Made by a program: the position numbers and the translations under genes. The notes under the pieces were generated by a model, which worked only from the letters and a program-made list of their open reading frames with translations, did not search any database and had not been told where the DNA came from. Positions 1-43,206 of a stretch of 43,206 nt of DNA are shown in pieces (position 1 is the first letter of the stretch; each line of letters begins with the position of its first letter). Source of the DNA: an uncultured Verrucomicrobiota bacterium (GTDB taxonomy: Bacteria; Verrucomicrobiota; Verrucomicrobiia; Opitutales; Seribacteraceae); NCBI GenBank assembly GCA_902615835.1, contig CACMQL010000014.1, positions 1 to 43,206 of the forward strand, given 5' to 3'.

Positions 1-3000
1 ATTTAAGTTTTTGGAAGATGCAAGTGTGACCGCCGGCAAGTCTAAAGCAGAGCCAGTATCAATTGTTAGGTCACCAATAGGAGTGGTCGCTCCAATGGAA
101 CCAGCCAGGGTGATTGAGCCGGCAGAACCTGATTTGATGTTGAGGTTTTGGGCACCATCGATCGTACCACCACCAGAGGTCGAATTAATCAAAATATTGG
201 CACCGGAAGCAGTGCCTCCGGAATTGGTAGAATCAATTGTGACCGCTCCGCCAAGGGTGATTTTGTCGTCGATGGTTATGATACCACCGTTGGTGGTAAT
301 ATTAGCCGCCAGGGTGGTGCCATTGGTACCGTCCCCGTCTCCATTAATTGCCAATGCCTTGGCGGACCCACTTAAAGTAAGGGATGTGTCCGAGGTTTGC
401 ACGAAACTACCGTTGTTGCCAGCCGCATTGATCGTTAGGCCGGTATTTGCCAAGTCGAAGGCTCCGTTGTCATCCAAAGTTACGACACCGGTTTGAGCAG
501 CATCCCCAATCACGATGGTGGTAAAGTTGTCGATCTTATCGAGGAAGGCTTCAGAAAGATCGAGGGTGGAAGCACCGGATGCTCCGGTACCAATTCCAAT
601 AGTGGTAGCAGCAGTTCTACCTTTCAAAGTAGCTGATGCCGAGGATGCACCGGTTGAAAGAACTGCAGTAAGTCCGTTGTCAGTCAATCCTTCCGAAGCA
701 AGAGAGAGATTTCCACCATTTGCGTCTACAGTCTTCCCGGAAGCCATCACCACGGAAGTAGCACTTTGGACATCAATTCCGTTTGCCTCCACATCACCAT
801 TAAAATTGACGGTGCCGGCTTCCGTAATGGTCAAGGCACCAATTGCATTGGTGGAAGTTCCAACATCAGCGAGGGTCACATTTTGGGATCCCGCGTCCAG
901 GGTAAGCGTGGGGTCTGTGGCTCCATCGGTAATATTGCCAAGACTGATTGCTTGGTCGGTTCCCGAGGCACTGTCAGTCGAAACCGAAATGTTTCCTCCC
1001 AAAGCAATAGTTCCACTGGTTGCGGAAATTGTAACAGATCCAGCATTCGTTTCTCCGGTGGTGGCTAGGTCACCGTTCAAAGTAACATTTCCATTTGTGG
1101 AAGTGAGAGACAATCCACCGTCACCGGTCGTAGTAGCACCCACGGTGACCGAAGAGGCGTTCACTGAAAGAGCATTCAGATTGGCAAGGGAGGCACTGGA
1201 AAGATCACTTGCGGCAGTACCGGAAGTGATGGTAATTCCATCGTCCCAAGCCGTGGCGCTGGATAGCGTACCGCTGTTTGCAGTATCGGTCACAATAGTG
1301 ATGGCCCCATCGGAAGAGCCGTCGGAATCCAGGGTAATGGTTCCACCGCTCGAAGAATGATTCAAGGATACATTGTCGGCATAGATGGAAAGTGCTCCGG
1401 CAGCTGAGTCGTCCCCATTGTCGGTAGCCAGATTGCCGGCAAGAGTAAGGATTCCATCAATTCGAGTGGAAGAATCCGTGCCTAAAGTAATAGTGCCGGA
1501 AGCAACGGTAGTAACCGCCTGCAAGGAAACATCGTTGGCGGTGGGTATTGAGAACGAGGAAATTTTGGTGGTGCCTCCAATGGCTCCAGCAACCGAAGTA
1601 TTGGCGGTTCCGGAGCTAATGGCCAAAGTCTGTGCTCCGTCGATAGTGCTACTGAAGCTGACTGCACCATCGTTGGTGGTGGTGTCGGTGTCGATCGAAA
1701 CTGCACCGCCTAGAGTTACTGGGCCGGTTAGGGTAACGGTGTTGCCCGACGCATCGGAAGTGACGATATTTCCACTCAAAGTGATTCCGCTTGAACCAGT
1801 AATTGCGACCGTGTTGATTTGGTCAGCCGATCCTACGGTACCAACGGATACAGTATTTGTGGTGCCACTGGTGGTAGAAAGAGTGACATCCTCGGAAGAA
1901 GTTCCATAAATCGCAACCGCAGAGATTGCACCTCCGGCAGTGTTGATGGAGAGGTCGCTCCCGTCGGAGAGCTTAATATTGCCGGTATTAAACGCAACCG
2001 CATCATCAGAGGTAGTGAATGTAACAGCAGAGCCTTTCGTGAGTAAAATCTTATCACCGGCAGCAGATGCATAGGTGGCGGCATTGGTTTTGTAAGTCGA
2101 ACCCGATAGAGTCAATTCATCGGTAGCCGTGGCGGAGGTCACACCAGAAACACCAACGGTGTCAGCATCCCCAATATCAGACAATGTTAGGTCAGCTCCA
2201 CTAACAGTTAATGCTGATAATGCGGTAGAACCGCCAATAGTGCCGCCAACATTTACATTTCCAGATCCTGCAGTCAGGGATAGGTTGTAGCCACCGTTTA
2301 TAGTAGATCGCAGAGTGATGGGATTATTGCCTGAGGATGTGTCAATTGTCATGTTTGCCGCAACACTGACAGGACCGTATATGTCCAGACCAGTGTTTGC
2401 AAAGGAAATACTGTTGTCGGAATCGTTGAGGGTAACAGCACCAGTTTGTCCAGAACCACCAATTTGGATGGTAGCATACTCAGCCGGAACTTTATCGAGA
2501 AAAGTTTCTGAAAGTGAAAGATCACCGGCTCCCGTACCCAATCCGATTGATGTTGTGTCCGCAGATCCTTTAAAAGTGGCGATTCCAGATGAGCCACCAG
2601 TTGATACAAGGGTTACTCCGCTATCAGTTATAGTGTCAGCAGCAAGAAATAGATTTCCGGAATTTGTATCAATACTCACCCCATTAGAAAGGGTTATGGT
2701 AGTCGATTTTGTAATCTCAACCGAAGATGCCTCCACATTACCCGCAAACGCAACTGTTGCACCTTCTGAAACCGTTAAAGAACCTATCGCATTATCCGAA
2801 GCACCAACCGCGTTAAGTGTAATGTTTGCGGACCCAGAATCTAGTGTCAAAGAAGGGTTTGTACCACTGTCAGTTACAGATGCGGGAAGCGTAATCGCTT
2901 GGTCGGTGGTGGCAGCATCCGTAATAATAGATGAATCAGCAGTAAGACCAAGTGTGGCCGAGGTTAAGGCTACGGTGCCCGCAGTGGCAGCGGAATTACC

Positions 3001-5418
3001 CGTGGTGTCAATAGTGCCACCCAGGCTGATGTTTCCGGAACCTGATCCTGAATTCATACTAATATTTCCGCCAGAAGTAGTTATTCCAGCACTGCCGATT
3101 GAAGATCCTGATATGGTAACGTCCCCGATTTCACCGGCATCTCCAATTGCACCAAGTGAAACTGCTCCGGATCCGGTTAAAGAAACAGTCTCCGTGCTGC
3201 TTCCACGAATTCCTTGCGTGGTGATCGCAGCAGCATTCACAATTAGGTCGCTTCCGTCAGACAAAAGAACATCACCAGTTGCAAATTCCACATTTTGAGA
3301 ATTCGAATTAAAAGTGACATCGGATCCTGCTGTAAGTTTTATTTTCTGACCAGCACCAGAAGAGTAAGTTGCAGCGTTGGTCTTGTATGTATCTCCTGAG
3401 AGGGTCAGTTCATTTGAAGCTATCAGTGAAGTAACTCCGGAAACACCGACCGTGTCAGCATCCCCGATCGAGGGGACTGAAACATCATTCCCAGAAGCGG
3501 ACAAAGAAGTTAGACCACTTGTATCACCAATGATGCCTGAAAATGTTGTATTGCCGGTGCCGGATTCGGTTGTTAGGCCAAAAGCACCATTTATCGTACT
3601 TGCAAATACAACATTTCCAGACGAAGAGGATCCAGTGTTCACTTGAACATTTTTTGTTAAAGAAACGGCCTGATTAAAAGATATGTCCTGACCATTAGAG
3701 TAAACATCTCCTCCCATAGTAATCCCCCCCGATCCTGTTACAGAAACAGCCCCAGAGAGAGATCCAGATGTGCCAATATTGTCATTTATAGCCACAGTGC
3801 CGGTATGGTTAATATTAACTGATCCATTTGTAGATGCTGAATGAGTAAAAATTGCCGAATTTTGAGAGTAATTTACACCACTGCTGGAAAAATCCCCACC
3901 ATTTGTTTGAATCACTGCCCCAACAGTTACATTTCCGGCACTAGTTGAGTCGCTGTCAGCAGTCACGCTGACTCCTAGTTTGCCAACACCACCAACAATA
4001 GTTTGATTGATTGTAACATCATCACCAGCAGTTAATGTAAGTACTGCATCGCCACCGTCGGTCTTAGCAATCGCACCATCCACGATTATGTCAGAGGTTG
4101 CTTGTATGGTAACGCTTGTTCCAGCATTTAGCAAAGTAGTAATTGCTGCAGGTGATACAGTAACATCTCCTGAACCTTCGCTGGAAGCGAGTGTACTGTC
4201 TCCATTTGCATCACCAGCAGCTGCAAGGGTAGTATTAGAACTCGAATAACTGATCGTTACATTCGTTGGGTCTAAAAGCAATTCACCCCCCCCGGAGGGA
4301 CCATCAAGTACGCTAACTCCCCTGTAATAAAGATTATTTTTTCCAGATACTTCAGCAAATCCACCGATTCCGGTACCCACTCCGGTCGCAGAAATACTGC
4401 CCGAGAAAGATGTATCTCCGTCTGACCAAAGAATAACATTTCCACCGTCACCATCTACCAGAGCATCTGCCAAAATAGTACCTGAAACTAAAGTAGAAGA
4501 TGCATTTGTAAGACTGGGGTTAGATCCTTGAAAATCCCCACCTATAAGGACCTCTCCACCACCATTCGCACCGGATGCATCAATGGAACCAAGAACTGAA
4601 ACACTCTCCCCAAGGACTACAGCACTACCACCTTTAGTGGATGCCGATGCAATGTCAATCGAGCCTGAATTCACTGTGGTTCCGCCAAGTAGACCAGATA
4701 AATCGAGAGTGATTTTCCCACCCGCTGCCTCCCCCACTTCCAAAACCGCATCTCCGGAAAGCAAGCCAACATCCCCTCCTGGTGCAGAAATAGAACCGGA
4801 ATTATCAACATTCCCTCCTATGAGAGCGGCAAATTCATCCGCTTTGATTGAACCAAGGTTCATCACCGAGCCTTCAGAATCACCATTGAATGAAATATTT
4901 CCAGAAAGGAATGCGGAGTCTGCAATATCGAGGGAGGATGCAATCAATGCATGCACATCGATCTGAGCATCCGAACCGAATAAAATTCCATTCGGATTGA
5001 TCAGGTAAAAATGACCATTCGCATTCAAGGATCCATGAATTTCACTAAGGTTGTCTCCAACTACACGCGAAAGCATAGCAGCATCGATATTTGGTTGTAC
5101 AATGTCAACCAAGGCACCATTTCCGATGTCAAAAGACTCCCAGTTAACAATCGCAGACTGAGACGATTGTATCATTTGCAATATATCTGAGGACTTTTGC
5201 TGAAGCATAACATCACCGTGCAACACTTCCGATCCACTGGGCAAATTAGCGGCTAAAGCGACACCGGGAGAACCGATTATGAATCCAGTCAGTCCAACTC
5301 CCATAAAAAAAGCCCGAAAGGCTCGATAAAGACCTCTTCCCGTAAAATGGCATGCTTTGCGATTTCCAAGCGACAATAACCGTAAGGATTCAGTGGGGGA
5401 TAATTTAGAATTCTTCAT
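1..5418 (-). CDS. TpsA-like filamentous haemagglutinin adhesin, partial (C-terminus beyond left edge)
   Basis: This is a secreted passenger of a two-partner (type Vb) secretion system. The minus-strand frame starts at ATG 5418 and stays open in the stretches I checked line by line, leaving at base 1, so at least 1806 residues are present. The N-terminus is a long extended signal peptide (about residues 1-57; hydrophobic FFMGVGLTGFIIG, cleavage near ALAA|NLP). A haemagglutination-activity/TPS domain follows at about 58-200, with VNWESFDIG (91-99), QPN (108-110), ANG (133-135) and the hallmark NPNGILFG (141-148). The rest is rich in Gly, Ser, Thr, Asn and Asp with short β-strand-like units and long internal repeats, as expected for a right-handed β-helix. 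The cognate TpsB lies 28 nt upstream, so the pair is probably one operon. No Shine-Dalgarno is evident at the chosen ATG; the start is supported by the signal peptide. The ligand or target is unknown. Confidence 0.9.
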   Translation of the reverse strand, partial: MKNSKLSPTESLRLLSLGNRKACHFTGRGLYRAFRAFFMGVGLTGFIIGSPGVALAANLPSGSEVLHGDVMLQQKSSDILQMIQSSQSAIVNWESFDIGNGALVDIVQPNIDAAMLSRVVGDNLSEIHGSLNANGHFYLINPNGILFGSDAQIDVHALIASSLDIADSAFLSGNISFNGDSEGSVMNLGSIKADEFAALIGGNVDNSGSISAPGGDVGLLSGDAVLEVGEAAGGKITLDLSGLLGGTTVNSGSIDIASASTKGGSAVVLGESVSVLGSIDASGANGGGEVLIGGDFQGSNPSLTNASSTLVSGTILADALVDGDGGNVILWSDGDTSFSGSISATGVGTGIGGFAEVSGKNNLYYRGVSVLDGPSGGGELLLDPTNVTISYSSSNTTLAAAGDANGDSTLASSEGSGDVTVSPAAITTLLNAGTSVTIQATSDIIVDGAIAKTDGGDAVLTLTAGDDVTINQTIVGGVGKLGVSVTADSDSTSAGNVTVGAVIQTNGGDFSSSGVNYSQNSAIFTHSASTNGSVNINHTGTVAINDNIGTSGSLSGAVSVTGSGGITMGGDVYSNGQDISFNQAVSLTKNVQVNTGSSSSGNVVFASTINGAFGLTTESGTGNTTFSGIIGDTSGLTSLSASGNDVSVPSIGDADTVGVSGVTSLIASNELTLSGDTYKTNAATYSSGAGQKIKLTAGSDVTFNSNSQNVEFATGDVLLSDGSDLIVNAAAITTQGIRGSSTETVSLTGSGAVSLGAIGDAGEIGDVTISGSSIGSAGITTSGGNISMNSGSGSGNISLGGTIDTTGNSAATAGTVALTSATLGLTADSSIITDAATTDQAITLPASVTDSGTNPSLTLDSGSANITLNAVGASDNAIGSLTVSEGATVAFAGNVEASSVEITKSTTITLSNGVSIDTNSGNLFLAADTITDSGVTLVSTGGSSGIATFKGSADTTSIGLGTGAGDLSLSETFLDKVPAEYATIQIGGSGQTGAVTLNDSDNSISFANTGLDIYGPVSVAANMTIDTSSGNNPITLRSTINGGYNLSLTAGSGNVNVGGTIGGSTALSALTVSGADLTLSDIGDADTVGVSGVTSATATDELTLSGSTYKTNAATYASAAGDKILLTKGSAVTFTTSDDAVAFNTGNIKLSDGSDLSINTAGGAISAVAIYGTSSEDVTLSTTSGTTNTVSVGTVGSADQINTVAITGSSGITLSGNIVTSDASGNTVTLTGPVTLGGAVSIDTDTTTNDGAVSFSSTIDGAQTLAISSGTANTSVAGAIGGTTKISSFSIPTANDVSLQAVTTVASGTITLGTDSSTRIDGILTLAGNLATDNGDDSAAGALSIYADNVSLNHSSSGGTITLDSDGSSDGAITIVTDTANSGTLSSATAWDDGITITSGTAASDLSSASLANLNALSVNASSVTVGATTTGDGGLSLTSTNGNVTLNGDLATTGETNAGSVTISATSGTIALGGNISVSTDSASGTDQAISLGNITDGATDPTLTLDAGSQNVTLADVGTSTNAIGALTITEAGTVNFNGDVEANGIDVQSATSVVMASGKTVDANGGNLSLASEGLTDNGLTAVLSTGASSASATLKGRTAATTIGIGTGASGASTLDLSEAFLDKIDNFTTIVIGDAAQTGVVTLDDNGAFDLANTGLTINAAGNNGSFVQTSDTSLTLSGSAKALAINGDGDGTNGTTLAANITTNGGIITIDDKITLGGAVTIDSTNSGGTASGANILINSTSGGGTIDGAQNLNIKSGSAGSITLAGSIGATTPIGDLTIDTGSALDLPAVTLASSKNLN
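400..1250 (-). repeat. tpsA internal repeat Y, copy 2
   Basis: This is the second copy of repeat Y in tpsA. In copy 1, Y directly follows X; here about 650 nt (roughly 1250-1905) separates X2 from Y2. The second X-Y module therefore appears to carry an extra passenger segment of about 220 residues. Confidence 0.65.
1905..2350 (-). repeat. tpsA internal repeat X, copy 2
   Basis: This is the second copy of repeat X. It contains the same IGDADTVGVSGVTS motif and then ELTLSGSTYKTNAATY. At DNA level the two copies share runs such as gtgtcagcatcccc (at about 2159 and 3449) but are clearly diverged, so the duplication is not recent. Confidence 0.75.
2350..3200 (-). repeat. tpsA internal repeat Y, copy 1
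   Basis: This segment of tpsA aligns with 400-1250 at an offset of about 1945 nt. Both copies carry a conserved block read as LDLSEAFLDK in one copy and LSLSETFLDK in the other, a TLTLD/SLTLD block, and a shared DNA run gcttggtcggt. Limits are approximate. Confidence 0.65.
3205..3650 (-). repeat. tpsA internal repeat X, copy 1
   Basis: In tpsA this segment encodes a stretch containing IGDADTVGVSGVTS followed by ELTLSGDTYKTNAATY. It recurs about 1290 nt (430 codons) further along the protein with the same order of motifs. Limits are approximate because they were read by eye. Confidence 0.75.
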
Positions 5419-5446
5419 AGAACCGGGGAACGAAGTGACAACTTTT

Positions 5447-6958
5447 TTAGAAGGTATAATTAAGCTTGAAGTGAATTCGTGCATCATTGGAATTGGTGTC
5501 AAGAGTCTCGGTCAAAGGCACTCCAACTAAAAGAGAGAAATCCACACTATTTTCGATGGAGCCATTCATTCCTGCTCCAATACTTTGTAAATCGACAGAG
5601 TCACTCGCCGATGTAAGCTTTCCTCTGTTTGAAAGATGACCGTAGTCATAAAAGAATACATTCTGATAATTGATATCTGCATTCAACAGAGATAAATTTT
5701 CGGATAACATAGAGTATTCAAAATTCAGGCTAACCCCTGAATCTCCGTAGGCCTCGCGTTCTTGGTATCCCCTGATCGTCGAAAGCCCACCCAAGGATTT
5801 TTTGAGGCTAACCGGAAGGTTTCCAGATGATAGTTGACCGTCTAATTTCAGCTTCAAACCCCCTGCAAGAGATTCGAAAGGCTCTGCAATGACTAAGGAA
5901 GCTTTGGGAATCCAAAACCCTTTCTCAAAATTTCCTGATCCCCCCAAATCAGTTTGAACGCCAAGTGACCAAAGACTATCCCCCTCCATTCCCAAAACCT
6001 GAGGTAACTTCCCTTGTATTCCGATCTGTGGAAGCAAGAGAGATAATTCTTCCTCTCCTGCAAAGATACTTGGAGTTCCAACAAATATTTTTGTATTAAG
6101 ATCCAGGTAGCTCAATCCAAAACTCAATGCCAATGAGTCGTCTGCTGCTCCAGCAAGAAGGTGCAAAAGTGAATATCCAGCAAAAAATCCATCGCCGGCA
6201 ATGTCCATATTCAAAGAAGGAGAAACTACATTGTCGTAGTCAGAATCTGAAAAACCTGCATAGAAAGAATGAATAAAATCATCCGACTTCAATTGATAAC
6301 TGGAAAAATAGGAAGAGAGTTGTGAAGAATCAGTTGGATCCAAAGTGTACGAAAAATTGAGGGTATCCTGTGGCTTCAGAACTTCCCAGAATTCAACACC
6401 AATGCGAGATCGCCATCCAGAGGATTGTTCCGTCCCGTCGTTAGAAAAACTGATTGTCGAAATAGCCGGAAACTGGTCTTCCACCTCAAAATTTGCGTTC
6501 ACCACAATTTTTCCATCCGTTCCACGTGTCGGTTTAAGTTTTGAATCAACTTGAATGAAATTGTAACGATTTAAACTCGAGCTTTTAGAGAAAAAAGAAG
6601 AATAATTGAATGGCTCCCCTTTTTTCCAACCCAATTTATTGAGGATTCCCTCCGAACTGAGCTGCTCATTGCCGGAAATATCGACTTCTCCCATTACACC
6701 AGGCAAAACTGTCAAGGCAGAATATTCAGCGGTCTCAGATATTTTCACCTGAGTGAAAGTGTAGCCCTTGTTGACTAAGTAATTCTTTAATCCTTCAGAA
6801 AGATCATTTACGGATAAATTCTCGTTAATGTTAACAAAATTTGTAACCAAGGGATCGAGTTTTTCAGGGGAAAAAACTCTGACTTTTCCCAAAACTACAC
6901 CGGCAATTAATGTAAAGATTATGAGTGCTCTAGTTATGACAAATGATGAAATTTTCAT
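5447..6958 (-). CDS. TpsB outer-membrane transporter (ShlB/FhaC/HecB family)
   Basis: This outer-membrane pore probably exports the TpsA passenger encoded just downstream. The 503-residue product begins with a signal peptide (ITRALIIFTLIAGVVLG). Two POTRA-like segments follow at about 45-95 (VNDLSEGLKNYLVNKGYTF) and 95-170 (GEVDISGNEQL, NRYNFIQVDSKLKP). The rest is a β-barrel with many alternating strands. The conserved motif STIRGYQERE near residue 395 corresponds to the (V/I)RGY tip of loop L6 of Omp85/TpsB transporters. The protein ends in NYTF, a typical C-terminal aromatic barrel signal. It is slightly shorter than many TpsB proteins (about 550-590) because the N-terminal linker/plug helix region is short. 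It lies 28 nt upstream of tpsA on the same strand. Confidence 0.9.
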   Translation of the reverse strand: MKISSFVITRALIIFTLIAGVVLGKVRVFSPEKLDPLVTNFVNINENLSVNDLSEGLKNYLVNKGYTFTQVKISETAEYSALTVLPGVMGEVDISGNEQLSSEGILNKLGWKKGEPFNYSSFFSKSSSLNRYNFIQVDSKLKPTRGTDGKIVVNANFEVEDQFPAISTISFSNDGTEQSSGWRSRIGVEFWEVLKPQDTLNFSYTLDPTDSSQLSSYFSSYQLKSDDFIHSFYAGFSDSDYDNVVSPSLNMDIAGDGFFAGYSLLHLLAGAADDSLALSFGLSYLDLNTKIFVGTPSIFAGEEELSLLLPQIGIQGKLPQVLGMEGDSLWSLGVQTDLGGSGNFEKGFWIPKASLVIAEPFESLAGGLKLKLDGQLSSGNLPVSLKKSLGGLSTIRGYQEREAYGDSGVSLNFEYSMLSENLSLLNADINYQNVFFYDYGHLSNRGKLTSASDSVDLQSIGAGMNGSIENSVDFSLLVGVPLTETLDTNSNDARIHFKLNYTF

Positions 6959-6985
6959 GAACGACAGGGTAAAATTTTAGGGAAA

Positions 6986-6991
6986 ATTATG
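6986..6991 (-). promoter_or_regulatory. possible -10 element for tpsBA
   Basis: On the minus strand a CATAAT hexamer lies 28 nt upstream of the tpsB start, in the intergenic space shared with the divergent Dabb gene. No convincing -35 box is seen at 16-18 nt, so this is only a weak proposal. Confidence 0.2.
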
Positions 6992-7063
6992 TCATAACAG
7001 AGAGATGAAGTTTGCAAGTATTTTTTTGTTGTATGACTGTTGTTCTTGATCAAGTTTCGTGGA

Positions 7064-7363
7064 ATGTTAGTCCATACCGTTTTTTTTTGGTTAAAAGCAG
7101 ATTTGTCAAATGCCCTTAAAGAAAAATTTGCGAAAAATGTAAAAACATTGGGTGATATCTTTTCAGTGGAAAGTTTTCACCTAGGTACCCCCGCACCTAC
7201 TCCCAAAAGACCGGTTGTCGAAGATAGCTACGATTATGCTATTACCGTAATTCTTAAAGACATGGATGCCCATAATGAATACCAGGCAGACCCAATCCAC
7301 CTCGCATTTGTCGATAAGTGTAAGGATTTGTGGGAAAGAGTCGTTATTTACGACGCGGACTAG
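7064..7363 (+). CDS. Dabb (stress-responsive A/B barrel) domain protein
   Basis: This is a small protein (99 residues from ATG 7064) of the dimeric α/β-barrel type. The N-terminus MLVHTVFFWLK, the central ...TPAPTPKRPVVEDSYDYA... and the C-terminal HLAFVDKCKDLWERVVIYD follow the Dabb (PF07876) pattern, in which the N-terminal H-x-V-x-F strand and the late H-x-x-F helix are conserved. A longer frame from TTG 7040 exists. I prefer ATG 7064 because family members start at this H-x-V-F strand. The biochemical role of such proteins is generally unknown. It is divergent from tpsB and its stop codon overlaps the convergent permease stop. Confidence 0.75.
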   Translation: MLVHTVFFWLKADLSNALKEKFAKNVKTLGDIFSVESFHLGTPAPTPKRPVVEDSYDYAITVILKDMDAHNEYQADPIHLAFVDKCKDLWERVVIYDAD

Positions 7364-8538
7364 TACATCTGGCTCTTGTCAACGGACTGACCGGAAAGAA
7401 AGCGGATCAATCCATACGCCAGTACCACAGCCATCGGTCCGATTACAAAACCTTGTGGACCGTATGACAACAATCCTCCTATAATTCCGAGAAAAAGCAT
7501 GAAGCTCAGCCATGCACCCTGCTCATGTAATCTTTGGCCCATTCCAGCTCGAAAACGGCTGATGCCATAATTTAATAAAAGGCTCACAGTTGCCAGAAGC
7601 AATGCTGTGACAGGTTCCCCCTTAGACCAGACTAATGATGATAAAGGCAGCCAGATCATCGCACTCCCCACCACTGGAACCAATCCGGCAAAAGAACCCA
7701 GAAAGAAAACGGGGAGAAAAAAGAATCCTCCAATAAAATATGCAACCAAACCAAGCGAAAGTCCTCTAAAGACCGAGGTGAGGACAGTGTCGCTCAAGAG
7801 TCGAAAAGTAATCTTTTGATGAAGTTTAAACCAGATCTCGACCTCCTTTTTTTCAAAGCCTCCAAATTTCATGGCTTGTTGCACAAAGCTTCCCCCATGT
7901 GCATAGAGAAAGGAAAGGGCAATTAATGCCAGAGCGAGTTCAGCGACAAAACCTCTTGTCCCCTTAAATAAAAAATCCAAAAAGGAACCAGAAAATTGTC
8001 TCGTGTCCCCTAACAGATTTTCCACAAATTGGACTGCCTTTCCTTCATCGATAGGCAATCTCGGATAAATCGATCTCATCTCGGAAATCCTCTGACTTAC
8101 GCTACGCAAAAGAATTCCTCTTCCCTCGTCCTCCCCGAGAGCCAATGAAACGACCATATTGCCGAAACTTTGCGGAGTCTTGGATGCCTCGACTAAAAGT
8201 AAAAGAATTGGCGAGAGCATCAATAAAACTAAAGTCAGGGTGGAAAGGATAGCGGAAAATTCGGAAGAGCGTTTTGGCGGGAATTTCGGAAAAACTTTCC
8301 TCATACCTCTTGATATCGGGCGATAAAAAACAGGATAAGTAAGAGCAGCCAAAGAAATGGCGAAGAGAATAAATTCAAACAAAGGCTGAAAAGTACCCCA
8401 TAATGGGATAAGTAGGAAAATTAGGGCAACAAGAAGAAGGCCCCGCCTCTTCCATAAGTGCCAAAAAGCGTTTCTTTTTACTGAAAGAAGGTCGAGACCA
8501 TTTTCTGGGTCAATCTGATCTTTTGAATCAACGCTCAT
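7360..8538 (-). CDS. AI-2E/PerM family membrane permease
   Basis: This is a 392-residue inner-membrane protein of the AI-2E transporter (PF01594, PerM/TqsA/YdiK) family, whose substrates are mostly unproven. An N-terminal pair of hydrophobic helices (about 34-70) and another near 95-120 are followed by an amphipathic loop. A C-terminal set of helices contains the typical GLVPVVGSAMIWLP and FLGIIGGLLSYGPQGFVIGP segments. The start ATG overlaps the uvrA stop by 4 nt, so translation is probably coupled to uvrA. The stop overlaps the convergent Dabb gene stop in a shared CTAG. Transported substrate cannot be told from sequence. Confidence 0.85.
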   Translation of the reverse strand: MSVDSKDQIDPENGLDLLSVKRNAFWHLWKRRGLLLVALIFLLIPLWGTFQPLFEFILFAISLAALTYPVFYRPISRGMRKVFPKFPPKRSSEFSAILSTLTLVLLMLSPILLLLVEASKTPQSFGNMVVSLALGEDEGRGILLRSVSQRISEMRSIYPRLPIDEGKAVQFVENLLGDTRQFSGSFLDFLFKGTRGFVAELALALIALSFLYAHGGSFVQQAMKFGGFEKKEVEIWFKLHQKITFRLLSDTVLTSVFRGLSLGLVAYFIGGFFFLPVFFLGSFAGLVPVVGSAMIWLPLSSLVWSKGEPVTALLLATVSLLLNYGISRFRAGMGQRLHEQGAWLSFMLFLGIIGGLLSYGPQGFVIGPMAVVLAYGLIRFLSGQSVDKSQMY

Positions 8539-11426
8539 GATTTGGAACCGGCAAGTTGAGCCTCAAGACGACTGAGGAAAATACCGGTATTGGTTTCTTG
8601 CTTGGATAATAAAGCGGGAGATCCCTGAAAGACTACTTTTCCACCCATATCCCCTCCTTCGGGTCCAATTTCCACAACATGATCGGCCAATCGAATAACA
8701 TCCAAATTATGTTCGATCACCACCAAGGTATTTCCGGCATCCCGCAAGCGAAACAATAGATCCATAAGTTTTTGCACATCCAACCAATGAAGACCCGTAG
8801 TGGGTTCATCAAGTAAATAGAGAGCACGACCTGCTTGCTTCCGGCTAAGCTCGAGAGAAAGCTTGAGGCGCTGGGCCTCGCCGCCGGAAAGGGTATTGGA
8901 GGGTTGCCCCAATTTTAAGTAGCCCAAGCCAACTGCATCGAGAGTCTCCAACTTTCCAAGGATTGCAGGTTGTTTACAAAACACTTCCTTTGCCTCCTCC
9001 ACGCTCATATTTAAAACTTCAGCGATATTATAACCCCGAAACCTAACCTCCAATGTTTCCCGATTGTAACGCATGCCTTGACAGCTTTCACATGGGATGT
9101 AGACATCCGCAAGGAATTGCATGTCTAATTTGACCATACCGTCACCTTTACACCTCTCACATCTACCTCCAGGCAGATTGAAACTGAAACGGCCCGCGGT
9201 GTAGCCACGCACCCGGCTAAGTGAACATTGGGCGTAGAGCTTTCGTAACTGATCAAAGAGTTTCACAAAAGTTGCGGGGTTTGACCTTGGACTTTTTCCG
9301 ATAGGTGATTGATCCACGCGAACCACCTGATCAAAATTTTGAAGCCCGTCAACGCCTGCACTTTCTCCGGGTATTTGCTTGGACCTGTGCAATTCAAGGG
9401 CAGCGGTTTTGGCAAGAACTTCATTAACAAGGGTGCTTTTTCCTGATCCCGAAACCCCGCAAACGACAGTTAATAAACCGACTGGAAACCCAACATCAAT
9501 TTCCTTCAGATTATTCGCGCTGGCCTTCTTAACCCTGAGAAAACTTTTCGCCGGCTTCTTTGTTTGAAAATCCTTCTCCACCGCCTCTTTGCCCGATAGG
9601 AAATTTCCACTTACGCTAAACTCGCATTCAATACACGCCTTCACATCTCCTGAGAATAATAACTCTCCTCCATTTATTCCGGGTCCCGGGCCCACTTCGA
9701 TCAAGTGATCACAGGCAAGTAGCGTCTCCGCATCATGTTCCACAACCACAACAGTATTTCCCCGGTCACGAAGGCCCTGAACCACGGAAAGCAAGCACTC
9801 ATGGTCTGCCGGATGAAGCCCCACACTCGGTTCATCCAAGGCATAGGTAACGCCGACCAAGCCCATTCCCAATTGAGTTGCCAACCTCGATCTTTGTGCC
9901 TCGCCGCCACTTAGGCTCCTGTAGGCCCGGTCAAGTGAAAGATATCCAAGCCCAACTTCATTTATAAAACCAAGTCTCTGTTCAAGCCCGTTGTATGCAT
10001 CGGAAACTTTTGAAAAAAGTTTCTCATTTTGTTTGTCCGGCTTGAGAAAATTCCATGCATCCCGAGCGGAGAAATGAAGGAAATCACCGAGTGACAAGCC
10101 ATTGACCAAGACAGAACGGGCAAAAGCTGAGAGCCTTTTTCCCTGGCAATCAGGGCAAACTTTACCCTGCTGATATCCTAACAGCTTAGCTCTCAATGTG
10201 TCACTGGAGGTGGTTTTCATGGTATTTTCGAGGTCCTTTAAAATTCCGGGGAAAACTTGCTTCTTCGCCTTACCCCGACCGGCCTGAAGTTTAAGGGTAA
10301 ATTCTCTGCAGGGATCTCCATAAAGTAATAGCTGTCTGATCTCCCGAGGAATCTTCTCCCAAGGCTTTCGATTATCAAACGGAACCTGTTCTGCCAGAGC
10401 TTTGAGAATATTCTTCCTCAAATTGATCATTTTTCTTGATCCCAACCTCCAAGGCTTAACCGCACCCATGCCCAGGGTGAGGGATGGGTCAGGGATGACT
10501 AATTCTTCGCGAAAGGAAAGGATCTCCCCTAACCCACCGCAAGTCTTACAAGCACCATTTGGGTGGTTCCAGGAAAAATGCCGGGGAGTCAGTTTGGGGT
10601 AGACAGTCCCGCAAGTTTCACATGCAAGGCTTTGCGATAAGTTAATCTCCGTGTTTTGCTCTTCTCCATCGATCCAAGCGATGGCCCTTTCCTTTCCCTC
10701 CTTAAAAGCAAGCTCGAGCGAATCAGCCAATCGGGATCGGTTAGATTCATTCATCACAAATCGATCGATCACGAGTTCCACTATAAATTCACGTCCCGCA
10801 CTTTTTGCAGGCAGTAGATCATAGTCATCGAGTCTTTTGATGCGGTTATCTATGCGGACCCGCTGGAATCCCCTGCGTTCCAACGCCTCAAATTCCTCCC
10901 GCAAAATCGAGGCCTTCGCAGTCATGAAAGGAGCAAGTAGAATAACGCGGTTACCCTGACCGACCTTAACAACCTCTGCCACGCAATCATCAAGAGAGCG
11001 CTGGGAAACCCTCGAACCATCCAACGGACAATGAGGAATCCCAACTGTTGCCCAAAGCAACCTGGCGTAATCTGCAATCTCCGTAGCGCTGGCAACCGTG
11101 CTTCTCGGGCCGGAGGAACCCGCATAGGCCTGTCCGATCGCAAGAACGGGTGATAATCCCTCAACGAAATCCACATCCGGTCGCCTTACTTTTTCCAACG
11201 CCTGCCTTGCTTGCGTGGATAAACTTTCGACATATTTACGGTGCCCTTCGGCTGCCATAACATCGAAAACAAGCGAAGATTTCCCAGAACCACTTACACC
11301 CGTTACTCCAATTAATTTACCCCTTGGAAGCTCAACAGTAAGATTTTTTAAATTATTTTCACGGGCACCCTTGATAAAAATATTTCCTTCGTCAAACCCG
11401 GACTTCCCCTTTTTTTTGGCTACCAT
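8535..11426 (-). CDS. uvrA: excinuclease ABC subunit A
   Basis: UvrA is the damage-recognition ATPase of nucleotide excision repair; it loads UvrB. The 963-residue product has two ABC ATPase modules: Walker A GVSGSGKSS (43-51) and GVSGSGKST (about 655), and signatures LSGGEAQRSRLATQL (about 500) and LSGGEAQRLKLSLEL (about 840). The Walker B/D-loops are ALDEPSVGLHPAD and LLDEPTTGLHWLD. A UvrB-binding/insertion region is present (GFQRVRIDNRIKRLDDYD, then VELVIDRFV). Zinc-binding Cys pairs are seen at CETC...CKTC (about 270-300) and CERC...CESC (about 752-780). It is diverged in places (for example AIGQAYAGSSGPRSTV instead of the usual SIDQKTTSRNPRSTV), so it might be a second uvrA paralogue in this genome. 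Confidence 0.93.
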   Translation of the reverse strand: MVAKKKGKSGFDEGNIFIKGARENNLKNLTVELPRGKLIGVTGVSGSGKSSLVFDVMAAEGHRKYVESLSTQARQALEKVRRPDVDFVEGLSPVLAIGQAYAGSSGPRSTVASATEIADYARLLWATVGIPHCPLDGSRVSQRSLDDCVAEVVKVGQGNRVILLAPFMTAKASILREEFEALERRGFQRVRIDNRIKRLDDYDLLPAKSAGREFIVELVIDRFVMNESNRSRLADSLELAFKEGKERAIAWIDGEEQNTEINLSQSLACETCGTVYPKLTPRHFSWNHPNGACKTCGGLGEILSFREELVIPDPSLTLGMGAVKPWRLGSRKMINLRKNILKALAEQVPFDNRKPWEKIPREIRQLLLYGDPCREFTLKLQAGRGKAKKQVFPGILKDLENTMKTTSSDTLRAKLLGYQQGKVCPDCQGKRLSAFARSVLVNGLSLGDFLHFSARDAWNFLKPDKQNEKLFSKVSDAYNGLEQRLGFINEVGLGYLSLDRAYRSLSGGEAQRSRLATQLGMGLVGVTYALDEPSVGLHPADHECLLSVVQGLRDRGNTVVVVEHDAETLLACDHLIEVGPGPGINGGELLFSGDVKACIECEFSVSGNFLSGKEAVEKDFQTKKPAKSFLRVKKASANNLKEIDVGFPVGLLTVVCGVSGSGKSTLVNEVLAKTAALELHRSKQIPGESAGVDGLQNFDQVVRVDQSPIGKSPRSNPATFVKLFDQLRKLYAQCSLSRVRGYTAGRFSFNLPGGRCERCKGDGMVKLDMQFLADVYIPCESCQGMRYNRETLEVRFRGYNIAEVLNMSVEEAKEVFCKQPAILGKLETLDAVGLGYLKLGQPSNTLSGGEAQRLKLSLELSRKQAGRALYLLDEPTTGLHWLDVQKLMDLLFRLRDAGNTLVVIEHNLDVIRLADHVVEIGPEGGDMGGKVVFQGSPALLSKQETNTGIFLSRLEAQLAGSKS

Positions 11427-11497
11427 GAATCGAATTTTTATGTATTAAATTCCATCCCGTGCCAATCCCAATGGGAATGAATTTGCCTAGCATGACC

Positions 11498-11502
11498 GGA
11501 GG
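11498..11502 (+). promoter_or_regulatory. Shine-Dalgarno GGAGG selecting the glutaredoxin-like start
   Basis: GGAGG lies 4 nt before ATG 11507 and 13 nt before the in-frame ATG 11516. The further upstream in-frame starts (GTG 11459, ATG 11471, 11477 and 11492) have no comparable site, so the Met/Gly-rich leader of the longer frame is probably not translated. Confidence 0.55.
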
Positions 11503-11506
11503 TGTA

Positions 11507-11782
11507 ATGAATGGGATGATGCCTAAACCAAAATTATTTGTAAAAGAGGGATGTCCATGGTGTGTAGACGCACTCGCTTATTTTGAATCAAAGTCACTAA
11601 TGATGGAGATTATTGATGTAAGAAAAGACCCTTCCAAAATGAATGATCTGCTTGCAGCGAGTGGTCAGAGTAAAACACCCACTCTCCAAAATGGAGATTT
11701 TGTGGTCGCTGACTTTGATATTGGAGAATTCGAACAAGCCATGTCCGAAAATCCTGAAGAGGCTCAAAAATTGGGCTTGTAA
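11507..11782 (+). CDS. glutaredoxin-like thiol-disulfide protein
   Basis: This is a thioredoxin-fold protein of about 91 residues from ATG 11507. It shows β1 KPKLFVKEG, the redox motif CPWC, then a helix (VDALAYFESKS). The cis-Pro strand SKTPTLQNGD follows, and the C-terminal ADFDIGEFEQAM resembles the glutaredoxin D-[IL]-x-x-[FL] end. It would reduce disulfides or glutathionylated proteins in the cytosol. The start was chosen by the GGAGG site; a GTG start at 11459 would add 16 residues. It is divergent from uvrA (80 nt between starts). Confidence 0.8.
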   Translation: MNGMMPKPKLFVKEGCPWCVDALAYFESKSLMMEIIDVRKDPSKMNDLLAASGQSKTPTLQNGDFVVADFDIGEFEQAMSENPEEAQKLGL

Positions 11783-11813
11783 GCCAAAGTCTTGTAACCG
11801 GCGGTTTTTAGAA

Positions 11814-12506
11814 CTACTTGAGCAAGTTGATTCTTCGATTAAGATCCTGAAGTTTTTCTTCAAGTTCTCTCATCGACCCCTGCAATGGAACTGGGTCCCG
11901 ATCTTCTGGAGCGTCAGCGTTTATCATCCGCACACCTGCGGAAGTGTCATAAACCTTGACGGAGTCAGTCACTTTATCAGTAACATTTCCAGAAGTAACC
12001 AATTTCGTCGCCTCACGGCCGTTTCTATCGATGGTAATGGTCTGCGGGGAGTTTTCCAACAACAAGGTATCGGTAACATCCGAGTTGTATTTTTTTACTT
12101 GTCTATAATTATCGTGTTTTGCTTTTCGACCAACAACGGAAGTTTTCGCGGTTTTGAAAACCAAAAAGTTGTGTTCAATCGTATGGAAATGAGGATCTAC
12201 AATAAAGTGATCAGGCTGACCCTCCAAGGCATCATAAACCGCGGATTGCATTGATTGTTTAACCACGGCACCACCCAGTTCGTGCTCCTGCCTACGAGCA
12301 GTAAAAGCAGCCCGCCCGGGGTCTCCCCAGCGAATAAACCCTAACAATTCAGCACGGGTTCCTTCTCCGCGTATTTGCTCACCAATCTCAATATCAGCGG
12401 TCACTTCCGGATAAGGAACCAGAGGACCCGTTTTATTAGCAGTTCTTGTGCATGAAGAAAAGATCGCAAAGACCATAGTCAAAATGAAAGGAAATAGAAT
12501 ATTCAT
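11814..12506 (-). CDS. predicted lipoprotein, TRL-like, unknown function
   Basis: A 230-residue protein with an N-terminal hydrophobic segment and a lipobox-like end (FAIFSSC, Cys19), so probably lipid-anchored. The central part, with EGTRAELLGFIRWGDPGRAA followed by YDALEGQPDHFIVDP and ...TAKTSVVGRKAK, loosely resembles the TRL-type lipoproteins, which share a G-x-LGFI-x-x-GD...A-x-x-D-x-[LI]-x-[DN] layout ending in a V-x-G strand. The C-terminus (MRELEEKLQDLNRRINLLK) looks like a short coiled coil. It lies 18 nt downstream of the β-barrel gene, so they are likely co-transcribed. The family assignment is tentative and no function is claimed. Confidence 0.65.
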   Translation of the reverse strand: MNILFPFILTMVFAIFSSCTRTANKTGPLVPYPEVTADIEIGEQIRGEGTRAELLGFIRWGDPGRAAFTARRQEHELGGAVVKQSMQSAVYDALEGQPDHFIVDPHFHTIEHNFLVFKTAKTSVVGRKAKHDNYRQVKKYNSDVTDTLLLENSPQTITIDRNGREATKLVTSGNVTDKVTDSVKVYDTSAGVRMINADAPEDRDPVPLQGSMRELEEKLQDLNRRINLLK

Positions 12507-12524
12507 ATTATAAGATGTAAATGG

Positions 12525-13463
12525 TTAGAAATTTTTCTTGGTGGAGAAGTAGAATTCCAACCCCTCTTCAATCACATCATGACCACCGACCCCTGCGATA
12601 CCAAAACTAAAGTTCCAAGGAGCATTGGGCATCATGATAAACTCACTACCATACTCGACCCATAGATTGTCAGTTAAAATATCGCCATTTGAGTAGTTAA
12701 AACGAAGGAAGGGGAGAAGGGTAAAGTTTTCATGCAATTGGTAATGTAGAGCCAATCCACCACGAAAAAGCCAAAAGGAATCGTCATTCGCATCATTGCT
12801 TGGGTAAAAGTGACCAATCGAAAGTCTGCCCGACCAGTTCATGCCATAAGCGGTGCTTGACTCCAACATACTTTCGAAGGATACACTGGCCAAAGATTCA
12901 TCAAATATTGGAAAGTCACTCTTGGATTCAATGTAAGAAATGTTTACACCCCAAGCGACATATTGGTTAATCCTGAAATTAGGAAAAAGTTCAACACCAG
13001 AAACAAATCCGGTGTCATCAATGTTACCAACTTCGAAGCGTGATGCGGAGATAGGAATTTTGATATCTAAATTGGGGTTGTCTCCCAGACCCAGTCCCAA
13101 AGTAATTCCATACAGACTACTTTCAATCAAATCCTCGTCTGGGGTTAAAGGTGAATCATCCTTAAAAAAACCAAGATTAAATTCCTGGTTGGCATAATGT
13201 AGATCAAAATAAAATGTTTTTATAAAACCTTCCGTTACAGGAATATCAGTGGGTCTTCGAAGTTGTCTCAATTCATCAGCCAAACTGGAAAAACCCATAT
13301 AATATCCACTGGTTACTCCCTTCCGCAATGAGGCATCCATATCGTCTGGTACCGCTCCAGCAAGATAGGCATTTCGGACTGCTTCACCTCTGTCCGCTAG
13401 TAAAAGACCAGGGATTAGATATATGGAAAAAAGGATTAATTTTGGCAGCTTGGATTTTATCAT
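12525..13463 (-). CDS. predicted outer-membrane β-barrel protein, unknown function
   Basis: A 312-residue protein with an N-terminal signal peptide (KLPKLILFSIYLIPGLLLA|DRG). The remainder has alternating aromatic/polar strands (for example FIKTFYFDLHYANQEFNLGF, SLYGITLGLGLG, WSGRLSIGHFYP, LALHYQL, FSFGIAGVGG) separated by acidic loops. It ends in Phe (FYFSTKKNF), the usual barrel-insertion signal. Residues about 25-75 form a non-barrel N-terminal part (AVRNAYLAGAVPDD...). I do not recognise a named family. It precedes the lipoprotein gene on the same strand by 18 nt. Confidence 0.7.
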   Translation of the reverse strand: MIKSKLPKLILFSIYLIPGLLLADRGEAVRNAYLAGAVPDDMDASLRKGVTSGYYMGFSSLADELRQLRRPTDIPVTEGFIKTFYFDLHYANQEFNLGFFKDDSPLTPDEDLIESSLYGITLGLGLGDNPNLDIKIPISASRFEVGNIDDTGFVSGVELFPNFRINQYVAWGVNISYIESKSDFPIFDESLASVSFESMLESSTAYGMNWSGRLSIGHFYPSNDANDDSFWLFRGGLALHYQLHENFTLLPFLRFNYSNGDILTDNLWVEYGSEFIMMPNAPWNFSFGIAGVGGHDVIEEGLEFYFSTKKNF

Positions 13464-13550
13464 TGTAAGAGTTTAGTTTAAAGTTACGGCGAGAATTTGA
13501 CGACTTTCTCTTTCAGTCAACAATGAATTCATTAAAAGCATGAGAGAAAT

Positions 13551-14738
13551 TCAGCTTATTTCTTGGCAAAAAGCAGCTAGACGACATAATCCTTTTTCGA
13601 TGATCTCATCAGAAGTGGCATAACTCAAACGAATGTACCCGTCGGCTCCAAACGCATGACCCGAAACAACGGCCACTTTTTTCTTTTCCAGTAATTGATT
13701 GGAAAAATTCTCCGAACTCATTGCTAAATTTGCTATTTTTGGAAATAAATAAAAGGCTCCCTGAGAGCGCAGACAACTTACTCCATCTATCGCATTTAAT
13801 CCTTGCAAAAGCGTAAGCCTTCGTCGGTCGAAATGAACAAGCATCTCATTAACTGCAGCCATTGCGGATGACCAGTTCTGGACTGCAGCCAATGCACCGT
13901 ATTGTGCAAAGGTAGTGGCATTCGATGTGGTTTGACTTTGCAGGGAAGCCACGGCCTTGGCAATTTCCGGGTTGGCGACCAAGATCCCCAACCTCCATCC
14001 GGTCATGGAAAAAGTTTTACTGAATCCGGAAACAGTAATTACCCGCTCCGAAGCCTCCTTGGAGAAGCTGGCAGGGCGATAATGAGTGGATCCATCATAC
14101 AAAAGATATTCATAAATTTCATCTGACATGACCAACAAATCTTTTTTGCAGGCCAACTCAACAATCTCTTCCATTTCTGATTTATCATAGAGACATCCCG
14201 TTGGGTTGGAAGGGCTGTTCAAAATTATTAATTTAGTAGCAGGGGTAAGTGCATCCTCTATTTGGGCAGCCGTCAGTTTGAACCCTTGTTCGTCTCCAGC
14301 CAAAATAATTTTAGGTTCAGCGCCGGCAAGTTTGACCATCTCAGGATAACTTACCCAGTAGGGAGCAGGGATAATCACCTCATCTCCTGGTCCGCAGGTT
14401 GCCAGAATAGCAAGGTAACAGGAAAATTTCCCACCGGGGCTGACAACCACCTGAGCTGGGTTGACCTCGGACAAAACACCGAGCTGGTGATACTGATCGG
14501 CAAGAGCTTGCCGTAAATCAGGAATCCCCGCGGCCGGGGCGTATTTTGTTTTCCCCTCAATTAAAGACCTGGCACAGGCATCTTTGATGAAATCCGGCGT
14601 ATCAAAGTCCGGTTCACCGGCACCGAACCCGCAAACATCTTCACCGGCTGCTTTTAATGCTTTTGCTTTCGCGTCAACGGCAAGGGTTGGAGAAGGGGAC
14701 ACATTTTTGGCCCATCGAGATAGATAATTACTTTTCAT
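13551..14738 (-). CDS. aspC: class I pyridoxal-phosphate aminotransferase (aspartate aminotransferase type)
   Basis: This 395-residue fold-type I PLP enzyme resembles the Iβ aspartate/prephenate aminotransferases. Seen are [11 protein letters not shown] near the N-terminus, [17 protein letters not shown], the substrate/PLP region [31 protein letters not shown] and the PLP lysine in [15 protein letters not shown]. The C-terminal part has GAFYLFPKI and [10 protein letters not shown]. It would transfer the amino group between aspartate (or related amino acids) and 2-oxoglutarate in the cytosol. The exact substrate (aspartate or prephenate) is uncertain. It lies 54 nt downstream of the LolA-like gene. 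Confidence 0.85.
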
Positions 14739-14792
14739 TAAAATTAATTGACGCTAGAAAAAACCAAATACCAAGCAAGACGAAAGACTTGA

Positions 14793-15662
14793 TTAATCGG
14801 TGGGAAGGTAAAGTTCTGGATCTACCTGTATGGGTTGGGCAAGGTTCAGGGAGAGAAAAAGAGATTCATCTAAATCCAAACCCAAAGCAGCCGATGTAAT
14901 TTTCATTCTCGTAACCGATCGGCTTTTTCGGTCGCGGCAGTCAATTTCTTTCACAATCCATTGATCGCCGATTTTTTTAAAACTTCGCAATATTAAACTG
15001 CGCACGGCGATCTGACTTTTTCCCAAAACTTCGACCCGCAGTGGGGCATCATAGGCATCGTCCAATGCCAAGGTTACGCTTTGCCAGTCGGGCTTTCTTT
15101 TATTCACCCAAGGGGGGCAGGGGAATGCAAAAATATGAGCAGGTCGACCCGCCACTTTTCCCGAATGCACATATTTGCCATCCCAAAAAACAAACGGCAT
15201 AAGCAAATCAAACGAAGTTTGGTTCATACCTTCCACCAATGGCTCTAAGGAGTCTTCCAGAGAAATTAATTGAGCCGTTGAATTACCGGCCATGCACTTC
15301 CATAATTTTGGATTTTGTCCGTTCAGCAGAAGATAATGCGTCGGACTCTTTTCTTTTGTGTTACCAGCAAGAGAAATTCGGGAAGCTCCGCACCCCATGA
15401 ATGTTCCACTAAGAAAGCCAATTTTAACAGTTTCATTTCCACGCCTAGGCATATGTCGCAGTTGAAACTGCATGCTATACCCTTCGTGGTATCGACTGCC
15501 GTTTGCTTCATCAAGCAAAGAACTGCGATAAGCCGAGAGTCGTTTTTGAGCGGATGCTTCCGTTAAAACCTTGGCAAAACCACGGGCCGGAAAACGGACT
15601 GAAGATTCGAGGTTAAGGACCGTCGAAACAAAAAGGGAACAAAACAAGATTAAGTTGCCCAT
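14793..15662 (-). CDS. LolA-like outer-membrane lipoprotein-sorting family protein
   Basis: A 289-residue exported protein with an N-terminal signal peptide (LILFCSLFVSTVLNLESS). The late part, with the pattern ...APLRVEVLGKSQ..RSLILRSFKKIGDQWIVKEID..., then SRSVTRMKITSAAL and DESLFL, matches the LolA-like (PF17131-type) β-sheet proteins often annotated as outer-membrane lipoprotein-sorting proteins. There is no lipobox Cys after the signal, so a periplasmic location is likely. It may carry lipids or lipoproteins across the periplasm, but this is family inference. It sits 18 nt downstream of secG. Confidence 0.65.
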   Translation of the reverse strand: MGNLILFCSLFVSTVLNLESSVRFPARGFAKVLTEASAQKRLSAYRSSLLDEANGSRYHEGYSMQFQLRHMPRRGNETVKIGFLSGTFMGCGASRISLAGNTKEKSPTHYLLLNGQNPKLWKCMAGNSTAQLISLEDSLEPLVEGMNQTSFDLLMPFVFWDGKYVHSGKVAGRPAHIFAFPCPPWVNKRKPDWQSVTLALDDAYDAPLRVEVLGKSQIAVRSLILRSFKKIGDQWIVKEIDCRDRKSRSVTRMKITSAALGLDLDESLFLSLNLAQPIQVDPELYLPTD

Positions 15663-15680
15663 TTTGAAGGGCTAGACTTT

Positions 15681-16073
15681 TTATTCCGACTTATTACCCT
15701 CTAGAGGAACTTGTTCTCCGGGGATAACCGGGGCAGGCACTGGCTCGCTGGGTGGAGCGGGTACTTCGATGTCAATCGGGACTGGTGAGGAAACGGGGTC
15801 GGGCGTCATTTCAACCCCAGTACGTTGTAGGGTTTCAACTTCGCCAGCCTGTCCTTGGTAAGTAACATAGAGAATGACTGCTAAAATAAAAAAGCCGAGG
15901 ATTCCCCAGACGGTAAGTTTAGTAAGTTGGGCAGCGGATCCTGCTCCCAAAACTTGGTCAGCCGCACCTCCACCAAGTGCAGAGCCCATACCGCCGGATG
16001 TTCTCTGAATAAGAATGAGAAGAACAATGACGAGACATAGTAAGATAAGAAGGGTAGTTAAAAATATGATCAT
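15681..16073 (-). CDS. secG: preprotein translocase subunit SecG
   Basis: SecG is the small accessory subunit of the SecYEG protein-export channel. From ATG 16073 the product has 130 residues. There are two transmembrane helices (IIFLTTLLILLCLVIVLLIL and LTVWGILGFFILAVILYVTY) with the conserved loop IQRTSGGMGSALGGG between them. The C-terminus is an acidic Pro-rich tail (VPAPPSEPVPAPVIPGE). A frame from an upstream start at 16112 would add 13 polar residues before the first helix; SecG normally starts directly with the helix, so I chose 16073. It is in the parB-secG-LolA-like run. Confidence 0.9.
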   Translation of the reverse strand: MIIFLTTLLILLCLVIVLLILIQRTSGGMGSALGGGAADQVLGAGSAAQLTKLTVWGILGFFILAVILYVTYQGQAGEVETLQRTGVEMTPDPVSSPVPIDIEVPAPPSEPVPAPVIPGEQVPLEGNKSE

Positions 16074-16118
16074 AACTTCGTTTCTTATGAATGAAAGATT
16101 ATGGTAAAGCAATTCGAT

Positions 16119-17081
16119 TTAACGTACGCCAAGGCTGTTCAGGAGAGTTTTTAAATCATTTTCGTCCTTGAAGGAAAAGGTGATTTTCCCATTTCCATTG
16201 GGATCGGACTGAATTTTCACTTTTCTTTTGAGGACAGAGGTTGCTTTCTGTGCCAATGGGAAAAGTTCCGCATTTCGGGCACTGCTTTTGGAAAGACCCT
16301 TGTTTACCTCAACGGATAATTTTTGAATTTCCTCCTCACACCTGCGGACGGACCAACCCATTTCTACAATTTCTTTGGCCAGTGAAATCCGAACTTTAGG
16401 GTCATTTATACCCAGCAGAACTTTGGCGTGACCAGGACTCATTTTTCCATCGGCTAAAAAGTTTCGAAGTGTTTCCTCCAAATGAAGAAAACGCATGGTA
16501 TTGGTTATGTATGAACGACTCTTTCCCACTCTTTCAGCCAGTTTCGCCTGCGTTAATCCGAACTCATTGACTAATGAATGATAGCCCATGGATTCTTCAA
16601 TTGGGTTTAATCCTTCTCTCTGAAGATTTTCGATTAATGAAAGACTTGCAGAAGAAATCTCAGTGGTGGTCATTACCCGAGCGAGAATTTTTTCCCTTTT
16701 GAGAAACTGATGGGCCCGCCAACGTCTCTCCCCGGCAATCAACTGATAATCCTCAAGAATTTTGCGAACCACCACGGGTTGAAGTAATCCCTCCGTTTCA
16801 ATACTGGCAGCCAATTCTTTGAGCGATTCAGGATCAATTGTTTTTCTTGGTTGATAAGGATTGGGTACGATCTGATTGACTCCAATTTCAAGTAATTGAG
16901 GATCAGTTGATCTATTACTTTTAGTTATAACTTGTTTCTCCTTATCTTTGACGGAGGGTGATTCCTGCTTCGAAATTTGGGGAATTGTTTGAACGGTTTC
17001 CGGGGTCTCCTGCACGGAGCGAATGCCCCCTGAAATCAGACTGTCCAGTCCCCTTCCCAATCGTGATTCTTGCTTGGACAT
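16119..17081 (-). CDS. parB: ParB chromosome-partitioning protein
   Basis: ParB is the CTP-dependent clamp that loads at parS and, with ParA and SMC, segregates the chromosome. The 320-residue product has the N-terminal ParA-contact motif LGRGLDSLI and the ParB/Srx CTPase core (VNQIVPNPYQPRK, GLLQPVVV, the GERRWRA motif, ENLQREGLNPIEE). A helix-turn-helix domain follows (GLTQAKLAERVGKSRSYITN, MSPGHAKVLL), then a C-terminal dimerisation part. The gene starts 2 nt after the LysM gene stop. No parA is adjacent, unlike the common parAB pair. No clear parS was seen in the window. Confidence 0.95.
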   Translation of the reverse strand: MSKQESRLGRGLDSLISGGIRSVQETPETVQTIPQISKQESPSVKDKEKQVITKSNRSTDPQLLEIGVNQIVPNPYQPRKTIDPESLKELAASIETEGLLQPVVVRKILEDYQLIAGERRWRAHQFLKREKILARVMTTTEISSASLSLIENLQREGLNPIEESMGYHSLVNEFGLTQAKLAERVGKSRSYITNTMRFLHLEETLRNFLADGKMSPGHAKVLLGINDPKVRISLAKEIVEMGWSVRRCEEEIQKLSVEVNKGLSKSSARNAELFPLAQKATSVLKRKVKIQSDPNGNGKITFSFKDENDLKTLLNSLGVR

Positions 17082-17083
17082 GG

Positions 17084-17668
17084 TTATTTCTGGGGCACAA
17101 AAAGTTCTTTGCCGACAGATACTTTGGTGGGATCCGTAATCTGATTTGCGTCAATAATCCACTTCACTCTGGATTCATATTTTTTGGCGATACTGCTTAC
17201 CGTTTCTCCTTTTTCCACTTTATGAACAAAGCCTTTCTGTGGATAGTCGGTGGAGAAAGACATTGCTGGAGTAGGGGTGATTGGACCCTGAGAGATTTTT
17301 TCAAACCCGTCATTCATCTGCTTGATCAGTTCCTGCATCTGTTGGTTTACATTGGTTTGCATCTTTACTTGGGATCCAGCATTTTCCTGCACTTTCTTTT
17401 CGATGGAAGAAAGTCTTCCATTTACTTGAACCATTTGAGCTGAAGAGATCCCTTGATCCGAGTTTGCCTTCTTGGAAAAACTCTGCACCACCACTCGTAA
17501 CTGTGCATTCTCTCTTCTTAGCAGTTCAACTTCACTTCGCAGTCCAGCCACTTCACGGGAAATCAACTCCAAGTCTTGTTTAAGGTTTGCTACCTGAACA
17601 TTAGCTGAGGTGCTAAAAGGCAAAACCACCACATGCAGATAAAAGAATTTAACCAATATATTTTTCAT
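17084..17668 (-). CDS. LysM-domain coiled-coil protein
   Basis: A 194-residue exported protein. A signal peptide (MKNILVKFFYLHVVVLPFSTSA) is followed by a long coiled coil with leucine heptads (VANLKQDLELISREVAGLRS, EVELLRRENAQL) and a glutamine-rich second coil. The C-terminal LysM domain (HKVEKGETVSSIAKKYESRV ... IIDANQI ... VSVGKELFVP) would bind peptidoglycan. An alternative start 12 nt upstream exists; ATG 17668 gives a cleaner signal peptide and a GGTGG-like site precedes it. The gene abuts parB, so it is probably in the same operon. The role in the wall is not known. Confidence 0.8.
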   Translation of the reverse strand: MKNILVKFFYLHVVVLPFSTSANVQVANLKQDLELISREVAGLRSEVELLRRENAQLRVVVQSFSKKANSDQGISSAQMVQVNGRLSSIEKKVQENAGSQVKMQTNVNQQMQELIKQMNDGFEKISQGPITPTPAMSFSTDYPQKGFVHKVEKGETVSSIAKKYESRVKWIIDANQITDPTKVSVGKELFVPQK

Positions 17669-17729
17669 AACCCACCACATTTATTAAAGTAAATGTAGAT
17701 TGAATTGGATTCAAGAAATCTTTCGCAGA

Positions 17730-18722
17730 TTAACGAAACTTTTTCGATACCAATGGCAAACTAGGAGGAAAAGTTATTTGATAGCCTTGTTTGATGGAAA
17801 ACCCACGAAGAAATTCAGATATATGAAGCATTTTCCCTCCAGGCTTTTGCAATTGAGTAATATCTAAAGCTCCTTTCCCGGTGCCAACAAAAAGCTTCGA
17901 ATCCTTGACTAGGATTTCACCTGGCTTCTTATTTATTTCTGATTCAATGGCACATTCGCCCACACGCAGGGGAATGCCCTCATAAAAAAAGACACTGCCT
18001 GGCCATGCCTTAAATGCACGAGTCCTCCATTCCAGTTGCTCTGCGGTTAGAGAAAACTCCAAGTACGCATCCTCTTTGCACAACTTACGGCAGTAAGAGA
18101 CCTGATTTGAATCCTGTATTTTTTCCGGAGCATCTCCATCAAGCAAGTTCGTTAGATAACGATCAAGCAATGGGACACATATTTTCGCTAATTTTTCTCG
18201 CACCGAAGCCCCGGTGTCATCCTTATCGATGGGTAAAAGTTGTTGACCAACTATTGGACCAGCGTCCATTTTCCTGACCATCCGCATCAGGGTCACTCCT
18301 GTTATTTTCTCGCCACAAGCCAGAGAAGTTTCAATTGGTGAGGCACCCCGATATGCCGGAAGCAGAGAGGCGTGCAGGTTATAACAACCATTTTTTGCGG
18401 AATCAAGAAAACCCTGACTTAATATATGTCCGTAAGCCATAGTAAGAGTGAGATCTACTTTTTGTTCCTCTAACCACTCAATTTCCTGTGCACCTGGTTT
18501 AGCCGGAGTTTTCACTTCCACACCCAAATCCGTTGCCCATGATTTGATTGGATTTGCTTGTAACTTCCTACCCCGACCACTCCTTCGGTCAGGCTGTGAT
18601 AAAACGCCAACGAGAGCAATTTCAGGCAATCGGAAAAGATGATTCAGTATCGGGATAGCGATTGAATCTGATCCACAAAAGGCAATTTTTTTCAAATTAG
18701 CATTTTTCAAGCGGATGATCAT
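17730..18722 (-). CDS. fmt: methionyl-tRNA formyltransferase
   Basis: Fmt formylates initiator Met-tRNA using 10-formyltetrahydrofolate. The product (330 residues from ATG 18722) has the N-terminal Rossmann-like part (LKKIAFCGSDSIAIPIL). The catalytic region reads CYNLHASLLPAYRGASPIE, with Asn and His, and the catalytic Asp is in KMDAGPIV. The C-terminal OB-fold tRNA-binding domain is present (FKAWPGSVFFYEGIPLRV). A TTG at 18746 would add 8 residues; neither start has a strong ribosome site. It lies downstream of the der terminator and 61 nt upstream of the LysM gene. Confidence 0.92.
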   Translation of the reverse strand: MIIRLKNANLKKIAFCGSDSIAIPILNHLFRLPEIALVGVLSQPDRRSGRGRKLQANPIKSWATDLGVEVKTPAKPGAQEIEWLEEQKVDLTLTMAYGHILSQGFLDSAKNGCYNLHASLLPAYRGASPIETSLACGEKITGVTLMRMVRKMDAGPIVGQQLLPIDKDDTGASVREKLAKICVPLLDRYLTNLLDGDAPEKIQDSNQVSYCRKLCKEDAYLEFSLTAEQLEWRTRAFKAWPGSVFFYEGIPLRVGECAIESEINKKPGEILVKDSKLFVGTGKGALDITQLQKPGGKMLHISEFLRGFSIKQGYQITFPPSLPLVSKKFR

Positions 18723-18760
18723 GAATGGTTTGGAGTTTTCACTCAATGCAAATTAGAAAC

Positions 18761-18784
18761 AAAAAAAGCCGCTTAGCGGCTTTT
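18761..18784 (-). terminator. intrinsic terminator of der (possibly bidirectional)
   Basis: A perfect hairpin GCCGC-TAA-GCGGC (768-780) extended by AAAA/TTTT pairs is followed on the minus strand by seven T residues (18767-18761). It lies 19 nt after the der stop, between der and fmt. fmt therefore probably has its own promoter or depends on read-through. Confidence 0.85.
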
Positions 18785-18803
18785 AAAAGTGGCTACAAGA
18801 TTT

Positions 18804-20207
18804 CTAGCTTTTCGTCTCTTCCTTATACCTCGCCTCTTTGCCTGCAAGGGAAAACTTGAGCGGGCACCCGGATAAACCAAACTTTTGGTGAATTCCTTTT
18901 TCTAAATAGCGACGGTAGGGATCTCCTAACTTATGCTCCCGGTTACAAAAAAGCTTTATGCGAAATGGTCGATTCTCCACCTGCACAGCGTAAAACACTT
19001 TAAATCTCTTCCCTTTAATCTTAGCCGGGGGACGATGCTCCCACATCTCGCCAATCAATTTATTAAGGGCGGAGGTTGAAATGGACTTGTCTAATCTAGA
19101 ATTTAGATCGCGTCCCATTTGCAGGAAATCCTTGATTGCATGTCCAGTCTGAGCAGAAACAAAGCATACGGGGGAATCCGGCATAAAGAAGAGTTCCTTG
19201 CGGATTGATTTGAGATAACTTTTGCGGAAATCTTTTTCATCCTCATAGCCGGGGAGCGGGTCTTTACGAAAACTCTCAAGGGCAAGATCCCATTTATTTA
19301 CAAGAATCGCCAGGGCCCTGCCCTCCTCTAAAATATGTCCAGCCAGTATCTTATCCTGCTTGGTAACCCCTTCCCTAGCATCAAGAACAAGGAAAACAAT
19401 ATCAACTTCCTCAATGGCATGCTTGGTACGGACGGCTGAAAAGTAATCAAGGGAAGTATCGATGCGTTTTCTTCTTTTTAAGCCCGCGGTGTCAAACAGT
19501 CTGAATTTCCATGGTTTCTGACCTTCTCCCACTTCATAATCAAAATCCAACTCAACCGTTTCCCTGGTGGTTCCGGGGACATCACTTACAATTAGGCGCT
19601 CCATATTGAGCAATCGGTTACATAAGGATGATTTTCCCACATTAGGACGTCCGACAAAAGCAATCTTGGTACGAAAATCCTGCCCATTTCCAGACAAGAG
19701 TGGAAGTTCTGGCAGTAATTCCAAAAGGAGTTTGGAAAGTACATCGATGCCATGATCGTGCTCTGCCGAAACATAAACCACATGCTGAAAACCAAGTTTT
19801 CCAAATTCTGCGGCGGCATAGTTTTTCTCCGGTTCATCCATCTTATTAACCACAAGCACCGGCGATTTCCCCATTTTACGAAATTTCACAGCCAGGGTTT
19901 CATCCAAAGGCAGCAATCCCTCACGGCCATTCACAACAAATAAGAGAAGGTTGGCTGCCTCGATGGCAAACTCAGCCTGATCTTCGGTAGCATCCTGGAT
20001 TTCCTGAGGAGTCATCTCGGGCAACATCCCAATCCCTCCTGTATCCATCAGGGCAAAACCATCCGGTGAATCAGCCACCACCACATCCCGGGTGACTCCC
20101 GGCCGATCGTGAACGATCGAAATACGTTTGCCCGCCAAACGGTTAAACAATCGGCTTTTTCCCACATTGGGCCTACCCACGATTGCTACGCTTACCTGTC
20201 CACCCAT
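18804..20207 (-). CDS. der: ribosome biogenesis GTPase Der (EngA)
   Basis: Der is a tandem-GTPase protein needed for 50S subunit assembly. The 467-residue product has G1 motifs GRPNVGKSRLFNRLAG (11-) and GRPNVGKSSLCNRLL (about 185). G3 motifs are MDTGGIG and FDTAGLKRRKRID, and G4 motifs are NKMD and NKWD. A C-terminal KH-like domain ends in the Lys/Arg-rich tail typical of the family. It is followed by the hairpin terminator and preceded (19 nt) by the aminotransferase gene. Confidence 0.95.
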   Translation of the reverse strand: MGGQVSVAIVGRPNVGKSRLFNRLAGKRISIVHDRPGVTRDVVVADSPDGFALMDTGGIGMLPEMTPQEIQDATEDQAEFAIEAANLLLFVVNGREGLLPLDETLAVKFRKMGKSPVLVVNKMDEPEKNYAAAEFGKLGFQHVVYVSAEHDHGIDVLSKLLLELLPELPLLSGNGQDFRTKIAFVGRPNVGKSSLCNRLLNMERLIVSDVPGTTRETVELDFDYEVGEGQKPWKFRLFDTAGLKRRKRIDTSLDYFSAVRTKHAIEEVDIVFLVLDAREGVTKQDKILAGHILEEGRALAILVNKWDLALESFRKDPLPGYEDEKDFRKSYLKSIRKELFFMPDSPVCFVSAQTGHAIKDFLQMGRDLNSRLDKSISTSALNKLIGEMWEHRPPAKIKGKRFKVFYAVQVENRPFRIKLFCNREHKLGDPYRRYLEKGIHQKFGLSGCPLKFSLAGKEARYKEETKS

Positions 20208-20226
20208 GATCAGTTAACAACGAATC

Positions 20227-21423
20227 CTAAACCACCGCTGAAACATTATCTGTTTCCGCGTGAATAGATTCAACGAATCTTTCCATACGATCCGCTGCTT
20301 CGACCAGCTTATCGTATGAAGTGGAAAAACTGGCTCTGACATGGCCTTGGCCATGGGGACCAAAAGAAGTGCCTGGTACCACTGCTACCTCCTGCTCACG
20401 AAGTAACCGATGGCAGAAATCCACTTCATTCATTCCCAGGGACAGAACATTCGGAAAAGCATAAAAGGAACCTCTGGGCAAATGACAACTTAATCCCATT
20501 TGATTAAATCTCCGGACAATAAAATTTCGTCGCTTTTGGTATTGTTCACGCATACGCATGACATCCTCGGTTCCATGTCGAAGTGCTTCGATGGCAGCCT
20601 CCTGACTTAAGATCGGGGCACACATCATACAATATTGATGAATTTTCATCATCGCTTCGATCAACCAATCGGGCCCACAGGCAAACCCAACCCTAAATCC
20701 AGTCATGGCAAAGCCTTTGGAGAAGCCGTGTAGCAAAATTGTTCTTTCCTTCATTCCTGGGAGATTAACAATACTGCAATGCTCTCCATCATAGGTCAGC
20801 TCGGCATAAATTTCGTCACTGATTACAATAAGATCTTTTGCCACCGCAAATTTCGCCAGCCTTTCGAGCTTTTGTTTGTCTGCTGTTCCTCCGGTTGGGT
20901 TGGTCGGGAAATTGAGTAAGAGAATTTTACAACCAGGTTCCCATGCTTTTTCGAAAGCTTCCGGATCGAGAGAAAAGGATTGCTCGGGAATGGTGCCCAC
21001 GGGAATGGCTTCGCCAAAAGCAAGACTAACACTGGGAGCATAAGAAACATAGCAAGGCTCATGATAGAGCACCTTGTCACCAGGGTTGAGAATCGCCCGC
21101 AAAGCAATGTCAATGGCCTCCGAAACTCCGACTGTAACGAGAATTTCGGATTGTGGATCGTATTCAGGACCAAAAAACGAAGATACATAAGATGAAATTT
21201 CTTTCCGTAAACTAAGCAGTCCCCGGTTGTCCGTGTAAGAAGTTTTCCCTTTCTCCAGAGCAAAAATAGAGGCTTCCCGGATTTTCCAAGGAGTAATAAA
21301 GTCAGGTTCTCCAATCCCTAAGGAAATAGCCTGCGGCATTTCTGACACGATGGCAAAAAAGTCCCTTATCCCTGAACGGGGTAGGTTTTTGATGTGTTCT
21401 GCAATGTAATCTTGGGGGTTCAT
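20227..21423 (-). CDS. class I/II PLP aminotransferase
   Basis: This 398-residue fold-type I aminotransferase has LGIGEPDFITPWKIREA near the N-terminus, then TSYTDNRGLLSLRKEI and EPCYVSYAPSVSLAFGE. The region NFPTNPTGGTADKQ precedes SDEIYAELTYDG and the PLP lysine motif GFSKGFAMTGFRVGF. The C-terminus has PHGQGHVRASFSTSYD. The substrate is not evident. It lies 6 nt downstream of an Lrp/AsnC-type regulator, a pairing typical of amino-acid-responsive aminotransferases, so the two are probably co-regulated. Confidence 0.85.
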   Translation of the reverse strand: MNPQDYIAEHIKNLPRSGIRDFFAIVSEMPQAISLGIGEPDFITPWKIREASIFALEKGKTSYTDNRGLLSLRKEISSYVSSFFGPEYDPQSEILVTVGVSEAIDIALRAILNPGDKVLYHEPCYVSYAPSVSLAFGEAIPVGTIPEQSFSLDPEAFEKAWEPGCKILLLNFPTNPTGGTADKQKLERLAKFAVAKDLIVISDEIYAELTYDGEHCSIVNLPGMKERTILLHGFSKGFAMTGFRVGFACGPDWLIEAMMKIHQYCMMCAPILSQEAAIEALRHGTEDVMRMREQYQKRRNFIVRRFNQMGLSCHLPRGSFYAFPNVLSLGMNEVDFCHRLLREQEVAVVPGTSFGPHGQGHVRASFSTSYDKLVEAADRMERFVESIHAETDNVSAVV

Positions 21424-21429
21424 TAATCT

Positions 21430-21912
21430 TTAAGCACTTACCGGAGGCTTTTCGTTCATCTCTCCTTCCACAGATAAAAGATGTCCGTGCTCCTTGTAGG
21501 ATCTGAGTAAAAAATGGGTAGCAGTCGAAAGTACACCTTCGATGGTTGAAAGCCTCTCGGATACAAAGGAAGCTACTGCATGCAGGTTTTCACCCTGGAC
21601 AATCACCATCAAATCGTAGGCACCTGACATCAAATGACAGGCTTCCACCTCATCGAATTTTGAAATTCGATGGGCCAAGCGGTCGAATCCCCCTTCCCTT
21701 TCAGGACTTATTTTCACCTCAATTAAAGCATTTACGGCGTTGGAAGAACTTTTAGATGGGTGAAGCAGGGGAACCCAACCCAATAAGACTCCACTCTCTT
21801 TAAGTTCCCGCAGTTGTTTTTCCACATCCTCTTCCCCAAGATCGAGGATTTTCGCAAGCTTGGAAGAATCAGGATCTGCTGTTTCCTGAAGAATTTTGAG
21901 TAAGTCACTCAT
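21430..21912 (-). CDS. Lrp/AsnC-family transcriptional regulator
   Basis: A 160-residue DNA-binding protein. The N-terminus forms a short winged helix-turn-helix (SKLAKILDLGEEDVEKQLRE, ESGVLLGWVPLL). The C-terminal RAM domain shows NALIEVKISPE, FDEVEACHLMSGAYDLMVIV and the IEGVLSTATHFLLR strand. It would bind an amino acid and act on its own operon and probably on the aminotransferase gene 6 nt downstream. The N-terminal HTH is somewhat short and diverged, so I rate the family but not the effector. Confidence 0.8.
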   Translation of the reverse strand: MSDLLKILQETADPDSSKLAKILDLGEEDVEKQLRELKESGVLLGWVPLLHPSKSSSNAVNALIEVKISPEREGGFDRLAHRISKFDEVEACHLMSGAYDLMVIVQGENLHAVASFVSERLSTIEGVLSTATHFLLRSYKEHGHLLSVEGEMNEKPPVSA

Positions 21913-21969
21913 TGTGAAAAGGTTTTATTGTAACCAAGACACCTCAAAGGTAAAGAAGCAAAGGCCAAA

Positions 21970-22524
21970 CTAGATGCCAAGGTGAAGGAGTAAGCGAAAA
22001 ATTGCATTTAATCCAATTGAATGAGTGATTCTTTCTTCTTTCACCATTCTCTTAAGATTCTCAATTGGATGTAATTCAGTGACAAGTTCTTCGTGTTGAT
22101 CAAAGGCAAGCTTAGCGGTCTTCTTCACCTCTTCAACAAGCACAAAATGACATTGATTGGATAGAATAGCAGCGTTGGGTCGGGCACTCCCAATCAAAGA
22201 CGGGTTCTCACCAACAAAGCCCGTTTCCTCTTTCAATTCCCGTAAACCCGCATCAATGGGATTTTCATTTTTTTCAATCACTCCGCCAGGGGGCTCGAGC
22301 GAAAACTCCCGTGTTCCATATCGAAATTGCTTCACCAAGACCAATTCCCTTTCAGGAGTTATGGCTAATACATTGACCCATGAATTTGTATCCAAAACAA
22401 AAAAATCTCCCTCCACCCCATCAGATTTTCGACGGAATCGCTGTTTATAAACTTCAAAAATCCGGCAATCCGCATGCAAATCATTTTCTTTCAAATCCCA
22501 ATGACTGGGAGAATGACTACTCAC
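21970..22524 (-). CDS. NUDIX hydrolase (ADP-ribose pyrophosphatase-like)
   Basis: A 184-residue protein with an exact NUDIX box (G-x5-E-x7-RELKEETGF) read in GVIEKNENPIDAGLRELKEE plus TGF. The context EREL.LVKQFRYGTREFSLEPPGG is typical of ADP-sugar pyrophosphatases. It would hydrolyse a nucleoside-diphosphate derivative in the cytosol. It overlaps the gmhB stop by 8 nt, so it is translated from the same message as the heptose genes. The precise substrate is unknown. Confidence 0.88.
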   Translation of the reverse strand: MSSHSPSHWDLKENDLHADCRIFEVYKQRFRRKSDGVEGDFFVLDTNSWVNVLAITPERELVLVKQFRYGTREFSLEPPGGVIEKNENPIDAGLRELKEETGFVGENPSLIGSARPNAAILSNQCHFVLVEEVKKTAKLAFDQHEELVTELHPIENLKRMVKEERITHSIGLNAIFRLLLHLGI

Positions 22525-23068
22525 TTAATAAAATCTCCATTTCCGCAAATTCGTTAAGATCCTCATAAACAGGGACACCTCTAATTTGTGCTTTGCTCAA
22601 CAAATCTTCATCAATCGGTTTTCCGGTCCTCACCAGTGCACCCCTCATACCTGCATTCATTCCCGTTTGCGGATCAATCCATTTATCCCCGACCACCCAG
22701 CATTTCGCTGGATCCAGATCAAACTTCTTAGTCATCTCGTTTTCAAATTTTGGAGATGGCTTTCGGTATCTTCCTTTCTCTTCAGGTGACTCAGGGGCTA
22801 TGCACACTTCGGTGAAAAAGTCTTCCGGCCAGCCAAAGTCTTGTAACATCTTTTTATTACAAGCAAACACATCAGACCACTCATAGTAGCCGCGGGTGAT
22901 GCCCGATTGATTAGTGTGCATGAACAAAAAATACCCTAATTGCCTGACTTTTTCTAACGCACGGGAGATTTCCGGAATAATCTCAACTTTTGCAGGATCT
23001 TTCAGGTAATGAGCATCCCGAATTAAGGTTCCATCCCGGTCGAGAAAGATTGCCCGCTTTTCAGCCAT
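22517..23068 (-). CDS. gmhB: HAD-family GmhB-like heptose bisphosphate phosphatase
   Basis: A 183-residue HAD phosphatase. The nucleophile motif is FLDRDGTLI, and HTNQSGITRGYY and VGDKWIDPQTGMNAG give motifs II and IV. It should act on D-glycero-β-D-manno-heptose 1,7-bisphosphate (position 7) in the ADP-heptose pathway, supported by hldA directly upstream (stop and start abut). The loop that in canonical GmhB carries a Cys/His zinc site reads CIAPESPEEKGRYRKPSP here, with the extra cysteines missing. A histidinol-phosphatase-like or other sugar-phosphate activity is an alternative. Confidence 0.8.
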   Translation of the reverse strand: MAEKRAIFLDRDGTLIRDAHYLKDPAKVEIIPEISRALEKVRQLGYFLFMHTNQSGITRGYYEWSDVFACNKKMLQDFGWPEDFFTEVCIAPESPEEKGRYRKPSPKFENEMTKKFDLDPAKCWVVGDKWIDPQTGMNAGMRGALVRTGKPIDEDLLSKAQIRGVPVYEDLNEFAEMEILLSE

Positions 23069-24022
23069 CTACTCGAAAAATTGCAGAATTTCCGCTGGAG
23101 ATGCCGTTGCAGTTCCCACTTTTCCAACCACCACTCCTGCGGCGATGTTAGCGAACTCAGCTGCTTGCTGGAAATCCAATTTCGTGATTAAACCAAGGGT
23201 CAAGGCAGCAATAACTGTATCTCCCGCTCCTGAAACATCGAAAACCTCCCTTGCAGAGGTTGGAATGATTCCGTTTACTTTTCCATCTTCCGCCAAAAGC
23301 ATACCCTCTGATCCAAGGGTCACCGCAAGCATCTTAGGGGCAAATTTTTCAAAAATTTTACTGGCCACTTTCTGCCAGGGAAAAGGATCACTACTCTGCC
23401 TGGAATATCCTGCCAACTCAAGGGCTTCCAAACGATTTGGAGTTAATAAATCATGACTTGCATATTCAAGCAAACGACTGGGTTTCGGATCAATGGAAAC
23501 AAATTTTGCATGCTCACTGACGAGTCTTAGAAGCTGATTGCTGATAAAACCCTTACCATAATCAGATATGATCACACCATCCGAACGGCTGACTTTTTCG
23601 ATAATGTCGTTACTAAGGGTTCCTAAATCGGGAGAATAGCATTGCTGAGAAGCCTCCCGATCCACCCGACAAATTTGCTGATTTGATGCAGTTACCCTAG
23701 ATTTGCATATGGTTGGAGCAGATGAGAAACGATAGCTTGCATCCACCTCAATTTTTTCTTGGCGTAATATTTTCACCAATTCATCGCCTCGATCATCACT
23801 TCCGAACCAGCCAATAGTCTCCACTTTAGCTCCCAAAGCTCTGATATTTAAAGCCACATTTGCCGCTCCCCCGGCAACAGACTTTTCTTCCCTAACCGCC
23901 AAAACCGGCACCGGTGCTTCAGGAGAAATTCGTTCAACCTCTCCAATAACATATCGGTCCAACATCACATCACCGATAACGAGGACATTTAGGCTCTTGA
24001 TTCGTTCAAATAATTCTTTCAT
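23069..24022 (-). CDS. hldA: heptose 7-phosphate kinase (HldA / HldE N-domain, PfkB family)
   Basis: This 317-residue PfkB-family sugar kinase is of the RfaE1/HldA type, making D-glycero-D-manno-heptose 1,7-bisphosphate for LPS inner core. Seen are GDVMLDRYVIGEVERISPEA, the glycine pair in VAGGAANVALNIRALGA, DYGKGFIS, SIDPKPS and TPNRLEAL. The catalytic anion hole/base is in DVSGAGDTVIAALTLG. It has no C-terminal nucleotidyltransferase domain, so the HldC part must be elsewhere. The next gene, gmhB, starts directly after its TAG. The 15-nt gap to the divergent DUF192 gene leaves almost no room for separate promoters. Confidence 0.92.
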   Translation of the reverse strand: MKELFERIKSLNVLVIGDVMLDRYVIGEVERISPEAPVPVLAVREEKSVAGGAANVALNIRALGAKVETIGWFGSDDRGDELVKILRQEKIEVDASYRFSSAPTICKSRVTASNQQICRVDREASQQCYSPDLGTLSNDIIEKVSRSDGVIISDYGKGFISNQLLRLVSEHAKFVSIDPKPSRLLEYASHDLLTPNRLEALELAGYSRQSSDPFPWQKVASKIFEKFAPKMLAVTLGSEGMLLAEDGKVNGIIPTSAREVFDVSGAGDTVIAALTLGLITKLDFQQAAEFANIAAGVVVGKVGTATASPAEILQFFE

Positions 24023-24037
24023 CTGTAAGTATTGAAG

Positions 24038-24559
24038 ATGGTGAAATTAAGCAAAGCCAAGGCAATTTTTTTCTGTTTAATTGTTTTTTATCCGGGATGT
24101 AAGGAAACTGAAGGAAACAGGGAATTTGAAAAAACTGAGCGAAGCGAAAATCGTTTTTTTAACTTTGAAATAGGAGGGGTCCCCTTACGAGTCGAAGTGG
24201 CTGCCTTGCCTGAGGAGAGAGCCAAGGGTCTAATGTTTCGAGACTCAATGGGATTGAATGAAGGCATGATATTTATCTTTGTGGAAGGAACATCCCAACG
24301 ATTTTGGATGAAAAACACAAGAATACCACTGGATATTGGTTATATCTCAACAACTGGGGTTTTACTTGAAATACACAAAGCCAAACCACTTGACATTTCT
24401 GGAGTTCCTTCACGATCCAATGACATCAAATTTGTTTTAGAATTAAATGCTGGAGCTTACAAAAAATTGGGCATCCCAATTGGTACACGAATTTCACTAG
24501 AAGAGGTCTCGAAATTGCTGGATGGATGTGGTTTGAACCCTAAAGACTACAACTTGTAA
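24038..24559 (+). CDS. DUF192 family exported protein
   Basis: A 173-residue protein from ATG 24038, with an N-terminal hydrophobic segment (AIFFCLIVFYPGC) that could be a lipobox with a non-canonical YPGC. The DUF192 (PF02643) core is clear: EERAKGLMFRDSM, GMIFIFVEGTSQRFWMKNTR, IPLDIGYIS and VLELNAGAYKKLGI. The family's biochemical role is unknown; members are usually periplasmic or lipoproteins. A TTG at 24032 would add two residues. It converges on galE with a 9-nt gap and no visible terminator. Confidence 0.85.
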   Translation: MVKLSKAKAIFFCLIVFYPGCKETEGNREFEKTERSENRFFNFEIGGVPLRVEVAALPEERAKGLMFRDSMGLNEGMIFIFVEGTSQRFWMKNTRIPLDIGYISTTGVLLEIHKAKPLDISGVPSRSNDIKFVLELNAGAYKKLGIPIGTRISLEEVSKLLDGCGLNPKDYNL

Positions 24560-24568
24560 AGATAAATT

Positions 24569-25588
24569 CTAGCTGTAACCGTTCGGATTCTTGTTTTGCC
24601 AATTCCACGCATCACGCAACATCTCCACCAGGTCGTACTTTGATTCCCATCCAAGCTTCATTTTAGCATAGGCGGGATCCGCCCACGCTTCGGTCACATC
24701 GCCAGGTCGTCGAGGAGCAAATTCATAGGCAATACGGATTTCATTGGCTTTTTCAAAAGCGTCAATCACTTCCAAGACTGAAGAACCTCTTCCAGTACCT
24801 AAATTACAGACAAAACTTTCTCCACTGCATTCTAATACCTGCAAAGCTTGAAGATGGGCATCCGCCAAATCAACCACATGTAAATAATCTCGCACTGCAG
24901 TACCATCACAAGTGGGGTAATCGTTTCCGAAAATCTTTAGTTTTTCCAACTTTCCTGAAGCCACCTGGCAGACAAAAGGCACAAGATTATCGGGGATGCC
25001 ATGGGGATCCTCGCCAATTTCTCCGCTCTCATGGGCACCAATGGGATTAAAATAACGAAGAACTCCACAACAAAAATCAGGATCAGACTTGGAATAATCC
25101 TCGATAATTCCTTCCATTACATATTTAGTACGACCGTAAGGACTGGAAACCACGCCTACTGGAAATCTTTCGGAAATGGGAACTGTTTTAGGTTCCCCGT
25201 ATACTGTACAGGATGAACTAAACACAAGTTGCTTAACTCCTGCCTTTTGCATTTCTTCAAGCAAAATGACGGAGCCTGAGACATTATTACGATAATATTT
25301 CAATGGAAATTCAGTTGATTCTCCCACCGCCTTAAGGGCAGCAAAATGAATCACGGATGTAATATCTGCATGTTCTGCAAAAATCTTCCCAAGTTTTTTT
25401 CCATCCGTGATGTCCCCTTCCACAACAAGCGGACTCTTTCCGCATATGTTCGAAACCCTCTTCAGGGATTCTGGCGAAGAGTTTGAAAAATTATCAATAA
25501 CTATCACATCCTTGCCTGACTGTAGGAGCGCAAGCACGGTATGACTGCCGATGTAACCCGAACCACCGGTTACTAAGACCTTACTCAT
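24569..25588 (-). CDS. galE: UDP-glucose/UDP-hexose 4-epimerase
   Basis: This 339-residue short-chain dehydrogenase/reductase epimerase interconverts UDP-glucose and UDP-galactose (or the N-acetyl forms). It has the NAD motif VTGGSGYIGSHTVLALL, SSSCTVYGEP, the catalytic YxxxK in SPYGRTK, RYFNPIGAHESGEIGEDP, and the C-terminal RRPGDVTEAWADPAYAKMKL. It overlaps the initiating sugar-transferase gene by 4 nt, suggesting it supplies the activated sugar for that glycan. Substrate choice (Glc/Gal versus GlcNAc/GalNAc) cannot be fixed from sequence. Confidence 0.92.
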   Translation of the reverse strand: MSKVLVTGGSGYIGSHTVLALLQSGKDVIVIDNFSNSSPESLKRVSNICGKSPLVVEGDITDGKKLGKIFAEHADITSVIHFAALKAVGESTEFPLKYYRNNVSGSVILLEEMQKAGVKQLVFSSSCTVYGEPKTVPISERFPVGVVSSPYGRTKYVMEGIIEDYSKSDPDFCCGVLRYFNPIGAHESGEIGEDPHGIPDNLVPFVCQVASGKLEKLKIFGNDYPTCDGTAVRDYLHVVDLADAHLQALQVLECSGESFVCNLGTGRGSSVLEVIDAFEKANEIRIAYEFAPRRPGDVTEAWADPAYAKMKLGWESKYDLVEMLRDAWNWQNKNPNGYS

Positions 25589-26898
25589 CGACTGCCCTTT
25601 CCAATGGATCTCAGAGTGGCCAGAATAATTTCAAAATCCAGGGCAAAGGAAAGATTCCGCAGGTAATAAAGGTCAAAAGCCAGTTTTTGCTCCGATGCAT
25701 CCATACTGGAAGCATACCTGTACTTGATCTGTGCCCAGCCGGTGATTCCGGGTTTGACCAAGTGTCTCGTATTCCAGTGGGGTACTTTTAAAAGAAGTTC
25801 CTGCTGAAACTCCGGCCTCTCAGGTCTTGGACCCACGATCGACATATCCCCCTTAATGACATTCCAAAATTGTGGAATCTCATCGATTCTTAACTTTCGC
25901 AGAAATTTGCCAAGACTGGTAATACGAATGTCGTTTTCTCTCGCCCAGGCAGCACCCTCTCTTTCTGCATCCTTTTTCATGGTACGGATTTTATATATGG
26001 TAAAATTTCTATTATGGAAGCCAGTTCGAGTTTGTCGGAAAATGAGGGGAAAACCCGATTCTATTAAGACCAATAAAAAAACGAAAAATAGCAAAGGTGC
26101 AGTGAGAATCAAAGCTATGACTGAAAAAATCACATCAGCAATCCGTTTCAGTTTTAAAGCGACTGGGTTCCGCATTCTCAAGTCCAATTTGGTGAGCCAT
26201 GACTGATTCACTTCAGCGGGAGGAATACAGCCCAAATATTTCTGCCAAAAATCGAGTAACCCGATGACTTGTGTTCCCTGTGAAAGAATTTTAACAATAT
26301 CAAAATCGATATCTGAATTTTCTTCATCAATTGCGAGTAGGTCGACATTTTTAGCCTTACAAATTCTTTCAATACTTTGATTGTCTTGGAAATCTGTGGA
26401 ATGAGGATCAACCCATTTGAAAAGTTGGGGTCTGTCTTGGCTTGCCTCAATAATTTGATCGCGTCTTTGTGGGGAAAGAAAAAGTAAACACCTAGTGGGG
26501 TGATTGGAAAAAAATTTATTTATTAAGAGATTGGATGCGAACGAACCGATCGCAGTACCCAAGAGAATCTTACCAAGTGCAAATCTGCCAATGAATGAAT
26601 ACTCTACGGCCCAAACCACAACAAGAAGAGTCAAAGTCGCTAAAGATGCATTTAACAAAGGAAGCAGAAAAGATTTGGCCAAACCAATCTGAAAATTTGG
26701 CTCCCTGACTCCGAGAAATTCACCAAACAAAAGAAAAGATAAGCTAAAGGACAACCCATAGATCAACACGCGCTCCTTTGAAACTAAAACCAAGGTTTCA
26801 CTTGCCGGTGAGAAAAAAAGCGGGACGACAAGAACAACCGATAACGCAATGAGCAGGTCAAAAAAAACTTTGCAAGATTTTTCCATTCTCGAATCCAT
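25585..26898 (-). CDS. polyprenyl glycosylphosphotransferase (WbaP/WcaJ-type initiating sugar transferase)
   Basis: This enzyme transfers a sugar-1-phosphate to undecaprenyl phosphate to start repeat-unit assembly at the inner membrane. The 437-residue product has four N-terminal hydrophobic helices (about 12-140), a CoA-binding-like middle region (KNVDLLAIDEENS) and a fifth helix (VIFSVIALILTAPLLFFVFL). The catalytic C-terminal domain shows IFRQTRTGFHNRNFTIYKIR, LRKLRIDEIPQFWNVIKGDM, SIVGPRPERPEF and KPGITGWAQIKYRY. It is the second initiator type in this locus beside the WecA/TagO-like gene. Confidence 0.93.
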   Translation of the reverse strand: MDSRMEKSCKVFFDLLIALSVVLVVPLFFSPASETLVLVSKERVLIYGLSFSLSFLLFGEFLGVREPNFQIGLAKSFLLPLLNASLATLTLLVVVWAVEYSFIGRFALGKILLGTAIGSFASNLLINKFFSNHPTRCLLFLSPQRRDQIIEASQDRPQLFKWVDPHSTDFQDNQSIERICKAKNVDLLAIDEENSDIDFDIVKILSQGTQVIGLLDFWQKYLGCIPPAEVNQSWLTKLDLRMRNPVALKLKRIADVIFSVIALILTAPLLFFVFLLVLIESGFPLIFRQTRTGFHNRNFTIYKIRTMKKDAEREGAAWARENDIRITSLGKFLRKLRIDEIPQFWNVIKGDMSIVGPRPERPEFQQELLLKVPHWNTRHLVKPGITGWAQIKYRYASSMDASEQKLAFDLYYLRNLSFALDFEIILATLRSIGKGSR

Positions 26899-26915
26899 CT
26901 ATTCAAAAGTGCTTC

Positions 26916-28058
26916 TTACACATCCTGAAAATTGAAATGTTTTTCAACCAAGTCTGCAAATACTGCAGATTGGGAACGACGGTCAAATTGTGCTTGAATG
27001 GAAATCACCCTTTCCTGTAAAGCCGAATATTTTTGTCGGTCCTTCTCCAAGGCAACGATTTCTTTGGCTATTTCCAGAACATTCATTTTTTCAAATCCGA
27101 GCCCGAGTTTATTTTTTTTTACAAATTCGTTTAACTCGCCGTCCGGTGCGACCACCAATGGCAAGGCCATACCGATATACTCGTAGACTTTTGCCGGCAT
27201 GGCTATCTGGGTGGAAGTCATTTCCTTCATCAAACTGATTCCCACTGAACCACTTGATAAAAGTTCCGGAATTTCCCCTCGTTTTTTTTCTCCTGCAAAT
27301 CGTGCATTTCCCCATTCAAGTGATTTGTAAGATTGTGGAATGGGTCCAATAATCAGAAATTCAATTTTAGGATTCAGTTCCTTAATCCTAAGGGAGATTT
27401 TGCGTAAAGCATTTATGTCGTGAAGACGGCTAAATCTTCCATGATAAACAATTCGGAAAAGATTATCCTTTTTCTTGAATTTAGAGTGATCAAAAAGATG
27501 GGGGTCGAAGCCGTTAGAAACATGAGCATGGGGTCTTTGGAAGGAACTGACTTGTCTATCTATTCCTTTAGTTACCGATGTTAGCAAACAACTATTTTGA
27601 TAGCATGACTTTTCCCATTTAATCAATTGCTTACCCCAGAAACCAGTTTCCGGGAATACCTTTAAATCAAATAATACCTTCGGATAACGGTCCCGAATAT
27701 CAAACAAATAAGGAATTTTTTTTCCTTTTGCGATTTTCGCGATGTAGGCTGCCATAAAAAAGGGTGGAGATGTAATGATTACTCCATCCAATTTCTTAGC
27801 AACCTTGCGAATGCTTATGCCAAGATCACAGGCCAATCTCATTTCCTGAAAAAATCTTCTGAAAACCCCTACCCGATTAGATGGAACCGAAAATGGGGAG
27901 GCATAATGATTAGCACCTTCCATTCGCTGTGAGCCTTTTGAGGAAAACACCTTCACCTCATGACCCCGTTTGCTGAGTTCTCTTACCCACGGCCCAATCC
28001 TTGCAGATGCGGCCGCATTGATTGGCGGAAATTCAGGAGTTACGACGGCTATTTTCAA
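26916..28058 (-). CDS. GT4-family glycosyltransferase (WbuB-like)
   Basis: A 380-residue GT-B glycosyltransferase. The N-terminus TPEFPPINAAASARIGPWVR is the donor-side GT4 pattern seen in WbuB-like enzymes. The middle VYHGRFSRLHDINALRK and the C-terminal VYEYIGMALPLVVAPDGEL follow the family. The start is a TTG overlapping the wecB stop by 3 nt (TTGA), so translation is coupled with wecB. Next to wecB (ManNAc synthesis) it may transfer a ManNAc- or FucNAc-like sugar, but that is inference. Confidence 0.85.
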   Translation of the reverse strand: MKIAVVTPEFPPINAAASARIGPWVRELSKRGHEVKVFSSKGSQRMEGANHYASPFSVPSNRVGVFRRFFQEMRLACDLGISIRKVAKKLDGVIITSPPFFMAAYIAKIAKGKKIPYLFDIRDRYPKVLFDLKVFPETGFWGKQLIKWEKSCYQNSCLLTSVTKGIDRQVSSFQRPHAHVSNGFDPHLFDHSKFKKKDNLFRIVYHGRFSRLHDINALRKISLRIKELNPKIEFLIIGPIPQSYKSLEWGNARFAGEKKRGEIPELLSSGSVGISLMKEMTSTQIAMPAKVYEYIGMALPLVVAPDGELNEFVKKNKLGLGFEKMNVLEIAKEIVALEKDRQKYSALQERVISIQAQFDRRSQSAVFADLVEKHFNFQDV

Positions 28059-29140
28059 CCTGTTCTTTCCAGAAGAGAATCAGCAATCGTCTCCGATGAT
28101 TTACCATCTCCGTACAAATTAATGGACCAGTCAAGGTTGGCATTCAACGCCAGTTGTGCTTTATCCCTGATCTCGTCCTTTAAGGTTTTGGCCAGTCGAT
28201 TGTGCCCACCCTCCATCAGTTCTGTCCATTCCGTTTCCGATCTGACCGTGACGCAGGGTTTCTTTTGAAAAAAAGCTTCTTTCTGCATACCGCCAGAATC
28301 AGTAACAATTAAGGATGAGAATGATTGTAAGGCCAAGATATCGAGAAAACCGACAGGGGGGATTAACCTGACCAAAGGGGAGATCAAATCGAGTAAAGAA
28401 AATTTTTCGAGTCTGGATTTGGTACGTGGATGAAGTGGAAGGATGATGGGCACTTCTTTTGACAGGTCATTCAAACCTTTACATATCCAATCCAGGACAT
28501 TGATATCATCCACATTCTCAGCCCGGTGGATGGTACATAATGCATACCTTTGCCCATCCAAATTTAAATCAGAAATAATTTTGGATTTCGACGATGCAAT
28601 CTTCTTAAAACTTAATGCCGCATCGAGCATGACATCTCCGGTCCTAACGATTTTATTCTCTTCAATTCTCTCTGATAGAAGTCTGTCATGAGCTATTTTC
28701 GTAGGGGCAAATAAGAGATCGCAAGCATGATCAGGAAGGATTCGATTAATTTCCTCCGGCATTTTACGATTATCAGAACGCAGTCCCGCTTCCACATGGG
28801 CACAAGGAATATTCAGTTTTGACGCTGCAAGGCAACCTGCCAAAGTTGAATTAGTATCACCATAAACAAGCACCCAGTCAGGCTGTTGTTCAAGGATTAC
28901 CTCCTCAATTTTAACCAGCATTTCTCCCGTCATTTTCCCATGAGTACCGCCGGAAATTCCAAGATTAGCTTGAGGTTCGGAAATACCCATTTCATCAAAG
29001 AAGACTTTGGACATATTTTCGTCGAAGTGTTGTCCAGTATGAACTAAAAATTCTTCTATATTTCTATGATGTAGAGCGCTTGAAACAACAGCAGCTTTAA
29101 TAAATTGAGGACGTGCACCAATTACTGTGAGAACAACCAT
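28055..29140 (-). CDS. wecB: UDP-N-acetylglucosamine 2-epimerase (non-hydrolysing)
   Basis: WecB interconverts UDP-GlcNAc and UDP-ManNAc. The 361-residue product has VIGARPQFIKAAVV, VHTGQHFDENMS, VYGDTNSTLAG, CAHVEAGLRS, KMPEEINR, HRAENVDD, LHPRTKSRLE and TDSGGMQKEAFF, all typical of this enzyme. It supplies a ManNAc donor for the nearby glycosyltransferases. It begins with ATG 29140 after a 300-nt gene-free stretch, so it may start its own transcript running through galE. Confidence 0.94.
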   Translation of the reverse strand: MVVLTVIGARPQFIKAAVVSSALHHRNIEEFLVHTGQHFDENMSKVFFDEMGISEPQANLGISGGTHGKMTGEMLVKIEEVILEQQPDWVLVYGDTNSTLAGCLAASKLNIPCAHVEAGLRSDNRKMPEEINRILPDHACDLLFAPTKIAHDRLLSERIEENKIVRTGDVMLDAALSFKKIASSKSKIISDLNLDGQRYALCTIHRAENVDDINVLDWICKGLNDLSKEVPIILPLHPRTKSRLEKFSLLDLISPLVRLIPPVGFLDILALQSFSSLIVTDSGGMQKEAFFQKKPCVTVRSETEWTELMEGGHNRLAKTLKDEIRDKAQLALNANLDWSINLYGDGKSSETIADSLLERTG

Positions 29141-29440
29141 TATGACATATTTTTGTACAAAAGCCCTATTTTAAAAAAACTGAACTTTGGAGATTTTAAA
29201 AAATATATCTTGGCAAAAAGTAAAATATTTTTTTTGTTTGTTTTTAGCCATTTCGTTTAAAAACTTATGCATAAAGCATATAAGCTGAGTTCTATAATTT
29301 AATACCGATAATAACGCTAAGGATGATTCTAATGAGTACATTCAAAGCCAACTGAAGCTCCTAAAAAAAATATGAGTTGGAGCTACATATTATTTTACAA
29401 ATTAACACAAAAAAAAAGAGGTCGTATTCACTCTTGAACG
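29141..29440. other. 300-nt gene-free AT-rich spacer
   Basis: There is no convincing open frame. Present are an imperfect inverted repeat AGCTCC...GGAGCT (29356-29361/29379-29384) with an A-rich loop and a short ATGC-ATAAA-GCAT palindrome near 29270. It probably holds the end of the upstream GT4 message and the promoter for wecB-galE, but no strong -35/-10 pair is visible. Confidence 0.4.
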
Positions 29441-30673
29441 CTAATCAGTTAGAAGTTTAGGTATTACAAAATCAAGCACTGCTTGAGCAACCTCACTTGA
29501 TGCAGTCTTTTGCCATCGATCGATAGCCGCAACACGCTTGGATTCTGAAGTTTCTAAAACATACCGAATCGATGCTGCTGCTGATGCTGAATCAATCTCA
29601 ACTGGTAAAAGTACACCCACCTCTGCATCAACAATATCTCCTGTTCCACCTGCTGCTGTGGCTACCACTGGAGTTCCCATAGACAGTGCTTCCATTACCG
29701 TTATTGGGACACCTTCTGAAGATGAAAGGTTTACGAATACATTTGGTTTGTGATCTCGGTGATAATGAAAAACTTCTAAACGAGATACCGGACCGGGAAG
29801 TTCAACATTAAGATTTTTTGGACACATTTCTAATATAGGTTTAATCTGTTCAATTCCTTCGCCTAGATGTATCCATCTCCACGATATATCTGGGTCCTTT
29901 TTTGCTGCCAAAATCATTGATTGAGTAATCAACCCCAATCGCTTCACGACTGCTCCACTTGAGCAAGTTAAAATAACGGCCTGATCTACAGTTTGCCTAC
30001 ACTCATTGAGATTGGGCTCTACAAGGCGGTCAACACCAAGAGGAGCAACTAGCACACGCATTGAACCACTTATTTTCTTTTTAATATGTTCAGCACCTGC
30101 AGAAGAGCACGGTAAAAGAAATGATGCTTGACTGGCAAGTAAACTCCGAAAAGGAAGGTAGCTATAAGGATTGTATTGTTCCCAAATATCAAAACGATGC
30201 GAACGACTTACAAAGCGAAGACTAGTTCTGTGTTTTTTTGCAACAGCAAGACCAACAGCCTCTGAGTTGGACCAAAAACTCATTGCCTTTCGAACTTGTT
30301 GACCTGCAGGTGTTCCTAAAATCCAGCACATAAACCTAGCAACTCGGAAAATGTAAGACCAAATAGCAACCTGAGACTTTAGCCGAAAAATCAAAAGTCC
30401 TCTGTCAAAAACTTCTTTTGGTAATTCTGAGATTACACTCTTAAGTATGTAGGGCGATTTAAAGATTTGAAACCAACTGTACTGGGAGAGGGATTTTTCA
30501 AGTTTAGCACCATGAGGTAGGGTTCTTTTTTCTGTGTTTTTACAAAACGCAGGAACTACAACCACAACACCATATTTTTGTAGTCGACGAACTTCCTCTT
30601 CAATGAATGATTCAGCTTTTCCATATGGATATTCACGAGTGAAAAGATGGATTAATGGATTAGATTGAACCAC
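29441..30673 (-). CDS. GT4-family glycosyltransferase (colanic-acid type)
   Basis: A 410-residue GT-B glycosyltransferase starting at GTG 30673. The N-terminus LFTREYPYGKAESFIEEEV is characteristic of the AmsK/WcaL-like exopolysaccharide group, and SRSHRFDIWEQYN follows. The C-terminal donor site shows FVNLSSSEGVPITVMEALSM with the E-x7-E motif, then GTPVVATAAGGTGDIVD. Acceptor and donor sugars are unknown. It stands alone between two gene-free gaps (136 and 300 nt). Confidence 0.87.
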   Translation of the reverse strand: MVQSNPLIHLFTREYPYGKAESFIEEEVRRLQKYGVVVVVPAFCKNTEKRTLPHGAKLEKSLSQYSWFQIFKSPYILKSVISELPKEVFDRGLLIFRLKSQVAIWSYIFRVARFMCWILGTPAGQQVRKAMSFWSNSEAVGLAVAKKHRTSLRFVSRSHRFDIWEQYNPYSYLPFRSLLASQASFLLPCSSAGAEHIKKKISGSMRVLVAPLGVDRLVEPNLNECRQTVDQAVILTCSSGAVVKRLGLITQSMILAAKKDPDISWRWIHLGEGIEQIKPILEMCPKNLNVELPGPVSRLEVFHYHRDHKPNVFVNLSSSEGVPITVMEALSMGTPVVATAAGGTGDIVDAEVGVLLPVEIDSASAAASIRYVLETSESKRVAAIDRWQKTASSEVAQAVLDFVIPKLLTD

Positions 30674-30809
30674 TTATCAGGTTGCAAAATTTATGATAAT
30701 AATTTGCCGCTGGCCTAGATTAAAAATAGAGCAGGAATTTGTAGTGTTAAAGTTAAACTCAAAAATGTAGGCTTTACTTTTTTAAGAAATCTTTGATATT
30801 TTTTGGATT

Positions 30810-32327
30810 TTAAATTTTATATGCAGTCTTTCGAAGTCTACCAGCCAACATGGCTAATGCGTCATGAACCCGTTCTAAGAGTACTTCATCCTGAACGCTT
30901 AAACTGCTACGCCCGTCCATAAAAACATATCGGATTTTTCCATAGGAATAATTTCTACCGGAAATTTGAAACTCCACCACAAATTCTTTATCTCTGGAAA
31001 AATATCCATTTTGCTGAGGATCCACCCACCTAACAATCTTACCAATAGTAGGATTTTCAATATCAAAATTCGAGCCAAGCCTGCCATTGGTCGAATAAAA
31101 GGTGACCTCTGCTTCATGAAATTGCATACCTTCACTCGCTTTCTTAATACATGACTGCACATTATCAAGTGAGTCCAGCCCAACTACCATACCTTCAGTA
31201 TCTTTGATTGCTTGTTCAATGGATTTTGTGCTTTTTCGATCGTCCATTAATGTAATTAAACCTTCGCCGAAAAACTCAAAACGAAAGTATCCAAGATATC
31301 GTAACAGTATAAAACCACCTAATCCAAAAAAGACAAAAACCGCAAACAATTGATCTCCTTTTCCGAAAGCGGCCGCAATCGCAACCAATGAAGAAGCAAA
31401 AGCCATCGTCCACATGGCAAGCACTGCCTTGCCATGAGATAATCCTTTAGCCATCAATCGATGGTGAAAATGCTCCATATCAGGAGAGAAAGGAGATCGT
31501 CCTCTCATAGTCCTTCGAAAAATAGCGAAAACACAATCCATAATTGGAACAGCAAAAGCGAGGACAGGAAAAATCCCGTCGAGGACATCGCTTTCTCGAG
31601 CACTTGCCAATAATGTTAAACATCCAACAAGGTATCCAAGAGTTAGACTTCCACAATCCCCAAGAAAGATGGAAGCAGGTCGACTGTTGTATACCAAAAA
31701 GCCAAGCAGGCATCCTATCAGAAGGGTCGACATCCAAGTGACACTTGTAATTCCTGCAAGATAACCAACTAATGAAACTGCAAGCAAACCAGCAACGGTT
31801 ATTCCTGATGCAAGACCATCTAATCCGTCAATTAAGTTGATGGCATTTGCCATTCCCACGATCCACAGACAGGCAAAACCAAACGCAACCCACGCAGAGA
31901 AGTCAATCGATCCAAGACCAAGAAACTGGACATTGGAAAATGATAATTCAGCACCCCAAACAACAAGTCCTGCAATCAAAAACTCACCAAAAAGCTTCGT
32001 TTTGGGTGATAAACGCGCTAAATCATCCAAAAAACCAATTGCGAAGATACCAATCGATCCAATGAGTATAGATCCGATAATCGGATTGTTCCCCCACATC
32101 ATTTCACGAATTTGAGGAACAGAAAATCCTCCTAAGCACATTACCGCTAGAAAAGAGAGCAAGATCGCAGCACCGCCAAGTCTTGGAGTGGCTTGTTGAT
32201 GGACTTTACGGGCACGCTGGGGACAATCCACAAACCCCTTACGCAAGGCCAAATGCCTGATAATTGGAGTAATGATACAGGTGAAAATAGCTCCTAAAAC
32301 AAATAAACTGTAAATGGATGGTATCAA
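30810..32327 (-). CDS. WecA/TagO-type undecaprenyl-phosphate sugar-1-phosphate transferase with C-terminal extension
   Basis: This polytopic enzyme would attach a HexNAc-1-phosphate to undecaprenyl phosphate at the inner membrane. The 505-residue product has the PNPT-family motifs KVHQQATPRLGG, GFLDDLARLSPKTK, NAINLIDGLDGLASG, FLGDCGSLTLGYLVG and HFHHRL (metal and UDP-sugar site), plus about ten hydrophobic helices up to residue about 345. WecA/TagO proteins are normally 320-370 residues; here about 150 extra soluble residues follow (from about 355) with β-strand-like segments (EFVVEFQISGRNYSYGKIRY) and a terminal helix. The extension's role is unknown. The start is a TTG. Confidence 0.9.
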   Translation of the reverse strand: MIPSIYSLFVLGAIFTCIITPIIRHLALRKGFVDCPQRARKVHQQATPRLGGAAILLSFLAVMCLGGFSVPQIREMMWGNNPIIGSILIGSIGIFAIGFLDDLARLSPKTKLFGEFLIAGLVVWGAELSFSNVQFLGLGSIDFSAWVAFGFACLWIVGMANAINLIDGLDGLASGITVAGLLAVSLVGYLAGITSVTWMSTLLIGCLLGFLVYNSRPASIFLGDCGSLTLGYLVGCLTLLASARESDVLDGIFPVLAFAVPIMDCVFAIFRRTMRGRSPFSPDMEHFHHRLMAKGLSHGKAVLAMWTMAFASSLVAIAAAFGKGDQLFAVFVFFGLGGFILLRYLGYFRFEFFGEGLITLMDDRKSTKSIEQAIKDTEGMVVGLDSLDNVQSCIKKASEGMQFHEAEVTFYSTNGRLGSNFDIENPTIGKIVRWVDPQQNGYFSRDKEFVVEFQISGRNYSYGKIRYVFMDGRSSLSVQDEVLLERVHDALAMLAGRLRKTAYKI

Positions 32328-32509
32328 AGTATTAGAGATTGAATGACATAAAATTGCAAATTAGTCAATTTCTCAAAGGTGGTTTAAATTTTGGTTTGAA
32401 ACAACCATCCTCTAAGCCATAAAATTATGTAGTACTCCAATCAAACTAATTTTCAACAACCGCCCCATTCCTCTCAGTATGCTCTTTAGACAGATATTGA
32501 AAACTTTAT

Positions 32510-32912
32510 TTATTGGGTCCAATGATTTGCAATTGGGAGAAGTAATTTAAAAAATCTGTGTTTATCTTTGGTTAGCAATTTATAGTTTGCATTCGAAGCG
32601 TGTGCTCCAATATAAAAATCTGTTAATGGAGAATTCTTGGTTCCTCCCTTTTGACTATCCCATAAAAGCTTTGCCTCCTAAGAAAGAAACCTCAGTTAAG
32701 AGTGGCTCATTCAACAAACCGATTTCATTAAGCAATAAATCTAATTCTTGAACTGAATTGAATCCAATAGAGATTTCAGAATAAATTATCGGGTTGATGA
32801 CAAGTCTGCTGATGCTTGAGGCATCAGATAAAGCCTTTAAAGACCAATCAAACCAATTGGAGTCTCGGGTAAAAATATCTAACAAAACATTTGAATCGAC
32901 CAAAATAACCAA
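32510..32912 (-). pseudogene. VapC-type PIN-domain toxin gene, frameshifted
   Basis: The open part (from TTG 32912) encodes VILVDSNVLLDIFTRDSNWF, WSLKALSD, VINPIIYSEISIGF and FLGGKAF, then hits a stop. Shifting one base in the TTTT run at about 32664-32667 continues the family sequence: LWDSQKGGTKNSPLTDFYIG, AHASNANYKLLTKDKHRFF, ending at TAA 32510. The rejoined product is about 134 residues, the usual VapC length, with the PIN acidic residues D (VDSN), E (YSE) and D (LTDF) restored. As it stands it is inactive, or the base is a sequencing error. The toxin would be an RNase. The antitoxin tail ends 1 nt upstream. Confidence 0.85.
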
Positions 32913-32913
32913 A

Positions 32914-33001
32914 CTAATCGCGAGTTAAATTCATTATCTGATCGGTAGTCATGTTGACATCAGAAATTCCGGCTACCTGTTTATAATTTGCTGAAAGTCT
33001 T
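32914..33001 (-). pseudogene. remnant of an AbrB/VapB-type antitoxin C-terminus
   Basis: Just upstream of the PIN gene the same-strand frame reads [15 protein letters not shown] then NMTTDQIMNLTRD and stop. The ending MTTDQIMNLTRD matches the toxin-binding tail pattern (T-x-[DE]-[EQ]-I-M-x-L-T-R) of VapB-type antitoxins. The DNA-binding N-terminal half is absent because the frame is closed by a stop inside the end of rfbA. A possible 12-codon mini-frame starts at ATG 32952. The assignment rests on a short motif and on the neighbouring toxin. Confidence 0.55.
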
Positions 33002-33890
33002 ATTTAGTTTCGGATGCATTATTCAAAATCCTCTTCAAATATAGCCCATAACTGGAAGAACCGTGTGCAGTAACTGCTTTTTCCAGCTCATCAGTAGACA
33101 TCCAATTTTTGTAAAAGGCGATTTCTTCCAGGCAGGCGATCTTCAATCCTTGGCGTCGCTCGATTACTTTAACGAATTCCGTAGCCGATGCCAAATTATC
33201 TTGACTACCTGTATCTAACCAAGCCGTGCCTCTCCCCATTACCTCAACCGAAAGATTTCCTGCCTCTAGGTAAACCCGGTTTAAATCGGTAATCTCGAGT
33301 TCCCCCCGGGGAGATGGTTTTAATTCTTTTGCAATCGCACAAACTTGCTGATCGTAAAAATAAAGTCCAGGGACTGCATATTTTGATTTAGGAATTTCGG
33401 GTTTCTCTTCAAGCGACACCGCTTTTCCGGATTTATCAAACTCAACCACTCCGTAGTTTTCAGGATCCGAAACATGATATCCAAAGATCATGGCACCCAA
33501 CTCCTTAGCTTTGGCATCATAGAGGGTTTTCTCCAATTCATGTCCGTAAAAAACATTATCTCCTAATATTAAAATTGATGGAGCATCTCCAAGAAAATGT
33601 TCTCCAATGAGAAACGCCTGAGCCAAGCCATCAGGGTTGGGTTGTCCCTCATAAGAAAAAGAGACTCCAAAACGAGATCCATCACCCAAAAGTTCTCTGA
33701 ACAAAGGTAAATCTCGTGGAGTGGAAATAATCAGAATTTCTCGAATCCCGGAAAGCATTATTATGGAGATCGGGTAGTAAATCATGGGCTTGTCATAAAC
33801 CGGCATCAACTGCTTGCTTACCGCCATCGTCAGTGGGTAAAGGCGGGTTCCTGATCCGCCAGCCAATACGATTCCCTTTCGGTTGGTCAT
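33000..33890 (-). CDS. rfbA: glucose-1-phosphate thymidylyltransferase
   Basis: RfbA (RmlA) makes dTDP-glucose, the first step to dTDP-rhamnose. The product (296 residues) has [84 protein letters not shown] and [16 protein letters not shown] longer frame from 33965 overlaps rfbB and lacks family similarity; ATG 33890 overlaps the rfbB stop as TAATG, indicating translational coupling. It is followed by the decayed toxin-antitoxin remnant. Confidence 0.95.
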
Positions 33891-34942
33891 TAGATGCCCA
33901 GCCTTTCTCGCTGGTACTTCCCTGAAGTCACATTCTCGCACCATTCTTGATGGTTCAGGTACCATTCCACAGTTTGCTCCATACCTTCTTCAAAGGAATA
34001 GGAAGGTTGCCAACCCAGCTCGTTTTTAATCTTAGAAAAATCAATTGCATACCGATGATCATGTCCCGGGCGATCTGTAACAAAAGTCTTCAATTGATTA
34101 TGAGGTGCTCCAATAGGATGGTGCCGATCCAAAATATTGCATAGTGTATCAATAACTTCCATATTTGTCTTTTCTGAAGCTCCACCAATGCAATATGTAT
34201 CCCCCACCCTTCCCTTTCTTAGGACTGATAAAATTCCGGAGCAATGATCTTCCACATGCAACCAATCCCTGATGTTTGATCCGTCCCCATAAATAGGAAG
34301 GCTTTTTCCTTCACAAGCATTCAAAATCATTAAAGGAATCAACTTTTCCGGAAACTGATAAGGGCCGTAATTATTGGAGCAGTTGGTAGTTAGAACCGGC
34401 AGTCCGAAGGTATGATAATACGCACGAACTAAATGATCCGCCGATGCCTTGGAAGCGGAATACGGGCTATTCGGGGCGTATGGTGTAGTTTCGCAGAAAG
34501 CAGGATCTTCAGGTTTTAATGATCCGTATACTTCATCCGTAGATACATGTAAAAAACGAAGGCCTTTTTGACGGTCTTCGTTTTGAGATTGATGATATGT
34601 TTTAAAAGCTTCCAATAATCGTAAGGTACCGACCACATTGGTTTGCACAAAGGGCTCTGGCCCATCAATAGAGCGATCCACATGACTCTCGGCCGCAAAA
34701 TTGACGACTGCGTCTGGTTGATGTTTAGAAAGTAAATTCGATACTAACTCACCATCACAAATATCACCTTTGCAGAAAGCATAACGGGGGTCGCCCTCAA
34801 AATCGGCTAAATTCTCAGGATTACCAGCATAAGTTTGCTTGTCCAGATTGATTACCTTTTCACAATCGGTCTGACCCAACAGTAAACGAATGAAATTGGA
34901 CCCGATAAACCCAAGACCTCCAGTGACTAAAATATTTTTCAT
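33890..34942 (-). CDS. rfbB: dTDP-glucose 4,6-dehydratase
   Basis: RfbB (RmlB) converts dTDP-glucose to dTDP-4-keto-6-deoxyglucose. The 350-residue SDR enzyme has [44 protein letters not shown], the catalytic YxxxK in [12 protein letters not shown], and [20 protein letters not shown]. It overlaps the rfbD-like stop by ATGA (4 nt) and the rfbA start by TAATG, so the three genes form a coupled operon. Confidence 0.95.
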
Positions 34943-35816
34943 ACTCCGACCGGTCTAGCCATTTTTCTTATAGATTCACGCATAGCTTCTTCCACGGGTC
35001 TCATTCCAATACCAGCCTTTACTGCTTTTGTGGTATCCAGCACACAATTAGAACGAGGTGTTTTTGCCGCTTTATTCATAAATTGTTCCTCATCCTCAAA
35101 AAATTTAAATTGTTTATCCGTTACACCTTCTTCTCTCATCCATTCGGTGACCTGATGGGTAGTAACGGAACCAGGATTCGTCATATTGTAAATTCCTGGT
35201 TCGACTTCTTTCTCGAAACATTCAACGCACTTTTGAACAAACTCATCCAAATGAGAAACTGAATTTTCAGCCTCCAGCAAGGAATCGTAATTCAGTAATT
35301 TCTGAAGGTAATTCCTTGGACTTCGCTCATCATTAAAAGGTATCCGTAACCTCCAGATGTAACAGTTTTCTGCACCCTCAAGTACTTCTTCACCTAAAGC
35401 CTTGGTACCACTGTAAAAACTGCAGGGAGGTGATCGAAATGAAAAATTGGGTTCATCTTCTTCTGCCCAACCCTTACCGTCCTGCCTTATTCCGGAATAG
35501 ATACAACCACTGGAAACATGAGCCCATGGTATGTTCAAATCTTCACAAACTTCACGAATAATCCCCGGCAATACCGCGTTTCCAGATAAACATTCTGCTT
35601 TTGCCAGTTCGCAGGCATCCACATTAGGCTTTCCGGTATACCCAGCTGCATTAATCAAAAAACGAATCTTATTTTTATGATAAAATTACTTAGAAGTGCC
35701 TTGTCGTAGTAGTTTAAAGTATCCCTTCCAATTGAAATTAAGTTATTTTTAAGTTTTGGAATTAAGCAAAACTTTTGTCCAACATAACCATTTTTTCCAA
35801 TCAAAAGGTATTTCAT
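34939..35816 (-). pseudogene. rfbD-like dTDP-4-keto-rhamnose epimerase/reductase gene with a frameshift (UER1-like)
   Basis: From ATG 35816 the minus strand encodes MKYLLIGKNGYVGQKF, a Rossmann start with the G-x-x-G-x-x-G NAD(P) motif, then runs into a stop at GTTTTTTGA. Adding one T to the run (plus-strand A run 35657-35662) joins it to RFVFLINAAGYTGKPNVD and the long open frame ending at 34939; the rejoined product is about 292 residues. Typical features are VSSGCIYSG, the catalytic SFYSGTKALGEEVL (YxxxK), RIPFNDERSPRNYLQKLL, YNMTNPGSV and APRSN-like TPRSNCVLD. This layout follows the plant/eukaryotic UER1 type (3,5-epimerase plus 4-reductase) more than bacterial RmlD. Without the repair the NAD-binding half is separated, so it is either inactive or mis-sequenced. 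The N-terminal part is AT-rich, the rest is not. Confidence 0.85.
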
Positions 35817-35877
35817 AAAAATTTATAATAGAAAAATAACGAGAATTTTAAAAAACAAATTTTCGACAAAACCTTAA

Positions 35878-36591
35878 TTAATAATTTGTAAAATATCGTA
35901 GCATACTTGAAAGATGCCAAGAAATATGTCGGATGTTCCTCCTACTGGATCTCCTTGCGTCGTGAATAACTTTCTGGGTAGGATCGTATATTATTGAATA
36001 TCCTTTTTTATGAACACGTTTACATAAATCAACATCTTCAAAGTACATATAAAATCTTTTTTCATCAAAACCATTCACTCCAACAAAAACATCCCTTTTA
36101 ATTAAAATAAACATTCCTGCAACCCAATCAACAATAGATATATCGGAAGGAATAATGCATTTTCGCAAGCGAAGTATTCTTAGAAGTAAATTTAATGGGG
36201 TAGGAAAATCTCTAACACTATCTTCTACAAAACCAAGAGGGTTAACAACTGCAGGAGCAACAATGCCGATACTTTTGTCTTGAAAATGCGATATTAAACT
36301 ATTCATGTTAATTTCGTCAATTGTAATGTCTGGATTTAGAATTACGAAATAGTCTGATTTACAGTGTAGAAATGCTTGATTATGATTTGCTCCAAACCCA
36401 AGAGGATTAACATTCTTAAGTAGTGTAAGTGAAAAGTTGTGTACTTGGTTTATGGGTACAGTTTCGGAAATATTAGAAGTTACGATAACATCAAAAGATC
36501 TTTCTTTAATATTATTTAAGTCTTCAAGAAGGTTGTTAACAAGAATTGCCTGATTATGACTTACAATTGAAAAAGTAAATAAAGTTCTCAT
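35878..36591 (-). CDS. GT2-family glycosyltransferase (rhamnosyltransferase-like)
   Basis: A 237-residue GT-A glycosyltransferase of the WbbL-like type. It has TFSIVSHNQAILVNNLLEDL at the start, NPLGFGANHNQAF and the D-x-D-like FVILNPDITID. The typical FDEKRFYMYFEDVDLCKRVH acceptor region is present, with DWVAGMFILIKRDVF before it. The dTDP-rhamnose genes next door make rhamnose a plausible donor, but this is inferred from context. Composition is AT-rich as in the rest of the island. Confidence 0.82.
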   Translation of the reverse strand: MRTLFTFSIVSHNQAILVNNLLEDLNNIKERSFDVIVTSNISETVPINQVHNFSLTLLKNVNPLGFGANHNQAFLHCKSDYFVILNPDITIDEINMNSLISHFQDKSIGIVAPAVVNPLGFVEDSVRDFPTPLNLLLRILRLRKCIIPSDISIVDWVAGMFILIKRDVFVGVNGFDEKRFYMYFEDVDLCKRVHKKGYSIIYDPTQKVIHDARRSSRRNIRHISWHLSSMLRYFTNY

Positions 36592-36598
36592 TATCGTA

Positions 36599-37699
36599 TT
36601 ACAGATTTAAAACAAATAATGAAAGCGAATACCAATCTTTTGCAAAAGGTTCAGCAGGGGTTTCAAGAGTGTTTCCTGAAAATTTGAAATTTCCATCGCA
36701 AATTGCCTTGAAGCAATCTGCCCATTTTTGAGGTTCATCAGGAGACAAAAAATTAACCATGTCGTAATTACCAACAGTTTCCCTAGCATAGAGAAGATCA
36801 GAAACTAGAAGTGGCTTACTTAACTCTTTTGTTTCAGAAATAGGGAGACCCCATGTTTCAAGTTTTGAAGGGAATATAATGAAAGATGCATTATTGTACT
36901 CATCGATGATTTGAATCTTATTTTTAAGACCAACAAAATTGATCGAATCTAATGATTTATACTTTCTGTAAATGAACCGTGAATAACGATTTTCGTTGCC
37001 ATGAATCGTCAAGCGTAATTCTATGTTTTCCTGTAATTTTTTTTCTAGTAAAGATATCGCTTCGCAAACGACTTCAAAATTTTTAAAAGATCTAGGAAAA
37101 GCTGGATAAAAGAGAATAAGTTTATCGTTGAAAAATTTTTCGATAGAAATGTTAAAGGACTTATGGGTAGTTGAAACTGGATGCGAAACCACAATATTGG
37201 ATTTATTAAAAAAATTTGAAAACTCATTCCGCAACCATTCTTGTTGAACTATTACATAGTCATTGCTCTTGATATTGAATTTGTATAAAAATAAATAAAA
37301 TTTAGAAAAAAGATAAAACTTTGGACAAAGGAAGAAATCTTTAAGATTTGTATTATAAAAAGGTGCTGGATTGTGACAATATACTAATTTGTAAGAAGAT
37401 TTAACAAACGGTGATATGTCATGTAAAGAAAACCATATATAAGGATTTAAACGAGAAGACAAAAAATAAAAATATATATATTCATAATAAAGGCGTAAAA
37501 ACCATGACCTCTTTGAGTTTCTAAACTCAATGTAATCAAAATGGTAATCTTTTAAAAGCTCTTTTTTGTTTATTAAAACGATTATACGGAAGTTATTAGA
37601 ATTTATTGAATTAAAAGCATCTAAGAGATTGTGTAAAACAGTGAGTGGTCCACCCTCAACAAAATTAATTGCTGAAATAACAATTAACTTTTTATTCAT
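36599..37699 (-). CDS. GT4-family glycosyltransferase
   Basis: A 366-residue GT-B glycosyltransferase. The N-terminus ISAINFVEGGPLTVLHNLLD resembles EpsD/WbnH-like enzymes with a Gly-Gly-Pro turn. The C-terminal half has NASFIIFPSKLETWGLPISE with the E-x7-E donor motif, followed by KPLLVSDLLYARETVG. Specificity is unknown. It lies 7 nt upstream of the GT2 gene on the same message. Confidence 0.8.
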   Translation of the reverse strand: MNKKLIVISAINFVEGGPLTVLHNLLDAFNSINSNNFRIIVLINKKELLKDYHFDYIEFRNSKRSWFLRLYYEYIYFYFLSSRLNPYIWFSLHDISPFVKSSYKLVYCHNPAPFYNTNLKDFFLCPKFYLFSKFYLFLYKFNIKSNDYVIVQQEWLRNEFSNFFNKSNIVVSHPVSTTHKSFNISIEKFFNDKLILFYPAFPRSFKNFEVVCEAISLLEKKLQENIELRLTIHGNENRYSRFIYRKYKSLDSINFVGLKNKIQIIDEYNNASFIIFPSKLETWGLPISETKELSKPLLVSDLLYARETVGNYDMVNFLSPDEPQKWADCFKAICDGNFKFSGNTLETPAEPFAKDWYSLSLFVLNL

Positions 37700-37745
37700 T
37701 TTAAATTTAATAACATATCAAATTTAGGAATAAAAAAGAACATGT

Positions 37746-38396
37746 CTAAACTTTTATCCATTTCTTTCTTTTATGATCGAAAAACTTTATTTTTCTTGCA
37801 GGATTTCCAGCATATATGGATAGACTATCTAAATCTTTGGTAACAACTGAACCTGCTCCTACTATAGAACCATCACCAATTTTAATACCAGGAAGAATAA
37901 TAACAGACTCGCCTAACCAGACATTATTACCAATGAATATTGGTTTTGCCGACAAATCAGATTGAGAATAGAAATCAGAAGGATTTGTGTGCAAATGAAC
38001 AGACCTTTGAACAGATCTAAACTTATTATTAACAACTGTAGCTGCCAGTGTATGATCAGAAAATATACCATGGTTATGGTCGCTAATAAATACATTACTC
38101 GCTATTAAACAATCATCTCCAATAGAAATTTTAGATACAGCAGCGATATGGTTATAATCGTTGATTTGAACATTTGAACCAAACTTGATTTCTGCGTTTT
38201 CTCCAAAAGCATCTATACGATTAAAACGACCACATGTAAAATTTTTTCCTAAATATATCTTATTTTTTCCCCTAATGAAAATAGGATACCTTATTAACCG
38301 ACAATTAAAATAGAATATTTTTGTAAGAATATATGAATAAAAAAGATTATAATTGTAGGTAAAATTATTAGTAAATAATTTTTTTAATAATTTCAT
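37746..38396 (-). CDS. hexapeptide-repeat acyltransferase (LbH / WbbJ-like)
   Basis: A 216-residue left-handed β-helix transferase, probably O-acetylating a sugar of the glycan. The hexapeptide region includes IYLGKNFTCGRFNRID, GDDCLIASNVFISDHNHGIF (with the catalytic His in HNH), and IGNNVWLGESVIILPGIKIG followed by DGSIVGAGSVVTKDLD and the family-typical end IYAGNPARKIKF. The N-terminal part is unusually Phe/Tyr/Asn-rich. The acyl donor (acetyl-CoA) is inferred from family. Confidence 0.85.
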   Translation of the reverse strand: MKLLKKLFTNNFTYNYNLFYSYILTKIFYFNCRLIRYPIFIRGKNKIYLGKNFTCGRFNRIDAFGENAEIKFGSNVQINDYNHIAAVSKISIGDDCLIASNVFISDHNHGIFSDHTLAATVVNNKFRSVQRSVHLHTNPSDFYSQSDLSAKPIFIGNNVWLGESVIILPGIKIGDGSIVGAGSVVTKDLDSLSIYAGNPARKIKFFDHKRKKWIKV

Positions 38397-38516
38397 AAAA
38401 GTAAGATTTTATTACGACGTAAAAAAATTAAAACTATGTTTAAATTTATGATAAGTTAAACAAATATATGAAAAAAAAGAAAATAAATCGCAATTTATAT
38501 AAATTGGTGTTTGAGA

Positions 38517-39650
38517 TTAATAATTCCTAATCCCAACAAATATTAAAGCACCTAGTGGGAAGAACTCGAAGGAATTAAGCGTAATGAAACTTGATGCACA
38601 AAGCAATAAACATGGGACAACATTTTGAGATACTTTGTTTCTTAAAAAAGCTACATATAATAAAAGAATATAGAAAAACATTAAAACAAAACCAGATAAG
38701 TAACCAGCATTGTAAAAAATTGTACTAAGTGAAGATTCTAGAGTAATATATCCGTTGAAATCACTAAGTTGTATTCCTGCAGAAGTTGCTAAACCGAAGT
38801 TGTTCGAAACTACATTAAAATTTTGGAGATTATTTAAAAATAAATCAATCCGAGCAAGTAGAGAACGATCAAGAATATCAAGCCCTCTTGGTGAAAAATT
38901 AACAATAGCCAATATTGATATAATAATTAATAAAAAAGAAATTAAGAAACCTTTTATGTTAGATTTTAAAATTTTGAAATGGAACATTACGCATATAATT
39001 ACAATGCCAATAGCAGATGCAGAGTCAGCAAGGAAAGTTGAATAAGAAAAAATGAATAGTGAACAGTTACACAAACTCGTACTGACTAATTTATTAATGT
39101 GGCATTTTTTTATATATAGATATGAAAAACACATAATAAAAGATGAGGCGGAAGGTAAGAAAAACATTCCAGGTGAACGTAATACACCAAGTTCTTCGCT
39201 GAAATATCTGTGATTAGTGAAAAGGTAAGTTTGTAATAATTGGATTGCAATATTAAAGAACATAAAACTTAATATAAAATATGCATTTTTAGTTGAAAAC
39301 TTTTCCCTGTAATCACTAAACAGAAGACAGCCTCCTACAACGAATGGTAAAATCCATCTTAAACCAAACAATACAGTTAAAAGACCATTACCCAATACTG
39401 TGTACGCTAGAGATGGTAAAATAAATAGTAATATCATAAATATAAAAACAAATTGATTGTTATTTATTTTAATTAAAACAAAATATAAAATTAAGATATA
39501 GTAAACATCTTTGAACACTTTTATGAATGATAAAGTACTAGTTTCAAAACCACTTGCATAAAGATTTAGTGATAACATGTACAAATCAGAGAAAGCAAAA
39601 AAGTAAGATAATAAAATACCATAAAATATTAAATATTTTCTACTTATCAT
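38517..39650 (-). CDS. Wzy-like O-antigen/oligosaccharide repeat-unit polymerase
   Basis: A 377-residue polytopic inner-membrane protein with about ten to twelve hydrophobic segments and no soluble domain beyond a loop near residues 270-310 (RSLLARIDLFLNNLQNFNVV, FNGYITLESSLSTIFYN). This topology, the lack of conserved catalytic motifs and the position among glycosyltransferases fit a Wzy polymerase, which joins repeat units on the periplasmic side. A flippase (Wzx) was considered but the length and the large late loop favour Wzy. It overlaps the GT2 gene upstream by ATGA. Confidence 0.7.
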   Translation of the reverse strand: MISRKYLIFYGILLSYFFAFSDLYMLSLNLYASGFETSTLSFIKVFKDVYYILILYFVLIKINNNQFVFIFMILLFILPSLAYTVLGNGLLTVLFGLRWILPFVVGGCLLFSDYREKFSTKNAYFILSFMFFNIAIQLLQTYLFTNHRYFSEELGVLRSPGMFFLPSASSFIMCFSYLYIKKCHINKLVSTSLCNCSLFIFSYSTFLADSASAIGIVIICVMFHFKILKSNIKGFLISFLLIIISILAIVNFSPRGLDILDRSLLARIDLFLNNLQNFNVVSNNFGLATSAGIQLSDFNGYITLESSLSTIFYNAGYLSGFVLMFFYILLLYVAFLRNKVSQNVVPCLLLCASSFITLNSFEFFPLGALIFVGIRNY

Positions 39651-40564
39651 GTTTTAAACTTCATAAAGTAATTAGTAACACTGTAGGGCAAAATTGTTGC
39701 AAGGATATATTTCAATTTTTTAAAGCAAAATGGATAACTAAATAACTCCATAATAACTTTTAATCTTCTTTTGTTTCTTAAAAATTCTTGAATTTTAATA
39801 TCTTGAATCAAACTGTATAAGAATTTAAAATTTTTGTGTTCCGCTATTTTCTTATTTTTAAGTAAGTCTGTAATTAGAATATTAACTTCATAAATCTTCT
39901 TATCAATCTGTTTAATCGATAAATTGTTACCGTGCCATCTGTAATTAACAACTGCTTCATTTACGCATTTGGTCACAGTTATAGTTGAGAGTCTCAAAAT
40001 TAGGTCCAAATCCCCTATAATTTGAAATCTATTATCAAATTTTCTTTCTAACAAATTAATGGTTTCTTTACTTACCACAATAGAGGAAAGAACGACGCAA
40101 TATCTTTTAAGCAAATCCCCATATATATATCCTTCAGGAAGGCTTTTAAAAATTATTTTATTTTTTCCTTTACCTTGATAATGTAATCGAGCATTGCTGT
40201 ACACTAATCCCACATTTTCAATATCAAACAAATTAATCTGTAGTTTTAGTTTTGATTTATCCCACCAGTCGTCACAATCGAGGAATGCAATGTAATCACC
40301 TTTTGCTTTTGATAAAGCATGATTTCTTGCTGCATAAAGCACGGTATGTTCAGGAGCATAAAAGTATTTTATCCTTTTATCACTATATGATTTTACTATT
40401 TTTGCACTAGAATCAGTTGATTGGTTATCCCAGAAGATAACTTCCCAATTTGTGTAGGTCTGCGATAATACACTATCAATTGCCTCCCGAAGATATTCTT
40501 CTCCATTATAGCAATTCATAATCACACTAACTAATGGAGACGATTTTATTACAGTCTCAGTCAT
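39647..40564 (-). CDS. GT2-family glycosyltransferase, copy A
   Basis: A 305-residue GT-A glycosyltransferase. It has SPLVSVIMNCYNGEEYLREA, VLSQTYTNWEVIFWDNQSTD, AARNHALSKAKGDYIAFLD and the D-x-D motif in LDCDDWW. The first 100 residues are nearly identical to the product of the GT2 gene at 41777-42691, while the later parts diverge strongly. This suggests recombination between the two genes, with different acceptor domains. The sugar is unknown. Confidence 0.87.
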   Translation of the reverse strand: MTETVIKSSPLVSVIMNCYNGEEYLREAIDSVLSQTYTNWEVIFWDNQSTDSSAKIVKSYSDKRIKYFYAPEHTVLYAARNHALSKAKGDYIAFLDCDDWWDKSKLKLQINLFDIENVGLVYSNARLHYQGKGKNKIIFKSLPEGYIYGDLLKRYCVVLSSIVVSKETINLLERKFDNRFQIIGDLDLILRLSTITVTKCVNEAVVNYRWHGNNLSIKQIDKKIYEVNILITDLLKNKKIAEHKNFKFLYSLIQDIKIQEFLRNKRRLKVIMELFSYPFCFKKLKYILATILPYSVTNYFMKFKT

Positions 40565-40618
40565 GTATTAATACTTAGAGTTACAATTAGTTTTTCGACT
40601 ATGTATTTCACATCACTT
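40262..40618 (-). repeat. direct repeat: aminotransferase tail + GT2 5' end, copy A
   Basis: This segment is closely similar to 42389-42745, offset 2127 nt. It includes exact matches of more than 25 bases such as the run beginning acactatcaattgcctccc. Both copies are in the same orientation and flank a GT4 gene and the body of the second GT2 gene. Confidence 0.85.
40567..40618 (-). pseudogene. remnant of the 3' end of a DegT-type aminotransferase gene
   Basis: Directly upstream of GT2 copy A the minus strand reads DVKYIVEKLIVTLSI in one frame, matching the DVKYIVEKLTGIL end of the intact aminotransferase gene at 42697-43206. It has no start or remaining body. It shows that the duplicated block spans the aminotransferase tail plus the start of the GT2 gene. 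Confidence 0.75.
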
Positions 40619-40664
40619 TATAGAAACTTTATAATTAAAAGACTGAAAGAAAACCTTTTTAAAT

Positions 40665-41780
40665 TCAATTTGAAAGGATGTTATGAAAAAGACAGTTGTA
40701 GTTTCGTAATACAGAATCCTCGGTATATAATTCTACAACTTTTCGTGTATCGTAACACAATCTTTTTTTGTAAAGGTCGGAGGTAACTATTTTAATAAAT
40801 TCTTCTTCATCATCTATTTCAAAGAGATAACCATACTTATTTTGTAAAATTTCATAAGGACCAAAATTACAGTTTGATGAAATTACTAAACACTGGTGAG
40901 CAATCGCTTCAACTATAACATTTGATAGTGCTTCAAATTGAGAATTTAACAATAATATGTCGTGAGAAACATAAAAAGGGACTGGGTTATCCACAAACCC
41001 GTGCAGAGTTATATTAGAAGAAAGATTATTTACTGAAACATAATTAAAAATAGAATTATATTCGGGTCCGTCTCCAAGTATTGTAAAAGTGTTATTTTGG
41101 AAACATGTATCAGAAAGTAAGTATTTATGGTACCATTTAACGAGTTGTAAGACCTTTTTTTCTTTTGACAGTCGGCCAACATATAGAAATTTTATTGGTT
41201 CATTTGGTTTAAAGATAAAATTAGTTTTATAATTTGGAGTATTATCTTTTAAAATTATGTTTGGAATATAAAATGATTTCATTTTCATTTGTTCAGTAAC
41301 CGTTTTAGTCTCGGCCTCCAAGACACCTTTTGAAACACACACATTTGCATCAGTATGTTTAATGAATATATTATGCATTTTTACGATTATTTTTTCATAA
41401 ATTGATGCATTTTTAATGAATACATTTCTATTTGTATGTATACTAGTAATAAATCTAGAGTTAATTTTCAATAAATTACATATTAACTTTATAATTATTC
41501 CTGCAAGATTACAGTGAAACATACCAGTAATAACAAAATCTATTTTGTATTTGTACACCACTTTTAATAAAGGAACAATACATTTAGAAACATTGTTTGA
41601 ATTCAAACTCAACACATTCAACCCTTCAGTTCTAGAATAAAGCACGCCATTAGTATGACCACATACAAGATATACATAGTGACCGTACCTATTCAGGGCA
41701 TGGGCTAAATTTATAAAAGCTGTTTCTAGACCACCAACAGTCAAATTTGGTACAAATACTACAATTCTTAACTTTCTCAA
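40665..41780 (-). CDS. GT4-family glycosyltransferase
   Basis: A 371-residue GT-B glycosyltransferase starting at TTG 41780, overlapping the GT2 stop as TTGA. The N-terminus has VVFVPNLTVGGLETAFINLA, the middle FLYVGRLSKEKKVLQLVKWY, and the donor site FEALSNVIVEAIAHQCLVIS with E-x7-E, then NCNFGPYEIL. Donor and acceptor are unknown. Confidence 0.87.
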   Translation of the reverse strand: MRKLRIVVFVPNLTVGGLETAFINLAHALNRYGHYVYLVCGHTNGVLYSRTEGLNVLSLNSNNVSKCIVPLLKVVYKYKIDFVITGMFHCNLAGIIIKLICNLLKINSRFITSIHTNRNVFIKNASIYEKIIVKMHNIFIKHTDANVCVSKGVLEAETKTVTEQMKMKSFYIPNIILKDNTPNYKTNFIFKPNEPIKFLYVGRLSKEKKVLQLVKWYHKYLLSDTCFQNNTFTILGDGPEYNSIFNYVSVNNLSSNITLHGFVDNPVPFYVSHDILLLNSQFEALSNVIVEAIAHQCLVISSNCNFGPYEILQNKYGYLFEIDDEEEFIKIVTSDLYKKRLCYDTRKVVELYTEDSVLRNYNCLFHNILSN

Positions 41781-42691
41781 CCTTTAAAAAATTTATACAC
41801 AGTCAAAGTTTTATATGGTAACAAATATAACAATAAAGAATATATCTTACACTGTAAATTATAATTGGTAAAATTCTTTAAAATCTCTATTTTTAACTTA
41901 TTTCTAAAGTTATATTTAATTAATTTTTTGTAATAGCTATTTTCGATAAATCTGTACGCAATAAAGTCGTATTTTAATATTCTCTCTTTGCGCAGAAGCA
42001 AAAAGTTTTTGAATTCATCTATATGAATAATTTCGTTTTTAGAGTAATTATTTTCGTGTTCACGATATCCTGCTAAATAGTGATTTGATGTGTTCATTTG
42101 AAACTTCATTGATAGTCTTAAAACAATATCATAATCTCCTATAATAGAATAGTTATCATTAAACTTTTCATCGAGTGCCTCAAAAGCAGTTTTCTTTATC
42201 ATTAGTGTCAACATACCCACTTTATAATTTTTAGCTAATTTTCTGAAAACTTTACCATTATAACTTGGTTCTATATATGCTTTTCTTAATACATTTTTAT
42301 TCGTGTCGATAATATTAAAATTACTACACACAAATCCAATATTTTCGTTATTAAATAATTTTAATTGATTTTCCAATTTATTTTCATACCAAATATCATC
42401 ACAATCTAAAAAGGAAATATATTCTCCTTTTGCCTTTTCTAAGGCATAGTTTCTTGCAGCATATAGAACTGCGTGTTTTGGAGCATAATAATATTTAATT
42501 CTTAAATCATTATAAGATTTTATGATTTCAGCACTTGAATCAGTAGATTGATTATCCCAAAAGATAATTTCCCAGTTTGTATATGTCTGTGCTAATACAC
42601 TATCAATTGCCTCCCGAAGATATTTTTCTCCATTATAGCAATTCATAATCACACTCACCAGTGGAGATGGTTCGATTACAGACTCAAACAT
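41777..42691 (-). CDS. GT2-family glycosyltransferase, copy B
   Basis: A 304-residue GT-A glycosyltransferase with SPLVSVIMNCYNGEKYLREA, VLAQTYTNWEIIFWDNQSTD, AARNYALEKAKGEYISFLD and D-x-D in LDCDDIWYENKL. It is a paralogue of the GT2 at 39647-40564 with a near-identical N-terminal 100 residues and a different C-terminal half (FRKLAKNYKVGMLTLMIKK, YSIIGDYDIVLRLSMKF). It starts 5 nt after the aminotransferase stop and overlaps the next GT4 gene. Confidence 0.87.
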   Translation of the reverse strand: MFESVIEPSPLVSVIMNCYNGEKYLREAIDSVLAQTYTNWEIIFWDNQSTDSSAEIIKSYNDLRIKYYYAPKHAVLYAARNYALEKAKGEYISFLDCDDIWYENKLENQLKLFNNENIGFVCSNFNIIDTNKNVLRKAYIEPSYNGKVFRKLAKNYKVGMLTLMIKKTAFEALDEKFNDNYSIIGDYDIVLRLSMKFQMNTSNHYLAGYREHENNYSKNEIIHIDEFKNFLLLRKERILKYDFIAYRFIENSYYKKLIKYNFRNKLKIEILKNFTNYNLQCKIYSLLLYLLPYKTLTVYKFFKG

Positions 42692-42745
42692 GTATCCTAC
42701 TTTAGAATACCAGTTAGTTTTTCTACGATGTATTTCACATCATTT
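42389..42745 (-). repeat. direct repeat: aminotransferase tail + GT2 5' end, copy B
   Basis: This is the second copy of the same direct repeat, here with the intact aminotransferase gene end. Homologous recombination between the copies would delete about 2.1 kb (GT4 plus one GT2 body) and leave a hybrid GT2. Confidence 0.85.
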
Positions 42746-43206
42746 TTACTAACTTCTTCATGTAGAGGTAATGTGAGTAAAGAATGGTAAATACTATCTG
42801 TTACACTCAAGACCGTTTCTGATTTTATACTCTTCTTGAAGAAGGAATGTAAGTGGTTGGGATTATAATGAATTCCCGTTTGTATTCCAAATTGGTTTAG
42901 TGCATTGGATGTGTCATCTCGTGAATTTCCATCTGCTAATATAATTGGAAAAATATGGGGAATAACTTCTTCGTAATCGTGATCTATAAATTTTAACTTA
43001 TCGCTATTTTTAAGTTCATTTGTGTATGCGATTGCAATTGCTTTTCGCTTAACTGCAATTTCGTCAAAACGATTCAACTGCTCGATCCCAATAGCAGCCA
43101 TAATATCACTCATATGGTAGCGCCATCCCTGCTTGCTTACATTAAAATCCCAACTCCTTTGGCCCTTATATCTTTTGTCTGAGTCTTTCTCTACCCCAAG
43201 TAATCT
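42697..43206 (-). CDS. DegT/DnrJ/EryC1/StrS aminotransferase, partial (N-terminus beyond right edge)
   Basis: The C-terminal 169 residues are present and the frame is open to the window end. The visible part shows RYKGQRSWDFNVSKQGWRYH, then MSDIMAAIGIEQLNRFDEIA, VIPHIFPIILADGNSRDD, FGIQTGIHYNPNHLHSFFKK and SLLTLPLHEEVSKNDVKYIV. This is the usual ending of PLP-dependent sugar aminotransferases that make amino sugars (for example 4-amino-4,6-dideoxyhexoses) for O-antigens. The PLP lysine region is outside the window. The encoded sugar product is unknown. Confidence 0.9.
   Translation of the reverse strand, partial: RLLGVEKDSDKRYKGQRSWDFNVSKQGWRYHMSDIMAAIGIEQLNRFDEIAVKRKAIAIAYTNELKNSDKLKFIDHDYEEVIPHIFPIILADGNSRDDTSNALNQFGIQTGIHYNPNHLHSFFKKSIKSETVLSVTDSIYHSLLTLPLHEEVSKNDVKYIVEKLTGILK

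Follow-up and report, generated by a model that had tools for sequence, protein, structure and literature searches.

A gene of the rmlD family in a surface-glycan locus of an uncultured Verrucomicrobiota bacterium is divided between two reading frames, which raises the question of whether the organism has lost the synthesis of dTDP-L-rhamnose or whether the break has another origin. The window analysed here is the whole of contig 14 (43,206 bases), from a 1.82-Mb genome assembled into 91 contigs, which is 60.8% complete with 0.11% contamination. We compared it with the genomes of its relatives, which we take to be marine single cells or metagenome bins.

One rmlD-like gene in two frames

According to the ORF listing, the upstream of the two frames (35655-35816, minus strand; 53 codons and a TGA) starts with ATG at 35816; it is AT-rich and begins with a GxxGYVG nucleotide-binding motif. 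The body of the gene (34939-35658, minus strand) is a frame of 239 amino acids with a TTG start, one base out of the N-terminal frame. Both are open over 31 bases (35655-35685, minus strand), the body frame opening at 35685 and the N-terminal frame stopping at 35655. The body matches PF04321 (RmlD_sub_bind) with 54.4 bits (cut-off 27) over profile positions 56-285, the first 55 positions being missing, and owing to the one-base offset the N-terminal nucleotide-binding part of the profile is not in its frame. The apparent gene therefore lacks its NAD(P)-binding start, as a sequence-only reading of this DNA had proposed. Scanned alone, the N-terminal frame matches PF04321 weakly (positions 1-51, 10.9 bits, E 0.23). 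Against a profile built from 61 homologous N-termini, none of them from the window, it was the top match (E 1.1e-9) among the 948 stop-to-stop pieces of the window of at least 25 amino acids, and the pieces ranked next (E 0.0067 and 0.016) belong to other Rossmann-type enzymes encoded in the window. The N-terminal frame is a real hidden half and not a chance frame. With both frames present and each similar to the family, the proposal of one RmlD/UER1-type gene of about 292 residues split over two frames is borne out. The hidden half is real by the family N-terminus profile, but it is not the usual N-terminus for this body and belongs to another lineage.

The body is similar to a 3,5-epimerase/4-reductase of known structure (PDB 4qqr_A, 118 bits) and to a UDP-L-rhamnose synthase (PDB 7jid_A, 70 bits), the third structure match being a marginal one to a designed protein (E 0.00088). 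The equivalog cut-off for the classical dTDP-4-dehydrorhamnose reductase (TIGR01214, 224 bits) was not reached by the body, which scored 47.7 bits when scanned alone. There is no separate rmlC in the operon, and a search for PF00908 in the 61%-complete genome gave one match below cut-off (22.6 bits, cut-off 27), on another contig. From the relation to 4qqr and the lack of rmlC in the operon, we predict that the gene encodes a bifunctional 3,5-epimerase/4-reductase of the NRS/ER (UER1) type. It shares with those enzymes the similarity of its body, but differs from them in being bacterial and in having an N-terminus that is out of frame and of another lineage. The enzyme is probably dTDP-linked because the gene adjoins rmlA and rmlB.

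A mosaic with a sharp junction

We compared the window by blastn with 12 loci from 10 genomes, picked from the 27 of 57 genomes that had a match. In 10 of the 12 loci, similarity to the relatives' rmlD-rmlB-rmlA operon ends at window positions 35660-35665, a junction without strand that coincides with the start of the conserved INAAGYTGKPNVDACE motif; the remaining two, G022:C10 (L046) and G001:C5 (L048), run past it. In bins of 100 bases, identity to seven junction-ending loci is 69-91% in the bin at 35500 and 37-50% in the bin at 35700, while identity to G022:C10 is 94-98% throughout 35500-36399. The body has a GC content of 41.9%, against 25.9% for the N-terminal part and 30.7% for the 600 bases upstream of it. 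The lower N-terminal value is not special by itself, nor decisive alone, because the intact genes of G026 and G022:C21 show such a drop too (34-35% versus 44-45% in their bodies). Relatedness changes as well: compared with G010, the nearest intact relative, amino acid identity is 92% in the body and 24% in the N-terminus, and in four intact pairs with bodies 86-90% identical the N-termini are 69-76% identical. Comparison of 23 intact genes with one another (253 pairs) gave a trend of N-terminal on body identity, with a residual s.d. of 7.1 and a lowest residual of -19.6. The mean residual of the window is -20.3 with all 23 genes and -23.6 with the 17 whose bodies are at least 70% identical (single values +1.3 to -31.8), the last few codons of its N-terminus being read after the frame change, which gives a small bias against the window. 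The mean residual of G022:C10, with its N-terminus read in its own continuous frame, is also -20.3. This sharp change of both relatedness and composition at one point, present in an independent assembly as well, argues that the rmlD-like gene is a mosaic formed by recombination. Set against homologues in related genomes, as had been suggested, the two halves form one gene shared with G022:C10, but body and N-terminus differ in lineage.

The same mosaic in relatives, and its decay

In G022:C10, from a related species, 131 of the first 135 bases of the N-terminus are identical to those of the window and the junction is the same, with four changed codons in the N-terminus, three of them non-synonymous. 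The upstream glycosyltransferase family 2 gene (35878-36591, minus strand), the first of an AT-rich glycan cassette, is 93% identical there at the amino acid level. The reading frame of G022:C10 is continuous across the junction and is interrupted further on by in-frame stops, two in the rmlD body and two in rmlB. A third species (G001:C5) has an rmlD remnant with stops and frame changes beside a WecA-like gene, whose counterpart in the window (glycosyl transferase family 4; 30810-32327, minus strand) lies downstream of the rml set. The DNA of G001:C5 matches the window across the junction (34877-35815) at 78%, and in its 19-kb stretch rmlA has no match and rmlB is matched over roughly its first 65 bases only.

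The G022 and G001 counterparts are thus themselves broken. Between the window and G022:C10, 12 indels are listed over the aligned stretch, of which four at the ends were set aside; five of the eight internal ones are not multiples of three, two lying in rmlD and three between genes, and of the two in rmlD one shortens the window and the other G022:C10. Body codons specific to the window comprise 14 synonymous and five non-synonymous changes, and those specific to G022:C10 comprise 14 and 17 (one a stop). The window body has no stop and a dN/dS of 0.08 to G010. Since the body still looks constrained, the break, if real, would be recent, or tracts of the body would have been renewed by recombination from a working copy; we consider the gene probably a young pseudogene. 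Identity between the window and G022:C10 in bins of 300 bases swings from about 63% to 100%, and we read the drops as a sign of several recombination tracts in the locus.

A second rml set in the same genome

Gene order was searched in 34 sequences, namely 32 loci of relatives, contig C17 of the window's genome and the window. Of the relatives' loci, 26 have the order rmlD-rmlB-rmlA-metK-ahcY; they represent 18 genomes, many loci being the same place twice, and obgE comes next in all eight that reach that far. Of the six loci without this order, three are cut off too soon to show it, two both represent G022:C10 and one is the G001:C5 remnant. Contig C17 carries rmlB, rmlA, metK, ahcY and obgE in the conserved order, with rmlB and rmlA intact and respectively 98% and 97% identical in amino acids to those of G022:C21; the contig starts inside rmlD, 15 codons before its stop. 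The window has its own intact rmlB (dTDP-glucose 4,6-dehydratase; 33890-34942, minus strand; TIGR01181, 501 bits, cut-off 365) and rmlA (glucose-1-phosphate thymidylyltransferase; 33000-33893, minus strand; TIGR01207, 467 bits, cut-off 361), which are 82% and 86% identical to those of C17, so that the window set is a second one. G022 likewise has two sets, one in the conserved order and free of stops (C21) and one decaying in the glycan locus (C10). By this comparison, the window rmlD would be a spare copy in a second rml set within the glycan locus. A search of the contigs of the 61%-complete assembly did not recover the rest of the C17 rmlD, as can be expected from that completeness and from the contig end at this point, and we infer that this rmlD is intact and its operon complete.

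The explanation that we favour, and regard as probable, is that the rmlD of the window is a redundant mosaic copy lying where an exchanged AT-rich cassette ends; it would probably be a pseudogene of recent origin, and the rmlB and rmlA next to it are intact. Its probability overlaps in part with those of the alternatives, as loss of rhamnose synthesis could hold besides. An AT-rich glycan cassette would have ended in the N-terminal part of an rmlD-type gene of another lineage, and recombination at INAAGYTGKPNVDACE would have joined it to an rmlD body belonging to this genus, with rmlB and rmlA next in line. The mosaic would have arisen in a common ancestor and its enzyme may have worked at first. 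With the conserved operon supplying the same product, it would no longer have been needed, and each lineage would have lost it differently: by a one-base frame break in the window, by stops in G022:C10 and by heavy erosion in G001. The explanation builds on the observed junction, the mosaic in a second species with a remnant in a third, and the second, conserved operon in the same genome; overall, ordinary recombination and decay at the margin of a surface-sugar locus seem to account for them.

Sequencing error as an explanation of the break

Alternatively, the cell may carry a complete, functional mosaic gene, and the one-base difference may be an error of sequencing, amplification or assembly. 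The constraint on the body (14 synonymous versus five non-synonymous window-specific codons) and the intact rmlB and rmlA of the window would agree with this, as would the draft nature of the relatives' genomes, which come from uncultured cells or metagenomes, the 91-contig genome of the window being likely alike. The sequence-only reading had placed the break in a run of six Ts and suggested a homopolymer error there. However, the run is six Ts long both in the window and in the frame-continuous G022:C10, so the difference in length is not in the run; the alignment shows the window lacking one base relative to G022:C10 within the overlap, N-terminal to the run, and the proposed site does not hold. 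The breakage of the G022 and G001 copies, and the restriction of the frame-changing indels of the stretch to rmlD and the spaces between genes, also speak against an error, which, at another place in the stretch, we consider unlikely but conceivable.

Source of the N-terminal part

The N-terminus of the window is nearest to those of G042 (40%) and G037 (37%), which belong to other families of the order, and this points to another lineage of the same enzyme family as its source. Outside the three mosaic carriers the best-scoring match is G037, 48% or 40% identical depending on the search. We found no donor in the 57 nearest genomes, in 372 of the order or in 387 of the phylum, sets that overlap and in each of which the window's own genome is counted. 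Eight stretches of viral contigs matched a pattern, and none of the eight encodes a relative.

A broader reading is that the cofactor-binding N-terminal part is an exchangeable module: with the near-invariant INAAGYTGKPNVDACE motif as a ready crossover, glycan cassettes would repeatedly enter with an N-terminus of their own, landing on an rmlD body with rmlB-rmlA and leaving mosaics of which some work and some decay. In two further relatives, AH-709-B10 and AM_1811, N-terminal identity falls below what the bodies would predict (mean residuals -9.9 and -7.0, the lowest two among the 23); this is suggestive only, and we hold this generalization to be quite unlikely.

Rhamnose synthesis and other uses of the RmlB product

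Loss of dTDP-rhamnose synthesis, which the sequence-only reading had offered first, is rejected as the leading reading in view of the C17 operon and seems very improbable. In its favour, only one rmlD body of this type occurs in the 61%-complete assembly, and the conserved-operon rmlD of G017, next to metK, is disrupted by internal stops (G017:C11:19039-19906; L050 ~9040-9913) with rmlB and rmlA intact and stop-free, no other match being found in that 92%-complete genome. Against it, the conserved operon is present on C17, where rmlB and rmlA are intact and rmlD, cut by the contig end, retains its last 15 codons, and the absence of the remaining part can be a limit of the assembly. A classical RmlD on contig C5 (L159) was considered as a replacement and not counted, as its 150 bits are below the TIGR01214 cut-off. 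The window carries a warning in this respect: where a genome is partial, a disrupted glycan gene may be a redundant copy and should not be taken as evidence that the sugar is lost.

The intact rmlB and rmlA of the window may also feed dTDP-4-keto-6-deoxyglucose to other sugars. Contig C22 of the same genome encodes two FdtA-like proteins, a hexapeptide acyltransferase and a DegT aminotransferase, which is presumably a set for dTDP-3-amino-3,6-dideoxyhexoses, sugars whose synthesis begins with the product of RmlA and RmlB. Close to the end of the window contig, a DegT/DnrJ aminotransferase represented by its C-terminal part (42697-43113, minus strand) is a possible user of the RmlB product. Retention of rmlA and rmlB with loss of rmlD would fit such amino-sugar use, but in G022:C10 rmlB is broken as well. 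C22 also encodes a CDP-glucose 4,6-dehydratase (447 bits, cut-off 278), so another route is possible.

Expression from two frames, as a fused enzyme by a frame shift in the overlap or as a split one by a TGA stop and TTG restart, is conceivable inasmuch as the TGA that ends the N-terminal frame and the TTG start of the body ORF overlap, and both parts have kept family similarity. Such expression, including the frameshifting or slippage proposed earlier, is nevertheless extremely unlikely, given that no canonical -1 heptamer (X_XXY_YYZ) is in phase within the 31-base overlap (35685-35655), that the layout is not conserved, G022:C10 needing no shift in its one frame across the junction, and that the redundant operon removes the need. 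Slippage at the T run in particular was rejected on account of the absent heptamer together with the same run in the continuous frame of G022:C10.

Likeness to rml junctions of enteric bacteria

Work on Salmonella clusters for galactose (Gal)-initiated O-antigens describes recombination junctions inside rml genes, GC being lower towards the variable genes (PMC3715488). The window resembles these in that a variable glycan region is exchanged, the junction lies within an rml gene and GC is lower on the variable side. It differs from them in that its two sides have 24% versus 92% amino acid identity to one relative, that the crossover falls on a short conserved motif and that the resulting gene is broken in frame. 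For E. coli group 3 capsule clusters, rmlC has been named as a recombination junction (PMC10433991), which likewise makes an rml gene the joint of a capsule cluster; the gene there is a different one, the exchange is within the Enterobacteriaceae, and the excerpted part of that paper does not mention a broken rml gene. The case in the window is an event of this kind in another phylum. An uncultured Verrucomicrobiota lineage would thus change its surface glycan by a route already described for enteric bacteria, with a rhamnose gene as the putative joint for exchange of an AT-rich cassette and the junction resolved to a few bases.

Further features of the locus and its relatives

In the genome RIS_SAG_30, rmlB fragments with stops (L069 3036-3702) lie just upstream of a stop-free rmlD-rmlB-rmlA set and appear to be another remnant of a second rml copy. 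In the window, identity to G022:C10 by bins is 96-100% at 27.0-30.6 kb and 97-99% at 31.8-33.0 kb, dropping to 75-90% in the WecA-like gene (30810-32327) and to 63-74% at the start of rmlB (34500-35100). Two glycosyltransferase-like ORFs (39647-40564 and 41777-42691) are closely similar, by eye, over their first ~100 residues and are perhaps a duplication within the AT-rich cassette; cross matches between them were seen in L046 (G022:C10). At the other end of the window, positions 1-5502 (minus strand) hold a single open frame of 1834 amino acids that runs off the contig end, and the plus-strand ORFs over the same positions, whose translations abound in P, V, A, E and S, are likely to be its shadows.
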